Positions 1 to 64,000 of a DNA stretch of 64,000 bases are shown piece after piece. This DNA comes from Sphaerolaimus hirsutus (lineage: Eukaryota; Nematoda; Chromadorea; Monhysterida; Sphaerolaimidae). Numbering within the stretch: position 1 is the first letter of the stretch; every line of letters starts with the position of its first letter. The stretch covers positions 2,331,180-2,395,179 of the forward strand of contig OZ038457.1 in NCBI GenBank assembly GCA_964036195.1, written 5' to 3'. The position numbers were made by a program, and so were the translations under genes. The notes beneath the pieces were generated by a model. The model ran no database searches. It saw nothing but the letters and a program-made list of their open reading frames with translations, and had not been told where the DNA came from.

Positions 1-269
1 ATTGAATGGTGATACATAGAGTACATTCAACGTTTGATGTTAAAATAGCACAATATCAATGGGCAAAAGCCACTAAATCACAATGTCCGCTAATATTTTT
101 TTATTTTTGATGCATTTGGCACAATTCCAGTACCTTGTGTACCTTCTATAGGAAACCGCCCTTCTAGGTATTTATTTATTTCATGGCCCAAAAAAGTTGA
201 AAAAGTGTACCTTCTATTGGAGATGCCCTTCTATTGGAGACCCACCCTTCTATTAGAAGAAATACAGTA
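1..269. repeat. TIR repeat family G, right-hand part
   Basis: The right end (about 245-269) reads as the reverse of the start of the repeat at 17154 and ends in a TACAGTA-like terminus. The stretch at about 25-100 aligns by eye with about 17568-17650 (shared words TTTGAT, TTAAAAT and CCGCTGATATTT-like). Both copies carry repeated CTTCTATTGG words. It is probably a non-autonomous DNA element cut by the window edge. No coding potential is seen. Confidence 0.5.
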
Positions 270-322
270 GCTGTTTCAACTGCTATTAATGCTACTCAAT
301 GGAGTGCATAATCATATAACCT

Positions 323-395
323 ACTGTATTTCTTCTAATAGAATGGTGTATCTCCAATAGCAGGGCACCTCCAATAGAATGGCAGGTTTTATCAC
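323..395. repeat. Second family G terminus, inverted relative to the first
   Basis: Starts TACTGTATTTCTTCTAATAG and carries CCAATAGAATGG words. It faces the copy ending at 269, so the two ends form an inverted pair around about 50 bp. Confidence 0.45.
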
Positions 396-399
396 ATTT

Positions 400-1035
400 T
401 TGCACTTGTGAAAGATTCACATGCTTCACAAAATTTTCAGTAAAGTGTCTTTCACACACTTCACTTATCATCACAACATCCAAAATTGTGTGAAGTGTAC
501 TTCACAATGTAAGGAGATTGTGAAAATGCTTCACATGATATTTCCATGCAAAGACACATTGTTTTGTCTTGTGCTGCAAATAATTCAGTTCAAACAAAAT
601 ATATTTTTATAACTAAATTTTTTCAATTAAATCATTCACAAAAATATTACAACCTCTTTACCATCTCCTGTTACCTTGTAATACATAAATTTTGTGTTCA
701 TATGCTCTTTAGGTCCATCATAAAGTTTTGAAGTCAATGTGAATCTATTTATACATAGTTCACCACATTTTTTTCTTGTGAAGTGTCTTAACTACAGGTT
801 TTGCATTTTGAAGACACATCATGGTGGGGCATCAGCAGTGAAGACACTTCACAAACATTGTGCATCATCAAGCACATCTGTGATGCGAAGTGTTTTCACA
901 ACAAATTTCGTGAAGCACCAGAAAACGTCACTATGAACACACTTCATGACACTTCACAACGCATCACATATTCTTTTACTGCGTGTACTTTTTCTTTTAC
1001 TGTTTCATTGAGTCAATGAGACCAACGTTTCACAT
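400..1035. repeat. Degenerate TTCACA/TGTGAAG-rich tract
   Basis: About 600 bp dense in the words TTCACA, ACTTCAC and GTGAAG on both strands, with no fixed period. It gives small spurious reading frames. It is probably a decayed satellite or a low-complexity expansion. Confidence 0.4.
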
Positions 1036-2191
1036 AATCTTTGACACCCGATGTGAATATTTAGCCCATCAAATCAACTTACCTTGGTTGGTTAGTTATA
1101 CAAAATAAATGGAAGGCATGTTTTCAATAGAAACTCGTCTGAGCAGGGTCTCTGTGTTTGCGTGTTGTGTTGGCTGAAATTAAATCCAACTGCTTTTTCC
1201 GGATGCCCGGACTGAGTGCTTCGTTTCAGCTTGCAAACGCTGGCAAACAAAATTAGAAAACTCGTTTTTTGATTTTTGATTTTTTATATTTTCTTTTCGC
1301 GTTTTCTAGTCAGACTAAACACTTAAGTAAAAATCTATTTTTTTAGAAACTTGAAAAATTTAGAAATTTGAAAATATTTTTATACCAAATTAAGTGAGTC
1401 TCTGCATACAGTATAATTGAACTATGATAGATTGGGGTAAAATTGATGAAAAAAGTGAAAACGACACTCACTGCAGCGTAGTTGTTAAAACGTATTTATT
1501 TTTACTCGATAAATATGTATACTCAGATACAGAGTAAATGCGTTTACGTTTCCTCCAAAAAAGTTTCTGTATTTGCTTTTACGTATACTTTTTGAAAGTA
1601 CTCGAGTACAGAAAACGTATTTCAGATAGTCTTTTATATCAATTTTTGATGCCATTGAAGGGAAAATAGTGAGAGAATATGCTAAAAATTTGGGAAGATA
1701 GTCGAAAATTAGTGTACAAGCACATATAAAGCCAAAAGTTGCTTTAAATAGGCAAAAGGATATGAAAATTAGTGATTTTGAGTGAAAATTGGGGTGAAAT
1801 TTCTCAAAAATATACATGTTTATGTTTTCTGGGGCAAAAGTACGTTTACTCACGTTTACTCATGAGTAAAAGTAAAAAAATTACATACTTTATCATTAAA
1901 GTTTTTGGCATAAACACTTTTACAAGTCTGTAAAAATGCAATAAAAATAACACGTTCAAAAGAAATTTTGTCATCGTTACGCAGCTGCATTCCAATGCAA
2001 CTGTATTCCACCCCACTACTAAATGATGTGTATAATATAGAGAGGAAATTTGTGATAGTGCTTGGAACTTGCAGTTTGAAAATAGGTGGCGAAACAAAAC
2101 TGCATACGGTATATCCTCGAATAAGCCCCCCTCGAAAAACTTCCCTTCTTTGTGAGAAGTGTGAGAATGGGACAGACGTCCATTGTATGTA
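1036..2191. other. AT-rich non-coding stretch with ACGTTTAC words
   Basis: No gene recognised. From 1480 to 1865 the words ACGTTTAC and CGTATTT recur, resembling 21690-21830. The 120-codon frames here have no recognisable motif. Confidence 0.4.
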
Positions 2192-2436
2192 TACTCGGTG
2201 GACATGATACTCTGCCCTCGCACTCATTTATGTCTCACGTTGGAAGCGTGCCAATGATGATAAAGCATGCGATTTTTGTATAAAAGGTGAAAAAAATCAT
2301 TGTTGTAAATAAGTTAACGTTTAGCATTATAACAACGATTACTTATGCAAATTTTTATGAAAATCGCATGCAGAACAAAATCGTTGGCACGCTTCCAGCG
2401 GGAACCACGCGTGCAGGGTGTAAAGTAACTGGAGTA
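2192..2436. mobile_element. TIR element D, intact 245-bp copy
   Basis: Begins TACTCGG, ends GAGTA and is flanked by TA on each side (2190-2191 and 2437-2438). It contains inverted words GTTGGAAGCGTGCCAA and TTGGCACGCTTCCAGC near the two ends. A second copy in opposite orientation at 42344-62823 is split by retrotransposon C. Size, TA duplication and lack of coding suggest a Tc1/mariner-type MITE. Confidence 0.65.
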
Positions 2437-2627
2437 TATGTTCTATCCAAAAAGTATTGCATGTACGTGTTTATTAACAGTATCGGTATATTCTTTTGCT
2501 GCTGATTACTAGCAGTGATTTTATTTCAAATTTTGTAATTTGCATTCTGACTGACAGGCTTATCTAGCTAAAGTGAACCCCATTCATACATTGAACCCCA
2601 ATACAAAACTGCAAACGTTTCTCACTA
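2437..2627. other. No feature seen between repeats D and T
   Basis: Short unique-looking AT-rich spacer with no ORF or repeat that I can support. Confidence 0.4.
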
Positions 2628-2808
2628 CCGTATTTTCTCGAAATACCCCCAGGGGCAGGGGGTTTATTTTTTCAGAGTGAGATTTTTGAGGGGGGTTAAA
2701 CGAGGGGGGGTATTTCGAGGGGGGTGTTTATAAACTCATAGTGTCCATTTTGAGGGAGGGTATTTCGAGGGGGGAGTATCTCGAGGGGGGTATATCGAGG
2801 AAATACGG
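2628..2808. mobile_element. T element (CCGTATT TIR, G/C-tract MITE), short copy
   Basis: Starts CCGTATTTTCTCG and ends CGAGGAAATACGG, with TA on both sides. The interior has runs of C then G separated by TTTCGAGG and CTCGAAATA words, the family hallmark. There is no coding content. The TA target duplication is demonstrated for this family by the empty-site comparison at 41912-42332. Confidence 0.7.
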
Positions 2809-2810
2809 TA

Positions 2811-3120
2811 GGCAAATAATTGGAATTTTTCAAATAAACATTCCACTATAAATTTGTAGCAGTTACTCAAAAAATTCCTTTCAGTCAATGCAGTCAATGA
2901 TAGTTGTTCCCATGGCTAGTGAAATGGACTGTTAGCATGCACCCAATTGTATTGTATTACATTTGGTTGCGCAATTTGCATGCGCTCAATTTTACCTGCT
3001 ATTCCATTCTACAGAAATCTGTTTTCTGTCTGAAATAGGATACTCTTCAGCATTCGTTTTTTTTGTGAAAGTGGGTATTTGTTAGGTGTTGCTTTGGAGC
3101 GTTTCGCTGTAAATAAATAT
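2811..3120. other. No feature seen between two T elements
   Basis: AT-rich, no ORF and no recognised repeat. Confidence 0.4.
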
Positions 3121-3122
3121 TA

Positions 3123-3546
3123 ACGTATTTCCTCGAAATACCCCCAGGGGGGTTATTTTTTCAGAGTGGAAATTTTGAGGGGGGTATTTCGAGGGGGGCT
3201 TATTCGAGGGGGGGGGATGGTATTATTCCGCCAGAAATTTTCGGGAATTTAGTAGTAAACAATACGTCAGAAAATGGCCAAAACCGGTAATGAATGGGTT
3301 ATATTTGATGAAATAGGATATATTTAGGCATAATAACGTACATTCTCTACTTTCACTACGTAAATATATGTGTAGTTGCGGTGCAAACCGGCAGCAATAA
3401 ATACATCATGTACATTGCATACATGATGTACATCATTTCAGACGGGGGGTATTTCGAGGGGGGGGGGATTTTTTCCCCAGCTTAAAAACACCTGGGGGTA
3501 TTTCGAGGGGGGGTTAATTCAAGGGGGGTATTTCGAGGAAATACGG
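3123..3546. mobile_element. T element, about 424-bp copy
   Basis: Left end ACGTATTTCCTCG (first base diverged), right end CGAGGAAATACGG followed by TA. It has the family G-tract/TATTTCGAGG subterminal blocks on both sides and the phrase TTCCGCCAGAAATTTTCGGG shared with the copies at 12490 and 41912. The centre holds a small palindrome around ACATGATGTACATCAT. Confidence 0.65.
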
Positions 3547-3921
3547 TAGTTTGGAAAGAAGTTCTTTCCAACTCCAACTGAAAGAGAAGTTCTAGAATCA
3601 GAAAGAACTTTCTTACCAAACATTTATTTATGTTTACAAGTGCTGTCACATGTTCACAAGTGCATAGGAAGTGTAAACGGTAAACACTTTTTTATGCTTT
3701 TTCTAGATGCTAACATTCTTGCCTCATTAACCACATGCTCAATTTTTCCATTTTATCGAGTTAAAGTAAAGTAAACAAGTTAAATCATAATCAATTTTAT
3801 CAGTCTAATTTCAGGCGGTAACGTGACTGTGACTCATGTGAAGATTATTGTTGTCACGCATGGACATCACAGTTTTACTTCCTTTTGAATTAGACCATGC
3901 GACATCGCTTGTCTTCGGTTA

Positions 3922-4025
3922 CCGTATTTACTCAAATAATCCCCTCCACTTGAATTCTCCCCCCCCCCTGTCAGACAAATCACGGAAAATAATTCCTACG
4001 CTTAAATACCCCCCCCCCAATGATG
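3922..4025. repeat. T-like left terminus fragment
   Basis: CCGTATTTACTC followed by C-rich blocks (AATCCCCTCC, TTCTCCCCCC). No matching right end is found nearby. It abuts a foldback element at 4091. It is a diverged or truncated copy. The 370 bp before it (3549-3919) show nothing recognisable. Confidence 0.4.
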
Positions 4026-4090
4026 GAATACAAATAATGTATATCGGTATCTTTAAAAACATGTCGATTACCCTGCAAAATCGCTGTTGT

Positions 4091-5220
4091 AAACACCTTC
4101 CCGATCAAGTCCGGCCCCCTATTTTTATTTTCACTTCGCATGCCCTATCTCCGGTTGTGGGAGGAGTGGAAAGCTAATGCTTGTGGGGTATATAGGTGCA
4201 ACCCCCCACTACCCCTCATGAAGAAATAGGGCAGCGGCGACTCATTATAGAGGGGGTCGCTGTATACGTGAAAATTTTTTGCGGCGTTTTCAGTGTCCCG
4301 CACAGGTCCGGCCCCCAGTTTATTTCTTATGCTACCGCTTGATCAGACGCCAATAACGCCACAGGAAAATGGCGCTAAGTGATAATGACCGTCTCAAATG
4401 GCGCCAGTGCCATGGCGCCATTCCATCATCAATTCCAATAGCTCAATATTTATTCCCTATCCCAAACCTTCAATTTTAAAAGGCTTTTTCGCTTTTATTT
4501 TGTGACAAACTTGACCCGCTGGTTTAGGGTGTTTTATAGAGGAAGGTTTAAGGTTCCAAGTTGCGTAAAGAACTATACCCCAAAAATGCCTCCATTAGAA
4601 AATTTAGTTTGGGTTAATTCAAATAGAAAATTTTGACAACTTTTGTTCCTGTTATGGCATAATTTTGACATCAAAAGTTCAACCCAAGTAAATTTTCTAA
4701 TGGAGGCATTTTAGAGGTAAAGTTTTTTACGCAGCTTGGAACCTTATACCCCCTCTTAAAAACATCCTAAACCAGCGTGTGAAGTGTGTACAAAAATAAA
4801 AGCAAAAAGTGCAGTTTTAAATTTGCAAAGTTCATTTTCTTGTCTGCTGCTTAGGGGGTGGGTGTTTGTGGAATGTTTGGCCATGGCACTGGCGCCATTT
4901 CAGGTATCCAAGCGGTGCCACGCCAGGGCACCTATTTCCTGTGGTGTTATTGGCGCCTGATGCCCCTTTTTCAAGCTGTAGCGCAAGAAATAAACTGGGG
5001 GCCAGACCTGTGGGGACAGTGAAAACACTACAAATTTTTTTCCACATATATGGCAACCCCCTCTAAAATGAGACACCGCTGCCCCATTTTTTCATGAGGG
5101 GTAGTGGGGGGTTGCACCTATATCACAAGTATTAGGTTTCCACCACTCCCACAAACCGGGGATAGGGCGTACGAAGTGAAAATAAAAATAGAGGGCCGGA
5201 CTTGATCGGGAAGGTGTTTA
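4091..5220. mobile_element. 1.1-kb foldback element with near-complete inverted arms
   Basis: The left end AAACACCTTCCCGATCAAG recurs inverted at the right end (CTTGATCGGGAAGGTGTTT). Pairs of matching blocks continue inward: the GGGGGTTGCACCTATA block, GGGCCGGAC/GTCCGGCCC, GGCGCCATT, and CCTCCATTAGAAAATTTA in both orientations around about 4650. The arms are imperfect, with many small differences. No ORF of note. This is a Foldback-type or long-TIR MITE. Confidence 0.65.
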
Positions 5221-5267
5221 GTAGTTGACTGAACTACAAACGTGTCTGGTTTGATTCATCGATGCAA

Positions 5268-6050
5268 ATGATGCGTCCAATTCTAAAAGTCGACAAGTCC
5301 AAAATATAAAAATTTCGATTTAGGCGCGGAAACGTCATCTAGGGCTACTCCCGCAGATTTTCCATTATGCTGCGATTACAGATCGGACGTAAAATTCCAG
5401 CGTAAAATTCCATCGCAAAAGTGATTACATGAAAGTGGATGATGTTTCAGGTCTGCAATTTTTCATGGACAATATGTTTATCAATACCTTCATTGTGACC
5501 AAGGGTCATCGTCCACGGTCATTTCTATTTGATTCAGAAAATTCAAAAATTTCGATTTTACGCTGCAATTTTACGCCAACTGAAGAAACATCAATCGATA
5601 AATCAGCTACGCCAGGTGATTGCATGCAATGACATAGCGTAGAATTGATTTTTCGTCGGCTGACGTAAAATTGCAGCGTAAAATCGAAATTTTTGAATTT
5701 TCTGAATCAAATAGAAATGACCGTGGACGATGACCCTTGGTCACAATGAAGGTATTGAATAACATATTGTCCATGAAAAATTGAAGACCTGTATCATCAT
5801 CCACTTTCATGTAATCAATTTTGCAATGGAATTTTACGCTGGAATTTTACGTCCGAGCTGTAATCGCTCCATAATGTTCCATAAAAATTGTTAACCTCAC
5901 ATGCCTATTGTAGTGCCAAATTTGACATTTTTTGGGAAAAATGCAAAAAAATTTGGGCTAAAAGTCGACAAGTCCATCCTTCGCCTGCTTTTAAGTTTGC
6001 TCAAAATCGCATTTGTGGATTTGTCAACTTTTAGAATTAGACGCCTCAAG
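5268..6050. mobile_element. Foldback pair enclosing a second foldback
   Basis: Outer arms: the CCAATTCTAAAAGTCGACAA block near 5278 is inverted at about 6020-6045 (TTGTCAACTTTTAGAATTAG). Inner arms: 5363-5877, where CATTATG then GATTACAG and GGACGTAAAATTCCAGCG near 5364-5403 reappear inverted at 5836-5877. The inner element carries mirrored small frames, which are by-products of the palindrome. Nested foldbacks, no genes. Confidence 0.6.
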
Positions 6051-6149
6051 TGCACTGCGCTGTGCAAAGGTGCAATGGAATGTGCACAGTGCACTACAAA
6101 CGGATACAGCACATAATGTGCACAATGTGATAGAAACGTGCTTAAAAAT

Positions 6150-6478
6150 TGTGATGAAATAATCATTCCCCCACTTGAATAATTCCCCCCTCAAAAGGTC
6201 TGATGGAAAAATACTCGGGTGGGTGGTGCGCACAGCTCAGTACGTNNNNNNNNNNNNNNNNNNNNNNNNNNNNNNNNNNNNNNNNNNNNNNNNNNNNNNN
6301 NNNNNNNNNNNNNNNNNNNNNNNNNNNNNNNNNNNNNNNNNNNNNNNNNNNNNNNNNNNNNNNNNNNNNNNNNNNNNNNNNNNNNNNNNNNNNNNNNNNN
6401 NNNNNNNNNNNNNNNNNNNNNNNNNNNNNNNNNNNNNNNNNNNNNCACCCCCCGGGGGTATTTCGAGGAAATACGGTA
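6150..6478. repeat. T-type element interrupted by an assembly gap
   Basis: AATTCCCCCACTTGAATAA and CCCCCCTC blocks before the gap, GGGGGTATTTCGAGGAAATA and the CGGTA end after it. The left terminus is not visible. Confidence 0.5.
6246..6445. other. Assembly gap of 200 N
   Basis: Run of N of exactly 200 bases, likely a fixed-size placeholder. It falls inside a C/G-tract repeat, the kind of sequence that breaks short-read assemblies. Confidence 0.95.
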
Positions 6479-6492
6479 TAACTTATTGTTGC

Positions 6493-6722
6493 CGCGCACA
6501 CTAGTTTGCTATCAGAACTAGAAGTAAACTAAAATTGGGTGCTCCGATATCAACTTTGAACCTACCTACTTGAGTTTACTACAATGAGTTACGTATTTTC
6601 AATCTTCGTCAACTGCAGTTGACAGACACCTCATTCTGGTAAACTCAAATGCGTTCAAAACTGATTTATGAGTTCACCAAAATCCCAGTATTCTGGCAGT
6701 GAACTAGATAGTGTGCACGGCG
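6493..6722. mobile_element. MITE M2 (about 230 bp)
   Basis: Ends GCACACTAGTTTGC and, inverted, GAACTAGATAGTGTGC. The interior has GTTGACAGACACCTCATTCTGG and TCAAATGCGTTCAAA, shared with fragments at 14840-15045 and 15825-15950. Non-coding. Confidence 0.55.
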
Positions 6723-6885
6723 CCATTATGTAGCTTCCCATGTTCGAACATACACATAGCCCATTGAGCCGGCCGCGAGCGAAGCGAGGCATTGTGCCGC
6801 CAGACAATCACAATGGGAAGATACAGCCGGGGCATTAGTGCGGCGTGAAATATGTACGGCACGGATTTACGTGCGCCGCGGCTGG
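6723..6885. other. GC-rich spacer, nothing recognised
   Basis: GC-rich segment rich in GCCGGC and CGGCG words between two repeats. No frame with a recognisable product. Confidence 0.3.
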
Positions 6886-7317
6886 CCACTGCTGGCGGTG
6901 GAAAACTTCCTGGGAAATTGGTTAAATTTTTGAATTTTAAATTTGAAAATGTGTTTTTTATTTTTCGAATTTTGTTTTGTTATTTTTTGGAACACTGCCA
7001 GTTTTCGAACTTTTCCCACCATATATTTCAATTTTTGAATCACTGATTAATGTTATCTTGATATTTTGCTGGCCTCATAGCTTTTGCCGCAAATACTTAC
7101 ATTTGAACATTTTTGCTTTTTCCTAAAATTCCTGTGAAATAGAAACTTTAAATTGTATTCTTTGCATTTTATTAAAACTTTTCGAGTTGTAGAAATTTTC
7201 AAAGGAAAAAAATAGATTTTTGAGAGGTTTTCTTATGTTAGAAAAAAATGCTCAAATTTCAAACAAAATCGCAAATTAGAATTTCTTTTGAGTTCAGAAT
7301 TTTTGTTGCCATCGTTA
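6886..7317. repeat. AT-rich element with GATGGCAA-type inverted ends (diverged)
   Basis: The right end TTGCCATCGTTA matches the TIR of the element at 10862-11255. The left end is only weakly recognisable (GGCGGTGGAAAA). The interior is AT-rich with TTTTGAATTTT and TTCGAA words, as in the other copies. Confidence 0.4.
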
Positions 7318-7466
7318 GCCCGTACAGACCATCGGTGCATGAACGTGCCGCGGGTTTAGTTTGGTTGCTAGTTACAAAGTCAACACATTACTATAATATA
7401 CATCTGAAATAGCCGATATTGTGAAACTTTTTCCGAGGTTGTGTCCGATTTGTGTCCAGTTTACTA

Positions 7467-7889
7467 CCGCAAATACTCGAATAAGACCCCCCCCCTCGAA
7501 TAACTCCCCCCTTGAAAAAATCCCCCCTGTTGGCGAGGTGGGGAAAAAACAACCCCTACCCTCGAATAACTCCCCCCTCTTGAATAACTTTTCCCTCCGG
7601 ATGAAAACTATACAATACAAAAATACAAAAGAATATTATCATCCAGCAGCGACAGCAGATACATGATGTGTATGCAGTGTATACACATCTTTTTGTTGTT
7701 GCTGGAACGTTATATACCGGAAGTATATGAGTTTACAGACTGCACCCATACAATGAATGAAGTCCAAGTTTTATGAGGAAAAAATAACCCCCCCCCCTCG
7801 AATAACTCCCCCCCCCCTTGAATAACTCCCCCCTCCAAAACGTCTGAGGAAAAAATAACTCCCCTGGGGTCTTATTCGAGGATTTAGGG
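7467..7889. mobile_element. T element, diverged 423-bp copy
   Basis: Left end CCGCAAATACTCGAATAAGA, right end TCTTATTCGAGGATTTAGGG, each next to TA. Blocks of CCCCCCTCGAATAACT alternate with C-runs. The terminal heptamer has diverged from CCGTATT, so this may be a separate subfamily. Confidence 0.6.
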
Positions 7890-7891
7890 TA

Positions 7892-9963
7892 CTTTAATTT
7901 CCTCTGAATATTTAATAGAGTTCAATCCGAGCGGGCAAAATACAGAACAAAGGTACTTTTGTCATTCTACCAACATTCATTCGACATTAAGGCATCTGGA
8001 AAATCTTAAACTCGAACATCATGGCGCAAGTCATGTACATCATGATTGGATCAACATACATTTATGTGCACCACCGCGCGGCGGCTACAACTCGCTGATT
8101 CGCTCCACACCATTTCCAGTTGAAATTTAAAATGAAGCCAACCTTCTAAGCTGTAGCATTCAATGCAAATGTCTCATGCAATAGTGCAGCGCACTACGCT
8201 GGGCCAGACAAGGTGCAGTACAGTGCAAATTGCCAAAATTGGGTCATCCCCGCGACAAATTCGAGTGCAACTTATATCAATGTGGTCTTATGCACTTTCC
8301 ATCCATTTTCAGCTTAGATTTAAGCCTAAAAGCCTGGGTGGGTGGACTTTTAAGGATGTGGTCTGCCTTTAGGCCAATTTAAGTCACTTCCGCGAACGTC
8401 ATGTCAATGTGCTTCGTGTATTCTGAATTTAGTGGCACTGCTATTTACCTAAATGTATGACTTTTCTGACTTACTTAAATGTCCATGTGAATAAGAATTA
8501 TGAGATTGATGGCTGTAATTTTACTTGACTTTGACAAATATTTTCTTAACTCGAGTGTCTTATATGCTATACATATTGATTTCAATTCACTCGAATGTAA
8601 AAAGATCAAAAAACCGTCCTTAATGTGCACTGTATTAAATGAGCAGTGGTACTTTGATCTAAAGAAAGTTAACGTACCGGTAGTTTTATTGGCGGCACAC
8701 CAACTGGTCGACACATCAAAAAATGAATGCTATTGTCAACTGCGTCTGTCAACTAAAAGCGCACACCTGCCTGCACATTCAGTTGACAGTTTAATACAAA
8801 TGTTACATCTAACGTTCGTGCTCAATAATTCCCCTAGAATTCCCAAAAATACATAACTCTCACAGTGACATAAGTATCACATTTACATAATAATGTCGAC
8901 CCACAAAACGATCTGTCGCAGCACTTTGCGCACACGCCAAATTCCCAAGCACATTTACATCTTTCTATCCAGCGCTGAAACTCGCCCATTCCACATCCAA
9001 TAGCACACAGCGTTCGCCCAATTTTTTATCAGAAACAAGATCACTTTTGGATGAAAAACGCCCCCGCGGCGCGCCGACATCCCAATATTAATCAATCCCA
9101 GTTTTCATCCAGGAGCCATTTCGCTAATCATAAATCTTGCGTCTATTTATTTACCTACCCACCAAAAAGCGCCCAGCCTACGTTTTCGCGTGAAAAACGT
9201 GAGGCATGCGGGGCGGCCAAAAAAGTGACGGCGGCAGACAGCTAAAAGTCTCGGCCCGTCGGAATAGCGCCAGCTGAAATCCGGCCCACTGCTGGCGCCG
9301 CCGCGGCTGAAAGAACCGGTCCGCATGGAAATGGCCCCGCGCGGCAGGTCGCGTTTGGACATAAATGAGCTTTTTGAGATTGATTCATTTGGAAAGCGGT
9401 GGTTCATTTTGGAAAGCGTTTGGATAGGAGGAGATGTTCGGACGTATTTATGCTTAAAGTCTTTTGTAGATTAATGAGTTTAGATTTTGACATTGTTGAT
9501 AAACTTAGGGGCTATGAAACGATACAATGTTTTTGCCTTTAGGTACAAATGACTATGCTCTCATGAGCAAAAAAATCTGACGGTTGATGAATTTTGGCTT
9601 TGGTCAGTCTCGTACTGTGTAAAATGCCAGGCAAATCTGTCAAATGACAGGCAAAACATCACAGGCATTGTAAACTGTGTTGTAAAATACCAAATACCTG
9701 AAGACCAATTTTATTTTATTCTTTACTGGCCATTTGACATTTTTTATGAAATTCAACAACTTTTTGTGACGTTTTACATTGCATTGGGCATGGGACTGTC
9801 TGTGGATTAGTGAGTGAGAGTGATCGTGCTGGCGCCATTTCAGGGTGCTCTGTTTCCAAATAGCGCCATTGGCGCTGGGCACCCTTTTCTGGCGCTTTTA
9901 CATCACTACCGGGATACGTATCATCCTGATTTCAAAGTTAACTCTCCACCAAAAAAATCCACT
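7892..9963. other. About 2 kb with no recognisable gene
   Basis: A 118-codon frame on the plus strand (8500-8856) has no motif and ordinary AT-rich composition, so I do not call it. From 9050 to 9400 the sequence is GC-rich with GGCGCC and GCGGC words. From 9620 to 9795 there are loosely mirrored AATGACAGGC and GCCATTTGACATT words like the ACTTGACATT families elsewhere. Confidence 0.4.
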
Positions 9964-9975
9964 CAATCAACAAAA

Positions 9976-10161
9976 TCGTCACTCGAATGTCCAAACGCGA
10001 CCCGGCCGCCATTGTGCTGCGGGCGCGTGATTTTTCTACTGTCCAGCGCGCACTTGGCGGCAGTTGCAGCGGCGGCGGTCACATTGGAGGGCGGCGGCGA
10101 CGACCCGCCCACCGCCCAGTACGTCACCCTGCCGCTGTACCCGCGAACAAGCCCCGCCCAC
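9976..10161 (+). CDS. Possible isolated GC-rich exon, product unknown
   Basis: A GC-rich island in AT-rich DNA stays open in one frame. It encodes a hydrophobic alanine-rich stretch (about LAAVAAAAV) followed by GGGDDPP and a TLPLYPRTSPAHL tail, ending at a possible donor CTG|GTTGGT. This could be a signal peptide and the start of a secreted or membrane protein. A second frame is also open and has an ATG at 9987, which weakens the case. No neighbouring exon is seen. GC-rich repeats with GGCGCC words also occur nearby, so this may not be coding. Confidence 0.2.
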
Positions 10162-10717
10162 CTGGTTGGTAGACATTGTGTTTTCTTTTTTTAATTTAAA
10201 GCGCACTTTTTGGGCACTTTGTGATTTTACGATGTTGTTTTCGCGCTGCCATGGCCACACGCGGCCAATCTGAATTCTGAACCAGGTTGTAAATAGCTGG
10301 CTGTTTAAAAGTGCAGTTGGTATTCAGCAAGTACACAAGTAATAAGAAAGGTGGTAAGTGGCAAGTTAAGTTAATTAGTTCACTTAGCATTAAGTGACAA
10401 GTAAAATTATGTGTAAGGATCATTCCCAGTTAGAAAATAACCCAAGTCACTTCTTAGTTCACTGGCCACTTTACCAGCCACTTTCAAACTTTTCTTCTCA
10501 CTCACTACCACTCAACCACCGGAAATTGGCCTAACGTAAAGCTCCAGATTCAGTTTTGGACGCATGGACTGCAGGTTTCCCATTTTTAAGTGTTGGGCTA
10601 GCTGTGGTATGGTCCATCTCGATGCCTCTCCATTAGCGCTGGAGTGGCGCCATGGCGTTGGCGTGAGCTACTGGCGCATTTCGCAATAGCGCCACTTCCG
10701 CAAAAGACTCCTAGACA
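10162..10717. other. No feature seen
   Basis: Contains a run of AAGTGGCAAGT/TAAGTGACAAGT-like words near 10350-10400 of the ACTTGACA type, then plain sequence. Confidence 0.35.
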
Positions 10718-10772
10718 ACCATGGCGCGCGGCGCCATTCCACCATGGCGCGCGGCGCCATTCGACCATGGCG
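10718..10772. repeat. 23-bp tandem repeat, 2.4 copies
   Basis: The unit begins ACCATGGCGCGCGGCGCC and starts at 10718, 10741 and 10764. The unit contains the palindrome GGCGCC. It lies in a GC-rich island (10620-10860) with several more GGCGCC sites. Confidence 0.7.
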
Positions 10773-10861
10773 TTTTTCACCGGTAGAACCGGCGGCCAGC
10801 TTATAGGGGATGCGGCGCGGCGGCGAGTCGGGCTTACTGCATATGCGGCGCGGCGCCAGTA

Positions 10862-11255
10862 ACGATGGCAAACCCTCTCGAAAAAAGTATTTAAATTTTT
10901 AAGTATTTTTTCAAAATGACTTTTCGAATTTCCGAATTTTTTTCTAAATGAGTTTTTGGATTTTCGAATTAAATTTTCGAATCTTTTTTATTAATTTTGA
11001 ATTTTTTTGTTACTTTTTGAATTTTTTGCATCAAATTATTGCATTTTCGAATTTTTGGTCTGACTTTTGAATACATCTTTATGTTATACAGCCTTACCGC
11101 TGTTACCGCATAAGTATTTTGAGTCTGCTGCTACAAAAAAATCCATGTGAATATGATATTTTTGGTGAAGTTTCTTCGTTTTTACTCATTTTCAACAAAA
11201 ATCACCAAAAAATTCGAAAACTTTTTCGAATTTTCGAATCTTTTTTTGCCATCGT
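10862..11255. mobile_element. AT-rich TIR element with ACGATGGCAAA ends
   Basis: Inverted ends ACGATGGCAAA and TTTGCCATCGT are flanked by TA on each side, within matching GGCGCCAGT surroundings. The interior is AT-rich with TTCGAATTTT words. No coding. Diverged copies are at 6886-7317, 11452-11856 and 15347-15545. Confidence 0.55.
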
Positions 11256-11451
11256 TAGGCGCCAGTAGTCGAGCCGACATGATCCCATGAGATCGGTTTG
11301 GGCGCCGCCGCGCGTCAATTCAATGCGGCGCCGCCTTTTTTGCGATGCGCTCCCAGCGGTGCCACTGAAAACATGCCCATCAATATATGCGAGGCAGTGC
11401 GCTGCGCGGCCCTGGGGCTGGGGCTGGTTCCAATTTGAAGGTAGGGCGTCC

Positions 11452-11856
11452 GTGACGGTGGCAAAGGAAAGTTCGAAAATTTGGAAACATTTTCGGATTT
11501 TTCTGATGCTTGGCAATGTTTATTCATTTATTGCCAAAGAAAATACCTTAAAATCAAGTTTTTTGTAGAAAAATTTCGTAAATTCGAAAAGTTATATTGT
11601 GGCCACACAAGCTAGTTTTCAACCGAAATTTTGAAAACTCGTAAATCTGCATTGAATGCATTTAAGGTTTCTAGAATGAGTCATTTTTACCCTCCGTCAA
11701 ATGTACATAGATGACGGGTACCTCAGTCTAGAATACTCAAATGCGTTCAATGCTGATTTTCGATTTTTAAAATTTACGTTGAAAACTAGCTTGTGTGGCC
11801 ACATTAGAAAAAAACACATAAAAATTTCACAATTTTTCCAGAAGTTTTGTCATCGT
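11452..11856. repeat. Diverged ACGATGGCAAA-type element hosting a MITE
   Basis: Left end GACGGTGGCAAA, right end TTTTGTCATCGT followed by TA. AT-rich interior interrupted by MITE M1 at 11599-11803. Confidence 0.4.
11599..11803. mobile_element. MITE M1, copy 1 (205 bp)
   Basis: Inverted ends TGTGGCCACACAAGCTAGTT and AACTAGCTTGTGTGGCCACA. The interior holds CATTGAATGCATTT and mirrored TCTAGAATGAG words. Nearly full palindrome, non-coding. Second copy at 15143-15345. Confidence 0.7.
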
Positions 11857-11857
11857 T

Positions 11858-12295
11858 ACACGCGAGTAAGTGCATGAATTTGTGCTCAAAACTTACTAGG
11901 TAGTTTGTGTGGCACCTTAGTGCGTCTTTGGATTTGGGCCAGCCCAGACCATATTGTACAGGATTGAGTGAGTTGTTGCGGTGCAGTAACTATTGTATTT
12001 ATTTGTGGGTCAGTTTGAAAGGCACCTACATCAATAAATTGTGGGTCCAGTCTTTTTTTTCATTTGTTTTTGAGATTTCATGCATTCGCTTCCGTATTCG
12101 AATTGCGCTGCCTGTTGAATTAGAAATTGAAGTGAACAGTTTTTTTGAAATTTGAAATCATTTCTTTTTTGCTAATATTATTTAATTTTCGGATATGGTT
12201 AATTTCTACTCGAATATACACGTAGATCTATTCAACTCGATATAAATTTGTATTTTGGCTGTATGGATATAAAAAGCATACCTATTTGCATGGAT
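11858..12295. other. No feature seen
   Basis: AT-rich. An 82-codon frame at 11907-12155 has no recognisable motif. Confidence 0.4.
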
Positions 12296-12375
12296 AATCC
12301 CCCCTTGAATAATTTCCTCCTGTAAGACGAGTGAGGAAAAATAAATCCCCCTGCGTAATTCGCCCTTTAAATCAT
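12296..12375. repeat. T-element fragment
   Basis: AATCCCCCCTTGAATAA, then GTAAGACGAGTGAGGAAAAA and AATCCCCCTG blocks typical of T subterminal regions. Termini absent. Confidence 0.45.
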
Positions 12376-12489
12376 GATCAATTCCTTATGCCCAATTTGA
12401 ACAAAAATGGCAGTTTATTGCGTTAATAAAGAATATTTTATGAAATTTCTATAGAAACATGGTTGAAAATTTTTATGAAATACCTAATA

Positions 12490-12864
12490 CCGTATTACCT
12501 CGAATTATCCCCCCCTTGAATAAACCCCCCCCTCGAAATACCCCCCTAAAATTGAGTGTAAAGAGAATGTACATGACAAATACCGTAGTTTGTGATCTGT
12601 ACAATGCAGAACACACGTTAAAAGTGATGGCTAAGTGACGTTAGGGAAGGATTGATGTGTATATACAGTTATATATGCCTGTAAACACATATACATCTAC
12701 GTAATTGTTCGATTTTTCTACGTCTGCGTATGGGGAATTTCCGAAAATTTCTGGCGAAATAATAGACCCCCCCTCGAATAAACCCCCCCCCCCTCGAATT
12801 ATCCCCCCCTCAAATTTTGCTGGCGAAATAATTAACCCCCTGGGGGTATTTCGAGGTAATACGG
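12490..12864. mobile_element. T element, 375-bp copy
   Basis: CCGTATTACCTCG ... CGAGGTAATACGG with TA on both sides. The centre (TATATACAGTTATATATGCC, then GGGGAATTTCCGAAAATTTC) is shared with the inverted copy at 41912-42332 and with 22060-22260. A second partial C-rich block follows to about 12935. Confidence 0.75.
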
Positions 12865-12939
12865 TAGTTCCTCCCCTAACAATAGTTCCCCCTCAAAAAA
12901 ACTCTGACGAAAAAATAATTCCACAGAGGAATTTTCCAA

Positions 12940-13635
12940 CCTACCCCCCAAAACAACCTGTCACAAACTCCGCCCACTTTTTTTTCAAATAAAAACACAA
13001 TCCACCCATCCTCCCCATAAGCAAACCCCTAATCAGTTTAAGATAAAAGCAATGAAATTCAGTTGCAGCCATACCCGCTGAACGGCAGTGTGCACTACAA
13101 CTAAGTGCTATGTTACAGGCTGCGTTAGAATTCATGTGGGATGCTTAAAGCGACGGTTCGCATGCGATTTCTGTGCATGCATAGACACAGATTTAAATAC
13201 TGTTTGCAACTTGTGCATTTTACATACTCGGACCGGAATCTATGCTTTTTTAATTTGAAGGGAACACCATTTCCCACACACTAGTTGACATCACAGACAA
13301 ATGTCAACTGAATGTCAACTAAATATCACAAAAAAGTTTTTTTAAGCATCACACTCCACAGAAAAAAATGAAAATTAAGTGTCTCTATATAAAATTAACT
13401 ATGCTATATCACATAGGAATATTGACATCACATAATGAACCAAAATTTAGTTGACATGAAATGGTATGGGCCCATTATGACATTATCATCAATAAATTTA
13501 TAACTGTTCCAGAAAAAAAGAAAAACATTTCAGGAGAAAAACCTTTCATCACTTGTAGGCAACTCTGACTTTTTTATTATAAATATTTTTCTTCATTGTG
13601 GATGCATAAGTATCCTAGTGCCAATTCCGAAAGTA
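12940..13635. other. No gene; scattered GTCAACT words
   Basis: From 13290 to 13500 the words ATGTCAACT, GTTGACAT and ATCACA recur loosely. Otherwise nothing recognised. Confidence 0.35.
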
Positions 13636-13639
13636 GAGA

Positions 13640-13860
13640 AGTAAAAACCATTTAGCAGTGTGAAATAAAAAGTGAAAAGTGATGTAAAATGAGAAGAAAG
13701 GGGTAAAATGAGGATTAAAAGGTTAAAAGCAAAGTAGATTTATAAGTAAGAAGTGAAATGGGAAGAAGAAAAGTAAAAAGCAAAGAAGACTTCACTTCTC
13801 ATTTTACTTCACTTTGTCCTTTTACTTCTAACTTCTAAAACACTCTTTTTACTTCTCCAC
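13640..13860. repeat. Inverted cluster of AAGTGAAAAGT / ACTTCTCATTTTACTT words
   Basis: The first half (13660-13780) is rich in AAAAGTGA, AATGAGAAG and AAAAGTAAA. The second half (13785-13855) gives the complement (TTCACTTCTCATTTTACTTC), so the tract could fold on itself. Simple-word, non-coding. Confidence 0.5.
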
Positions 13861-14392
13861 ATGAGGAATTGACTCCTGCTTGTGCATTATTGACTAAGAT
13901 ATAAGTAACTAGGGCCCTATACCCTGCAAAATGCCATGTGAAATGTCATGTTAAGTGTAAAAAGTGATGCAAGATGTCATGCAAAATGTTGATTTTTAGG
14001 ATTTTTTCAAGAATGTACCATTTTGCATCTCACGTTACAGGAAGTCCCATATAACCCAACATATATTGGGTTGCGAAAAGCGCGCATATGCTATCACAGC
14101 TTTCTCGAACCAGCCAACTAGCTTCGTCGCGGTGCTCATGTGTCGCGCGACGCGCGTGTCGTGCCAAAGTAAACTTGAAGAGCGCATAGAAAGACACTTT
14201 AAGTAAGACACTTTAAAATCGCAGGCGAACGCCAGCGGTGCAGCTAATGATTCGTTCGCTTTGGCGCCGTTCGAACGGCAGAATTTGGCCGACGACACGA
14301 ATGCCGTTCAACGCATAGCGATCGCTTTGGACGCTGCGCGGCGCCACTTGGGTACGTAAACACTTCGGTACACTACACAGACGGTGTACTAT
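13861..14392. other. No gene recognised
   Basis: From 13910 to 13990 there are AAATGTCATG words of the ACTTGACATT type. From 14095 to 14350 the sequence is GC-rich without a convincing frame. Confidence 0.35.
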
Positions 14393-14836
14393 TACGCACA
14401 AATACCCATTCCGCACATTTGCCGGTTATGCACAAAATCTAACCCATCACGCACAATTGCCCATTACGCACACGACTGATCATTTGTGCGGAAATTGAAA
14501 TTGAAATTGAAAAATTGAAAACGCTGAAAATTTTTTGAGAAATTGAAAAAATTAAAAAATTCAAAACGCTTATCACTTGACTTTTCGTAAAACTGCCAAA
14601 AAAAAGTCAAGTGATAAGCATTTTGAATTTTTAATTTATCAAATTTGGGGGATTTATGCGCAGTAATAAGCCAGGCATGCACAAATACCCATTCCGCACA
14701 AATACCCGTTTCGCGCAATGCCCATTACGCACAAATGATCAGTCGTGTGCGTAATGGGCAATTGTGCGTGATGGGTTTGATTTTGTGCGTAACAGGCAAA
14801 TGTGCGGAATGGGTATTTGTGCGTAATAGGCATGCC
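14393..14836. mobile_element. Foldback element with repeated GTGCGTAATGGG arms
   Basis: The left arm (14393-14490) contains ACGCACAAATACCCATTCCG and CCCATTACGCACACGACTGATCA-type blocks. The right arm (14726-14836) is its inverted counterpart. An inner hairpin pairs CGCTTATCACTTGACTTTT with the inverse near 14605-14625. Short direct subrepeats (CACAAATACCCATTCCGCA) lie between the arms. Non-coding. Confidence 0.6.
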
Positions 14837-14839
14837 CGC

Positions 14840-15045
14840 ACTACACACACTACCTAGTTTGCTAACAAATTGAAGTCAACTCGAGTTGGGTGCTCAGACA
14901 TGAGCTTTGAAAACATTTGAGCTATTTTAAGTCTTCGTCGATTGTAGTTGACAGACACCTCATTCTGGTTAACTTAAATGCGTTCAAAGTTGATTCATTA
15001 GTTTACCAAAATTCGAGTTTACTGACAGTGTTCGCAGTGCCAGCA
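14840..15045. repeat. MITE M2 fragment
   Basis: ACACACTACCTAGTTTGC at the left and GTTGACAGACACCTCATTCTGG inside, as in 6493-6722. The right end has diverged. Confidence 0.5.
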
Positions 15046-15142
15046 ACATGCCGGCCCACAGGGAGGTCCGGTTTAAGATTTTGGCGTCAGGCGCAAGTAG
15101 GTCGGTGGTAAAAAAAGTGACAAGTAAACTTTTAGGCGATAA

Positions 15143-15345
15143 TGTGGCCACACAAGCTAGTTTTCAACCAAAATTTTGAAAACTTGTAGATCTGCATTGA
15201 ATGCATTTGAGTTTTCTAGAATGAGGTGCCCATCATCTACAGTTGACGGAGAGTAAAAATGTCTCATTCTAGAAAACTCAATGCGTTCAATGCCGATTTA
15301 AGAGTTTTCAAAAAGGAACATTGAAAACCAGCTTGTGTGGCCACA
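15143..15345. mobile_element. MITE M1, copy 2 (203 bp)
   Basis: TGTGGCCACACAAGCTAGTT at the left and CCAGCTTGTGTGGCCACA inverted at the right. Interior as in the copy at 11599. It lies directly before a diverged ACGATGG-type terminus at 15347. Confidence 0.7.
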
Positions 15346-15346
15346 T

Positions 15347-16290
15347 TAACGATGGCTAACATTCTCGAAAAGTGTTTCAATTATAAGTGATTTGAAGTTT
15401 AAGGTGTTAAAATTTATTGAATTCCATTTAAAAAAATCGATTTTCAGTGTTTTCCAGGGGTGAAAGAAAATTTTAAATATTCATAAAAATTCGAAAATTT
15501 GAAAACGTTTTCAAATTTTAGAATTTTTATTTGCCTCGCTTTTTGACAAGCAAGTTTGTAAAGAAATACTTGTCAATTATACTTTTACTTGTCACTTGGA
15601 CTTGACTTACTAATTACTTTAATTACTGCTTGCCCCTTGCTTGCCTACTTTCGCACCAATCACTATTCGCACCGGGCTCACTTCTACCTGCGTAAAAAGC
15701 AATTCATACGTAGCGTTTCTGTGCCGCCGCGCCGCCACGCTTCACGCCGCCTACAATTCCCACTCTCAGCTAATGAAAATTTATGCAAATTTTTGATGTT
15801 GTTTTTATATAATATTAACCCAGCGCACACTAGTTTGCGATCGAAATTACGGAAACTTGATAAATTAGCTTTGGAAAAATTTGAGTTTACCAGAACGAGG
15901 AGTTTGTCAACTACTGTTGATGGAGATGAAAAATTACTCATTCTGGTATGTATTTTGATTTTTGCTCGAATAATAGGGGAATAATTTTTTTGTCACACTT
16001 CTTGGGGAACTATTCGAGAAGGGAATTTTTCAAAATTATTTTTGAGAAATTATTTTTTCGTCAAAATTTCAAGCATGTTTCTATCAACTCACCCAGCAAA
16101 ATATGCTCAATTAACACCATAACACGCAATTTTTTAAAATTGGACATTCAAATTTATCATAGTGCTTATGAAATTTATCATGGGGAATTATTCAAGGGGG
16201 CAACATTTTTTCTTTTTTTGTCTTACACGGGGAATCATTCAAGCGGGGGAATTATTCAAGCGGGCAATTATACAAGCAAACACCACAATT
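15347..16290. repeat. Mosaic of repeat fragments
   Basis: 15347-15545 is a decayed ACGATGGC-type AT-rich element. 15555-15650 holds ACTTGTCACTTGGACTTGAC words. 15825-15950 is an M2 fragment (GCACACTAGTTTGC, then GAGTTTACCAGAACGAG). 15960-16290 holds decayed T-like blocks (GAATTATTCAAG, GGGGAAT). A 237-codon frame that spans these (15948-16661) is repeat-derived. Confidence 0.45.
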
Positions 16291-17150
16291 TCTGCTTTTT
16301 CAACATCTCTGGCATCGCGTCGATCTCAATCACGCCGCCCAGCAGCCACATAAAACGGATAGGAACAAGCACTTTTGATGTGCTGCGCACTTGTAGCCGA
16401 GCGGCCGTTCCCAGCGGGCCGAACTCCGGTCAAACACGCTCTACTTTATGTAATATTTATACAATATCCATGCGCTATTACTCACGCGGCGGCAGCTATC
16501 AATTCATGCGGCTGCTACACTTCTATTTGCTAGGAGTGGATTTGTTCTCATGCGATTTCGCGTGGTGCCATTTTACCTATGCCAGGACAAGTGAAATGAA
16601 AATTTTGACGTCAGTGGAAAGTCAAGTTATAAGTGATAAGGCGAGGGCGAGCGACAGGTAAAATTACAAGTGACATTAATATCTTCACAAAATTTCACTT
16701 GTCGCTTTCAAGTTTACAAATGACAGGCATTTTGACTTACCATTCATAGAACCAGTTACCACTCGATACTTTTTTTGTCACTTGCCTAATTGCGAAATAT
16801 CGGCAATTAGTGTAGTGTTTAGAAATAGGTAAAGCCTTTGCCGTGCAAGTAATTAAATAATTCAAGCCATCATTTACAATTAGCACCCAGCGTTCGAAGA
16901 ACCATTTGCTTTTCAGAGAATACAATGTGTGGCGTTTTCTGGCGCTGAAATCGCTATTGGCGCCAGCGCCATAAACAATGGCGCTTATCAGACACTAACA
17001 CCAGTCCGGCAGCGAGGGTGAAATGTGTGTGCACTACAAAACTTACATTTGTATCATATCCAGCGCGGCCGCATGTTTGTGTTTCTGCATTTATAATTGC
17101 CATCGAGAGTCATTGGCGATTCGTTTGATTCACTATTGGTTCAGTATATG
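16291..17150. other. No gene; short inverted ACTTGTCACTT cluster
   Basis: 16610-16740 holds AAGTCAAGTTATAAGTGATAA and then, inverted, TTTCACTTGTCGCTTTCAAG. 16940-16985 has GGCGCCAGCGCCAT. The rest is unremarkable. Confidence 0.35.
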
Positions 17151-17153
17151 CTA

Positions 17154-17751
17154 CCGTATTTCTTCTAATAGAAGGGCGTCATTCTATTTTTGGTCAACTT
17201 TTTTTGCTAGTCTTTTTACTGGAGACGCCTTTCTATTGGAAGGCGACCTTCTATTTTTAAGACATAGGTATTTTCAGCTAATTTTTTCAAGTTCTGCCAG
17301 GTGCCAATCCCAAGCCCTGTAAAGTGTGAAGTAAAGTGTCAAATGTAAAGTCAAATGCAAAGTAAAGTGTCAATTGTCATGCAAAGTTCAGTAATAAAAT
17401 CTTTTCTTTTTTGTTTTGATTGACACTTGACTTTGCATTTGACTTTACATTTGACACTTTACTTTACACTTTACAGGGCTTGGGACTGCCCCCAGAGTGC
17501 CAGGCTTTGCAAATACCTAGTTGCTTCATAGTTTTCATGTCAATACAAACAACAATTCATATAAATAGAATTAATTCAACATTTGATCTTAAAATGGCGA
17601 CAAAACCATTCACGAAAACCACAAATGACAGCACCCGCTGATATTTAAAAAATTATATCCAACAGTTTTAACTCTTCTATTGGCGATCGCCCTTCTTTCA
17701 ATTCGTAGTCAAAAACTTCTAACAGTGTACATATTTACCATTGAAAAAATG
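17154..17751. mobile_element. Family G TIR element with a nested hairpin
   Basis: Left terminus CCGTATTTCTTCTAATAGAA. The probable right terminus near 17740-17751 (GAAAAAATGCGG, then TA) is diverged. CTTCTATTGG words recur. The interior at 17568-17650 matches the first 100 bp of the window. A hairpin, about 17305-17486, sits inside: CCCAAGCCCTGTAAAGTGTG and CACTTTACAGGGCTTGGG pair, then ACTTTACATTTGAC words pair inward. Confidence 0.5.
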
Positions 17752-18543
17752 CGGTATTTGAGTTTTTATTCAAATTACGAGAACTCGAATAAGCCTGAAA
17801 TCGATTAAACCAAACGTTTGCTTTTTGGTACGTTCGGCAATGTGCATTTTTGCACACGCCAGAACATGCATATTTTAGGTTGCTGCGCGGAATAATGTCA
17901 AAGTATTAGGTAGGNNNNNNNNNNNNNNNNNNNNNNNNNNNNNNNNNNNNNNNNNNNNNNNNNNNNNNNNNNNNNNNNNNNNNNNNNNNNNNNNNNNNNN
18001 NNNNNNNNNNNNNNNNNNNNNNNNNNNNNNNNNNNNNNNNNNNNNNNNNNNNNNNNNNNNNNNNNNNNNNNNNNNNNNNNNNNNNNNNNNNNNNNNNNNN
18101 NNNNNNNNNNNNNNAAAACTATTGAATAAATAAAAGTCTGGGCTCCATGTGAGACATTTCTCACAATGCAGATGTAATGATATATTGCTTTTGTGCATTT
18201 AACAGTCAATACATGTAACTCTCTTGTGATGTAATACAAATAGTTTCTTTATTCAGGTGGGATATGTAACCACAGTAAAGTGTGTTATCAGTGAAGTGTA
18301 TGCCATTTTCTAAGCAATGATACATTGCTTTTGTGCATCCAATATATATTAATGTCCATTTGAGGGATGCACTTCATGTCCATTTGAGAGACACACTTCA
18401 TGTCTATTTGCTGTGGAGGCAGCGTCCACTTTTTGTTTGGCTTCAGCCATTTTTTTACTGATATACCTCTTTTGTGTGGCCAGTGGCCCAGGCTTCCCCG
18501 AATGACACCCAGTAGGTGTCTTGCTGAACAATATATATATGCT
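17752..18543. other. No gene; contains a 200-N gap
   Basis: The gap is 17915-18114. The flanks are AT-rich. Three direct 20-bp-scale repeats of TGTCCATTTGAGRGAYRCAC type lie at 18353-18410. Confidence 0.4.
17915..18114. other. Assembly gap of 200 N
   Basis: Exactly 200 N, same size as the gap at 6246. Confidence 0.95.
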
Positions 18544-18715
18544 GGCGAGTAGATGGTGCCACTCCACAAAAATGGTGCCATTTTGGAGTAGATGGCACTG
18601 CCGTTTTGGAGTAGATGGCACCACTCCATGAAAATGATGCCGTTTTGGAGTAGTTGGTGCCACTTCATGAAAATGGCACCATTTTGGAGTAGATGGCACC
18701 ACTCCAAAAAATTGC
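18544..18715. repeat. Tandem repeat of TTTTGGAGTAGATGGCACCACTCC
   Basis: Roughly four to five degenerate units combining TTTTGGAGTAGATGG, CACCACTCCA and GAAAATGG. CCACTCCA and TGGAGT are self-complementary, so each unit can form a small hairpin. It creates an artificial 143-codon minus-strand frame. Confidence 0.65.
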
Positions 18716-19084
18716 ACAATTTGAAATCATAACCCTTGAAGACCCATATAGTGGCAGTATCACATTAAACAGCACTATATTTTGATCAAAAATATGCAAC
18801 CCATAACTTGGATGAGGGCCAAGTTTATATGTGACTGGGTGAATTTCATCCTACAAATATCAGCTGACATGGTGCCAGTGTGTGCCAATGATACTTGCAT
18901 ATGCGTTGTGTTAAATGACATATCTAAAACTCATTGAGAAATGTCTCTTATGGTCCGCCATATGGTCCGCCATTAAGAGTTAAGGAGTGTATCATAATTC
19001 TATGTACAACTATATTTGTGACAATAGCATTATGTGATTGTTCACAAAAAAATTAACTAGAAATATGGATCACAGTTCAGTATC
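18716..19084. other. No feature seen
   Basis: AT-rich unique-looking sequence. Confidence 0.35.
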
Positions 19085-20640
19085 CATTTATCAAAGTTTT
19101 TCAATTTAATTTTTTACTTGCCATTTCACTTCTCATTTGACTTTGTTGATTTTTGTTGCAATTCACTTCTCACTTCTCTTTTTACTTGCCATTTGACTGG
19201 ACTTGAGACTTGACATTTATAACTTGACATTGGACTTGATATTTGATCACTTGACACTTAACTTTACATTTGACTTGACATTTCACTTGAAATTTATTAC
19301 TTGACATTTCACTTGAAATTTATCATTTGGCATTTGACTTGACATTTCAATTGAAAGTTATCACTTTGTATTCACCTTGAAATTTATCACTTGACATTTG
19401 ACTTGACTTGACTTTAGACTTGACATTTACAACTTGACATTTGACTTGACATTAATAACTTGACATTTGACTTGATATTTGATCACTTGACATTTAACTT
19501 GACATTTGACTTGACATTTACCACTTGAAATTTGACTTGACATTTACCACTTGAAATTTGACTTGACATATGACTTGTTATTTGACTTGACTTGAAATTT
19601 GTCACTTGACACTTGACATGACATTTATCAGTTGACATTAAACTTGACATTTGACTTGACATTTGACATGACATTTATCACTTGACATTAAACTTGACAT
19701 TCACTTGAAATTTATCACTTGACATTTGACTTGACGTTTGACATGACATTTATCACTTGGCATCAAACTTGACATTTCAGTTGAAATTTATCAGTTGACA
19801 TTTGACTTGAAAGTTATCACTTGATATTTGACTTGATATTTTATCACTTGATTGTTTATAACTTGACATCCATCACTTGACATTTATCATATGATTACAC
19901 TTGACATTTATCAATTGACATTTTTTTTGACATTCATCACTTGACATTTAACTTGACATTTCACTTGAAATTTATCACTTGACATTTATCACTTGACATC
20001 TAAAACTCGACATTTGACTTGACTTGACTTTAGACTTGACATTTACAACTTGACATTTGACTTGACATTTGACATGACATTTATCACTTGACAGTTCACT
20101 TGAAATTTATCACTTGATGTTTAACTTGACATTTGACATGACATTTATCACTTGACATTAAACTTGACATTTCAGTTGAAATTTATCAGTTGACATTTGA
20201 CTTGAAAGTTATCACTTGATATTTGACTTGATATTTTATCACTTGATATTTTATAACTTGACATCTATCACATGACATTTATCACTTGATATTTATCACT
20301 TGACATTTATCAATTGACATTTATCAAGTGACATTTGTCTTGACATTCATCACTTGACATTTAACTTGAAATTTATCACTTGACATTTATCACTTGACAT
20401 CAATCACTTGACATTTTTCACTTGAAATTTCACTTGAAATCTACCACTTGACATTTATCACTTGATATTTGACTTGATATTTTATCACTTAATATTTAAT
20501 CACTTGAAATCTATCACTTGACATTTATCACTTGACATTTGGCCTGACATTTATTGCTTGAAATATCACTTGACATTTGACTTGACATTTATCACTTGAC
20601 ATTTGACTTGACATTAACCACTAGACATTTATGACCTGAT
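19085..20640. repeat. About 1.5-kb degenerate array of ACTTGACATTT words
   Basis: Dense repetition of ACTTGACATTTATC and ACTTGACATTTGACTTG, with a variable spacing of mostly 10 to 22 bp and no fixed monomer. A larger duplication is visible: blocks near 19720-19880 and 20110-20270 share the same word order (AAACTTGACATTTCAGTTGA, then TATCAGTTGACATTTGACTT). Non-coding. Related words occur in hairpins at 13640, 16610, 17305 and 23345. Confidence 0.7.
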
Positions 20641-21849
20641 AGTAATCACCATGCAAGGTCACATGCTCAGTATCACATCAGGCAGTAGTTCAGGCATGTT
20701 TGCGCATTTTACACAAAACAAGCAAACTTGAATAACTTTTGTAAATCTCAACCAAAATCGCCAAAAATTGGCTCATTTGAAAGCTCTAGTCATGGCGCAC
20801 ATCAACAAATTTTTTTATTGCTGCATTTGTATTCAAATTTTAAATTTATTGAGGTTTGAAAATTTCAAACAGATACCGTCCCAAAGTGGGCGGAGCCTGT
20901 GAAAAAAATTCCCGAAAATAAGAAATGGCATCATATGCTCTTTCATATGAGCCATCAATCATGCAAATCGCTCGTGTTTCAAAGAAGTTATTGCAGTTTG
21001 AAGATTGTCGGGAGAACAAGAAGAACAAGAACAACAAGAACAACGACAACAACACTACTTGAAAAAGAAAATCCGTAATAACTTCCTTCGAACTCAACCG
21101 TTGGATCTGAAAATTTGCATGGTGGTACTTCTCGACACGGGCTTTTTAATGGTGCAGTCGGTTCTGCACTAGCGCATTGCGTTCCGAAGTTATTGCGATT
21201 TTAAATTTGCGATTTCCGCATTTTGGTGTGTCTGACCATATTATGGGTGGGTCGCTTGCGCCCTCCCTCGGCAGCGAGGGATCAAGCTGGCGCGCCCACC
21301 CGATGTAATCAATGTGTCAATTGTTGAATGTGAACAGTGTGGTGAATGAATATATTAATACCTATAAATACAAGCAGAAAATGGAATGTGTGTATTTATG
21401 TGTGTGTTTATCGTGCATTAGACAACCTTTCACTGTTTTGTTTCATTCATATTGTGCTGATGTTTAGCAGAAATGTAATGTTTGATGAAGAAGTGTTCTA
21501 ATCCAAGAGCTTGCTTAACTGCGAGGCCATCAGCACCAACATTCATTTACAAAGACAACAATTTCAAAAAAGATATTTTGTTTGCCATGAAATGCAAGTG
21601 AAAAATGTGGATGGAAATCATAAATACATTGTTGAAAATTTCACAACAATGGTCTTTTCAGAAGCTCTGCTCATATGGGGTACTTCTTTAAATTTTTACG
21701 TTTACGTTTTCTTTTACGTATTCCTTGGTATTTTAAAAATGCCTTACGTTTTAGTATATATACTTTAAATTCGGAAAAGGTATTTACGTTTACGTTTACG
21801 TTTTCCAAAAATACTGGTATTTGAACAACTCTGCTACACACTTATACAA
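20641..21849. other. No gene recognised
   Basis: 21020-21055 has an AACAAGAAC purine-rich tract. 21255-21305 is GC-rich with CCCACCC on either side. 21690-21830 repeats TACGTTTACG. The frames here lack motifs. Confidence 0.4.
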
Positions 21850-22258
21850 GTCTTTAGAGTCTTATAAATGGCGATTTTTGTTGCATTTTCGACGTCTGCG
21901 TACGTTTCAGACAACAATTCAGTACTTGGTTTTCAAAAAATTTCTGGCGAAATAATAACCCCCCCCTCGAAATACCCCCCCCCTCGTTTAACCCCCCCTC
22001 AAAATTCTCACTCTGAAAAAATAAACCCCCCCGGGGGTATTTCAAGGAAATACGGTATATACAGTTATATATGCCTATAAACACATATACATCTACGTAA
22101 TTGTTCTATTTTTCTATGTCTGCGTACGGGGAATTTCCGAAAATTTCTGGCGAAATAATAGACCCCCCCCCCTCGAATAAACCCCCCCCCCCCGAATTAT
22201 CCACCCTCAAATTTTGCTGGCGAAATAATAAACCCCCTGGGGGTATTTCGAGGTAATA
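21850..22258. repeat. Two adjoining T-element copies
   Basis: About 21850-22052 is the right part of a T copy of the same subtype as the one split by element A (shared GCATTTTCGACGTCTGCGTA and TTCTGGCGAAATAATAACCC). It ends AAATACGG. From TA at 22053 a second copy continues (TATACAGTTATATATGCC) and ends GGTAATACGG near 22260. The first appears inserted at a TA within the second. The left end of the first copy is not found. Confidence 0.55.
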
Positions 22259-22556
22259 CGGTATGTATTTTCTGTTTTAGTTATTTCCGACATTTTAAAA
22301 ATATCAGAAAATATAGAAAGAATGCCATTTATGTTTATATTTTTACAAGGTTTTTCCGGGGAAATTATGTGTCGAGAGATTTTCTGAGATTATAAATATT
22401 TGATAATATTTTACTAAAATCATTTATTCTTTCAACTTTTTCATTTTTCTAACTGTGGTACTGGTTGGAGTGAATGGAAATTCTGTGACCCCCCTCCAAA
22501 CAATCAACAACCCCATGTTTCTCAGTCTAAAACATCAACCGAACCGACACACTCAC

Positions 22557-22683
22557 CTGACCAACATGACCAAGAGAATGCTGGCGAAAAGCAACAGCAT
22601 GACCACCGTGTACAAGTCCGCGTTGGTCCGCTCCCATTTCGTCAACGTGCGCGATGTCCGCAGACGCCGCCCCGGCACGCTCA
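22557..22683 (-). CDS. Possible isolated exon with a transmembrane segment
   Basis: On the minus strand a GC-rich stretch reads as a basic segment (PGRRLRTSRTLTKWERTNAD) followed by about 20 hydrophobic residues (LYTVVMLLLFASILLVMLV). It ends at a consensus donor CAG|GTGAGT (22551-22556). A possible acceptor lies just upstream (TTCAAG). The layout recalls small single-pass membrane proteins, but I cannot assign a family. No partner exon is found. Coding-like composition and the strong donor are the only support. Confidence 0.3.
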
Positions 22684-22691
22684 CTTGAACT

Positions 22692-23344
22692 ACTTGGATG
22701 TGGTTATTTATTTCTTGGGTTTATTTGGTATGTGACCAATTGAGAACGTCCCTTTTTGGGGGTCTTTTTTGTTTGGGGTAAACAGGCGATTGTCTTGGGT
22801 AGACGGTGGCGGGGAAAATCGGTAAAATTTTATGATTTCCGAAGGCGAAATTTTTTATAACGTAACTCCGATAAGAAATTCTAGCGACATTAATAACCTA
22901 ATTTTGCTTAATATAAAAAAATCTAATTACACATTTGATCTGGGTTTCTTTGTGCAGTAGTTGATTGACTTACTACAAGTTTGAAGTTTCGCGAAAAGAC
23001 AATCATTTTTATCGGGTAAATTTTTCGCGACATGATGATTTTTTGCAACACGATTTTGCCGTGAAAGCACCTTGAAGCCCTCTGGAAGGAATCCTTACAT
23101 TGGTAAAACTTGGAATTTCTTCCTTAAAGTAAGTTTCTAAATCGAGGTCCTTCGAAAAGTTTTATGGTGTACAATATCGTCCACCATTGCGTCAAAACCA
23201 ACCCCAAGTACCATTCAATTACCACGTTGTGGTGCCATTGTGTATGGCAGTGGCGCCGCATTAGGCTGTCCCTTGTTTGTGGTACCGCCTTTGAGCATTT
23301 TCACTATTTTGAGATCTTGTTTGGTTACAATTGGGTCTAGTGGG
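22692..23344. other. No gene recognised
   Basis: AT-rich, without a repeat that I can name. An 85-codon frame on the minus strand overlaps the inverted cluster that follows. Confidence 0.35.
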
Positions 23345-23580
23345 CACTCGGAAACCGTGTAAATGTCATGTAAAATATTATGAAGAATGTCATGTATCAT
23401 ACTATGAAGAATGTCATGTAAAATATAATGAAAAATGTCAAATGCACGGGAAAATAACGCAAACTTCGACATTTTACACTATCTATCACATTCTATTTGA
23501 CATTTTTATACATTACTTGACATTTTTACACTTTACACGACTTTTACATGGTCTTAGAGTGCTCCCTGGTTCTGTTTGAT
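23345..23580. repeat. Loose inverted cluster of AAATGTCATGTAAAAT / TTGACATTTTTACA words
   Basis: The first half repeats GAATGTCATGTAAAATA-like words. The second half has the complement (TTGACATTTTTACACTTTAC). The flanking TAGTGGGCACTC and GAGTGCTCCCT are roughly inverse. Confidence 0.4.
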
Positions 23581-23763
23581 GTGGTGATTGAGTGGTGCCC
23601 ATTGTGGGCTGACCAGTGTACTCCCTGTCTCTGGCAAATTCTCTGGATGAAAGTGTGTATATTTTTAATTGTATACCGTATTTTCTCGAAATACCCCCCG
23701 GGGGTGATTGTTTCAGAGTGATAATTTTGAGGGGAGGTTAAACGAGGGGGGGGGGGTTATTAT

Positions 23764-25445
23764 TGTCAGATATTTTACGTTTTTACTAATTTTACTACTT
23801 TCCGTTTTTACCACAAAAATACGCCACTCGTCGAGTTTTGCCGCGGCGGAGAATTGCAAATTCCGGTCCCTTTGCGCTTCCACTTGCGTGCTTAATTAAA
23901 TAAATAATTGGTTTTATGGTACGGGGATGTTTACACGCAAATCAGGAACGGCGCCAGTACCCCTTGGGGTCCTGACAGTTCCTGAGGACGGACACGGCAA
24001 CTTACCACTCCCTTTCGTAACTGCTGCCAGCGGTTTTACTTCGATTAATTGTTAAAAAGCCGTAATTAATGCAAAGCCGAAATTAATAAAATTCAAATTA
24101 AAATTCAAGCAGTTAGTATGCTTCAGGGGGACCAAGTTGGGTTCACGGGAAACTTTATTTTAGCGATGTAGTCAGAGTCAATTTCACAATAGCTCAAGTG
24201 AGTCGTATAGCCTCTAGTGGGTGAAAAAATGTAAAATCAGCGCGTTTTATAATCACCAAAAACCTACCATAAGCGAAACGAATACTAAATCAAAGACACA
24301 ACAATTAACCGTAATAAGCGAATTAATAAGGCAAATTCAATGATCACTGGAAAACCGTAAACATAGCGTACGAGGCACAAGTAAATTAATTCAATGCGGG
24401 AAAAATAACTAATTAATCGAACGGGTGCAAACGTAATTTAAATCAAGCGTAAAGTAACTGTGGTTATCACTGACGTAATTTAAAATGCAATTCATCTCAA
24501 AGGTGAGTGTCGTAAACTGGGTTTTATTCAGAGGTTACGGTACAAATTAGAGCAGGTGGTGTGACACGTGTTATCAACCTGCGCCCCTTTCGGTGAAAAA
24601 TATTTTTATAGCGCGCCCGACCAAGGCCACAGAAAGAACGCTCATTTGCAGGGTTTGTTCAAGGTTATTGCATTGCCGGGTAAGGGTTGGAACTTTGGGA
24701 CTAAACACACGCCACAAAACACTAGCACTTGTGAGTTCACCAATCACCCTAGGTGATGGGAATAATTAATTGGCACTACTGTGCTCTTCACTATAAACTG
24801 TGCTCTGCACGTGTCTTGCAGTCGCATGCCGACAATAATTGCCGTTTGCCACTTTTCCACCCATTACCTAGTCCTAAGTAAAAAGCACTTGGTCGGGGAA
24901 TTTTCTGAATGTTATCTATCGGGGCGTCTAAGCATTTAACAGAGTCAACACCTGTTAGCTTAACCAGAAACATTAAAGTCTTTCTAACCCATTCCCAGAC
25001 ACTGCACCCTTTTAATCAAAAATGTAAACTTGATGAAAGTCTAATAATTATAACGCTCGAAAGTACATATTGGGAAATGCAAAAGAAAAACGGAAGTATT
25101 CACTTAATTAACTCAAAATGCGGGTAACCTAGTTAACTTAATTAATGAATCACTAAAATAAAAATTAGAAATTAGCGTCACACGGGAAATAATTAAATGA
25201 TTAACGGAAAAGAACCAATTAATAAATTCATGGCCGCAGTAGTGTCCATTCGGGCGTACCGTCCTGGGGCTGCGGCTTCGTTGGCGGATTTGCAGTGCAC
25301 AGCGAACCGCACGTTCACTGTGACTTCCCTGTGCACCGCGGGTCGTCATTCGGTCGCACATGGTCGTTCTCGAGTCGTCGGAGTGTCTGCGCAAAATTGT
25401 CGTTACGTTTTTACGCATGATTAGTTAGCCATATTTCTACCTACA
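23764..25445 (-). repeat. Element A 3' LTR (left copy)
   Basis: 1,682 bp, same as 39643-41324 at an offset of 15,879. In the direction of transcription there is a TATA-like ATTATAAAACG (complement of 24241-24252), then AATAAA at 24154-24159 about 90 bp on. That places R near 24220-24130, with a long U3 and a short U5. Small reading frames inside the LTR are duplicated with it and are not called. Confidence 0.9.
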
Positions 25446-26031
25446 ATCCCACCAGCCATTAATTTTTTACCTCCGGGCTAAAAACGACATGTTCAGAAAA
25501 AGTGTTTTGCGCCGTTTTTTTGATTATTCAAAAATCATGCCTTCTCTGCATTTTTCGGTGGACGGCTGTGGCAGTCACATGCCCTGGGGGTGCAAATATG
25601 GCTCGTCTTCATTTGAATTATGGCATCAGCTTTCTGCTGTGCCGGCTTTTTGTGCTCGAAACTTCGAAATTTCGGTTCCCGCTCAGGGCTCGATGTGAGA
25701 AAAAGTTTTTTCTTTTTTGATTTTGGATACTAATTAATCAGACTACTAATCTGTATTATTTCACAGCATCGTGCCACTGTTGGATGGGCAGTTTGGAATC
25801 AACATTCAAATTACCTGCTCGACCGACATGTCGCAGTCCGTGCGTGTGAAAATTGATCGTCGACAAGATTTTCTAGTTGTTTTCATGGAATATTAACAAG
25901 TATGTTTTTTGTTTGCTGACTATTTTTTGTTACAGAGTTGTCTGTTTCTCCTGATGACAAAAAGTTGTGCATGAATTATTACATTGAAACTTTGATAACT
26001 GGTTTTTTTTTTTGACAAAAATTGTTTCGTA
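25446..26031 (-). other. Element A 3' non-coding region
   Basis: Lies between the helicase stop and the 3' LTR. It has only a weak purine run (GGTGGGAT at 25446-25453, minus strand) next to the LTR as a candidate polypurine tract. No further gene recognised. Confidence 0.5.
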
Positions 26032-29000
26032 TCAATTTTCACAATTACCATTTTCCATGTGGTGTTCTACCTGTTGCGCTGGAGCTTCCTCCGGTGGCAG
26101 TGGGATGGCCTCGACCGCGTCGTGGTGCTCGGGCGGCGGCGAGGGGGGCTCGGCTACGTTCTGCAGTGCCATGGCCGCCATGTCGTTGCTAATGGGGGAA
26201 TATTCTTCATTAGGGCGGTAAACTGGTTCGACAACGGGCACCACTTCCTCCAACACCGGCACACCCTCCTCCCGCGCGTCTGCGGAGGAGTCAGAGCCCG
26301 CTGTGGCGGTTTCAATGTCCGACAAACATTCCGCCTGCAGTTCTTCTTCGAGGGCCGGGTATCTGTCCGGTCCGACTAGTTCTTTCAAGTCGGCCCGCGG
26401 GCGCCATTCCGGAGGCCAAAATCCCAACACGTTTCCCCAAATTTGGCCTGACTCGTAAGAGTAAATCCGGTCGGCTTTGTGCTCGACCGTCAGAAACCGG
26501 TGGAAAAAGGTTGACCACAACATGGTCTCGGCGTTGGCCACCACGATGCGCACACATTTGGCGCGGGAGGTGGCTACGTTTCCCCGGGGCAACTCCGCTA
26601 CAAATCCAACTCTACCGTACGCCTTCTTGGGATCGGCATCCAGCTGGGCGGAGTCGGTAGGCGGGCTGCCGCGCACGCAGGAAACGATGACCACTTCCGC
26701 TTCACGGGCCTGTGCCTTGTCGGCAGTGATCACGCGGGTGGCCCAGTAAGCCGCGTCGTGTTCTGTATGGGCTACTAGTCGACTGATTAGGGCGCGCGCC
26801 TGCGCCGCATAAAAACAGACAATTAGCAAACTAGCGGGATCGGTAAGATCTGCCCAGGGCAGGGTGGGATCTTCTTTCACTGTGGCCACGAGGTAGTCGT
26901 ACAGGTGCAGGATGATGCGCAGCTCCTTTTTGTTGATTATGGACATGCCTTCTTTCGATTCGCAGCCCTGGTGCACCAGCGTCGATGACAGCATGACGCC
27001 ATCCTCGAAGTCGCCAGGCGCGGGCAACATGGTGGCGCCGTGCGCTGCAGTGTCGTTGTAGGCGCGTAGCAGTCCATTGTACGCCGCCACGGAGTTGGCC
27101 TGAATGAGCTGGCGATGCCCGCGGAACACTGTTTCCAAGTGAACCACGGGACATAGTTGGTACTGTGTGAGCCTATCAATGAGGGTGGGGTCGGGTTTCA
27201 GGACAGGCTCCACCCAGTCTTGCACGCGAATCATACGCGTCAATTGTTTACTGTCTCCAAATAGAAGCAACATGCCGTTCACTGGGAGCTGAGCCGCCTG
27301 AGCCACGCTAATTACTGCAGCGTCAGACGCCAAAGACGCTTCGTCAATAATTACCGCGCACGCAGTCACACTTTTTATACGGGCGTCGTGGGCGGAGTCC
27401 AAAGTGACATGGATTTGACCGGGCTGCACCACCTCCAAGAACACCCGGTGCAGCCTGACCGTAGCCCTGACATATTTAGACAGCGCCCTACGCAGCACCT
27501 TACCCCAAAATCCCTGATCAGCTAAACTAGCCTCACCAGCTCGGGCGCCCGCCACGCCTGCCTCGAAGTCATCGAATGGCTGCTCGTCTCCATCGTCGGC
27601 GGTGAGAAATGGCACTTGTTCGGTCAGCTGCGCGCGTATGACGGCGTCGTCCGTGCAGTTGTTGATGATTTCGTCCACCAGTTCGTAGTCCTTCTTAGCG
27701 CCGTCGTACTTTTCCAGCGCTGCCGTCCATTCGGGGCTGAGGCGGACGATGTTGTGGCCGGTTCGCTGTGCTAGGGTGTGCAGGGTTGGCAATTGGGTCG
27801 CGGGGGTGGTGTTATAAGTGGGGTCAGTTTCCCACATGGGACTCAAAACGCGCACTGGAAATGCCGCTCTTAATTTCAAAAATTCTTCAAAACCCTCCAG
27901 TTTTTGCATTTCAGAAAATGGCGTATCAGCCATGGCGGTCCATTTCGCGCGTTCCCGTAATAAAACTTCTAAAGCCCCAAAAATATCCCGCTGCCCTAAT
28001 TTATTCAGGTTGGTCAGGGCCCTGCGCGCGCCTTCGTCGGCCGCCGAGTTGACCGTGCACGTGATGAGCGTCGAATGATACTTGGCGTTCGGCTGCTTGT
28101 CCGATGGCAAGTCGGAGCCCGCGCGCACCCTGGGTCTCGAGTTATAATAGTTATAGCCGCGTGAACACACATACGCCAGTTGATTTTGTGTGGTCGTCTT
28201 CCCGGACCCGAAAGGCGAGTCACACATAATCAAAAGGGGTTTGCGCATTCGCACGGCTGTGATCACAGCTCCTAAAACTTCTACCTGCCCCTGCTGCGGC
28301 AAAAACTCACCTAATTTGGCCTGAATCATTTGTTCGTTTTTTCCTCTGAACAATGATTCGTACAACTCAGTAGCCTCGCGGCTAATGAGCGCCCAGTCAG
28401 TTTCGTCATCCAGCAGACGCAAATTCAATATCACAGCTAATTGGATTTGCGCCTCCAGGGTGAGTACTTTTGACCCCTGGACCACTTTTGGCACCCAGCC
28501 GACCGGCGCTTTGTTCAGGGCGGCTTGCAGTGATCGCATGGTTCGGTCGTAATTGGGCGAGTCGTTCGAGCCGCGCACCATGTATCTTCCACTCTCCAGG
28601 GTTCGGGGCAGCGCTGATTGCGACGCCGCCATGTCCAACTTCGCACGCAGCCTTGTAGTGGTTGGCTCTGATTCCACGCTGGTAATTCTAACTGATAGAT
28701 TGGGGCTGCCCGCCGCTGGTTTGTCTTCGTCCGGTCTGGCCAGCACCAAGCTCAACACCGACATGGGCGTCGCCTGGTTCAACAGCTGTGTCTGCGTGTT
28801 CACCTGCTCCAGCAAACGCACGCGCTGCTCTTCTGGTCCTTCGAAAGTGTCAGCTTGCAACTCTTCTGGGTCCGGGCGGCGCACCATAATATCGCATGCA
28901 GTGCCCTGCGGCGTGTGCTCCCAGGACACATGCGCGCACACGTCCGTCGCGCGTTTCGCCCGAAATCGCAAAAATGACTCGTTATAGCAGTGAGCCGCTG

Positions 29001-30003
29001 CTAAAATGCCCAATTTATACCTGAGAAACGAGTCCATGTTGTCTCTGTTCTCTGTGTCTGGCTGGATGCCCGATGTGCTGATATCCTCGGCCGTGGCGAC
29101 CTGCAGCCCGTACGCATGGCCGTAGAATTCGTCGCCGAACACGCCCAAATCGTTTAGGTCGTGATATTCGACGTGGGCCAGCCCCAACTGTCCAGCACTC
29201 AAATTTTCCACTCTGCTGTCACTCACATACTCTCTGTGCAAAATGACCAACTTTTCCGGCCCGGCATCACCTCGCTCCGCCGCGCCCAGCGGTTCCAGAT
29301 TCTTGTAATTCGACGGCGTGAAGGCCGCTCGCAGCCGCGCTGTTTTCCAGTCGCTCGTGTAGGGCTGGTAGCCGGAAGTGTCGCCGCGCGTCAATGTACG
29401 TGCCGCTTGAGTGACGCGCCGCGTGCCCTGCGTACTCACGACCACGGGGGCGGCAACGTTTAAGGGGCACTTTGTCTGATTACCCCATATCGCGACACCG
29501 GTAAACTCCCAGTACCGGGGATTTTCTATTTTTTGTGCGATTGCGGTCGCCGAGAAATGCATCCCGTGGCGCACTAGGGGCAGGAACATCGAGGGGTGTT
29601 GTTTCTGAATTCTCGCGCACAAATCCACCAGCTGGGTGGTCCGTTTGTCCCTAGCCGCCTTGGCCCGCTTATTCGAATAATAAAAATACGGATAAGCCTC
29701 ATCCGCATTCACCCACTGCTCGTTTTCGCTGAGTATCGCCATCGTCTGCTCAGAAATTCTCACATGGCACTGATACTCAACATGCCCGTCGGCGCCCGAG
29801 TCAATATACACCCTATCTACCCAACCTTCGAATTTCCCTCTGCTGGGGTAGATTTCCGGTCCATTTTGCATCTGCTGCGCGCGGTAGAGTTGTCGCGGGG
29901 GAATGGTTCCGCCGCCGCAGGCACCATGTGTATTTGTCTCCTTGGATTTAATGGGCGGGGCGTCTGCACCTTCAAATGGGCGTTTGCGAGAGGCCGAAGC
30001 CAT
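26032..30003 (-). CDS. Superfamily 1 (UPF1/DNA2-like) helicase carried by retrotransposon A
   Basis: 1,323 residues from a true ATG. Motifs in order: I/Walker A SPFGSGKTTT (Lys602); Ia-like LITCTVNSAADEG (about 650); II IIDEAS (Asp887-Glu888); III FGDSKQL (about 915); the VFRGHRQL segment (about 958); V VVIVSCVRG (about 1105); VI NVATSRAK (about 1142). The motif set and the C-terminal DEAS...GDSKQL...NVAxSRAK layout are those of UPF1-like SF1 ATP-dependent helicases. The first about 580 residues are unassigned, and a long insert separates motifs I and II. It is GC-rich like gag-pol, uninterrupted and intact. It starts 222 bp after the pol stop. An acceptor-like TTTTTAG|G at 30112 (minus strand) may serve a spliced message. 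The role is unknown: it could unwind RNA-DNA or structured RNA, or counter RNA surveillance (inference). Confidence 0.85.
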   Translation of the reverse strand: MASASRKRPFEGADAPPIKSKETNTHGACGGGTIPPRQLYRAQQMQNGPEIYPSRGKFEGWVDRVYIDSGADGHVEYQCHVRISEQTMAILSENEQWVNADEAYPYFYYSNKRAKAARDKRTTQLVDLCARIQKQHPSMFLPLVRHGMHFSATAIAQKIENPRYWEFTGVAIWGNQTKCPLNVAAPVVVSTQGTRRVTQAARTLTRGDTSGYQPYTSDWKTARLRAAFTPSNYKNLEPLGAAERGDAGPEKLVILHREYVSDSRVENLSAGQLGLAHVEYHDLNDLGVFGDEFYGHAYGLQVATAEDISTSGIQPDTENRDNMDSFLRYKLGILAAAHCYNESFLRFRAKRATDVCAHVSWEHTPQGTACDIMVRRPDPEELQADTFEGPEEQRVRLLEQVNTQTQLLNQATPMSVLSLVLARPDEDKPAAGSPNLSVRITSVESEPTTTRLRAKLDMAASQSALPRTLESGRYMVRGSNDSPNYDRTMRSLQAALNKAPVGWVPKVVQGSKVLTLEAQIQLAVILNLRLLDDETDWALISREATELYESLFRGKNEQMIQAKLGEFLPQQGQVEVLGAVITAVRMRKPLLIMCDSPFGSGKTTTQNQLAYVCSRGYNYYNSRPRVRAGSDLPSDKQPNAKYHSTLITCTVNSAADEGARRALTNLNKLGQRDIFGALEVLLRERAKWTAMADTPFSEMQKLEGFEEFLKLRAAFPVRVLSPMWETDPTYNTTPATQLPTLHTLAQRTGHNIVRLSPEWTAALEKYDGAKKDYELVDEIINNCTDDAVIRAQLTEQVPFLTADDGDEQPFDDFEAGVAGARAGEASLADQGFWGKVLRRALSKYVRATVRLHRVFLEVVQPGQIHVTLDSAHDARIKSVTACAVIIDEASLASDAAVISVAQAAQLPVNGMLLLFGDSKQLTRMIRVQDWVEPVLKPDPTLIDRLTQYQLCPVVHLETVFRGHRQLIQANSVAAYNGLLRAYNDTAAHGATMLPAPGDFEDGVMLSSTLVHQGCESKEGMSIINKKELRIILHLYDYLVATVKEDPTLPWADLTDPASLLIVCFYAAQARALISRLVAHTEHDAAYWATRVITADKAQAREAEVVIVSCVRGSPPTDSAQLDADPKKAYGRVGFVAELPRGNVATSRAKCVRIVVANAETMLWSTFFHRFLTVEHKADRIYSYESGQIWGNVLGFWPPEWRPRADLKELVGPDRYPALEEELQAECLSDIETATAGSDSSADAREEGVPVLEEVVPVVEPVYRPNEEYSPISNDMAAMALQNVAEPPSPPPEHHDAVEAIPLPPEEAPAQQVEHHMENGNCEN

Positions 30004-30225
30004 TATAATTATAATGTGATAAGATAATTAATTGCGAAGTTTTGTGAACGGGGAAAGTAATAAGAACTCGTGCGGTCCAGTTGCCCGTGGGCAAAAGGGG
30101 TGCACGAGCTTCCTAAAAACACACACACACCTCACACACACTTCATACCTGTTGTACCTGGCTTCGTGCTGTTTGACGCGACGGCGATGATCGTAACGGC
30201 CAATTAATCAGCTAATTAATCAATT
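30004..30225 (-). promoter_or_regulatory. Spacer between pol and helicase with possible splice sites
   Basis: On the minus strand, ACAACAG|GTATGAAG offers a donor. A (TG)n tract and TTTTTAG|GAAGC offer an acceptor at 30112. The helicase ATG follows about 110 bp later. This suits expression from a subgenomic spliced RNA. A separate promoter cannot be excluded. Confidence 0.35.
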
Positions 30226-32973
30226 TTAGTCGTCGCCGTATAATTCACTGTAAGAAGGGGGGATTAAATATTCACTGGTTGCCTTGCAACGATCTGCATG
30301 AACTACATAAATTTTCTTATTAATATTGTTGAATAAAGTCACTAATGGGTGGGCATAATCAATGCACTCATACGGGCCGATAAAGCGAGGCGCGAATTTC
30401 TTACTGGGGCCCGTCAACTGAGTAATACGCGGCGTGTATACGCGTACCGCTTGCCCGCGTTGCACATTCAATCGGCGCGCACGGCGATTGGCGTAGAATT
30501 GCTCCTTTTGCTGCGCCTTTGCTAAAGCGGTATGCGCTGCTTCGCGTGCTGTGGTCAGACGCGCGCCTAATTCATTTATAAGAGCGCGCTTATGCGGCAA
30601 TGAGGGCAATGCCTCGTTGTCAGGGGGAGGCTCGATCATTCGCTCCCACATGGACGCAGCAGGCTTGCCAAATAGCAACGCATAGGGGGTGGTTTGCAAG
30701 GAAGGGTGTTTCGATGTATTGTACGCGTGTACAGCGGCGCCTAAATGTATGTCCCAATCGTCATGTGTACGATTTACGTAGTGTGATACTATTTCCATCA
30801 GAACACCATTCCTACGTTCCACCATTCCGTTGCTCTTGGGGGTGTACGCAAATGATGTATGTTGGGTCGCGTTCAAATATTGTAGAAGCTTGGCAAAAGT
30901 GCCCTCGGTAAAGCTAGGGGCGTTATCACTGAGTATAATGGCCGGCACACTAAATATGGGCAAAATGTGCAACAGAAATGCAAATGATACTGTGTCTTGT
31001 TTTATGTCGGGAACGGGCACAGCAATTCCAAAACGCGTGCACTGATCAACAAATACTAACACATGTCGGTTTCTGCGTTTCGTGGTTAGTAAAGGTCCTA
31101 TTGCGTCTACCGCTATCACATCACCTGGCCTTTTGGCTACCTGGCGGCACACCATTTGAGTTCGCATTGCCGCTCTGAGACCTTTCTTGGCGTTGCACGA
31201 AGGGCAGGTGGCAACCCAGCGCGCACTTTCTGGCCGCATTCCTGGAAACCACGCGAATTCCTGCAACCTTTCGAATGTTTTTATTATTCCTAAATGGCCC
31301 GCCGTAGGGTGATTGTGAGCTAATTCTAACACGAATGGAACTAATTCCGATGGAATACATACGGGGTCGTATAATTGTATACCTGGTATCTGGGACGTTC
31401 CCGCTTGGCGACGTAATAAACCGTATTGGTCAATAAAATACGGCGCGGCGCTGTAAAAATTATCTGCGCGACACACTTCTATAGTTGTAGCTATGTATGG
31501 TTCTTCTGCTTGTAGTCGCTTCAATTTGTCAACCGAAGTCATTGGAGGTAGTGCCATGATTGTACTGCGCTTAGTTGCACTCGTCAAACCCGGAACAACT
31601 TCATTTCCGGCTCCTGAACCACCAGCCATTGTTCCGGTTCCAGGCGCTTCCGCATTCCGCTGCCGCTCTCGCAGCCCGGGTGACTCCGCCTCTTTTCGCC
31701 CGCGCGTCCGGTCGCTGATTGGTCGCAGTAACTCCGCCTCCTCGCTTACGCTGATTGGCTGGTACGCTGTCCTGCTTGCCGCAGCTACCGTAACCTGCCT
31801 ATCGTGCGGGATAGCGATTTCACGGCACGTAACTTGTGCGAACTGCTCAAAGGCCTCGTCCAGGTCCTTTTTCTCGTCGAATACCACTGGTGCGTCTTGC
31901 CTTCTGGATAAGGCATCTGCTAATTCGTTGCTTTTTCCCCGCAAATGCTTGAACGTGATTTGGTACGGCGTAATTGCTAAAGCGAACTTGTGCAGCATGG
32001 CGTGCGGGGTAGTCTCTAAATTAGGATTCTTTACCCACGAAATACTCTTGGCGTCAGTCCAGACTTCAAAGGGCCGTCCCGCCAGATAACAATGCCAGTT
32101 ACGTATGCTTTCGTAGATTGCACACGCTTCCAGGGAAATCGCTGGCCATTTGCTTTGGGTTGCTCCTAACTTCCGGCTGTAAAAGGCACATGCATGTAGT
32201 ATTTTCTCGTCCTCTGCTCGTTGTGCTAACACGCCTGCAACAGCAATTTTAGAGGCATCCGTGATAATTATAAACATTCGTTTGGGATCGGGAAACTGCA
32301 GACATGGGCTTCCTAATAATGCTTCCTTGAGCTTATGGAAAGCTTCCAGTGCCTTGGGTTTCGATGTCAAATCCACCGGGGTGTCGCTATTGTAATTTTC
32401 TCTTGGTCCCGTACGCGTGAGATTTGACAAGGGTACAGCTAGCTCTGCGCATCTGTGAATCATGCGTCTGAAAAAACCGATAGCTCCCAGAAATCCCTTT
32501 ACCTCTTTTACGGTAGTGGGTACCGGCCAGTCCTGAATAATGTGCCGTTTATCATCTGGTACGCACACGCCGTCACGACCAATCATAAATCCTAGAAAGC
32601 GTACAGCTGTGACGCGTGCGAAAAAACACTTTTTCGGACTAATTTTGAAATTATTCCTAATTAATCTTTCCAACACCTGTCCTATGTCATATAAGTGGGT
32701 TTCCCAGGTTGCACTATAAATTAGTAAATCGTCGATGTATAGTAACACATTTCTATGTATTAAACCGGCCATGGCTAATTCAAAACAGCGCTGCGCTAAA
32801 CTAGGTGAGCATTTTAATCCCATGGGTAAACGTTTCAGTTGAAATTGTCCAAAAACATTTCTGAATGACGTGATGTGTCGATCATCTGGATGCAAAGCAA
32901 TGTTATAGAAAGCTTGATTTATGTCAGCACTGCTAAAAATACTTGCAGCTACATAAAGATTCGACTGTTTCAT
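30226..32973 (-). CDS. pol: Element A pol, second frame: RT, RNase H, integrase
   Basis: 915 codons from the first ATG in the open frame. RT: FSSADINQAFYNI block, LPMGLKCSP, then YIDDLL with catalytic YIDD at 79-82. RNase H: IITDASKIAVAGVLAQ, then the connection to a SNELADALSR segment. Integrase: HNHPTAGHLG...CPSC zinc-binding region, catalytic D623, D683 and E719 (D,D-35-E), VERRNG after the last. C-terminal residues end YGDD. Reverse transcribes and integrates element A. The frame overlaps the end of the gag-env-pro frame by about 40 bases and is +1 to it, with the break in an A/T run at 32935-32939, inside the RT domain itself. Confidence 0.88.
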   Translation of the reverse strand: MKQSNLYVAASIFSSADINQAFYNIALHPDDRHITSFRNVFGQFQLKRLPMGLKCSPSLAQRCFELAMAGLIHRNVLLYIDDLLIYSATWETHLYDIGQVLERLIRNNFKISPKKCFFARVTAVRFLGFMIGRDGVCVPDDKRHIIQDWPVPTTVKEVKGFLGAIGFFRRMIHRCAELAVPLSNLTRTGPRENYNSDTPVDLTSKPKALEAFHKLKEALLGSPCLQFPDPKRMFIIITDASKIAVAGVLAQRAEDEKILHACAFYSRKLGATQSKWPAISLEACAIYESIRNWHCYLAGRPFEVWTDAKSISWVKNPNLETTPHAMLHKFALAITPYQITFKHLRGKSNELADALSRRQDAPVVFDEKKDLDEAFEQFAQVTCREIAIPHDRQVTVAAASRTAYQPISVSEEAELLRPISDRTRGRKEAESPGLRERQRNAEAPGTGTMAGGSGAGNEVVPGLTSATKRSTIMALPPMTSVDKLKRLQAEEPYIATTIEVCRADNFYSAAPYFIDQYGLLRRQAGTSQIPGIQLYDPVCIPSELVPFVLELAHNHPTAGHLGIIKTFERLQEFAWFPGMRPESARWVATCPSCNAKKGLRAAMRTQMVCRQVAKRPGDVIAVDAIGPLLTTKRRNRHVLVFVDQCTRFGIAVPVPDIKQDTVSFAFLLHILPIFSVPAIILSDNAPSFTEGTFAKLLQYLNATQHTSFAYTPKSNGMVERRNGVLMEIVSHYVNRTHDDWDIHLGAAVHAYNTSKHPSLQTTPYALLFGKPAASMWERMIEPPPDNEALPSLPHKRALINELGARLTTAREAAHTALAKAQQKEQFYANRRARRLNVQRGQAVRVYTPRITQLTGPSKKFAPRFIGPYECIDYAHPLVTLFNNINKKIYVVHADRCKATSEYLIPPSYSELYGDD

Positions 32974-35900
32974 CTAAGCGGGGTAATGGGAATTGGGGAG
33001 CGTGCAAAACAGCGTTCAGGCGTCTGTAATCAATTACCATCCGCTTTGATCCGTCCGGTTTGGATACCACCAGCGTGGGGGCACAATACGGGCTCGTACT
33101 GGGTTCCACGATGTCGTGCTCGATGAGGCATCTCAAATGATTTTCTAAGTATTGCTGATCATCCAGACTCAACCGGTACATTCTGCAAGCAATCGGCTTT
33201 TTGTCCACCAATTGCAACCGGTAGTCCACTAATTCGCTGTAGCCGATGTCATACTTGTGTCGGGCAAATGCTTCTTTGTACTGCAAAATCACCTTTTTCA
33301 GTTCCTCTCTGCGTTCGTCCGTCAATGTTTCTGGCACGGTAAATTCCATCACGTGTCCATCTGGACATGCAACTTGCAGGGGAGGTCCTAATTTGTCTTC
33401 GGCTACTTTGGGGGGAGGTTCAGTCGCTTGAACCTGTCGACACACATCTCTGTCATAGCACTGCTTCACCCATTCAGCGGGAGGGTCTCCAGGTTTCACT
33501 TTCAGCACGCAGTCCACTGGTTCGACCACTGCAATGCGCTGTCCTACCTGTAGCACTACGGGCTGGTTTCGTACATTTGCACATCTCACCTGAAACACAG
33601 GGGCACTAGTTTCATAGGCCGCTGAAGCAGCCATAACGCCACAGCGTTCACCTACCGTATCCAATCCCATGACCGTAAATAACCTCTCATCCATGGGGGC
33701 AGATAATTTTGCGGTCACTAGCGCTTCATGTCTAGCCAGAATTTCTATTTTTTCATTCACAATAGCGTAAATTCTGCGCTGCTGCACTTCCGGGTCTGGG
33801 TTATCAAAGGGAATGATCGCATTAGCCGTAGGGATTCGTAATTCCCTTGCAGGTAGGTCCACTACCATGTGCCGTAAGACATCTGCACCGATTAGAATTT
33901 CACCAGCTAATCCGTTCACTGCCTGAAACACAATCCCGAAGGTGTGGTTTCCCATGGTTACCGGTACTTCCATTTGTCCCAATACCAAAAGTTTCGAGTC
34001 TGCTGCACACCTAAGGGCTCCAATAGGTGAAACTTCATCATGCTTAGTAGCCTTTTCCTTGTGTCGCATCAGCACGTCTCTGTTGCATAATGAACGCATG
34101 GCGCCCGTGTCCAGTAGACATCTTCGATATTCTCTCCCATCAATGGTTATGGTAATGGATGGGCTGTAGTACACATGCACAATCTCTTCACGTCGATTGG
34201 CTACTTGATGGATGTTGTCTCTTTCTTCCGTCGAGAAAGTGATCATGCACACCGATTCTTCTTCCAAATCGCATTTTCTGTTGATACTGTATTGTATAGC
34301 GGGAAAACGACGCGCGCCCGTGAGTGCGGGCATGCCACTTGGCATTCCCACGCACGGGTTAATTACCGTTCTTACCTTTACCTGTTCGCTAGGGCGGTCC
34401 TCAGCCAATTCGACAATGATATTGGACTTTTCTTCTGTCTTTGGTCGCCTTTTGATTTTTTCCTTTGCCCTGTTCACCAAAGTCACGGCCGTTTCCGGCG
34501 CTGCAGCCATGAGCGCGGCTAGTAAATACTGCATGGTGACCAGTGCACATATCAGATAGATCCATACTTGTAGCCAGGTGCGCCAGGTGTCAAAATCCCA
34601 CCATCCCAGCGCTAATACCGATTTTGCCAAGGTTCGATGTCTTTGCATGTGTGATTCCACTCTCGGCTCCGCCCCCTGCGTAATTTGCCGCACGATTGAA
34701 TATGCATGCCATACGTCATTCAGGGTAGTCGTCGGCAATAATTCTGACAAGTTGTACATAGTCGTGGCGGCAAAAATCTGATGATGCACATCCCTGACTT
34801 TTTCCTGCTGCCATTTCTGCGGGAAACTGTGGGTGTTATACATAGGCAAATGTTCCAGGCCGCCGACTTCCGGTAGATATTTGTACCATTGTCCATTTAA
34901 CATTACCACACGATTGTGCGCATTGGTACATGAGCCCGGGATCGCTTGAAAATGCAAAATGTTTGTCAACCTATTCATGTGCAACGTCACATTTTGCCCG
35001 TGTACGCTAACTTGCACAGGTACTGTTTCATAGCATTCTGGAGACTTCTTCTCTTTCATGATCTCGTATGTTTTTACCGCAAAACATTTGTGAACCAGAA
35101 ATCCGTCCGGCGCGGGTTTGGCAATTATTTCGTTATCATTCATGTACCATCGGGCTGTCGTAGTTGCGTGTTCGCTCATAGCCAGGCGCACAAATTCTTG
35201 GAAGTGTTGCACATTCTTGCAGGTGGCTACGGCCTGCGCGCGCATGGTTTGTTCTGCTGTTTCGTATACCGCCTGCATACTGGCTGCTAATTGGCCTGCG
35301 CTCACTATTCCCAGCGTGGGTCGACCTTGCGCTCGTTTTTGTCTGACGCTTCGAATCACTGCCTTCGCAAATGGCGCCACTACAATATCCTGGTCCGATT
35401 TCCATAATTTAATGCCGCATGATTCAACCTCTTCATGTGCTCTGAAGGACAGTGATAGTGTATGATCATCAGCTAGCCAGATGTCCTGTCTAATGCGTCC
35501 ATGCATTTCACGCCATTTTTCATAAGGGCATTCCGCCTTCGGGTTCGGCTTCCATGTTAATTGGCTGCCGTCTTCTAGCGTGCATGCACCCAATTCATAA
35601 TTGCACTTGCTAACTTCACCCAGCGTGCTTTGCATGGTGTTGGCTCCATATCTCATTCGTACTTCCCCTCGAAACAGCCCACAGTGTGGCGTCGTTTCAC
35701 TCACCCATTTGCAACAGTATAATCCATGTCCTGAATAGCTAACATTGGTGGGGTACTGGGTGTCCCATGCGTTGTCCAAATCACTCACAGGGGTCATGGG
35801 CCCATTGTTGCACTTGTGATATTTAATCATGCCTTCGCACTCGGCGGCGCCCACAGATCGGGGGTTAGAATCAAACTTTTCCAGCGTGACGTCGCCCCAG

Positions 35901-38900
35901 AAGTTCTGATACGTCTTTGCCGTTCGGGTAGAGGCCACACACCTGTGTGCGGCCGCACGATATTCTACCATATTTCGCTTGTAGATTGTCAGTGTCAATT
36001 TTCGTGGCCGTTCTAATGACGCCGTAGTGTCAACAATAGCCGTGCAATTGGGTAGAGGGGGGTACGTGTATAAATCGTAGTGATCTGTCAAGTCGCTGCA
36101 GAGCAGTGGAAACGAGGGCATGGTAGTCGCGCCCGCGCCCGGCAAAAAGGCTAATCCCATTATAATTAACCCAACTGCCAACACGAAAAACAGCGACTGT
36201 GCGACCTGAGGCATGTAGGGGGGTTCTGAATATGCGCGCGGCGCGGGGCGCACCCCTTCCTCAGTAGACAGAAAACCCATATACCTGTCTACCTGGTTGC
36301 TGGAGCCAGTACGTGGCGGCAGGGCGGCCGGCGTGGCGTACAGGAACGGGTCCAGGCTGATGTTCATGAGCACATCCAAGGGCACCTCAGTCAGCGTGTC
36401 CGAGTGGTCGTCTGCAGGGCAATTAGGCCACAACGTACAGTCCGTTTCTCTCAAATCATGCATTCCAATCCTGCGTAAAAAGGACAGCCAGGTAGTTCGA
36501 AACAGGTAACCTTTTTCAGTTCGCATGTATGCCCATGGTTTGATCCAGAATTCCCGCTCCTGCGCGAGCACATGCATTCCAGTAGTGCGCTGCTGCTCTT
36601 CGGGTGACTCTGGGACCAGTTCGTCAGGTTCCTCATCCTCTAATTCCAGGCCTTGCATCACAGGGATTAGTTTATTAACGGGACGTATCATCATGCAGCG
36701 ATCATCTTCGCGCACATGCATGGTCATTCCAGTCGTACTGGACACTCGCGTGGGGTTCAGCGACTCTACGTGTGGGTTACTTACTTGTACCGGTTGCATG
36801 TTATATTGTTGCATGCGCCCATCCGGTCCCATAGCCATCCAATTAGCTGGCGGCGTTTGATAAGCCATCATCTGCGGTTGCATGTTCATATCGCCAGCCC
36901 TCTGTACCGTCTGCGCTGGTTGTACAGGCATCGGCTGCGCTGGTTGCCACTGCGGGTATGCGTATTGCATGGGCACCATACCTGGCTGCATCGCTTGGGC
37001 TTGATTATTTCCCTGATAGCCACCACGTTGTCCTCCGCCGCGCCCACGTCCATTTCCTCTGGATGCTCCGCCGCCGCGGCTCCTTTTGAAATACTGTTCC
37101 CTTTGTTCTGGGGTTAGTTTGGGGCACTCATATCTGATATGCTCTTCAGAGCCACATTCCCAACATCCTTTGTCAAATTTTCGTGGGGGCAATTTAGGGG
37201 GGTCCCTATTCAATCCCAAAAGTTTACCTTCCAGCGCGCCCAGCTGCGCTAATTTCTTCGCTATTTCTTGGTGCACAGAGTCGAATTTGGCAACACTCTC
37301 CGTCATTTTCTGTTCCATCGTTTCTAACGTCTTGTCGGCCTGGGACGGCAGTCCAGCCATGGCGGGCATATTTAGCGCCATCAACCTGTCCATTACCTTG
37401 TCTGTAGCGCTGGCAACCACATCCTGTTTGGATTTTTCTCCCTTATTCTGGCTCTGTTCTGCTTCCAGAAAGCTCTCTTGTGCGCGTGCGTTGTCAACCA
37501 TCTCTTTCCAAGTGATAGACGCCGTGACAGGTACATTGCGCCGGATTTCATTTCTCAGTCCTCCATGAAATTTTATCATGCATGTGTCACCTCGTTTTTC
37601 ATGACCCATGCCTGGGTAGGCGCGTTTTATCAACTTCTCCAAACGTACCGCCCATTCCAGTACCGACTCATCTGCGCCCTGTCGCGTCTCAAAAATCTCT
37701 CTCTGTGCATGATGTTTGTCATTCGGATTTTCATAGAACTTTTCCAGCGCCTGCATCATGTCCTTGTAGTTCAGGTCGCGCAATTCTCTGTACCGCGTGT
37801 TGAAAATGGCTCTGGCACTGCCTTTCAAAAACAATTTCACCAGCGGCTTCCGCTCCTGTAACTTTATGCGCAGCGCATCACATACCGTGTCCCAGCTCCT
37901 TCTCCAGTCCCTGAAACCCTCATTTGGTTTGCCGCGAAAATACCCACATTGCTGTGCTAGGGCTGTGATGACTGCCGCATTACTTTGCTCTAATTGCCAA
38001 TTTTGTCCCGGGTCCGTGGGCCACGCCACTTCAGATGTAGCTGACGAGTTCCTGGAGGATGCTGGCGAACGGGATCGAGCGCGCCGCTGCGTAACAGTTC
38101 TCACCTGGTTCGTTCCAGCTGCCGGCAGGGGCGCCGCTGGTGCCGTTGATGACTGTAAGGGCGCTGCCTGACCATTGGTCAGCACTATCGGCTGCTGGCC
38201 ACTGGCCGGTGAATTTCCTCCCAACGTCGCATTCTGATTTTGTACGGCTTGGTTGTGCTGTTGGTACGCAGTCGTCAGGTCAGCTATATCGTCGCTATGT
38301 ACACTGTGGTGGGCTTCGAATTCCTGCAAAAAATGTTCCACCCTAGGTACCTCGGCGACTGGGTCACTTCCCCATAAATTCATAGCAATTTTAATTAGTG
38401 CCACCATACGCAAGTCCCCTGGTTCACCATTCTGTGAGAAAGCACCAACCGGTCTCGCTTGACTCATCATGTTTGCCCATTTCTTCGCCGCTGCACATGC
38501 CTTTTTAGGTGTCCATTGTGCACAGGATGGCGTTGTTTGCACCGGGTCCAGGTCCATTATGGTAGCTTGGTAAATTAAGTCCGTATTAGTGACCTTTGCG
38601 TACCTATCTTCCAGTGCCGGGGCCGCAGTCTGGTTCGCGCCGTTGTTTGTCATTCTGCTCGCGGGGCCGCTAATGATTATCACGGGGGGATTATTTGAAT
38701 TTTCAGTCTTAATTAACTGGCGTCTAGCCTTTGCAGTTGCGCTCTGCGATCTCGACTGGTCGCTCGATAAATTTCGGCTACTGTTACCTGACACGTCTCT
38801 CGGCGTCGAAGTGCTCTTCGGTGGGCTTAACTGCAGCGCCGGGGAAGTGTCTCCACTCTGCGTCGCTGTCTCCAACAGTTCCGCTACGGTATTTTCAATC

Positions 38901-39529
38901 ACGGGAAATTGATCTGCAGTAGCTCCAAGCTCAGCTGCAATCACAGGGTAATCACGTTGAATCGACGGCTGCCCTAGAGGCTCGCTGTCACCAACGTATC
39001 CGTCTGAACCGACTTCAGAACCCGATCGCACTCCAGGCGATATGGATGAGCTGCCCGCGCTCCAACCCAGTGTCCTCCGAAGCTTAGACCACTTACCTGT
39101 CTTACCTGCTTCCTTTCCTGCAGCTTGTCTGCTTGTCCCAGGCGCTTCTTCCGCTTCTGCGCTGGACGTTAGCTGCCGCGCCGCTGCCGGTACAGCTGGC
39201 GTCTTCCACTGACTGAAACTGTCTGGCGCAGGCCCTGCACCTTCAACCGTTGATAACCTGATTACCGGGGTGTCCTCAGCTGTCTGTCCAGACCAGCGTT
39301 GACTTTCACTCTCCTCTAGCGCTTCCGGCGCCTCTGTTTCAGGGTTAACCGAATCGTTCGACTCACTGTCTCCTGCTTGACTCTCAGCTGCAGCAAGTTG
39401 TGCGTCCACTTCTTGCCCAGCTTTCCGTTGTCGCGCGCGCCTTCGTGCTTGTTTCTGCTTCTCCAACGCAGCGTGCCAAACTTGTTCTATGGTGTCCCCT
39501 TGTAAGCTTGCTGGCCCCCTCGATCTCAA
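32933..39529 (-). CDS. gag-env-pro: Element A Gag, Env-like glycoprotein, protease and N-terminal RT in one frame
   Basis: 2,198 codons counted from 39529 (a TTG). The first ATG in frame is at 38653 (residue 293), so the start is uncertain. Residues 1-290 are Ser/Glu-rich. Gag core about 510-740, CCHC knuckle CWECGSEEHIRYEC at 789-802, then an RGG/Gln-Pro-rich stretch. About 1106-1690 looks like a viral envelope: hydrophobic segment 1110-1130, a Cys-rich ectodomain with NVS and NCT sequons, an RQKR furin-like site near 1395, and a C-terminal hydrophobic anchor at about 1655-1680. The aspartic protease LLDTGA follows (Asp1807), then the RT fingers (KPDGSKRMVIDYRRLN, about 2155). Env between nucleocapsid and protease departs from the gag-pol-env order. 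The frame ends inside RT, where the next frame takes over. Confidence 0.85.
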   Translation of the reverse strand: MRSRGPASLQGDTIEQVWHAALEKQKQARRRARQRKAGQEVDAQLAAAESQAGDSESNDSVNPETEAPEALEESESQRWSGQTAEDTPVIRLSTVEGAGPAPDSFSQWKTPAVPAAARQLTSSAEAEEAPGTSRQAAGKEAGKTGKWSKLRRTLGWSAGSSSISPGVRSGSEVGSDGYVGDSEPLGQPSIQRDYPVIAAELGATADQFPVIENTVAELLETATQSGDTSPALQLSPPKSTSTPRDVSGNSSRNLSSDQSRSQSATAKARRQLIKTENSNNPPVIIISGPASRMTNNGANQTAAPALEDRYAKVTNTDLIYQATIMDLDPVQTTPSCAQWTPKKACAAAKKWANMMSQARPVGAFSQNGEPGDLRMVALIKIAMNLWGSDPVAEVPRVEHFLQEFEAHHSVHSDDIADLTTAYQQHNQAVQNQNATLGGNSPASGQQPIVLTNGQAAPLQSSTAPAAPLPAAGTNQVRTVTQRRARSRSPASSRNSSATSEVAWPTDPGQNWQLEQSNAAVITALAQQCGYFRGKPNEGFRDWRRSWDTVCDALRIKLQERKPLVKLFLKGSARAIFNTRYRELRDLNYKDMMQALEKFYENPNDKHHAQREIFETRQGADESVLEWAVRLEKLIKRAYPGMGHEKRGDTCMIKFHGGLRNEIRRNVPVTASITWKEMVDNARAQESFLEAEQSQNKGEKSKQDVVASATDKVMDRLMALNMPAMAGLPSQADKTLETMEQKMTESVAKFDSVHQEIAKKLAQLGALEGKLLGLNRDPPKLPPRKFDKGCWECGSEEHIRYECPKLTPEQREQYFKRSRGGGASRGNGRGRGGGQRGGYQGNNQAQAMQPGMVPMQYAYPQWQPAQPMPVQPAQTVQRAGDMNMQPQMMAYQTPPANWMAMGPDGRMQQYNMQPVQVSNPHVESLNPTRVSSTTGMTMHVREDDRCMMIRPVNKLIPVMQGLELEDEEPDELVPESPEEQQRTTGMHVLAQEREFWIKPWAYMRTEKGYLFRTTWLSFLRRIGMHDLRETDCTLWPNCPADDHSDTLTEVPLDVLMNISLDPFLYATPAALPPRTGSSNQVDRYMGFLSTEEGVRPAPRAYSEPPYMPQVAQSLFFVLAVGLIIMGLAFLPGAGATTMPSFPLLCSDLTDHYDLYTYPPLPNCTAIVDTTASLERPRKLTLTIYKRNMVEYRAAAHRCVASTRTAKTYQNFWGDVTLEKFDSNPRSVGAAECEGMIKYHKCNNGPMTPVSDLDNAWDTQYPTNVSYSGHGLYCCKWVSETTPHCGLFRGEVRMRYGANTMQSTLGEVSKCNYELGACTLEDGSQLTWKPNPKAECPYEKWREMHGRIRQDIWLADDHTLSLSFRAHEEVESCGIKLWKSDQDIVVAPFAKAVIRSVRQKRAQGRPTLGIVSAGQLAASMQAVYETAEQTMRAQAVATCKNVQHFQEFVRLAMSEHATTTARWYMNDNEIIAKPAPDGFLVHKCFAVKTYEIMKEKKSPECYETVPVQVSVHGQNVTLHMNRLTNILHFQAIPGSCTNAHNRVVMLNGQWYKYLPEVGGLEHLPMYNTHSFPQKWQQEKVRDVHHQIFAATTMYNLSELLPTTTLNDVWHAYSIVRQITQGAEPRVESHMQRHRTLAKSVLALGWWDFDTWRTWLQVWIYLICALVTMQYLLAALMAAAPETAVTLVNRAKEKIKRRPKTEEKSNIIVELAEDRPSEQVKVRTVINPCVGMPSGMPALTGARRFPAIQYSINRKCDLEEESVCMITFSTEERDNIHQVANRREEIVHVYYSPSITITIDGREYRRCLLDTGAMRSLCNRDVLMRHKEKATKHDEVSPIGALRCAADSKLLVLGQMEVPVTMGNHTFGIVFQAVNGLAGEILIGADVLRHMVVDLPARELRIPTANAIIPFDNPDPEVQQRRIYAIVNEKIEILARHEALVTAKLSAPMDERLFTVMGLDTVGERCGVMAASAAYETSAPVFQVRCANVRNQPVVLQVGQRIAVVEPVDCVLKVKPGDPPAEWVKQCYDRDVCRQVQATEPPPKVAEDKLGPPLQVACPDGHVMEFTVPETLTDERREELKKVILQYKEAFARHKYDIGYSELVDYRLQLVDKKPIACRMYRLSLDDQQYLENHLRCLIEHDIVEPSTSPYCAPTLVVSKPDGSKRMVIDYRRLNAVLHAPQFPLPRLDETVESLCSCKYF

Positions 39530-39642
39530 TTCCCTTTGGGGTGACTCGTTATCCGTGAAGCCGTTTTTTGTAGAGGCGTTGATCAGGCGCCCCAGACAGA
39601 AAACTTTATGGCTTGCTTAGGAAACCACTCGCTGCTACCAGT
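39530..39642 (-). promoter_or_regulatory. Element A leader
   Basis: About 110 bp from LTR to the counted start. The frame is open from a stop just inside the leader through the gag region with no ATG until 38653. Confidence 0.5.
39621..39640 (-). promoter_or_regulatory. Element A primer binding site, initiator-Met tRNA-like
   Basis: Minus strand reads TGGTAGCAGCGAGTGGTTTC, two bases after the 5' LTR. The first nine and last seven bases match the complement of the 3' end of metazoan initiator Met tRNA (TGGTAGCAG and TGGTTTC); the middle differs. Inference from remembered tRNA sequence. Confidence 0.6.
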
Positions 39643-41324
39643 TGTCAGATATTTTACGTTTTTACTAATTTTACTACTTTCCGTTTTTACCACAAAAATA
39701 CGCCACTCGTCGAGTTTTGCCGCGGCGGAGAATTGCAAATTCCGGTCCCTTTGCGCTTCCACTTGCGTGCTTAATTAAATAAATAATTGGTTTTATGGTA
39801 CGGGGATGTTTACACGCAAATCAGGAACGGCGCCAGTACCCCTTGGGGTCCTGACAGTTCCTGAGGACGGACACGGCAACTTACCACTCCCTTTCGTAAC
39901 TGCTGCCAGCGGTTTTACTTCGATTAATTGTTAAAAAGCCGTAATTAATGCAAAGCCGAAATTAATAAAATTCAAATTAAAATTCAAGCAGTTAGTATGC
40001 TTCAGGGGGACCAAGTTGGGTTCACGGGAAACTTTATTTTAGCGATGTAGTCAGAGTCAATTTCACAATAGCTCAAGTGAGTCGTATAGCCTCTAGTGGG
40101 TGAAAAAATGTAAAATCAGCGCGTTTTATAATCACCAAAAACCTACCATAAGCGAAACGAATACTAAATCAAAGACACAACAATTAACCGTAATAAGCGA
40201 ATTAATAAGGCAAATTCAATGATCACTGGAAAACCGTAAACATAGCGTACGAGGCACAAGTAAATTAATTCAATGCGGGAAAAATAACTAATTAATCGAA
40301 CGGGTGCAAACGTAATTTAAATCAAGCGTAAAGTAACTGTGGTTATCACTGACGTAATTTAAAATGCAATTCATCTCAAAGGTGAGTGTCGTAAACTGGG
40401 TTTTATTCAGAGGTTACGGTACAAATTAGAGCAGGTGGTGTGACACGTGTTATCAACCTGCGCCCCTTTCGGTGAAAAATATTTTTATAGCGCGCCCGAC
40501 CAAGGCCACAGAAAGAACGCTCATTTGCAGGGTTTGTTCAAGGTTATTGCATTGCCGGGTAAGGGTTGGAACTTTGGGACTAAACACACGCCACAAAACA
40601 CTAGCACTTGTGAGTTCACCAATCACCCTAGGTGATGGGAATAATTAATTGGCACTACTGTGCTCTTCACTATAAACTGTGCTCTGCACGTGTCTTGCAG
40701 TCGCATGCCGACAATAATTGCCGTTTGCCACTTTTCCACCCATTACCTAGTCCTAAGTAAAAAGCACTTGGTCGGGGAATTTTCTGAATGTTATCTATCG
40801 GGGCGTCTAAGCATTTAACAGAGTCAACACCTGTTAGCTTAACCAGAAACATTAAAGTCTTTCTAACCCATTCCCAGACACTGCACCCTTTTAATCAAAA
40901 ATGTAAACTTGATGAAAGTCTAATAATTATAACGCTCGAAAGTACATATTGGGAAATGCAAAAGAAAAACGGAAGTATTCACTTAATTAACTCAAAATGC
41001 GGGTAACCTAGTTAACTTAATTAATGAATCACTAAAATAAAAATTAGAAATTAGCGTCACACGGGAAATAATTAAATGATTAACGGAAAAGAACCAATTA
41101 ATAAATTCATGGCCGCAGTAGTGTCCATTCGGGCGTACCGTCCTGGGGCTGCGGCTTCGTTGGCGGATTTGCAGTGCACAGCGAACCGCACGTTCACTGT
41201 GACTTCCCTGTGCACCGCGGGTCGTCATTCGGTCGCACATGGTCGTTCTCGAGTCGTCGGAGTGTCTGCGCAAAATTGTCGTTACGTTTTTACGCATGAT
41301 TAGTTAGCCATATTTCTACCTACA
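39643..41324 (-). repeat. Element A 5' LTR (right copy)
   Basis: 1,682 bp, matches 23764-25445. The TATA-like box is the complement of 40120-40131, and AATAAA is at 40033-40038 on the minus strand. Promoter for the element. Confidence 0.9.
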
Positions 41325-41653
41325 TTATTTCGCCAGAAATATTTTGAACCCCCAGTACTAAAATGTTGGTTGTAACGTACGCAGACGTCGAAAAATGCGA
41401 CAATAAGCACCATGTATAAGGGTCTATACACTTATTTCAATATGTAGATGGTGTAAACCATGTTCTGACGTGACACAGTCATTGTTTTTAACATATATCC
41501 GGATTGCCAGATCACAAACTGCAGTTTTGGCATGTACATTCTCTGTACATGCAATTTGGGGGGTATTTCTAGGGGGTGGGTACTTATTTCAAAGTCGCCA
41601 TTTTGAGGGGGGTATTTCGAGACAGGGGGGGGGTATTTCGAGAAAATACGGTA

Positions 41654-41803
41654 ATATAGTTTTTGCGTCAAATGGGTGTTCGAATTTCTCCCTCATACGG
41701 ATTAGATCAATTTTCGAATTCCTAAAGGAATTTGGATTAATTTTTGAATTTTCGCTACTAAGATTCTGACTTTTCTTATTCCATTGGAATGGGATTCAAG
41801 CTG
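41654..41803. other. No feature seen
   Basis: AT-rich spacer between the split T element and foldback E. Confidence 0.4.
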
Positions 41804-41911
41804 TAAAGCCGGAATTACAGCTCAGCGGCGTTTGACGTGAAATGATTACGTCGTAAAATTGATTACATCAAAATGGACAAAGGTACAGCATTGAAATTTC
41901 AGAATTAGATA

Positions 41912-42332
41912 CCGTATTACCTCGAAATACCCCCAGGGGGTTTATTATTTCGCCAGCAAAATTTGAGGGGGGGATAATTCGAGGGGGGGTTTATTCGAGG
42001 GGGGGGTCTATTATTTCGCCAGAAATTTTCGGAAATTCCCCATACTCGGACGTAAAAAAATCGATCAATTACATAGATGTCTATGTGTTTACAGGTATAT
42101 ACAACTGTATATACACATAAACCCTTCCCTAACGTCACTCAATCTTCAGTTTTAACGTGTGTTCTGCATTGTACAGATACAAACTGCGGTATTTGTCATG
42201 TACGTTCTCTTTACACTCAATGTTAGGGGGGGTATTTCGAGGGGGGGGTTTATTATTTCCTCAGCCGAATTTTAGGGGGGGTATTTCGAGGGGGGGGGTT
42301 AATTCAAGGGGGGATAATTCGAGGTAATACGG
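41912..42332. mobile_element. T element inside the left arm of E, TA duplication proven by empty site
   Basis: CCGTATTACCTCG ... GAGGTAATACGG, TA on both sides. The other arm of E (near 63020-63030, read on the minus strand) shows the same sequence with a single TA and no insert, so boundaries and the 2-bp duplication are directly visible. 421 bp, C/G tracts, no coding. Confidence 0.85.
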
Positions 42333-42397
42333 TAGTTCTAGTATACTCCGGTTACTTTACACCTTGCACGCGTGGTTCCCGCTGGAAGTGTGCTAAC

Positions 42398-42544
42398 TGT
42401 GCGGTTCCGCCTAATTTACCGTAACCTGCATTTTTGTTTCACTTGAATAATTCCTATTTCACTTAGAAATATTTGCCTTTCTTGCCTGCTGTAAACAACG
42501 GGTGATAAAAGTAATGACAGCCATAATATTTAATCTATGTTTTT
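42398..42544 (+). repeat. Element C 5' LTR, first part
   Basis: 147 bp identical to 62166-62312 of the 3' LTR. It ends in five T at the insertion point of B. Confidence 0.9.
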
Positions 42545-42691
42545 TGTTGTGAAACGGACTTTAGATTTATTGACATTTATGTGAATTGTTTTGATTTCCC
42601 AATTGAACATGATAAAAGTGATTATTTAGGTGAAAAGTTAGTTCGCAGGATTCCCTAATAAAGGCACTAAAGAAAATATAGACTCATAACA
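42545..42691 (+). repeat. Element B 5' LTR
   Basis: 147 bp, unusually short for gypsy. AATAAA at 42658. It pairs with 52427-52573. Confidence 0.9.
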
Positions 42692-42869
42692 CCTTGGTGG
42701 ACGAGCTTATCTTCTTTCTTTGCTTTGGTGGAGTGGGACTCAACTGTTGAACTGCATAATTTGGCTACTGCCATTTATGCCAGGAGTCTGCTGATCCTGG
42801 GCGTGGCTGGTCCATACCTATAAGGGTGAAAGCACACGTCCAATTAACTTGAACTTCTTTAGTGTCAAG
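42692..42869 (+). promoter_or_regulatory. Element B leader and candidate primer site
   Basis: TGGTGGACGAGC at 42695, three bases after the LTR, could be the primer binding site because it starts with the TGG complement of a tRNA CCA end. The tRNA is not identified. Confidence 0.4.
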
Positions 42870-45800
42870 ATGGAACGAACTCCACCGAACGTTTTGACAA
42901 GGTCCGCCCAACCTGATCTAGGTGAAGGCATGGGGGACTTTGAGTTTTTTGGTCATGTCGATGAGCAAAGACATGTCGCTGAGCGTGCCATGCACCGCAG
43001 GCCGCCGGCAAATAATGTGAATTTTAGAGACATGGTTAATTCATCATCAAATACGGTCAATTTGACAAACACCGATTTGGATACATTGCAGAACACAAGT
43101 TGCCACACCGCTGTGCAAAATACGCCAACTGGCTCAGGGAGAAATGGTCAGTCACTTTTGGACACACAGTCCCCAGTTTTGAACGATTCGGCAATTTGGG
43201 CCATTGGCAATACTGTTCCGACAGCTGGAAATATGGCAACGTCTTTGGGCAATACCCAAGTGAGTCAAAACGAGGTACAAAATTCGCAAATTTTGCAAAT
43301 GAATAGTCAATTGAATGAGTTGACGAATTTGGTGCAAGACATGCAGTTGACTGTTGTACAGTCTATACAATTGTCAACAGTGACGATGAATAATGAAATT
43401 GCAAACATTAAGGATCGTTTGGATTGTTTGGATAGGAAAAATTTGACAGAAAATTTGACAGAAAATTTGGTAAATACGGAAAATGTTGTAGTGACAAATA
43501 AAAATGTGGCCCCCATTTCAAGTGAAACGGCAAATGAATTACCATCGAGTGAAATGGTAAATGTATCAAATGTGTCAAGTGTGGGAGCGATGCCATTACA
43601 GGTGGTTATTTCTTCAATTCCAACATTTTCAGGGGAAGCGCCTGATAATTTCAAAGATTGGAGGGAAACGGTAGAACAGCATTTGTTCATGGTGCCCGAG
43701 GCATTGCTAGCCAGGTTTTGGTACATGATTTTTACGGCTAAATTAGTCTTGTCAGCCAAAAACTTGTGGAAATCATTCACCAAAGAACAAAAACAAAATT
43801 ACAAGTTCATTCTTTCGGAATTCGACAAATCATTCAAATCACACACGCAACGGCTGACGGTCACGCAATGGGAAAAACAATGGCAGCAGGAAAATGAAAC
43901 CTGCATGACATTTTGCATGCGGCTTGTTGGCAAGCTTCCAATTGAATATAAAAAAAGGCCTCAGCATGAGCAAAACTTTCTGATTTTAATTCGTTTTGTG
44001 CTGGGCGTTAAAAGGGAATTATTTGAACAAAATGTTTTGGTGACTTTACAAAAAGATATTGAAAACAAAATAATCACCGAGCCAAGGGAGGCAGCACAAC
44101 GTTTGGATAATTATTTATTTGAACTCTCGCGATTGGGGTTGAGACCAAAAACTTTTGTGAATCCAAAACCGAATTTTGTGACAAATAAATCAGCGTCGAA
44201 ACCACCCTTTGTGCGAGCCAATCAGGGTGCACAGTGCACATTTTGCAAAAAATTGGGCCATAAAGAAGACAATTGTTATGCAAAAAGAAATGCGGATAAT
44301 AAAAAACTGCCCCCCACTGCAGGTTATAGTGGAGTGAAATCGTTCGGGCCATCGGCAACGCACAACACGACTATGAAACCACAACCAGTCATGAAAGGCC
44401 CAATGACTCACAGAGTACATGCAAATTTGGCTACTTTGGTCGAGAACATGCAAACTTTGTCAGAGTCACTGCAGAATGTTTTGGTGAGTGATAACACAAT
44501 TTCTCAAATCAACGAAGAATTTAAGTTAAAAACAAACATTATCTCTCAGTCAACAGAAGATCTCGAAACAACTGAAATGAGTGCAGAGCAAAATGAGGAA
44601 CCTGGAAAAGACACTGGTGAAATTTCCGACGATAGTGAGTTCTTATCTCCACTATTTGAAATTCCGACAAAAAACTTGAATTTAAAATCAATTGCGAAAA
44701 AAATTTACTATCCAATCTCACAGGTGTCCACAAAGATGATCAAGTTGATTTGGACACTGCTGATATGGATACAAATTTCTGCAACGTGGTGCCAGGATTT
44801 TTGGAGTAAAAATTTGTGCAGCAGCGTTTCGAACTTTTTGAAAAATATAATTTACACATTACAATGTGTAGGTGAATTTTGTGCGGGTGCATTTACCTGT
44901 AACCCATTGTGTGATTTTTTGAACGTTTTATTGTCTAAAAGACAAATCACTTGGTTTACTAGTTTGAAAAATAAATTCAATGTAAAATTATTTACTTCCA
45001 ATGCACACCAATTAAAAAGTAATTTAATTACAACACCAATCACTTTGTTTGGACAAATTTGCAACTCAGTAATTGATACCGGTGCTACTAGAAGTGTAAT
45101 TAGTAAAAATTTATTGCAAAATTTACTTCAACAGGCAAAAATCACTACACCTTTGTGTAAACTTTTGGAACCGGCAAATGTTGTCATACACCATGCTGGG
45201 GGAATGGTTCCACCAGAGAAAATTAAACAAATATCTATTCCAGTCACACACACTGACCTACACGGTACGATCTACACCAGAGTTGTATCATTTTTAGTAA
45301 ATTTGTCGTCTACTGCTACCAATAAACTCCTAATTGGCCTAGATATTTTACCCTATATGAATTTTCTAGATACAATTAGAAATTATTTCGTTTTAAAAAA
45401 CCCAACTCAACCGAAAAATAAACTAAGAAAAAGAACTCAACAAAGTTCATTAGGATTATTCCTTCTTAAAAACTATGCCATGCCACCACACTCTGTAAAC
45501 AAAATAGAATTCTATTTAAAGGACACAAATACTATTCCATCACACCGCTCTGGCGTATGTGAATTTTCAATTTTGCAGAAAAATAATCCATGGATAGATA
45601 TATATGACATCTATTTTTCAGAACTAAACCAAACAGCTCTTGAAACGGTGGTTTTGAATAACACTGATACTACAATACAACTAAAGAAAAATATAAAAAT
45701 TGGAAATTTTTATACAAATGATAAAATTTACAATTTTACAACTGATCCCTCTAAATTAAAAACTGTGCAAAATCTGATAGCAGTAGAGGACAAATTACCG

Positions 45801-48605
45801 CCTAATTTTACACCTGTTGTCCCAGACTTTCCAATCACACAAATGGAACGCTTTCAACACATAAAAAATAACTTGCCTACTGATAACATGTGTAATTTAT
45901 CACAAACACAGAAATCAACATTTGATGATTTAATTAAGAAATTCCATGATGTGTTTTCATGCGGTGAATTTGATGTGGGTTGCACATCATTAGTAGCACA
46001 CTATATCCGTATCGATCCTTCACAAAAACCCATTAAACAAGCCGTCCGATATGAGGCACCACAAAAACGCCCATACATTCAATCCACAATTGAACAAATG
46101 TTAGCCAGGGGAATAATAGAACCCTGTGATTCTCCTTGGGCAAGTCCAATAAATGTAGTAAAAAAAGGCGAAAATGATTGGAGACTAACAGTAGATTACA
46201 GATTGGTAAATTTGATCTCTCAAATACAATCATATCCGCTACCACAAATTGGTCACATACTAACAGAACTTGCTGGTAGGAAAATCTTTTCTTCTTTGGA
46301 TTTAAAACACGGATTTTATAATTTACCTTTAGGGGATGAGCAAACAAAAGATACAACAGCTTTTGTTTGCAGTATGGGCCAATTCAGATTTTTGAGATGT
46401 CCAATGGGCGCTTGTGGTAGTCCAGCTTCATTCCAACGTCTTATGAATGTCATGCTGCGTGGTCTAGTGCAACCACATGAAGCATCAAGACCTTGGGTCC
46501 GTAGTTACTTGGATGATTTATTGATTACTACGGATACAATTGACTTGCATTTGTCAGCAATACAAAAAGTGTTTGAGAGACTTCGCTGGGCAGGTCTGAA
46601 ATTAGGACCCAAAAAGTGTTTATTTTTAGTGCATAAACTGAGGTATTTGGGCCATGACATTGACTCAAATGGCATAAAACCGGCTTTCGATCGGGTAAAA
46701 GCAGTGTTACATCAACCCGAACCTACCACAATGCAAGATTTAAGACGTTTTCTTGGTAAAACTACTTATTTCAGTCACTTTATCCCACGCTATGCGGATG
46801 TTTCAGCACCACTTTACCATGCTATTTCAGGAAAATTCCCAAAAAAGGGAATTACCCCTTTAACATGGACGGATGACATGAAAAAATCGTGGAAATTATT
46901 GAAAATTGCACTAACAAATCCGCCATGCCTGGCCCACCCACGATATGATGGCCGAGAATTTTTTATTCAGACAGATGCATGCAGATATGGTCTGGCAGCT
47001 GTTTTACTGCAAAAAGACGATAAAGACAAATTTCATCCTTTGGCATTTATCAGCAAACGAGTGCATGCTGAATATAAAAATTGGAGCGCAGCCATGCTAG
47101 AAGCATTAGCTGTTGCATATGCATGCAGACGATTTTCACCCATTATAGATGGCCAAAAAATTGTGATTCAAACAGATAATTCCGGTATTGTACAAGCCTA
47201 CAAGTCACCGAACGTATCCATTTTGGAAAGATGGTCTATGTACCTCCAAAGTACCATTTCCAGGATAGAACACAGACCAGCAAATATGAACAAAATAGCT
47301 GATCAGTTAAGTCGGAATCCAATAGACATAAATGATGTTGAGGATGATAAACTACTCACTGAAGTTTCCGACTTAATCGATACTATTCCTGGCTTGAACA
47401 ATACCGAAATGTCTTTTTTCTCAGAAATAAAAAATAGTAAATTTTCATGGGAAACAGAACAATCAAAAGACCCAAATATCCAAAAATATAAATTGGCCAT
47501 TCAAAATGGAGAAAATTTCAAAAATGCATGCATTATAGATAATATAGTTCATGTGTTAACTCCGCATCAAACTAACTGTTTTGTAAAATGGATACCACAA
47601 CATCTCAAAAATGCATTTTTGGCTCAAGCACATTCTGGTCTCTATGGGTCACATGGTGGAATTGAAAAGACCCTAGCTCTACTAACACAATTTGGCGCCT
47701 GGCCTTCAATGAAATCAGACATTATCAAATATTGTCAGCATTGCTCTGAATGCCATAGATTTAAAATACATAAACATGGAAAAGCGCCAATGTTACTAAC
47801 ACCAACCCCATCAGAACCATTTGAAACAGTTCACATAGATATCACCGAACTCCCGAAAAGTGGGAAATTTAAATATATGTTATTAATTGTCTGTGCGTTA
47901 ACCAGATATGCTGTAACTATTCCCTTGACTCACCATAAATCCGAGATAATTACTAAAATGATTAAAAAACATTTCTTTTATATTTATGGACCACCAGTTA
48001 AAATTGTAACTGATAATGGACCGGAATTTCTTTCTGCTAAATTTGCAAATATGTGCAAAGAATTCGATGTGACACATATTACAGGTCAAACGTATCATCC
48101 ACAAACTAATGGAATCGCTGAGAGGACAATTCAAACAGTTTGTAACATTTTACGAATGATACCTGGGAAAGAAAATTGGGTAGATAAAATATCTTTAGCA
48201 ACACTTAAATACAATATGGCAACAAACACCATTACAAAATTTCCCCCTTTTTTGCTAATTTACCATCGAATTCCCAGAATAAATCATTTCACTAGTTCAA
48301 TATTGAGCAAAGAAAATCCACAAAAAGTATGGAGATTCGCTGAGTTAAATACAGAAATGGCGAAACGAAAATACCTGTCTTGGTTCAACAACAACAGATC
48401 AGTAAAGTTTTTGGATAAAATTTTACCTGGAACAATAGTGATGATAAAAACATCAACACCACAAAAATTGGCAGAAAGATATACCGGTCCATTTTCTGTT
48501 CTTTCAGTTAAAAATAATGAAGCAACGTTGTCCGACATTTCATTGAATAACAAAAATGCCACACTAACAACACGACTAGAAAACTTGTTCATAGTACCCA
48601 AATAA
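42870..48605 (+). CDS. gag-pol: Element B Gag-protease-RT-RNase H-integrase polyprotein
   Basis: One uninterrupted frame. The first ATG is 42870; positions below count from the in-frame TTG at 42849. Gag core about 250-430 (PTFSGEAPDNFKDWRE). CCHC knuckle CTFCKKLGHKEDNC at 463-476. A hydrophobic segment at about 630-648 with following cysteines lies between knuckle and protease. Protease VIDTGATRS (Asp743). RT with YLDDLL (1220-1223). RNase H FIQTDACRYG (Asp1376). Integrase zinc region from His1595, catalytic D1664, D1722, E1758 (D,D-35-E), HPQTNGIAER. About 1,911 residues. Intact, so the copy may be competent. A single-frame gag-pol has no frameshift step to regulate the Gag:Pol ratio. Confidence 0.92.
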   Translation: MERTPPNVLTRSAQPDLGEGMGDFEFFGHVDEQRHVAERAMHRRPPANNVNFRDMVNSSSNTVNLTNTDLDTLQNTSCHTAVQNTPTGSGRNGQSLLDTQSPVLNDSAIWAIGNTVPTAGNMATSLGNTQVSQNEVQNSQILQMNSQLNELTNLVQDMQLTVVQSIQLSTVTMNNEIANIKDRLDCLDRKNLTENLTENLVNTENVVVTNKNVAPISSETANELPSSEMVNVSNVSSVGAMPLQVVISSIPTFSGEAPDNFKDWRETVEQHLFMVPEALLARFWYMIFTAKLVLSAKNLWKSFTKEQKQNYKFILSEFDKSFKSHTQRLTVTQWEKQWQQENETCMTFCMRLVGKLPIEYKKRPQHEQNFLILIRFVLGVKRELFEQNVLVTLQKDIENKIITEPREAAQRLDNYLFELSRLGLRPKTFVNPKPNFVTNKSASKPPFVRANQGAQCTFCKKLGHKEDNCYAKRNADNKKLPPTAGYSGVKSFGPSATHNTTMKPQPVMKGPMTHRVHANLATLVENMQTLSESLQNVLVSDNTISQINEEFKLKTNIISQSTEDLETTEMSAEQNEEPGKDTGEISDDSEFLSPLFEIPTKNLNLKSIAKKIYYPISQVSTKMIKLIWTLLIWIQISATWCQDFWSKNLCSSVSNFLKNIIYTLQCVGEFCAGAFTCNPLCDFLNVLLSKRQITWFTSLKNKFNVKLFTSNAHQLKSNLITTPITLFGQICNSVIDTGATRSVISKNLLQNLLQQAKITTPLCKLLEPANVVIHHAGGMVPPEKIKQISIPVTHTDLHGTIYTRVVSFLVNLSSTATNKLLIGLDILPYMNFLDTIRNYFVLKNPTQPKNKLRKRTQQSSLGLFLLKNYAMPPHSVNKIEFYLKDTNTIPSHRSGVCEFSILQKNNPWIDIYDIYFSELNQTALETVVLNNTDTTIQLKKNIKIGNFYTNDKIYNFTTDPSKLKTVQNLIAVEDKLPPNFTPVVPDFPITQMERFQHIKNNLPTDNMCNLSQTQKSTFDDLIKKFHDVFSCGEFDVGCTSLVAHYIRIDPSQKPIKQAVRYEAPQKRPYIQSTIEQMLARGIIEPCDSPWASPINVVKKGENDWRLTVDYRLVNLISQIQSYPLPQIGHILTELAGRKIFSSLDLKHGFYNLPLGDEQTKDTTAFVCSMGQFRFLRCPMGACGSPASFQRLMNVMLRGLVQPHEASRPWVRSYLDDLLITTDTIDLHLSAIQKVFERLRWAGLKLGPKKCLFLVHKLRYLGHDIDSNGIKPAFDRVKAVLHQPEPTTMQDLRRFLGKTTYFSHFIPRYADVSAPLYHAISGKFPKKGITPLTWTDDMKKSWKLLKIALTNPPCLAHPRYDGREFFIQTDACRYGLAAVLLQKDDKDKFHPLAFISKRVHAEYKNWSAAMLEALAVAYACRRFSPIIDGQKIVIQTDNSGIVQAYKSPNVSILERWSMYLQSTISRIEHRPANMNKIADQLSRNPIDINDVEDDKLLTEVSDLIDTIPGLNNTEMSFFSEIKNSKFSWETEQSKDPNIQKYKLAIQNGENFKNACIIDNIVHVLTPHQTNCFVKWIPQHLKNAFLAQAHSGLYGSHGGIEKTLALLTQFGAWPSMKSDIIKYCQHCSECHRFKIHKHGKAPMLLTPTPSEPFETVHIDITELPKSGKFKYMLLIVCALTRYAVTIPLTHHKSEIITKMIKKHFFYIYGPPVKIVTDNGPEFLSAKFANMCKEFDVTHITGQTYHPQTNGIAERTIQTVCNILRMIPGKENWVDKISLATLKYNMATNTITKFPPFLLIYHRIPRINHFTSSILSKENPQKVWRFAELNTEMAKRKYLSWFNNNRSVKFLDKILPGTIVMIKTSTPQKLAERYTGPFSVLSVKNNEATLSDISLNNKNATLTTRLENLFIVPK

Positions 48606-48687
48606 CAACCTACTAACTTTGTTGTCAAAAAATGAATCGCCAAAATCGTCATCGTCCCATAAAATAAACGGTCAATTTTTAACCATT

Positions 48688-50113
48688 CTACATTTCAAAC
48701 ATAAAATGGTTCAACGTGCGCCTATTAAACCAATCCATTTGAACAGGCGAAGAAATGTCACCGTAAACGGGAGCGACATATTTACTAGTTTCGTACTCAC
48801 CAGCCAAATGAGTGCCAATTGTCCTAATTTCATGGTCAATATGAATTTTTCCGGTCCAATCAATCATTTTTTCTTCAAAAAACTTTCCGGCAAAATCATA
48901 ATCATTCTGGTTGAGTCGCAATGGCATTTCATCCGTGTAAACCAGACGAAGGTCTTTTTCAAACATCCGCATGAAATTCGCCAAAGAGTTTTCCTGTAAT
49001 TACACTCAATTACAATTGACATTCTTATGCAAACCATTGAAGTAAAATAAAATTTACCAATTTCGATAAACAGATGTCCTTTGTCAAATTCACAATTTCA
49101 AATTTTGAAATTTTACATTGCTCCAACCGGACAAAGTCGCAAATCGCATTTAGACATTCTTGCGGAATAATTTTTCCCGCTTGAATAACAGTAATCTGAA
49201 ATAAATACAAAAACCCATAATTATTTATCACTTTGAAAACATTCTTATTTAAAAACACAAATTTGAAATTATCGCTAAAAATTCACCTTGCAACCGTTTT
49301 TCGCAGCTGGATACAACTGTATCATATCCAAATCTTTCAAATGCAGTGCTTGCATGTGCTCACATTCTGGTACAGTGCACAACTCAATCCACAGAATCCT
49401 TGAAGGAATGTTTATGCCATCACTTAACGTAATGGGCAAACATAGCGGATTCACGCGGAAAAATGTCTGTAAAACAGTAATTATGTTTACCAGAATTGCA
49501 AAAATAAAATCAGACATGAATATAAATATTTATATATAAATATATTTAAACGTCTTGTTTTTAATTTGATCTAAACAATCAATCAAAATCAAAATTTTAT
49601 ACCTTCGCACAACATTTGTTCACGTGGTCGGACTTTGAGCGCACTTCGTGTTCCTTGTCATCAAAATCAACAAATCTGATACATATTTCGTCAATTTTGC
49701 CCGACATGCGGCTACCCACAATCTATAAGAATGTGATAAATTCAACATTTTTCGCTCCAAAAACAGATTTTCAACAACGAAAATATCAAAACAACAAAAA
49801 TTGAATCCAAAACCGAAATTCAAAACCCCACAATAACCTGTGCATTTTCGAACTTCAACAACAGCATTTGCACCGCATCGGACAATTTCATAATGTCCAA
49901 ATTTTCTGCGTTCAACAACCACTCACGCGGTGTGGTACGCATTTGCCAATAATCGTCACATAAAACGTGGGGCTTACGCATCTCCAACTGCTCTCGCGCG
50001 GCATTTTTCAGACTTTTGCACGCTGAAAATTAATAATTCAAATTTAATCGTTGTTAAATTTGGTCAAATATTTGAAATTGTGGAATTGTTTTACCTCTAA
50101 TTAAACGCGACAT
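48688..50113 (-). CDS. Cargo gene B1: six-exon gene antisense to pol, unknown product
   Basis: Exons on the minus strand: 50095-50113, 49838-50022, 49603-49722, 49287-49466, 49058-49195, 48688-48993. All five introns (72, 115, 136, 91 and 64 bp) have GT-AG ends with TTTTCAG-like acceptors, and every junction keeps the frame (first intron phase 1, the rest phase 0). About 315 residues, soluble, no signal peptide or obvious motif. Segments include DDYWQM, a WLLNAENLDIMKLSDAVQML helix and a Cys-scattered middle. I do not recognise the family. It ends 82 bp from the pol stop, tail to tail, and starts 180 bp from gene B2. Because it is antisense, its introns would survive a genomic RNA intermediate unspliced. 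Confidence 0.75.
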
Positions 50114-50293
50114 CTTTTCTACTAGTTCAACAATTCCAGTTGAAATTTCGAATTTTTTCTTTTTTCGAAAAAGTAGTTATTTGGATACATCCCGGAATGT
50201 ACACAATAATATTCTGGTTCTCTAGTTACTGTTATTTAATCACAATTAAGCGAACAATAAATAGGGTGGCGAAATTGCAAAAATTGACTAAAA
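50114..50293. promoter_or_regulatory. Probable bidirectional promoter between cargo genes B1 and B2
   Basis: 180 bp between two divergent ATGs (50113 minus, 50294 plus). AT-rich, no clear TATA box at a standard distance. Inferred from gene layout only. Confidence 0.45.
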
Positions 50294-51669
50294 ATGGCGG
50301 AAAACTTGCCAGCAACGGATAAACTGAGCCAACAAATTTTCAATGGCTTTTGTTACACTATCCAAGCCCATGTCAACTCGTGCAGGCGATGTGGTCCATT
50401 TTTGAAGGACATTTGCAATGAAGTGGTGAAACGTGAGGAACAAAATAAAAATTTGGCGTCCAAATTGCTCAACACTAAAGATCAGTTTGCAAAAATTTCA
50501 ATTGCACATTCCGGGTGTGAAGTGGTGAAACAACAGTTGGCTACATTGCAACAAAAAGTAAATGAGGTCAATCATTTAAATCTCGTTTTATTTATAATTT
50601 GACTCGTTTTTAAAAAAACAACAACATAATTTAAATAAAAAATAAACCACTCTAAGGATGAAAATGAAAAATTCTGGCCAGTACACGTGGCACAGGGAAG
50701 AATTGGGCGCAGATTGCATGTAAATGAACAATCCGTGGCGCTAGATCATTGGTGTTGCACTGATTGCGAAAAAGCGGGAATTGTGCAATGTTGTAACGCA
50801 TCGAAAATGTTGGGACAAGTAAATAATTCATTTATGAATTTTATTTACATCAAAATTTTGAACAAATAAAAATTTGCACTTACATACTTTTAAGAAATCC
50901 AATGCCGACATGGTAGGGGTCATTGAACGGTTGAATTCATTGGTGGTGACTGGAACAGAACCAGGTCTCAAAGCACAAGTGACCATTTTGAATAACAACC
51001 CCACAATGTTCAAAATTCCGAAAAACAAGGGCACAAAATCACAAAAGCCACAAATGACAGAACCAAAGGGCTTGGCAAATTTATTACAACAGCATGAACA
51101 AGAGCATCCAGTGCAATTGTTCCATCACATCAAAAACAATTCCCAGAGGGGTGCTCAAGGTGAAATTGATAAATTACATGTTAAGCACGTTAAAATTCAT
51201 CTTGAATAAATTAAAAATGCCATCCAGGTGGATTTTTCAATCGTGGCAGGGGCCAATTCAAATCACACCGGTTCCACTGAAACAATTGACTGATTGTGAA
51301 ATTGGCAGTGACGAGGTGAGTTACTTTTATGTCAACTCTACTTTTGTGACAACTATCAAAAGTAATTGCAATCTCTCTGCAATCTTCAATGATAAAACAA
51401 GTTATTTTGATGACAAAACTCATTTTTATGTCAACTGCCATCCATTTATCATTTTATGTCAACTATCAACTAAATTCCCACTAAACAATTATTGGTAAAT
51501 TCAATAACACATCAAATATTTGCGCAAAAATTTTTTTTTTCAGTGGGAAGAGGCATTCAACCGGGCAAAAACGCTACCGGGTTTTGGTGAATTTGGTGCG
51601 GAATATGGGCAGAACAGAGAAGTGAAACCTCTCGAAAGAATTGCCATACCATTCGAGCCCAAAAAGTAA
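50294..51669 (+). CDS. Cargo gene B2: spliced gene with Cys-rich segments, unknown product
   Basis: Exons 50294-50557, 50657-50818 and 50895-51159 join in frame by GT-AG introns. They encode a CRRCGPFLKDIC start, a coiled-coil-like Glu/Gln/Lys stretch, a WCCTDCEKAG...CC cluster that could bind zinc, and a basic PKNKGTKSQKP segment. Further exons 51228-51315 and 51544-51669 join in frame with each other and end in a stop (…PFEPKK). The 3-to-4 junction, as I read the splice sites (51159|51228), is one base out of phase: it gives a short Gly/Arg-rich tail ending at 51288. So either this copy has a lesion, an unseen site is used, or the gene ends early. Family not recognised. Confidence 0.55.
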
Positions 51670-51734
51670 CTTGACTTAAGTTATTAAGACGTCACTTTAT
51701 TGTCAAAACAAATGCACTATTCTATAGACCTGTG

Positions 51735-52374
51735 ATGCACGACAGTGACATGTCTAGTAGCAGTAGCAATGTCATGGAAACCATGTCCCCGGAAATTTCC
51801 GCCATGGTGCAAGCTCTAGTGCAAAAAGAGTTGGCACAGAAATTGGCGAATTCAAATACAGTGACTGCACAAATGAGTGGGGTGTCCAATGCTAGTGAAA
51901 CGTCATATACCGCCCAACAGTTGGCTGCAATGGGTTTGCGGGAAAAATCCATTCAATACCAGGGAATTGACAAAGATGAGTTTGCCAACGCCATGGCGCC
52001 CATGCAAAACACAACCAATATCATGCTGTCAACTGTAGTGGTTGATGGTGGGTAAATTCTGATGTAAATTTAGAATAAATTAAATTCCCATTTTAAATTA
52101 TAATTATTTAAATTATACTTTTCTCCCCAAATAGATAAAATGGCTACGACTAAAACGTGCACCATCAAAAAGAATGTGGAAGAACCCATTCCACTCTCCA
52201 AATCTGAAATACACCTAATGAACGGTGGGTGTTATAAAAATATTTAGTTTAGGATTTCATTGACTGTTTTTATTGTAATTTAATTCTTTTTTCCAAATTT
52301 TAGATTCCCAGTTTGAAAAAGAGCCCGAAGCATCGTCATCGCAGCCGTACTGTCAGACCCCACCGCACGAATGA
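51735..52374 (+). CDS. Cargo gene B3: three-exon gene, 157 residues, unknown product
   Basis: Exons 51735-52047, 52135-52224 and 52304-52374. Both introns are GT-AG, phase 1, and the frame is kept to a TGA. The product starts with a Ser-rich patch, then a QALVQKELAQKLANS helix, and ends in an acidic Ser/Pro tail (EPEASSSQPY). No domain is recognised. It lies 66 bp after the last B2 exon and 52 bp before the 3' LTR, in the same sense as pol, so a spliced genomic RNA would lose its introns. Their presence implies that unspliced RNA is packaged or that the cargo is recent. Confidence 0.65.
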
Positions 52375-52426
52375 GTTTACATGGTCAAGCAAAATGATTT
52401 CGTTTTAAGTTTGTTTAGGTAGAAGG

Positions 52427-52573
52427 TGTTGTGAAACGGACTTTAGATTTATTGACATTTATGTGAATTGTTTTGATTTCCCAATTGAACATGATAAAAG
52501 TGATTATTTAGGTGAAAAGTTAGTTCGCAGGATTCCCGAATAAAGGCACTAAAGAAAATATAGACTCATAACA
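52427..52573 (+). repeat. Element B 3' LTR
   Basis: 147 bp, one difference from the 5' copy. Preceded by AGAAGG, a minimal polypurine tract. Confidence 0.9.
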
Positions 52574-52894
52574 TTTTTATTAATCTTTATAATTCTTTAT
52601 GTCAACCCGTTTTCTAACGACACGCGACAGGTGCAAAACCTGATATTTGCTTTAAAGTAGACATAATAAGCAATTTGCTCGCGTTTTGAAGGTTAAATCG
52701 CCCGTATGTAAGGCCGTTCTTGCCGAAAGAACGGCCCAGTCTACGACTACTGATATCTGATTTTAAATGATTACTTTGTTTGATAGAAATAAAATATAAA
52801 CCGAATATAACTTGAATAAATATTTGAATAAAAGCTAAGGTTTCCGCACTGTAGAACGCAGGAAAAATAACCCCAAATAGTGTGAAACTTTACA
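52574..52894 (+). repeat. Element C 5' LTR, second part
   Basis: Matches 62308-62628 apart from C52699 versus T62433. It carries an inverted pair GGCCGTTCTTGCC...AAGAACGGCC (a hairpin in R/U5 or U3) and AATAAA words. Confidence 0.9.
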
Positions 52895-53065
52895 TGGCGC
52901 AGCGGAAAGGATAGAATTAGTAATTCAGTCCTGCAAAAAATAGAACCTGCACAACAGAAACCCCAATAATATCCAAATTTTTACAAAATATATAAATCAA
53001 CATAAATTACAAAAAATTTATAACGCAGAAGCTAAATTCAAAGCTAAAGCGAAACGCAAAAAATC
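52895..53065 (+). promoter_or_regulatory. Element C leader and candidate primer site
   Basis: TGGCGCAGCGGAAAGG follows the LTR directly and is the probable primer site (starts TGG). The tRNA is not identified. Curiously, it also resembles the sense D-arm of initiator Met tRNA, possibly by chance. Confidence 0.45.
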
Positions 53066-54977
53066 ATGAGCGAGGTCACCCCCACCGGACCGCTCAGGAT
53101 GAGGCTCAATGCCTACAGGACCGACGCCTTGAAGATCCTACAGGCCGAAATACCGTATTTCCAAGTGGACAAAGACCAAGATTACCACCACAACAAGGAC
53201 GCAGCAGAAGCTGCTACAACACAACAACAAATGCTGCTTACAAAAATTCGTGACAAGACAACATTGCTACAAACCGCTACGGACAAATACGAAGAAGCTG
53301 TGGCTGAAATCCTAAAAGCCGCCAATGGACCAAATGCTACACCGGAGATGATCAGCGCAGCTAACAAGGAAAACGAAAAACTAAACGACAAATTATATCG
53401 CGACAATGGCATCATGGCAATATTAGCGAAAATGCAAGAATTACAAAGCCAGCTGGATGCCCTGAAAGACAGCACGGAACGACAAATAAAAGACCTAAAA
53501 GAAGGTATAACGGGTGGATTAGAAAAGAAATTACAACATTTAGATAGCTCTAGTGATGACGAAGAATTAATGAGGTTGCCAAAGATAAACGTGCCAAAAT
53601 TCTCGGGCGACCCATTAGAATGGACTCGCTGGTGGAACATCTTCAAAACACAGATCCACCAACGAAAGAAAATGAACGTCACCCTAAAATTCACCTATTT
53701 GAATGATTCACTCAAAGGTGAAGCCAAAAAATTACTTGGCGGACTAAACATGGATGGCGCTGATTATTTGACAGCAATAAAACTTCTGAAATCCAATTTC
53801 GGCAATACAACATATGTCACCAACACATTATGGGAAAAATTATATAATTTGCAACCCCCTACAATGAGAGGTGACAGTCTCATGGCGTTTAGACGGGAGG
53901 TCGGCACAACACTGACTCAACTCGCAGAGCGCGGAGAGAACACGGAGTCCGGAGCGGTGCTGCGCGAACTGAGGAAATACCTCACCCCAGAACTTCGCTT
54001 AGCAGTAACCGAAGACTTCAGGCGAGAAAACCCGCGCGACGACGATGATGACGACGAAGATGGACCGGCAATGACCGTCAAAACGTTTGTTAAAGCTTTG
54101 GGAAACGTGGCTCAGGCCCGATTAGAATGTCAAACAACAGCAGAAGCGTCAAAACAACATGACAACACTGTCAAACAACAAAATAACAAAATTAAATCGA
54201 AAGGAGTTCACAATACCGTTGCCTATTCCAGCTCCGAGAAACGGGCGGAGGAGGAAGACGAGGACAACACTACGTGCGCAGCTGCTGCAACACAACGCCC
54301 AGCACCACGCACTTACGAAAAACGACAACAACAAAAACAAACAAAACCACCCTTGAACTACAAGTGCTTGTTCTGCTCGGGCAATGAACACTGGACGACA
54401 GACTGCGACCAGTACCCGACGATCGAAGATCGCAAATTGGCACTGAAAGCGATGCCGAACAGATGCCCGAGGTGCACAAAACTGGGTCACGACAAAGCCA
54501 ATTGTCAGTCGGAGCTAAGCTGTTATTACTGCCGATCAAGGGATAAACACCACAGCACTATGTGCCCAGATCAGTTTGACAGAAGCTCCAACAACAAAAC
54601 AACATCCAGCAGCAGCTCAAATACGAAAGAACAAAAAACAACAGCAAACGCAGTAACAAATTACTATGAAGAGCTGACGCCGGAACCAGACAGCAAACCA
54701 CATCGACGAACAGAGACGGCAGCCGCGACTACAAAAGCAGCCCACCAAGACGACAGTGAGTCTTTGTCTTTTAAAGTCGATAGGTTGCAAATGGCCCAGT
54801 CACCAATTCTGAACAAAGAGACTGGAATCATGTCAGAACATGTGAACATTTTCTTTGACACTGGGTGTGAATACTCCTATATACGACAAGATTTAGCACA
54901 CGAAATAGAATTAGACAACAAAGGGGATCTCATGCTGAGCATGAACGTGTTCGCAACTCCCCACCCACTGAAAGTGA
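53066..54977 (+). CDS. gag: Element C Gag and start of protease (BEL/Pao)
   Basis: True ATG at 53066, followed by coiled-coil-rich Gag. A DUF1759-type segment MRLPKINVPKFSGDPLEW at about 170-190 continues to about 270. Three knuckle-like Cys/His groups start at Cys434 (CLFCSGNEHWTTDC; CPRCTKLGHDKANC; CYYCRSRDKHHSTMC), the usual BEL/Pao pattern. Aspartic protease FFDTGCEYS with Asp598. After Val637 the frame runs into foldback F and stops at 55054 with insert-derived residues. The host frame resumes in phase at 55673, so the element was presumably one gag-pol frame before F inserted. Confidence 0.88.
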
Positions 54978-55672
54978 CACAGGGAAAACCACCTCGCTGC
55001 CAACTCGCTGCCAGCTTGCTTGCCAAACAGCAAAAATTAGGTGCAGCTCACTGACAACTTTTATGCACTTAGCTGCCAGCTCGCTGACAAATTACCTTCC
55101 ACATGACTTAGCTGGCTGCCAGCTCGCTGACAATTTTACTGGTAAAGGTTATAATGTTTAGTTTCATTTGACCCAAACAATGTACTTTATCCAATGTACA
55201 ATGCCTTTATCACAAAGTGATCACAGCCAACAAAGAGAAGCGCAAGATGCTGGGAAAGTATTGCAAAGGGAAAGTACATCTAGATGATTGCATTTAGAAG
55301 CACTTTTTGTGATGTTATTTTGTTAAATATGAGCATTTGTTTATATGAACAATATGAGTGCTGTTAAATATAAGTACACAAATGTTTTGTATCTTTACAT
55401 AACCACATTCTTTGGGTCAAAATGAATTGTGCATGGCTAAAAATAATGTTTGTGCATTCCTAAATGTACTGCAGCCTTCTATTCGCTGCCAGCTCGCTGC
55501 CAACTACACTGCAGGCTTTTACAGCTAGCTGCCAGCTCGCTGACACACGCTGCCAACTGGCTGCCAGCTCGCTGACACACGCTGCCAACTCGCTGCCAAG
55601 TGTAAACAAATGCTTGTCAGCTTGTTGTCTCCTAGCTGGCAGCGAGTTGGCAGTGAGGTGGTTTTCCCTGTG
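54978..55672. mobile_element. Foldback F, CACTA-like non-autonomous element inside pol
   Basis: Ends CACAGGGAAAACCACCTC and, inverted, GAGGTGGTTTTCCCTGTG. TGA on both sides (54975-54977, 55673-55675) is a 3-bp duplication. Many subterminal GCTGCCAGCTCGCTGACA words lie near both ends in opposite orientation. CAC termini, a 3-bp duplication and subterminal repeats point to the CACTA/EnSpm type (inference). No coding. Confidence 0.75.
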
Positions 55673-58600
55673 TGAGAGCGAAATTGGTAGAAATCACAAT
55701 ACCACAACAACACCTAGGGCATGAGGATTTGAGCATGTTAGTGAGGGCAGTCCCCGAACTAGCAACTTATTGTCAACCTCCCCCGCTGTCAATAAATGAT
55801 AAAAATATGATATACAACACTTGGGGAATAAACGCTGATGAACTGTTCGCCGAGAAATTTGAAACAGCGACACAATTAACGGGAACTAAATTACGACAGC
55901 CAGCTGTTGTAATTGGACAGGACAATTTTTGGAAATTTGACATAAAACAAACTGGACTTCAATTACCATCGGGACTACTGGTGGTAAGCTCCACGCTGGG
56001 CTTCATGCTAGCAGGAGCAAGTGAACAACAAATTGACGACAGCCACATGGACTTCGCAATGTCGGCCACATGTGGGTCGACAGCGGTAGCCATTGGGAAA
56101 GAAACTTTACGACAATTTCACAGTTTAGAAGCCGTGGGAATCACTGACGACCCCTACGCCATCGACGACGACATCGCTGAAGAAATGATATTAAATAGCA
56201 TCAAATTTAATGACAATGACAAACGATATTATATTAACTGGCCCTACAAAGAGAATATCGGCGACCTGCCTACAGGAAAAGCTGAAGCACTGGCAAGGTT
56301 TAAATCGCTGATAAGAAGATTTAAAAAGGACCCTAATTTATTCGAACAATATCGAAAAGTGCTAGACGACCAATTAGAAAAGGGAATAATAGAAATATGT
56401 GACGACAAAACAGACAACAAGGGAGTCCATTACTTGCCGCACCAACCAGTTATCACTCCGGGAAAATCAACGTCATGCAGGATTGTGTATGATGGATCGG
56501 CAGGTAAGCCCAGTCTTAATGAATGTTTATTTAGAGGGCCAATCACAACACCATTACTCCTGGGCCTGCTCCTGAGGTTCAGGGCAGGTAATTTAGCATT
56601 AATTGCGGACATTGAAAAAGCTTTCTTGCAAATTGGATTACATGAACCAGCAAGAGATTACACACGATTCTTTTGGCTGAAAGATGCCACGAAACCGATA
56701 ACAGAAAATAATCTTATGGTACTCCGATTTAAAAGGGTATTGTTCGGATTGATCTGCAGCCCATCAATTTTGGGAGCAGTTATAAAATACCATTTAGATT
56801 TGACAATAAACAACATGAACGAATATGAAGAAAATGAAGTTGAACGAAATCAAATTGCAATGATAATTAACAACATTTACATCGACAACTTCATTATGAG
56901 CGTCACCAATGAAAATGAAGCACTAGAGCTGTACTATAAAGTCAAAGCCCTCTTCAACAAGTGCTCAATGAACATGAGAGAATGGCTATCGAATTCCAAG
57001 GCAGTCATGAAAGAAATAGCAGAGCATGACAGAAGCCCAAAAATGAATAAAATCGTAGCCGTCATGGGAATGAAATACAACCACAAAACTGACATGCTGG
57101 CAATATCGACACCAAAATTACAAATTGACAGCATTACTATACCCACTAGAAGAAATCTGAACAAACTACTGGCATCAGCATACGACCCAATTGGGTTCAC
57201 AGCACCAGTGACCCTAACCTTGAAGGCTCAGTTGTCAATGTTGTTGCAAGAAACAAAAACAACACAGTGGGATGAATTAATTGAGGACAAAAGAGCACTT
57301 GAACTGATGACAATTATGAAAAGTCATTTAGAAAAAATCGACAGAGTGGAATTTCCACGCTCCTATCAAAGAATGGGTATAAACGTGTTTGACGACGACA
57401 AACCCTTGGAATTGCATGTGTTTAGCGACGCATCAAAATTAGGATACGCGGCATGTGCGTATGTCCGACAACAAAAGAAGAAAGGAGCTGGAGACTACAA
57501 CACAGCATTTGTGACAGCTCGAACAAAATTGGCACCATTACCATCCAAATCTGGAGCCACAACACCAATTACTAGACTGGAACTACTCTCGGTAACAATC
57601 GGAGCAGAACTGGTCAATTACATCCATGAAGAGCTAAAACAGCTAGGCGGATGGAAAATAAAATCGACAATATTATGGACAGATAGCACAGTGGTGATTG
57701 GGTGGCTGAAAACAGCCAAGCCACTGGCGACGTTCGTCAACAACAGAGTTAAAAGGATAAATGAGCTCAGCAACAAATGCGAGTTTCTAGTAGCGAAGGT
57801 CGCTACAGAGGTAAACCCGGCCGACATCGCATCAAGGGGCAGCACGATCGATGAAATCATGCTGTCAACTTTGTGGAAAAGCGGGCCAGAATTCATGAAA
57901 GTACCAATTACAAAAGAAATGAAAGACGTGTCACAATATCAAAAAGCGACGACAGAATTAGCAAAAGGTACAACAATAATACACAGGCCGATATGGGCCG
58001 GCGCGGCGACAGAAAACAAAGCGCACTACCTAGTAGAAGAATCAAAGAGAAATTACAACCCATACGACCTGAACTTTGAGCGATACAGTAGCTTGACGAA
58101 GCTACTGAATATCGTCATCAGATTGAACAGGCTGCACAAATTCTTCAGCAACAGCCTAAATCGAAAAGTGAGAGGATTTTTATCCCGACCGCTGGAGCCA
58201 GAAGAAAGAAATGCAGCATGGCAACACATTGTGAGAATTGCACAACAACAACATTGCCGCAAACTGATACAACAAGTACGAAAAGAAAGCCACCAAGAAC
58301 TGGCATACGACAACAACGTCGACATTCTGTACCGAGTGACAAGACTACCAAAGGATACAGACAGACAACCGATAGTATTGTACTATCTACCGAAACATGC
58401 ATACCTGACAACATTAGTAATAAATCATTACCACAAATATGTACAACATGAAGGGGCAGTACATACATTAGCAGAAATAAGGGAACAATGTTGGATACCG
58501 GACGGCCGAAGAACAGTTGCTTCAGAACTTAGAAAATGCACAACATGCCGAAAAGCAACGGGAGGCACGTTCGCGATGCCAGATTTCCACACGCTGCCAA

Positions 58601-60801
58601 TAACAAGATTACAAGCAAAAATAAAACCCTTTCAACACTGCGGCATCGATTACATGGGGCCGCTACAATACATGCACAACAATGAAAGGCACAAATTCCA
58701 TATACTTCTGATTACATGCTTCTCAACAAGAGCTGTACATCTAGAATTCGCTGACACAGTAGCGACAAATGACACGCTAATGGCACTACAACGCTTCTTC
58801 TGCAGGAGAGGCATGCCGAAGTCAATCTGGTCTGACAATGCAGGAGCATTTAAAACTTGCGCAAAATCAGTCCCAGAAATAAAATGGAGATTTACAACAG
58901 CAACCTGCCCATGGCAAGGAGGTGTGTATGAGCGCATGATCGGCCTCGTAAAAAATCTTTTAAAGAAAGCAAGCGGGCGCCGACTGTTAACATGGAAAGA
59001 AATACATACAGTAATTCTAGACATAGAATTCGCTGTCAACACCAGACCAATCACCTACGTATCGAATGACGACATTTCGGCAAAAATTCTCCGCCCCGTC
59101 CATTTTTTGTGGGGAACCCCCCCTGACGGAGTGGAAGAAAATTTGGATAAAAATGAAAAAATAACATGCATGGATAAAATTGAACTGACAACAATCAATG
59201 AAAAAGAAAGAGACGACATGATGCAGTTATGGCAAACAATAAGTGATAACAGAGAAAAATTATGGAATGCATGGTCCAAAGGATATGTGGATATGCTAAG
59301 AGGAACAACAAGAAAAATAAACAACAGAGGAAAAGTGAAAGAAGAACCAATAGTGGGACAAGTTGTACTCGTACAACATGACAAGATGCCGAGAGGAGCA
59401 TGGCAAATGGGAAAGATAACAAAAGTTAACAGATCGACCGACAACAAAATTAGAAGCGTGACCTTGAAAACAAACACTCAAAGAGAAATAGAAAGGTCAC
59501 CAACACAGCTGTGCCCACTCGAAATCAGTGGAAAATATCAAGAACGAGAAAACATGAAAAAGGATGAAAATGAAAATACACAACAAACTTCTAAACAAAA
59601 GAATGAAACGACACCCATCAAAGAAAGACCGAAACGAGGGTGCAGATACGCAGGATCATATGCGTTCTGGGCGACAATGGCAATAGTCACGGCGGCAAAC
59701 GTCATGGCAGCCAATGCAGAACAACAAACATGGATAAATAAATACAACAGGAATTACAATGTGTGCCATAAAACAAGGACAGGACACCCGGTACAAATCC
59801 CGAAGACAGTCAACTGTCACTTCCCTGAACCACAAAAGATAACCAAACAGGGAGTGAGAGTGTGGGCGCTGAAGACGGAACCACAACAAACACAAGTATA
59901 CCGGTGTTATGAACAACAGCACGCAATAATCACATACATGAGCCTGGTGGGAGGCAAAGCAATGCTGCCGCCGGAAATTCTAAACAACAAGGTCGTGACC
60001 TTGTCTGAATGCATGAAAGCAATGGAAACAAAAAGGTGGAAAGAACAAAATTTGACACAAGTCAATAAAGCTTTATGGAGCACAAACAACACCCTAACGA
60101 TACAATATTGCTACTTTTGTCGAAATTTCACAAATGAAGTGACAAATTTTCACATAGAAATCGGCACAGTAGCAAGTTTAGATGGCAAACGCATTGTCTC
60201 GGAAATTCAAGATCTGTCGCACTGCGCGCCAGCCGCGGGCTACTGCTTTGACAGTGATAACGCAGTGTCGGTGTGGGACGCTACAAAATTTGAAGGACAA
60301 TGCGCATATGAAAATTTCGGAAATTTCGAAGCTCAGATATCCGAACGACACATTGTCATACAACAATTACAAGCAGCCTTTACAATAACGATACAAAAAG
60401 AGAGACCAGAAAATTCGGAATGCGTCCCCGAACATGCAAAATATACAGAGCAGGGATCGACGTTCATCGAATTTGCAAAATCAAAAGAAGATAGCATGAC
60501 CGCACAACAAATTAATTCCGTAAATCTGAAATATTTCAGAACGGAACAGAGACAATATGTCATATACAAAATTGCGAGTTTAGAAAAACAACAATTCTCC
60601 ATGATATGGCAACAATTATGTTATCTGAGACAAAATCAAATAAACATAATCAATCAATTCATAACACTGAACCCCACTTTGGGATTGAGAGCCCTGTTGG
60701 GCCGCAACAACATTTACGCAGAATGGCATGGAGACGTACTAATGTTCTGGGAATGCCAAACAGTGACACACCAGAACATATTTACTTTGACCATAAAATA
60801 A
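55673..60801 (+). CDS. pol-env: Element C pol (RT, RNase H, integrase) fused to the start of env
   Basis: Continues the gag-protease frame after F. Positions count from 55672. Pao-type RT: SCRIVYDGSAG, ADIEKAFLQIGL, then YIDN at 403-406 in place of YxDD. RNase H LHVFSDASKLGYAAC. Integrase H/C region CTTCRK, D993 (CGIDYMG), D1055 (WSDNAGAF), E1087 (GGVYERM), D,D-31-E. Chromodomain-less tail. At about 1326-1350 a hydrophobic signal-like stretch follows RPKR, then an N-glycosylated Cys-rich ectodomain (NLT, NNT, NFT; CAPAAGYCF) like the chuvirus-type glycoproteins known in BEL/Pao elements. The frame ends at 60801, while the glycoprotein continues in another frame. Confidence 0.85.
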
Positions 60802-61649
60802 ACGACACATGCTACAGATTCTTGCCAGTGAGACTTCCGGGACACAGGCACATCATGTTCGTGTCCCCAGGAGGAAGCGACCTTATAACACAATCACCTG
60901 AGGAAAATTGTCATTACAAAGATCATAAATATTACATGCTGAAAAATGACAAATGGGCAAATGAAAATGGACCAACAAATTTGCATGTGACAAAACTCCC
61001 TCTGGAACTCATCTGGAACGGGACTTGGAGCCCCTTCCATTTGAACGTCACTGGAATGCCAAGTCACACTATGACAGACGTAGCATTCAGCATAACAGCC
61101 GCACGACATCAATTCAACAAATTACATAACATTGAGAAAAAATTAGATAAAACTGTACAATATTTCTCAACCATGTCAAACGACCCCAAGGCTATCCAAG
61201 CCTTTGTGGCTGGAATAGGGCAGGGGGTCGGAGCCTACTTTGAGGGTGTAGGTAAAGAATTGGGACACATAGTAAGCGGAACAGCAGAAGGAAGTGCTTC
61301 GGCACTAGACATCTTGCTGACTGGGCCATTGCAAACAACAGTGAATGTCGTAATAATAATATTCATAATTTTGGTGATATGCTACTGTATCTATTTATAT
61401 TTACAGTGGCGAGCAGTCACGGGCCGCGCCGTCATGCCGAAGCTCGCGTGTTCTACAACACGACTTCGCGCCCGGTTAAACGCTTGGCGAGCGCGCCAGA
61501 GGACCTCAGGAAGCGCAGCCGCAGCCACCAACGAGAAGTGCACGAGCCAACACGACGAGGGCCACGCACACCACCCCCTCCAGAGCCCAGAACTCCGCCA
61601 AGACATCACCGGTCTCGGTCAAGGAGGTCCCCCTCCTCCCGACGCCTGA
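60606..61649 (+). pseudogene. env: Element C env, C-terminal part in a shifted frame
   Basis: Open from 60606; the true env portion starts where it takes over, around 60750-60800. It contains NDT, NGT and NVT sequons, Cys residues, a Gly/Ala-rich GQGVGAYFEGVGKELGHIVSG stretch before the anchor, and a hydrophobic anchor (VNVVIIIFIILVICYCIYLYL, about 61343-61405), then an Arg-rich tail. The break from the upstream frame is a single frameshift, so no complete glycoprotein is encoded here unless it is a sequencing error. Which base changed cannot be told. Confidence 0.7.
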
Positions 61650-61684
61650 AGGGACAGAAGGTCCACAACATCTCGGAGCCATGA
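61407..61684 (+). CDS. Possible Arg-rich accessory exon overlapping the env tail
   Basis: A consensus acceptor ATTTACAG|TGG at 61407 opens a frame different from env. It encodes RKRSRSHQRE, RRGPRTPPPPEPRTPP and HHRSRSRRSPSSRRLK, ending at 61684. Basic Arg/Ser/Pro composition and overlap with the env tail resemble Rev/Rex-like second exons of complex retroviruses (positional analogy only). The Arg-rich frame could be a composition effect of GC-rich env-tail DNA. Confidence 0.35.
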
Positions 61685-61850
61685 CAATGACGACACCAAC
61701 GACACCGATGGCCAGGCTGACAACAAACAGCCGAAGGTTGGCCGACAGCACCGAATCAATGATATCACTGACAATATTGAGGCCAAGGCTACGACAAATA
61801 ACAAGCCCTTGAGCATAAATGATTTTCACTTCCAGAAAACAACAACAACA

Positions 61851-62075
61851 ATGGGGACAACATGCGTCGGTGGGAAGGCTCCCAATCTTCCTGCAAAAAA
61901 GAAGAGCCGTGAAAAGTCGAAGAAAAGAACCCCGACCCCATCGTCTGACGGTGAGTGTAGCTCAAGCACGAGCTCTACAACAGGCTCTTCCGATAATAAC
62001 AATAACAACACAGAGCCTATGGAGACAGATGGGACCAATGGAGCCGTCACCGATGATTTGCTGCCCCCCGAATGA
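61851..62075 (+). CDS. Possible small Lys-rich ORF at the 3' end of element C
   Basis: 74 residues from ATG 61851. Starts MGTTCVGGKAP, then a nuclear-signal-like KKKSREKSKKR, a Ser/Thr-rich stretch and an acidic end (DDLLPPE). An acceptor-like CACTTCCAG lies just upstream (61827-61835). It ends 90 bp before the 3' LTR. Family not known. It could be a second exon or an independent accessory gene. Confidence 0.35.
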   Translation: MGTTCVGGKAPNLPAKKKSREKSKKRTPTPSSDGECSSSTSSTTGSSDNNNNNTEPMETDGTNGAVTDDLLPPE

Positions 62076-62165
62076 TACCTCTTTTTTCATTCGTAAAGCC
62101 TCTTTTTAATTAAAACGTAAAATTTTAAATTTGTGATTTTAAAATTTTCTGTTATTTCTGGGGAG

Positions 62166-62628
62166 TGTGCGGTTCCGCCTAATTTACCGTAACCTGCATT
62201 TTTGTTTCACTTGAATAATTCCTATTTCACTTAGAAATATTTGCCTTTCTTGCCTGCTGTAAACAACGGGTGATAAAAGTAATGACAGCCATAATATTTA
62301 ATCTATGTTTTTATTAATCTTTATAATTCTTTATGTCAACCCGTTTTCTAACGACACGCGACAGGTGCAAAACCTGATATTTGCTTTAAAGTAGACATAA
62401 TAAGCAATTTGCTCGCGTTTTGAAGGTTAAATTGCCCGTATGTAAGGCCGTTCTTGCCGAAAGAACGGCCCAGTCTACGACTACTGATATCTGATTTTAA
62501 ATGATTACTTTGTTTGATAGAAATAAAATATAAACCGAATATAACTTGAATAAATATTTGAATAAAAGCTAAGGTTTCCGCACTGTAGAACGCAGGAAAA
62601 ATAACCCCAAATAGTGTGAAACTTTACA
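62166..62628 (+). repeat. Element C 3' LTR, intact
   Basis: 463 bp. Preceded by CTGGGGAG, a short polypurine tract. Serves as the empty-site reference for insertion of B. Confidence 0.95.
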
Positions 62629-62823
62629 CTAACGATGGTTAACGCGAGTGAGTTTCGTAAAAAGATGACAACATTGATCGTTGTTATAATGTTATTCATT
62701 AAAATATTCACATCAATTAATTTTTCATCTTTTCACGGAAATGGCATGATTTTATAAACATTGTCACGCTTCCAACACGAGACATAAATCAGTGCGAGGG
62801 CAGAGTATCATGTAAGCCGAGTA

Positions 62824-63139
62824 TAATTTGGTGTAATGTCCCAAACAAATTTTATCAAATAATCATTATTTAAGTAGTTATTAATTTACCGTCGAAATTT
62901 ACACATTCTACGTCAACATTTCATGTCAAACATTTTACGTCACCAAAAAATTTTGACGGTAAATTAATAACTACTTAAATAATGATTATTTGATAAATTT
63001 TTTTTGGGACATTACACCCAATTACTAGAACTATCTACTTCTGAAATTTCAATGCTGTACCTTTGTCCATTTTGATGTAATCAATTTTACGACGTCATCA
63101 TTTCACGTCAAACGCCGCTGAGCTGTAATTCCGGCTTAA
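62824..63139. repeat. Hairpin core and right arm of foldback E
   Basis: TTGGTGTAATGTCCC ... ATTAATTTACCGTC (62829-62893) is mirrored by GACGGTAAATTAATAA ... GGGACATTACACC (62954-63018). The loop holds TTACGTCA and TGTCAAACAT words. The arm continues to the GGCTTA end. Confidence 0.75.
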
Positions 63140-63508
63140 CCGCTGAAACATTTTTACTTGTTTTTTTTGCTGTCACGAATCAATCCAGGTGGATTTCAAT
63201 TGAGCGTTGGCAGTACTCGTATCATTTTCGACCAAAAATTACATGAATTTTGCGACAAGATTTCACAATTTGTCGACGATGTTGCCGACAAAATGTGAAA
63301 TCTTGTTGTTAAATTCATATCTCGAGAACTGCATTTTTGATAATTTTTGGACGCAATATATTTTGATATCGGTTAGTGCTATAAACCTATCATTTGAGGG
63401 GTTATTAATTGATGTCTCTCAGCTCAGCGTTCTTATGTATTTCAAACTTGTCAAGACTGAATTCGTTTTTGTTTTTGTCATTCTAACCAATTAACCTGTG
63501 TGTCCCAG
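63140..63508. other. No feature seen
   Basis: AT-rich. A 95-codon frame at 63207-63494 has no recognisable motif. Confidence 0.4.
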
Positions 63509-63707
63509 TTCACCTGTATGTCATATTGCACTGGCAGCCGGTCCCAGCTGGCAAGAGTTCGAATATGCCACCGCCCGCGTCCAGTTTGAGCATTTTTCGA
63601 TGTTTTATCGATATAATATAGCTATCCAACAACTGAACCACCTTTCAAATGCGCACTGCAAACGAATGAAGGCTTTCATGTGTCCACTTCTCGCCTGTGT
63701 ACACTAC
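63509..63707 (+). CDS. Possible exon of a Cys-containing extracellular domain
   Basis: A GC-rich stretch opens after an acceptor-like GTGTCCCAG and closes at a good donor TAC|GTAAGC (63708). 199 nt, one frame open throughout. Encodes CHIALAAG, EYATARVQFEHFSMF, AIQQLNHLSNAHC and FMCPLLAC. The order C ... hydrophobic helix ... C-x7-C-x4-C loosely recalls a Frizzled-type cysteine-rich domain, but the Cys spacing differs (8 and 6 are usual). No partner exon is in the window. Confidence 0.3.
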
Positions 63708-63710
63708 GTA

Positions 63711-64000
63711 AGCATGTGTAGAATCCTACCATAATTCAATGAATAAAATCTTGTGATAAATTTCGTAGATTTTCGTTTCATAGTAAAAAACGAAATATTA
63801 AATATGATGAAAAAAACCGGAAAATTTTTGGTTCACTATTCAGATCGATTATGTTAGGTTTCCATATCGTGTTATGTCCGCCGAGTATACACTGTACACT
63901 CGTTTGCATAATAGCGGAGTGTCTTTGAGTCCCTTCTGTTTAGGTAAGTAGTGGTGGGAAATAAGCTATAGGGTTCAAACGGGACCGGTTTTTCGGACCG
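63711..64000. other. No feature seen
   Basis: AT-rich sequence running to the window edge. Confidence 0.4.

Follow-up and report, generated by a model that had tools for sequence, protein, structure and literature searches.

Predicted spliced coding sequence on both strands between pol and the 3′ LTR of a Ty3/gypsy-like retrotransposon from Sphaerolaimus hirsutus

Element B, an LTR retrotransposon in a 64,000-nucleotide stretch of Sphaerolaimus hirsutus DNA (hereafter the window), carries a spliced-coding signal on both strands of the 3.8-kb segment that separates its pol from its 3′ LTR; the splicing is predicted and the exons are provisional. We propose that B is a Ty3/gypsy-like element with an accessory-gene module of its own in this position, a reading for which we consider the case evenly balanced. 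Intron-bearing cargo is odd here because RNA-based copying should remove introns in the element's own direction: retrotransposition of spliced RNA erases same-direction introns, so that an element keeping seven of them needs replication from unspliced RNA. Tentatively, and with more doubt than confidence, we suggest that B belongs to an animal-type LTR family with a standing divergent module, bearing ~12 introns on both strands that are kept through an element factor exporting and packaging only unspliced RNA. The module could also be private to this copy of B.

Judged from its sequence, element B (42545-52573) is a Ty3/gypsy-like LTR retrotransposon that transposed recently and forms one insertion unit inside the 5′ LTR of the BEL/Pao element A (Table 1). 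The two 147-bp LTRs of B differ by 1 mismatch, and when the left flank (42398-42544) is fused to the right flank without its TTTTT, the product matches the intact LTR of element A with 1 mismatch in 463. The sequence-only reading had placed the segment within one LTR-bounded unit, and the LTRs, the TTTTT duplication and this empty-site match bear it out. With the last base of the pol stop at 48605 and the first of the 3′ LTR at 52427, positions 48606-52426 are precisely the pol-to-LTR space.

Table 1. Features of element B and its surroundings, in window positions
Feature	Position	Strand	Basis or remark
5′ LTR of element B, TG...CA, 147 bp	42545..42691	+	sequence comparison
3′ LTR of element B	52427..52573	+	AATAAA at 52539
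Target-site duplication TTTTT	42540..42544 (left copy); 52574-52578 (right copy)
Intact 3′ LTR of BEL/Pao element A	62166..62628	+	reference without B
Putative primer-binding site TGGTGGACGAGC	42695..42706	+	3 nt past LTR; by eye
Candidate polypurine tract, purine-rich AGGTAGAAGG	52417..52426	+	adjoins 3′ LTR; by eye
gag-pol, one ORF, 1911 aa	42870..48605	+	Pfam and motifs by eye
Antisense gene, six exons, 315 aa	48688..50113	-	predicted model
Antisense exons	50113-50095, 50022-49838, 49722-49603, 49466-49287, 49195-49058, 48993-48688	-	predicted model
Gap between divergent start codons, 180 nt	50114..50293		candidate bidirectional promoter, suggested by position
Sense gene 1 (two-gene model), 247 aa	50294..51280	+	predicted model
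Sense gene 1 exons	50294-50557, 50657-50818, 50895-51159, 51228-51280	+	predicted model
Sense gene 2 (two-gene model), 233 aa, pI 4.8	51217..52374	+	predicted model
Sense gene 2 exons	51217-51315, 51544-51665, 51728-52047, 52135-52224, 52304-52374	+	predicted model

Two properties by which Ty3/gypsy elements are recognized were found in B: the Pfam matches in gag-pol run in the order protease, RT, RNase H, integrase, and the paired LTRs have TG...CA ends with a short target duplication. The full order in gag-pol is gag, a CCHC-like knuckle, protease (DTG), RT (YLDD), RNase H, integrase (H2C2 and rve) and a C-terminal GPF motif, of which the knuckle, the DTG and the GPF motif were recognized by eye; the RT, RNase H and integrase matches exceed the Pfam cut-offs, while those to protease fall below. 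The residues that we take to be catalytic are invariant across 10 aligned sequences. For gag-pol residues 900-1560, 22 protein matches were listed, with 23-34% identity, and the best-scoring match listed was a pseudoscorpion protein (33% identity). Searches of viral contigs with gag-pol, the antisense protein, the 466-aa sense protein described below and the 10-row gag-pol alignment gave no tblastn-confirmed relative in a collection that says little about animals, and no tRNA genes were found in the window. As gag-pol is fully open, the copy of B is young.

The coding signal was measured as the best spliced-ORF score on each strand of the cargo, using codon weights trained without element B, and was compared to 500 shuffles per strand and to control pieces of window positions 1-23000; the test speaks to region and strand, not to exact exons. 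The best antisense score was 42.3, compared to a shuffle maximum of 38.3 (0/500; controls 0/62), and the best sense score was 47.5, compared to a shuffle maximum of 30.1 (0/500; controls 0/42). We regard it as very improbable that the cargo is non-coding and that its ORF chains arose by chance. GT and AG are common, and random sequence permits chains of several hundred codons (the longest among the shuffles was 1311 nt), but no shuffle or control attained the real score, and the opposite strands were unexceptional, with wrong-strand readings whose real score was attained by 79/100 and 8/100 shuffles (91/100 and 16/100 with a higher intron penalty). In its GC contrast between exons and introns the sense chain was unexceptional, since the shuffle maximum is higher and 2/42 controls are as high. 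The best chains of the test, of 1014 nt (5 introns) and 1296 nt (4 introns), depart from the gene models in Table 1, and when the whole cargo is given on one strand, the chains of the splice-scored exon finder extend through the region of the other gene, with scores of 78.6 and 83.0 versus 72.4 and 54.3 at equal penalty. Thus, the finder does not set gene boundaries.

For the six-exon antisense gene of the sequence-only reading, the model is in phase over 948 nt, with 5 GT-AG introns and an in-frame stop in every intron, and the signal on its strand lies above all shuffles and controls. Its GC content is 0.41 in exons and 0.23 in introns, and the model frame is the top one among three forward frames in 4/6 exons. 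Certainty is lowest for the first exon and around exons 3/4, and at each of the four penalties used the splice-scored exon finder places the start at 50190 instead of 50113. None of 8 variants of the poly(A) signal occurs within 388 nt after the stop. The predicted protein has a pI of 6.2 and no transmembrane-like segment; a comparison with 5.8 billion proteins, a set that may hold no host proteins, yielded 375 candidates and none at E≤10. A match to an Amdovirus NSP (E 0.054, below cut-off, 23 residues) is attributed to chance, and an F-box-like reading, which came from a presumed likeness to nematode proteins, was dropped because it was unsupported in every library searched. The predicted fold of a single antisense exon (48691-48993, minus strand) had a mean pLDDT of 52, with 0 residues ≥70, and is unusable.

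The sense side of the cargo, with 7 predicted introns, would comprise either two genes (247 and 233 aa) or one (466 aa), and the two-gene version is favoured because of its intron composition. Both versions are open: the two-gene version is in phase (the stop at 51280 was counted by hand), and genes 1 and 2 can instead be joined at exon ends 51110/51160 into a single open gene. This join requires a 49-nt intron with 45% GC and without a stop, whereas the other introns have 17-29% GC; in the two-gene version the corresponding intron (51160-51227) is intron-like in composition and contains an in-frame stop. With the one-gene join, an in-frame stop is present in 11/12 cargo introns on both strands, and sense GC is 0.43 in exons and 0.25 in introns. 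Thus, of the two sense genes with in-phase introns claimed earlier, the sense coding signal and the in-phase model stand, and two remains the favoured number, although one 466-aa gene is also open.

It is somewhat unlikely, in our estimate, that the models are partly wrong, such that one antisense and one sense gene are real but some exons are wrongly joined or the copy has undergone slight decay; the sense unit would then be the single 466-aa gene or one with a small lesion, which is compatible with the other readings. The one-gene join is indeed the top solution of the splice-scored finder, and gene 2 awkwardly begins within the third intron of gene 1, whose final exon is not in the best frame. 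The atypical 49-nt intron, the intron-like 51160-51227 and the fully open gag-pol of a young copy speak against it. The model frame is the top one of three forward frames in 3/4 exons of gene 1 and in 5/5 of gene 2 (one by 0.1), although for gene 1 overall one reverse frame slightly outscores the model frame (40.4 versus 39.7). The gene 1 protein has a pI of 9.3, 10 Cys and the C-terminal sequence RGRGQFKSHRFH; its comparison with the same 5.8 billion proteins, which may include no host proteins, gave 140 candidates and none at E≤10. Two PHROGs matches of this protein are chance (best E 0.11).

The sequence-only reading recognized none of the cargo products and proposed HMM searches; these searches, which covered protein families and PDB, gave no significant match, in agreement with that reading. 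The PDB matches, to phenylalanine hydroxylase and others (best E 0.26) and to ribosomal L14e (E 0.46) and S6 (E 1.3), are chance, and similarity between the cargo and the gag part is at chance level. No Pfam match to the TRP28 domain (PF04195) was listed at E up to 10, a range in which HMMER filters drop most matches >0.1. The highest 19-residue hydropathies in the three proteins are 0.97, 0.67 and 0.62, and no viral fusion-protein Pfam match was found among them; an env-like role was rejected because the cargo proteins have no transmembrane-like segments.

The cargo is compactly spaced, with 82 nt from the pol stop to the antisense stop, 180 nt from start to start and 52 nt from the sense stop to the LTR. 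The sense unit has no AATAAA of its own; the sole AATAAA between its stop and the end of the element is that in the LTR. Among the 7 gag, pol and helicase sets compared, B's own gag shows the highest correlation with the codon usage of both cargo genes (0.68 and 0.74). The tight packing, the gag-like codon usage and the reliance on the poly(A) signal of the LTR suggest that the module is owned by the element. We consider it unlikely that B, or one lineage of it, instead captured two divergently oriented host genes, either as DNA or through an unspliced read-through RNA, so that the genes would be passengers without a role in transposition. Introns on both strands resemble ordinary nuclear genes, the third-position GC of the cargo (0.46 and 0.45) is above that of pol (0.27; gag 0.41), cargo codon usage is a poor fit to B's pol (0.27 and 0.43), and transduction by LTR elements is documented in the available sections of PMC7264820 and PMC11963269. 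However, the 82- and 52-nt margins leave little space for host flanks, the sense unit relies on the LTR poly(A) signal, the nearest codon usage is that of B's own gag, and the antisense and gene 1 proteins found no homologue in the protein set described above.

A later DNA-level insertion into this copy of B, by a nested mobile element or as double-strand-break filler, would mean that the introns never passed through RNA, but we judge it to be quite improbable. The two cargo ends share short exact repeats, ATCGTCATCG (10 nt, direct, at 48645 and 52332) and TCTTTTTCAAAC (12 nt, inverted, at 48953 and 52311), for which the chance level is a rough estimate; three of the four copies lie within predicted exons, and the segment edges carry none. 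Comparison of 48541-49100 with 51901-52430 revealed no longer exact repeat, both cargo ends tightly adjoin signals of the element, and family searches yielded no transposase-like product. There are no clear terminal inverted repeats around the cargo, nor a clear second target duplication, which the sequence-only reading had named as a sign of later insertion.

For the element-owned module, the layout suggests how the genes would be expressed. The antisense gene and the sense unit may be fired divergently from the 180-nt gap; alternatively, since this gap contains an acceptor-like site after which an exon would begin at 50226, the sense mRNA may be spliced from the LTR leader (donor-like site at 42825) to the acceptor just before 50226. 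Either way, the sense mRNA would terminate at the LTR poly(A) signal. Because the cargo proteins have no known homologue, all functions are assigned by analogy, and we infer a sense RNA-export factor, like CERV of Cer1, and an antisense regulator, like those of Grande and Retand or HBZ. Sense gene 1, with its basic, Cys-rich protein and RG tail, would act on genomic RNA in a Rev- or CERV-like manner; that it binds RNA is a guess from composition. By binding genomic RNA that still carries the seven sense introns, it would cause this RNA to be exported and packaged unspliced, and we propose that the sense introns survive retrotransposition for this reason, whereas the five antisense introns would survive because they go unrecognized by the splicing machinery in genomic RNA. 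For the antisense protein, the likeliest role is to regulate expression of the element, which has also been proposed for Grande gene23, the Retand ORFs and HBZ.

The HTLV antisense gene, HBZ, is spliced. Like that of B, it lies close to the 3′ end of a retroelement, but the HTLV antisense promoter is in the 3′ LTR, whereas the predicted antisense start in B is 2.3 kb from the LTR and is followed by five predicted introns. Antisense genes of HTLV-type retroviruses are cited in the available parts of PMC11963269 and PMC7264820, which also describe the plant elements Retand, Grande and RIRE2. These have antisense ORFs of unknown origin, as in B, with sense ORFs also in Retand; Grande gene23 has a promoter of its own, and the pol-to-3′ LTR region of Retand is long (2.9-6.6 kb, compared to 3.8 kb in B). 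The genes of these elements are described as ORFs, however, and the word ‘intron’ is absent from the main text of both papers; the TRP28 domain of the Retand lineage was not found in B by Pfam.

The closest parallel on the sense side is Cer1, a Ty3/gypsy element of C. elegans that produces a spliced accessory protein from a five-exon sense mRNA, according to the portions available of PMC10309623 and PMC3315495. In these, its CERV protein is a Cys-rich possible zinc finger without obvious homology beyond nematodes. Both elements have a single gag-pol ORF and an extra protein from a multi-exon spliced sense mRNA (predicted in B), and in both, spliced and unspliced genomic RNA have to coexist. 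In contrast, CERV exons 1-3 are in the gag frame with the gag start, whereas the predicted sense unit of B starts at an ATG of its own and, with its seven introns, lies entirely downstream of pol; B also has a predicted antisense gene, none being described for Cer1 in the same portions. The likeness is one of description and layout. The cargo had been called unusual, and this remains apt for ~12 predicted introns on both strands of an animal-type element, but less so for a sense spliced accessory protein, which is known in Cer1. If the proposal is true, B would join Cer1 as a second animal element in which to study the nuclear exit of unspliced retroelement RNA, would unite in one compact unit two accessory strategies, spliced-sense and antisense, that are known from separate elements, and would caution annotators that intron-bearing ‘host genes’ may belong to retrotransposons.

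Among the matches listed from the open-licence literature, no title or abstract opening named an LTR element in which both strands carry genes with introns. Bdelloid rotifer LTR elements carry an ORF3 after pol that is typically expressed from spliced messages, according to the available part of a 2017 paper (PMC5408684); these ORF3s include recognized enzymes and env-like proteins, unlike the B cargo, and the main text never uses ‘intron’. Penelope elements, which unlike B are not LTR elements, have moved intron-containing host genes with the introns kept (PMC3846280, in the part available).

One segment of the sense protein (residues 83-178) resembles RNase H, a lead only, as the match spans predicted splice joins. 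The Asp that we take to be catalytic in RNase H is not conserved in it. Against the whole gag-pol the score is 72, a value attained by 2/300 shuffles, and against B's RNase H residues 83-178 have a local score of 59, compared to a shuffle maximum of 52 (0/300).

Element B, a Ty3/gypsy-like LTR retrotransposon, carries a segment between its pol stop and its 3' LTR (the cargo), and the sequence-only reading's placement of that segment inside a clear LTR unit is upheld. The 147-bp LTRs of B differ at one position, and B interrupts the 5' LTR of the BEL/Pao element A; its flanks, joined minus one TTTTT, match the intact 3' LTR of A (62166-62628) with one mismatch in 463 positions. Because the rejoined flanks match this LTR, the cargo-bearing unit is enclosed by a single LTR pair and a single target duplication. 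This fixes the ends of B; a later insertion into B is still compatible with the boundaries alone.

The gag-pol frame of B has Pfam matches to RVT_1 (E 2e-25), RNase H (E 1e-26), integrase zinc-binding (E 2e-15) and rve (E 2e-16), while its protease matches fall under the curated cut-offs; the residues that we take to be catalytic do not vary in an alignment with nine relatives. Relatives found by protein search are distant (22 matches, 23-34% identity), the top-scoring being a protein of the pseudoscorpion Cordylochernes (33% identity). BEL/Pao is an animal group, and we label B animal-type based on the Cordylochernes match and its BEL/Pao neighbour. Two hydrophobic stretches with several Cys lie between gag and protease, in the same place as a glycoprotein match in element C, a separate LTR element.

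Features of the window and their coordinates
Feature	Position	Strand	Properties
Element B	42545-52573		10,029 bp, cargo included
B gag-pol	42870-48605		one frame, 1911 aa
Hydrophobic stretch 1	44736-44792		residues 623-641, hydropathy 1.46
Hydrophobic stretch 2	44877-44933		residues 670-688, hydropathy 1.35
Cargo	48606-52426
Antisense gene	48688-50113	-	predicted; six exons, 948 nt, 315 aa
Sense gene 1	50294-51280	+	two-gene model; 247 aa, terminating in RGRGQFKSHRFH
RNase H-like alignment	50540-51002		sense residues 83-178
Sense gene 2	51217-52374	+	two-gene model; 233 aa
Element A	42398-62628, interrupted by B		463-bp LTRs, CTAAC on both sides, DUF1759 gag, Peptidase_A17
Element C	23763-41324	-	identical LTRs, 1683 bp (1683/1683)
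Foldback/hairpin repeats	4090-5220, 5363-5876, 14389-14829		self reverse-complement identity 75%, 89%, 72%
Tandem-repeat-like block	19108-20649		many overlapping self-matches, the longer ones 73-79% identical among matches listed
G-rich repeats, type GGGGGGGTATTTCGAGGGGGGG	41551-42337		related copies near 2.6-3.5, 12.5-12.9 and 21.9-22.3 kb

Coding signal in the cargo was scored with an exon-chain finder written for this analysis, with composition-normalised codon weights trained without B in the main test. On the minus strand of 48606-50293 the best chain scored 42.3, above all 500 dinucleotide shuffles (maximum 38.3) and all 62 control pieces taken from window 1-23000. For the plus strand of 50114-52426 the best score was 47.5, again above all 500 shuffles (maximum 30.1) and all 42 controls. 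A first version of the finder, with B in the training set, gave the same picture (0/100 shuffles on each strand; 0/42 and 0/28 controls). The opposite strands, for which no gene was claimed, are unremarkable: out of 100 shuffles, 79 and 8 reach their real scores, and raising the intron penalty brings these counts to 91 and 16. Exon-versus-intron GC contrast in the antisense chain likewise exceeds all shuffles and all 62 controls; that of the sense chain is not exceptional (the shuffle maximum is higher and 2/42 controls are as high). The claimed coding on both strands is supported by the chain scores.

The antisense gene had been described as six-exon, and the model holds in outline: each of its five introns (64-136 nt) contains an in-frame stop, GC is 0.41 in exons versus 0.23 in introns, and in four of the six exons the model's frame has a better codon score than either other forward frame, the exceptions being exon 3 and exon 1, which is 19 nt long. 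Once splice sites are scored as well, the finder moves the start to 50190 at all four penalties, and at the lower two it also alters middle exons. Both the 5' end and the exon 3/4 region are therefore to be regarded as provisional.

The two sense genes previously proposed are in phase, gene 2 starting within intron 3 of gene 1, and the model's frame is the best forward frame in 3/4 exons of gene 1 and 5/5 of gene 2, with one reverse frame slightly above it over gene 1 as a whole (40.4 versus 39.7). An alternative single gene of 466 aa is open too, and the finder prefers it when splice sites are scored; its extra intron, however, is atypical (49 nt, 45% GC and without a stop, compared to 17-29% GC for the other introns). 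We lean towards two sense genes, or else a single one that has suffered a small lesion in this copy. When the entire cargo is offered on one strand, the finder continues its chains through the other gene's region and therefore does not define gene boundaries.

Is the cargo a module of B or a passenger from the host? It fits tightly: 82 nt separate the stop codons of pol and the antisense gene, the sense stop lies 52 nt ahead of the 3' LTR, and the divergent starts are 180 nt apart. The sense unit has no AATAAA ahead of the LTR, and polyadenylation would use the one at 52539 within the 3' LTR. In synonymous codon usage, both cargo genes resemble B's own gag (correlations 0.68 and 0.74) more closely than any other of the seven gag, pol and helicase sets compared, whereas their agreement with the pol of B is poor (0.27 and 0.43). 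The longest exact repeats shared by the two ends of the cargo (10-nt direct, 12-nt inverted) have no copy at an edge, and three of the four copies fall within predicted exons. Margins, LTR AATAAA, gag-like codon usage and repeats off the edges favour, without proving, an element-owned module.

The cargo products had been reported as unrecognised, and searches agree: Pfam gave a single, insignificant match and PHROGs insignificant ones only, PDB sequences gave none below E 0.26, NCBIfam none for the antisense and 466-aa sense proteins, and 5.8 billion proteins, searched with the antisense protein and the product of sense gene 1, none. Sense gene 1 encodes a basic product (pI 9.3, 10 Cys, a tail containing RG) and gene 2 an acidic one (pI 4.8). 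An envelope role is unlikely, since all three proteins lack a transmembrane-like segment. Structure prediction limited to the last antisense exon gave four helices at low confidence (pLDDT 52), and this model was set aside. Part of the sense product aligns weakly to B's own RNase H (0/300 shuffles as good; 2/300 against all gag-pol), with the catalytic Asp missing.

If the predicted sense introns are real, they would be lost whenever a spliced sense RNA was packaged and copied into DNA; because this young copy (LTR difference 1/147) retains all seven, unspliced RNA would be the form copied. Antisense introns would be invisible within sense genomic RNA. Three of seven sense acceptors (one from the doubtful intron) and none of five antisense acceptors end in AAG, which, in small numbers, is consistent with weak sense splicing. 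We take the antisense protein to be a probable regulator, on the model of the antisense genes of Grande (gene23), Retand and HTLV outlined in PMC7264820 and PMC11963269. We infer all functional steps of this proposal.

Among animal gypsy elements, Cer1 offers a tested precedent for an accessory gene expressed by sense splicing: CERV, encoded by a spliced mRNA of five exons, is required for unspliced Cer1 genomic RNA to leave the nucleus (PMC10309623, PMC3315495). Rotifer ORF3s typically come from spliced messages (PMC5408684), antisense ORFs beyond pol are known in plant elements (PMC7264820, PMC11963269), and Penelope elements carry introns, which by the abstract sets them apart from all other retrotransposon types (PMC3846280). 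The ingredients of B are already known, each separately, in other elements. The cargo had been called unusual for its introns, and what stands is the combination: titles and abstract openings among the matches listed name no LTR element in which both strands carry multi-intron genes.

The neighbouring elements show features of their own. Element A has, by eye, a C-terminal extension beyond integrase that may be env-like. In element C, a 2227-aa ORF runs from gag through a Monjiviricetes fusion glycoprotein match (E 2e-6, slightly short of the Pfam cut-off) to a weak protease match, followed by RT-RNase H-integrase, and a separate 1331-aa ORF with an AAA_12 helicase-type match (E 8e-25) adjoins the far LTR. 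Two arrangements here look unusual, the glycoprotein ahead of protease and the helicase beyond pol.
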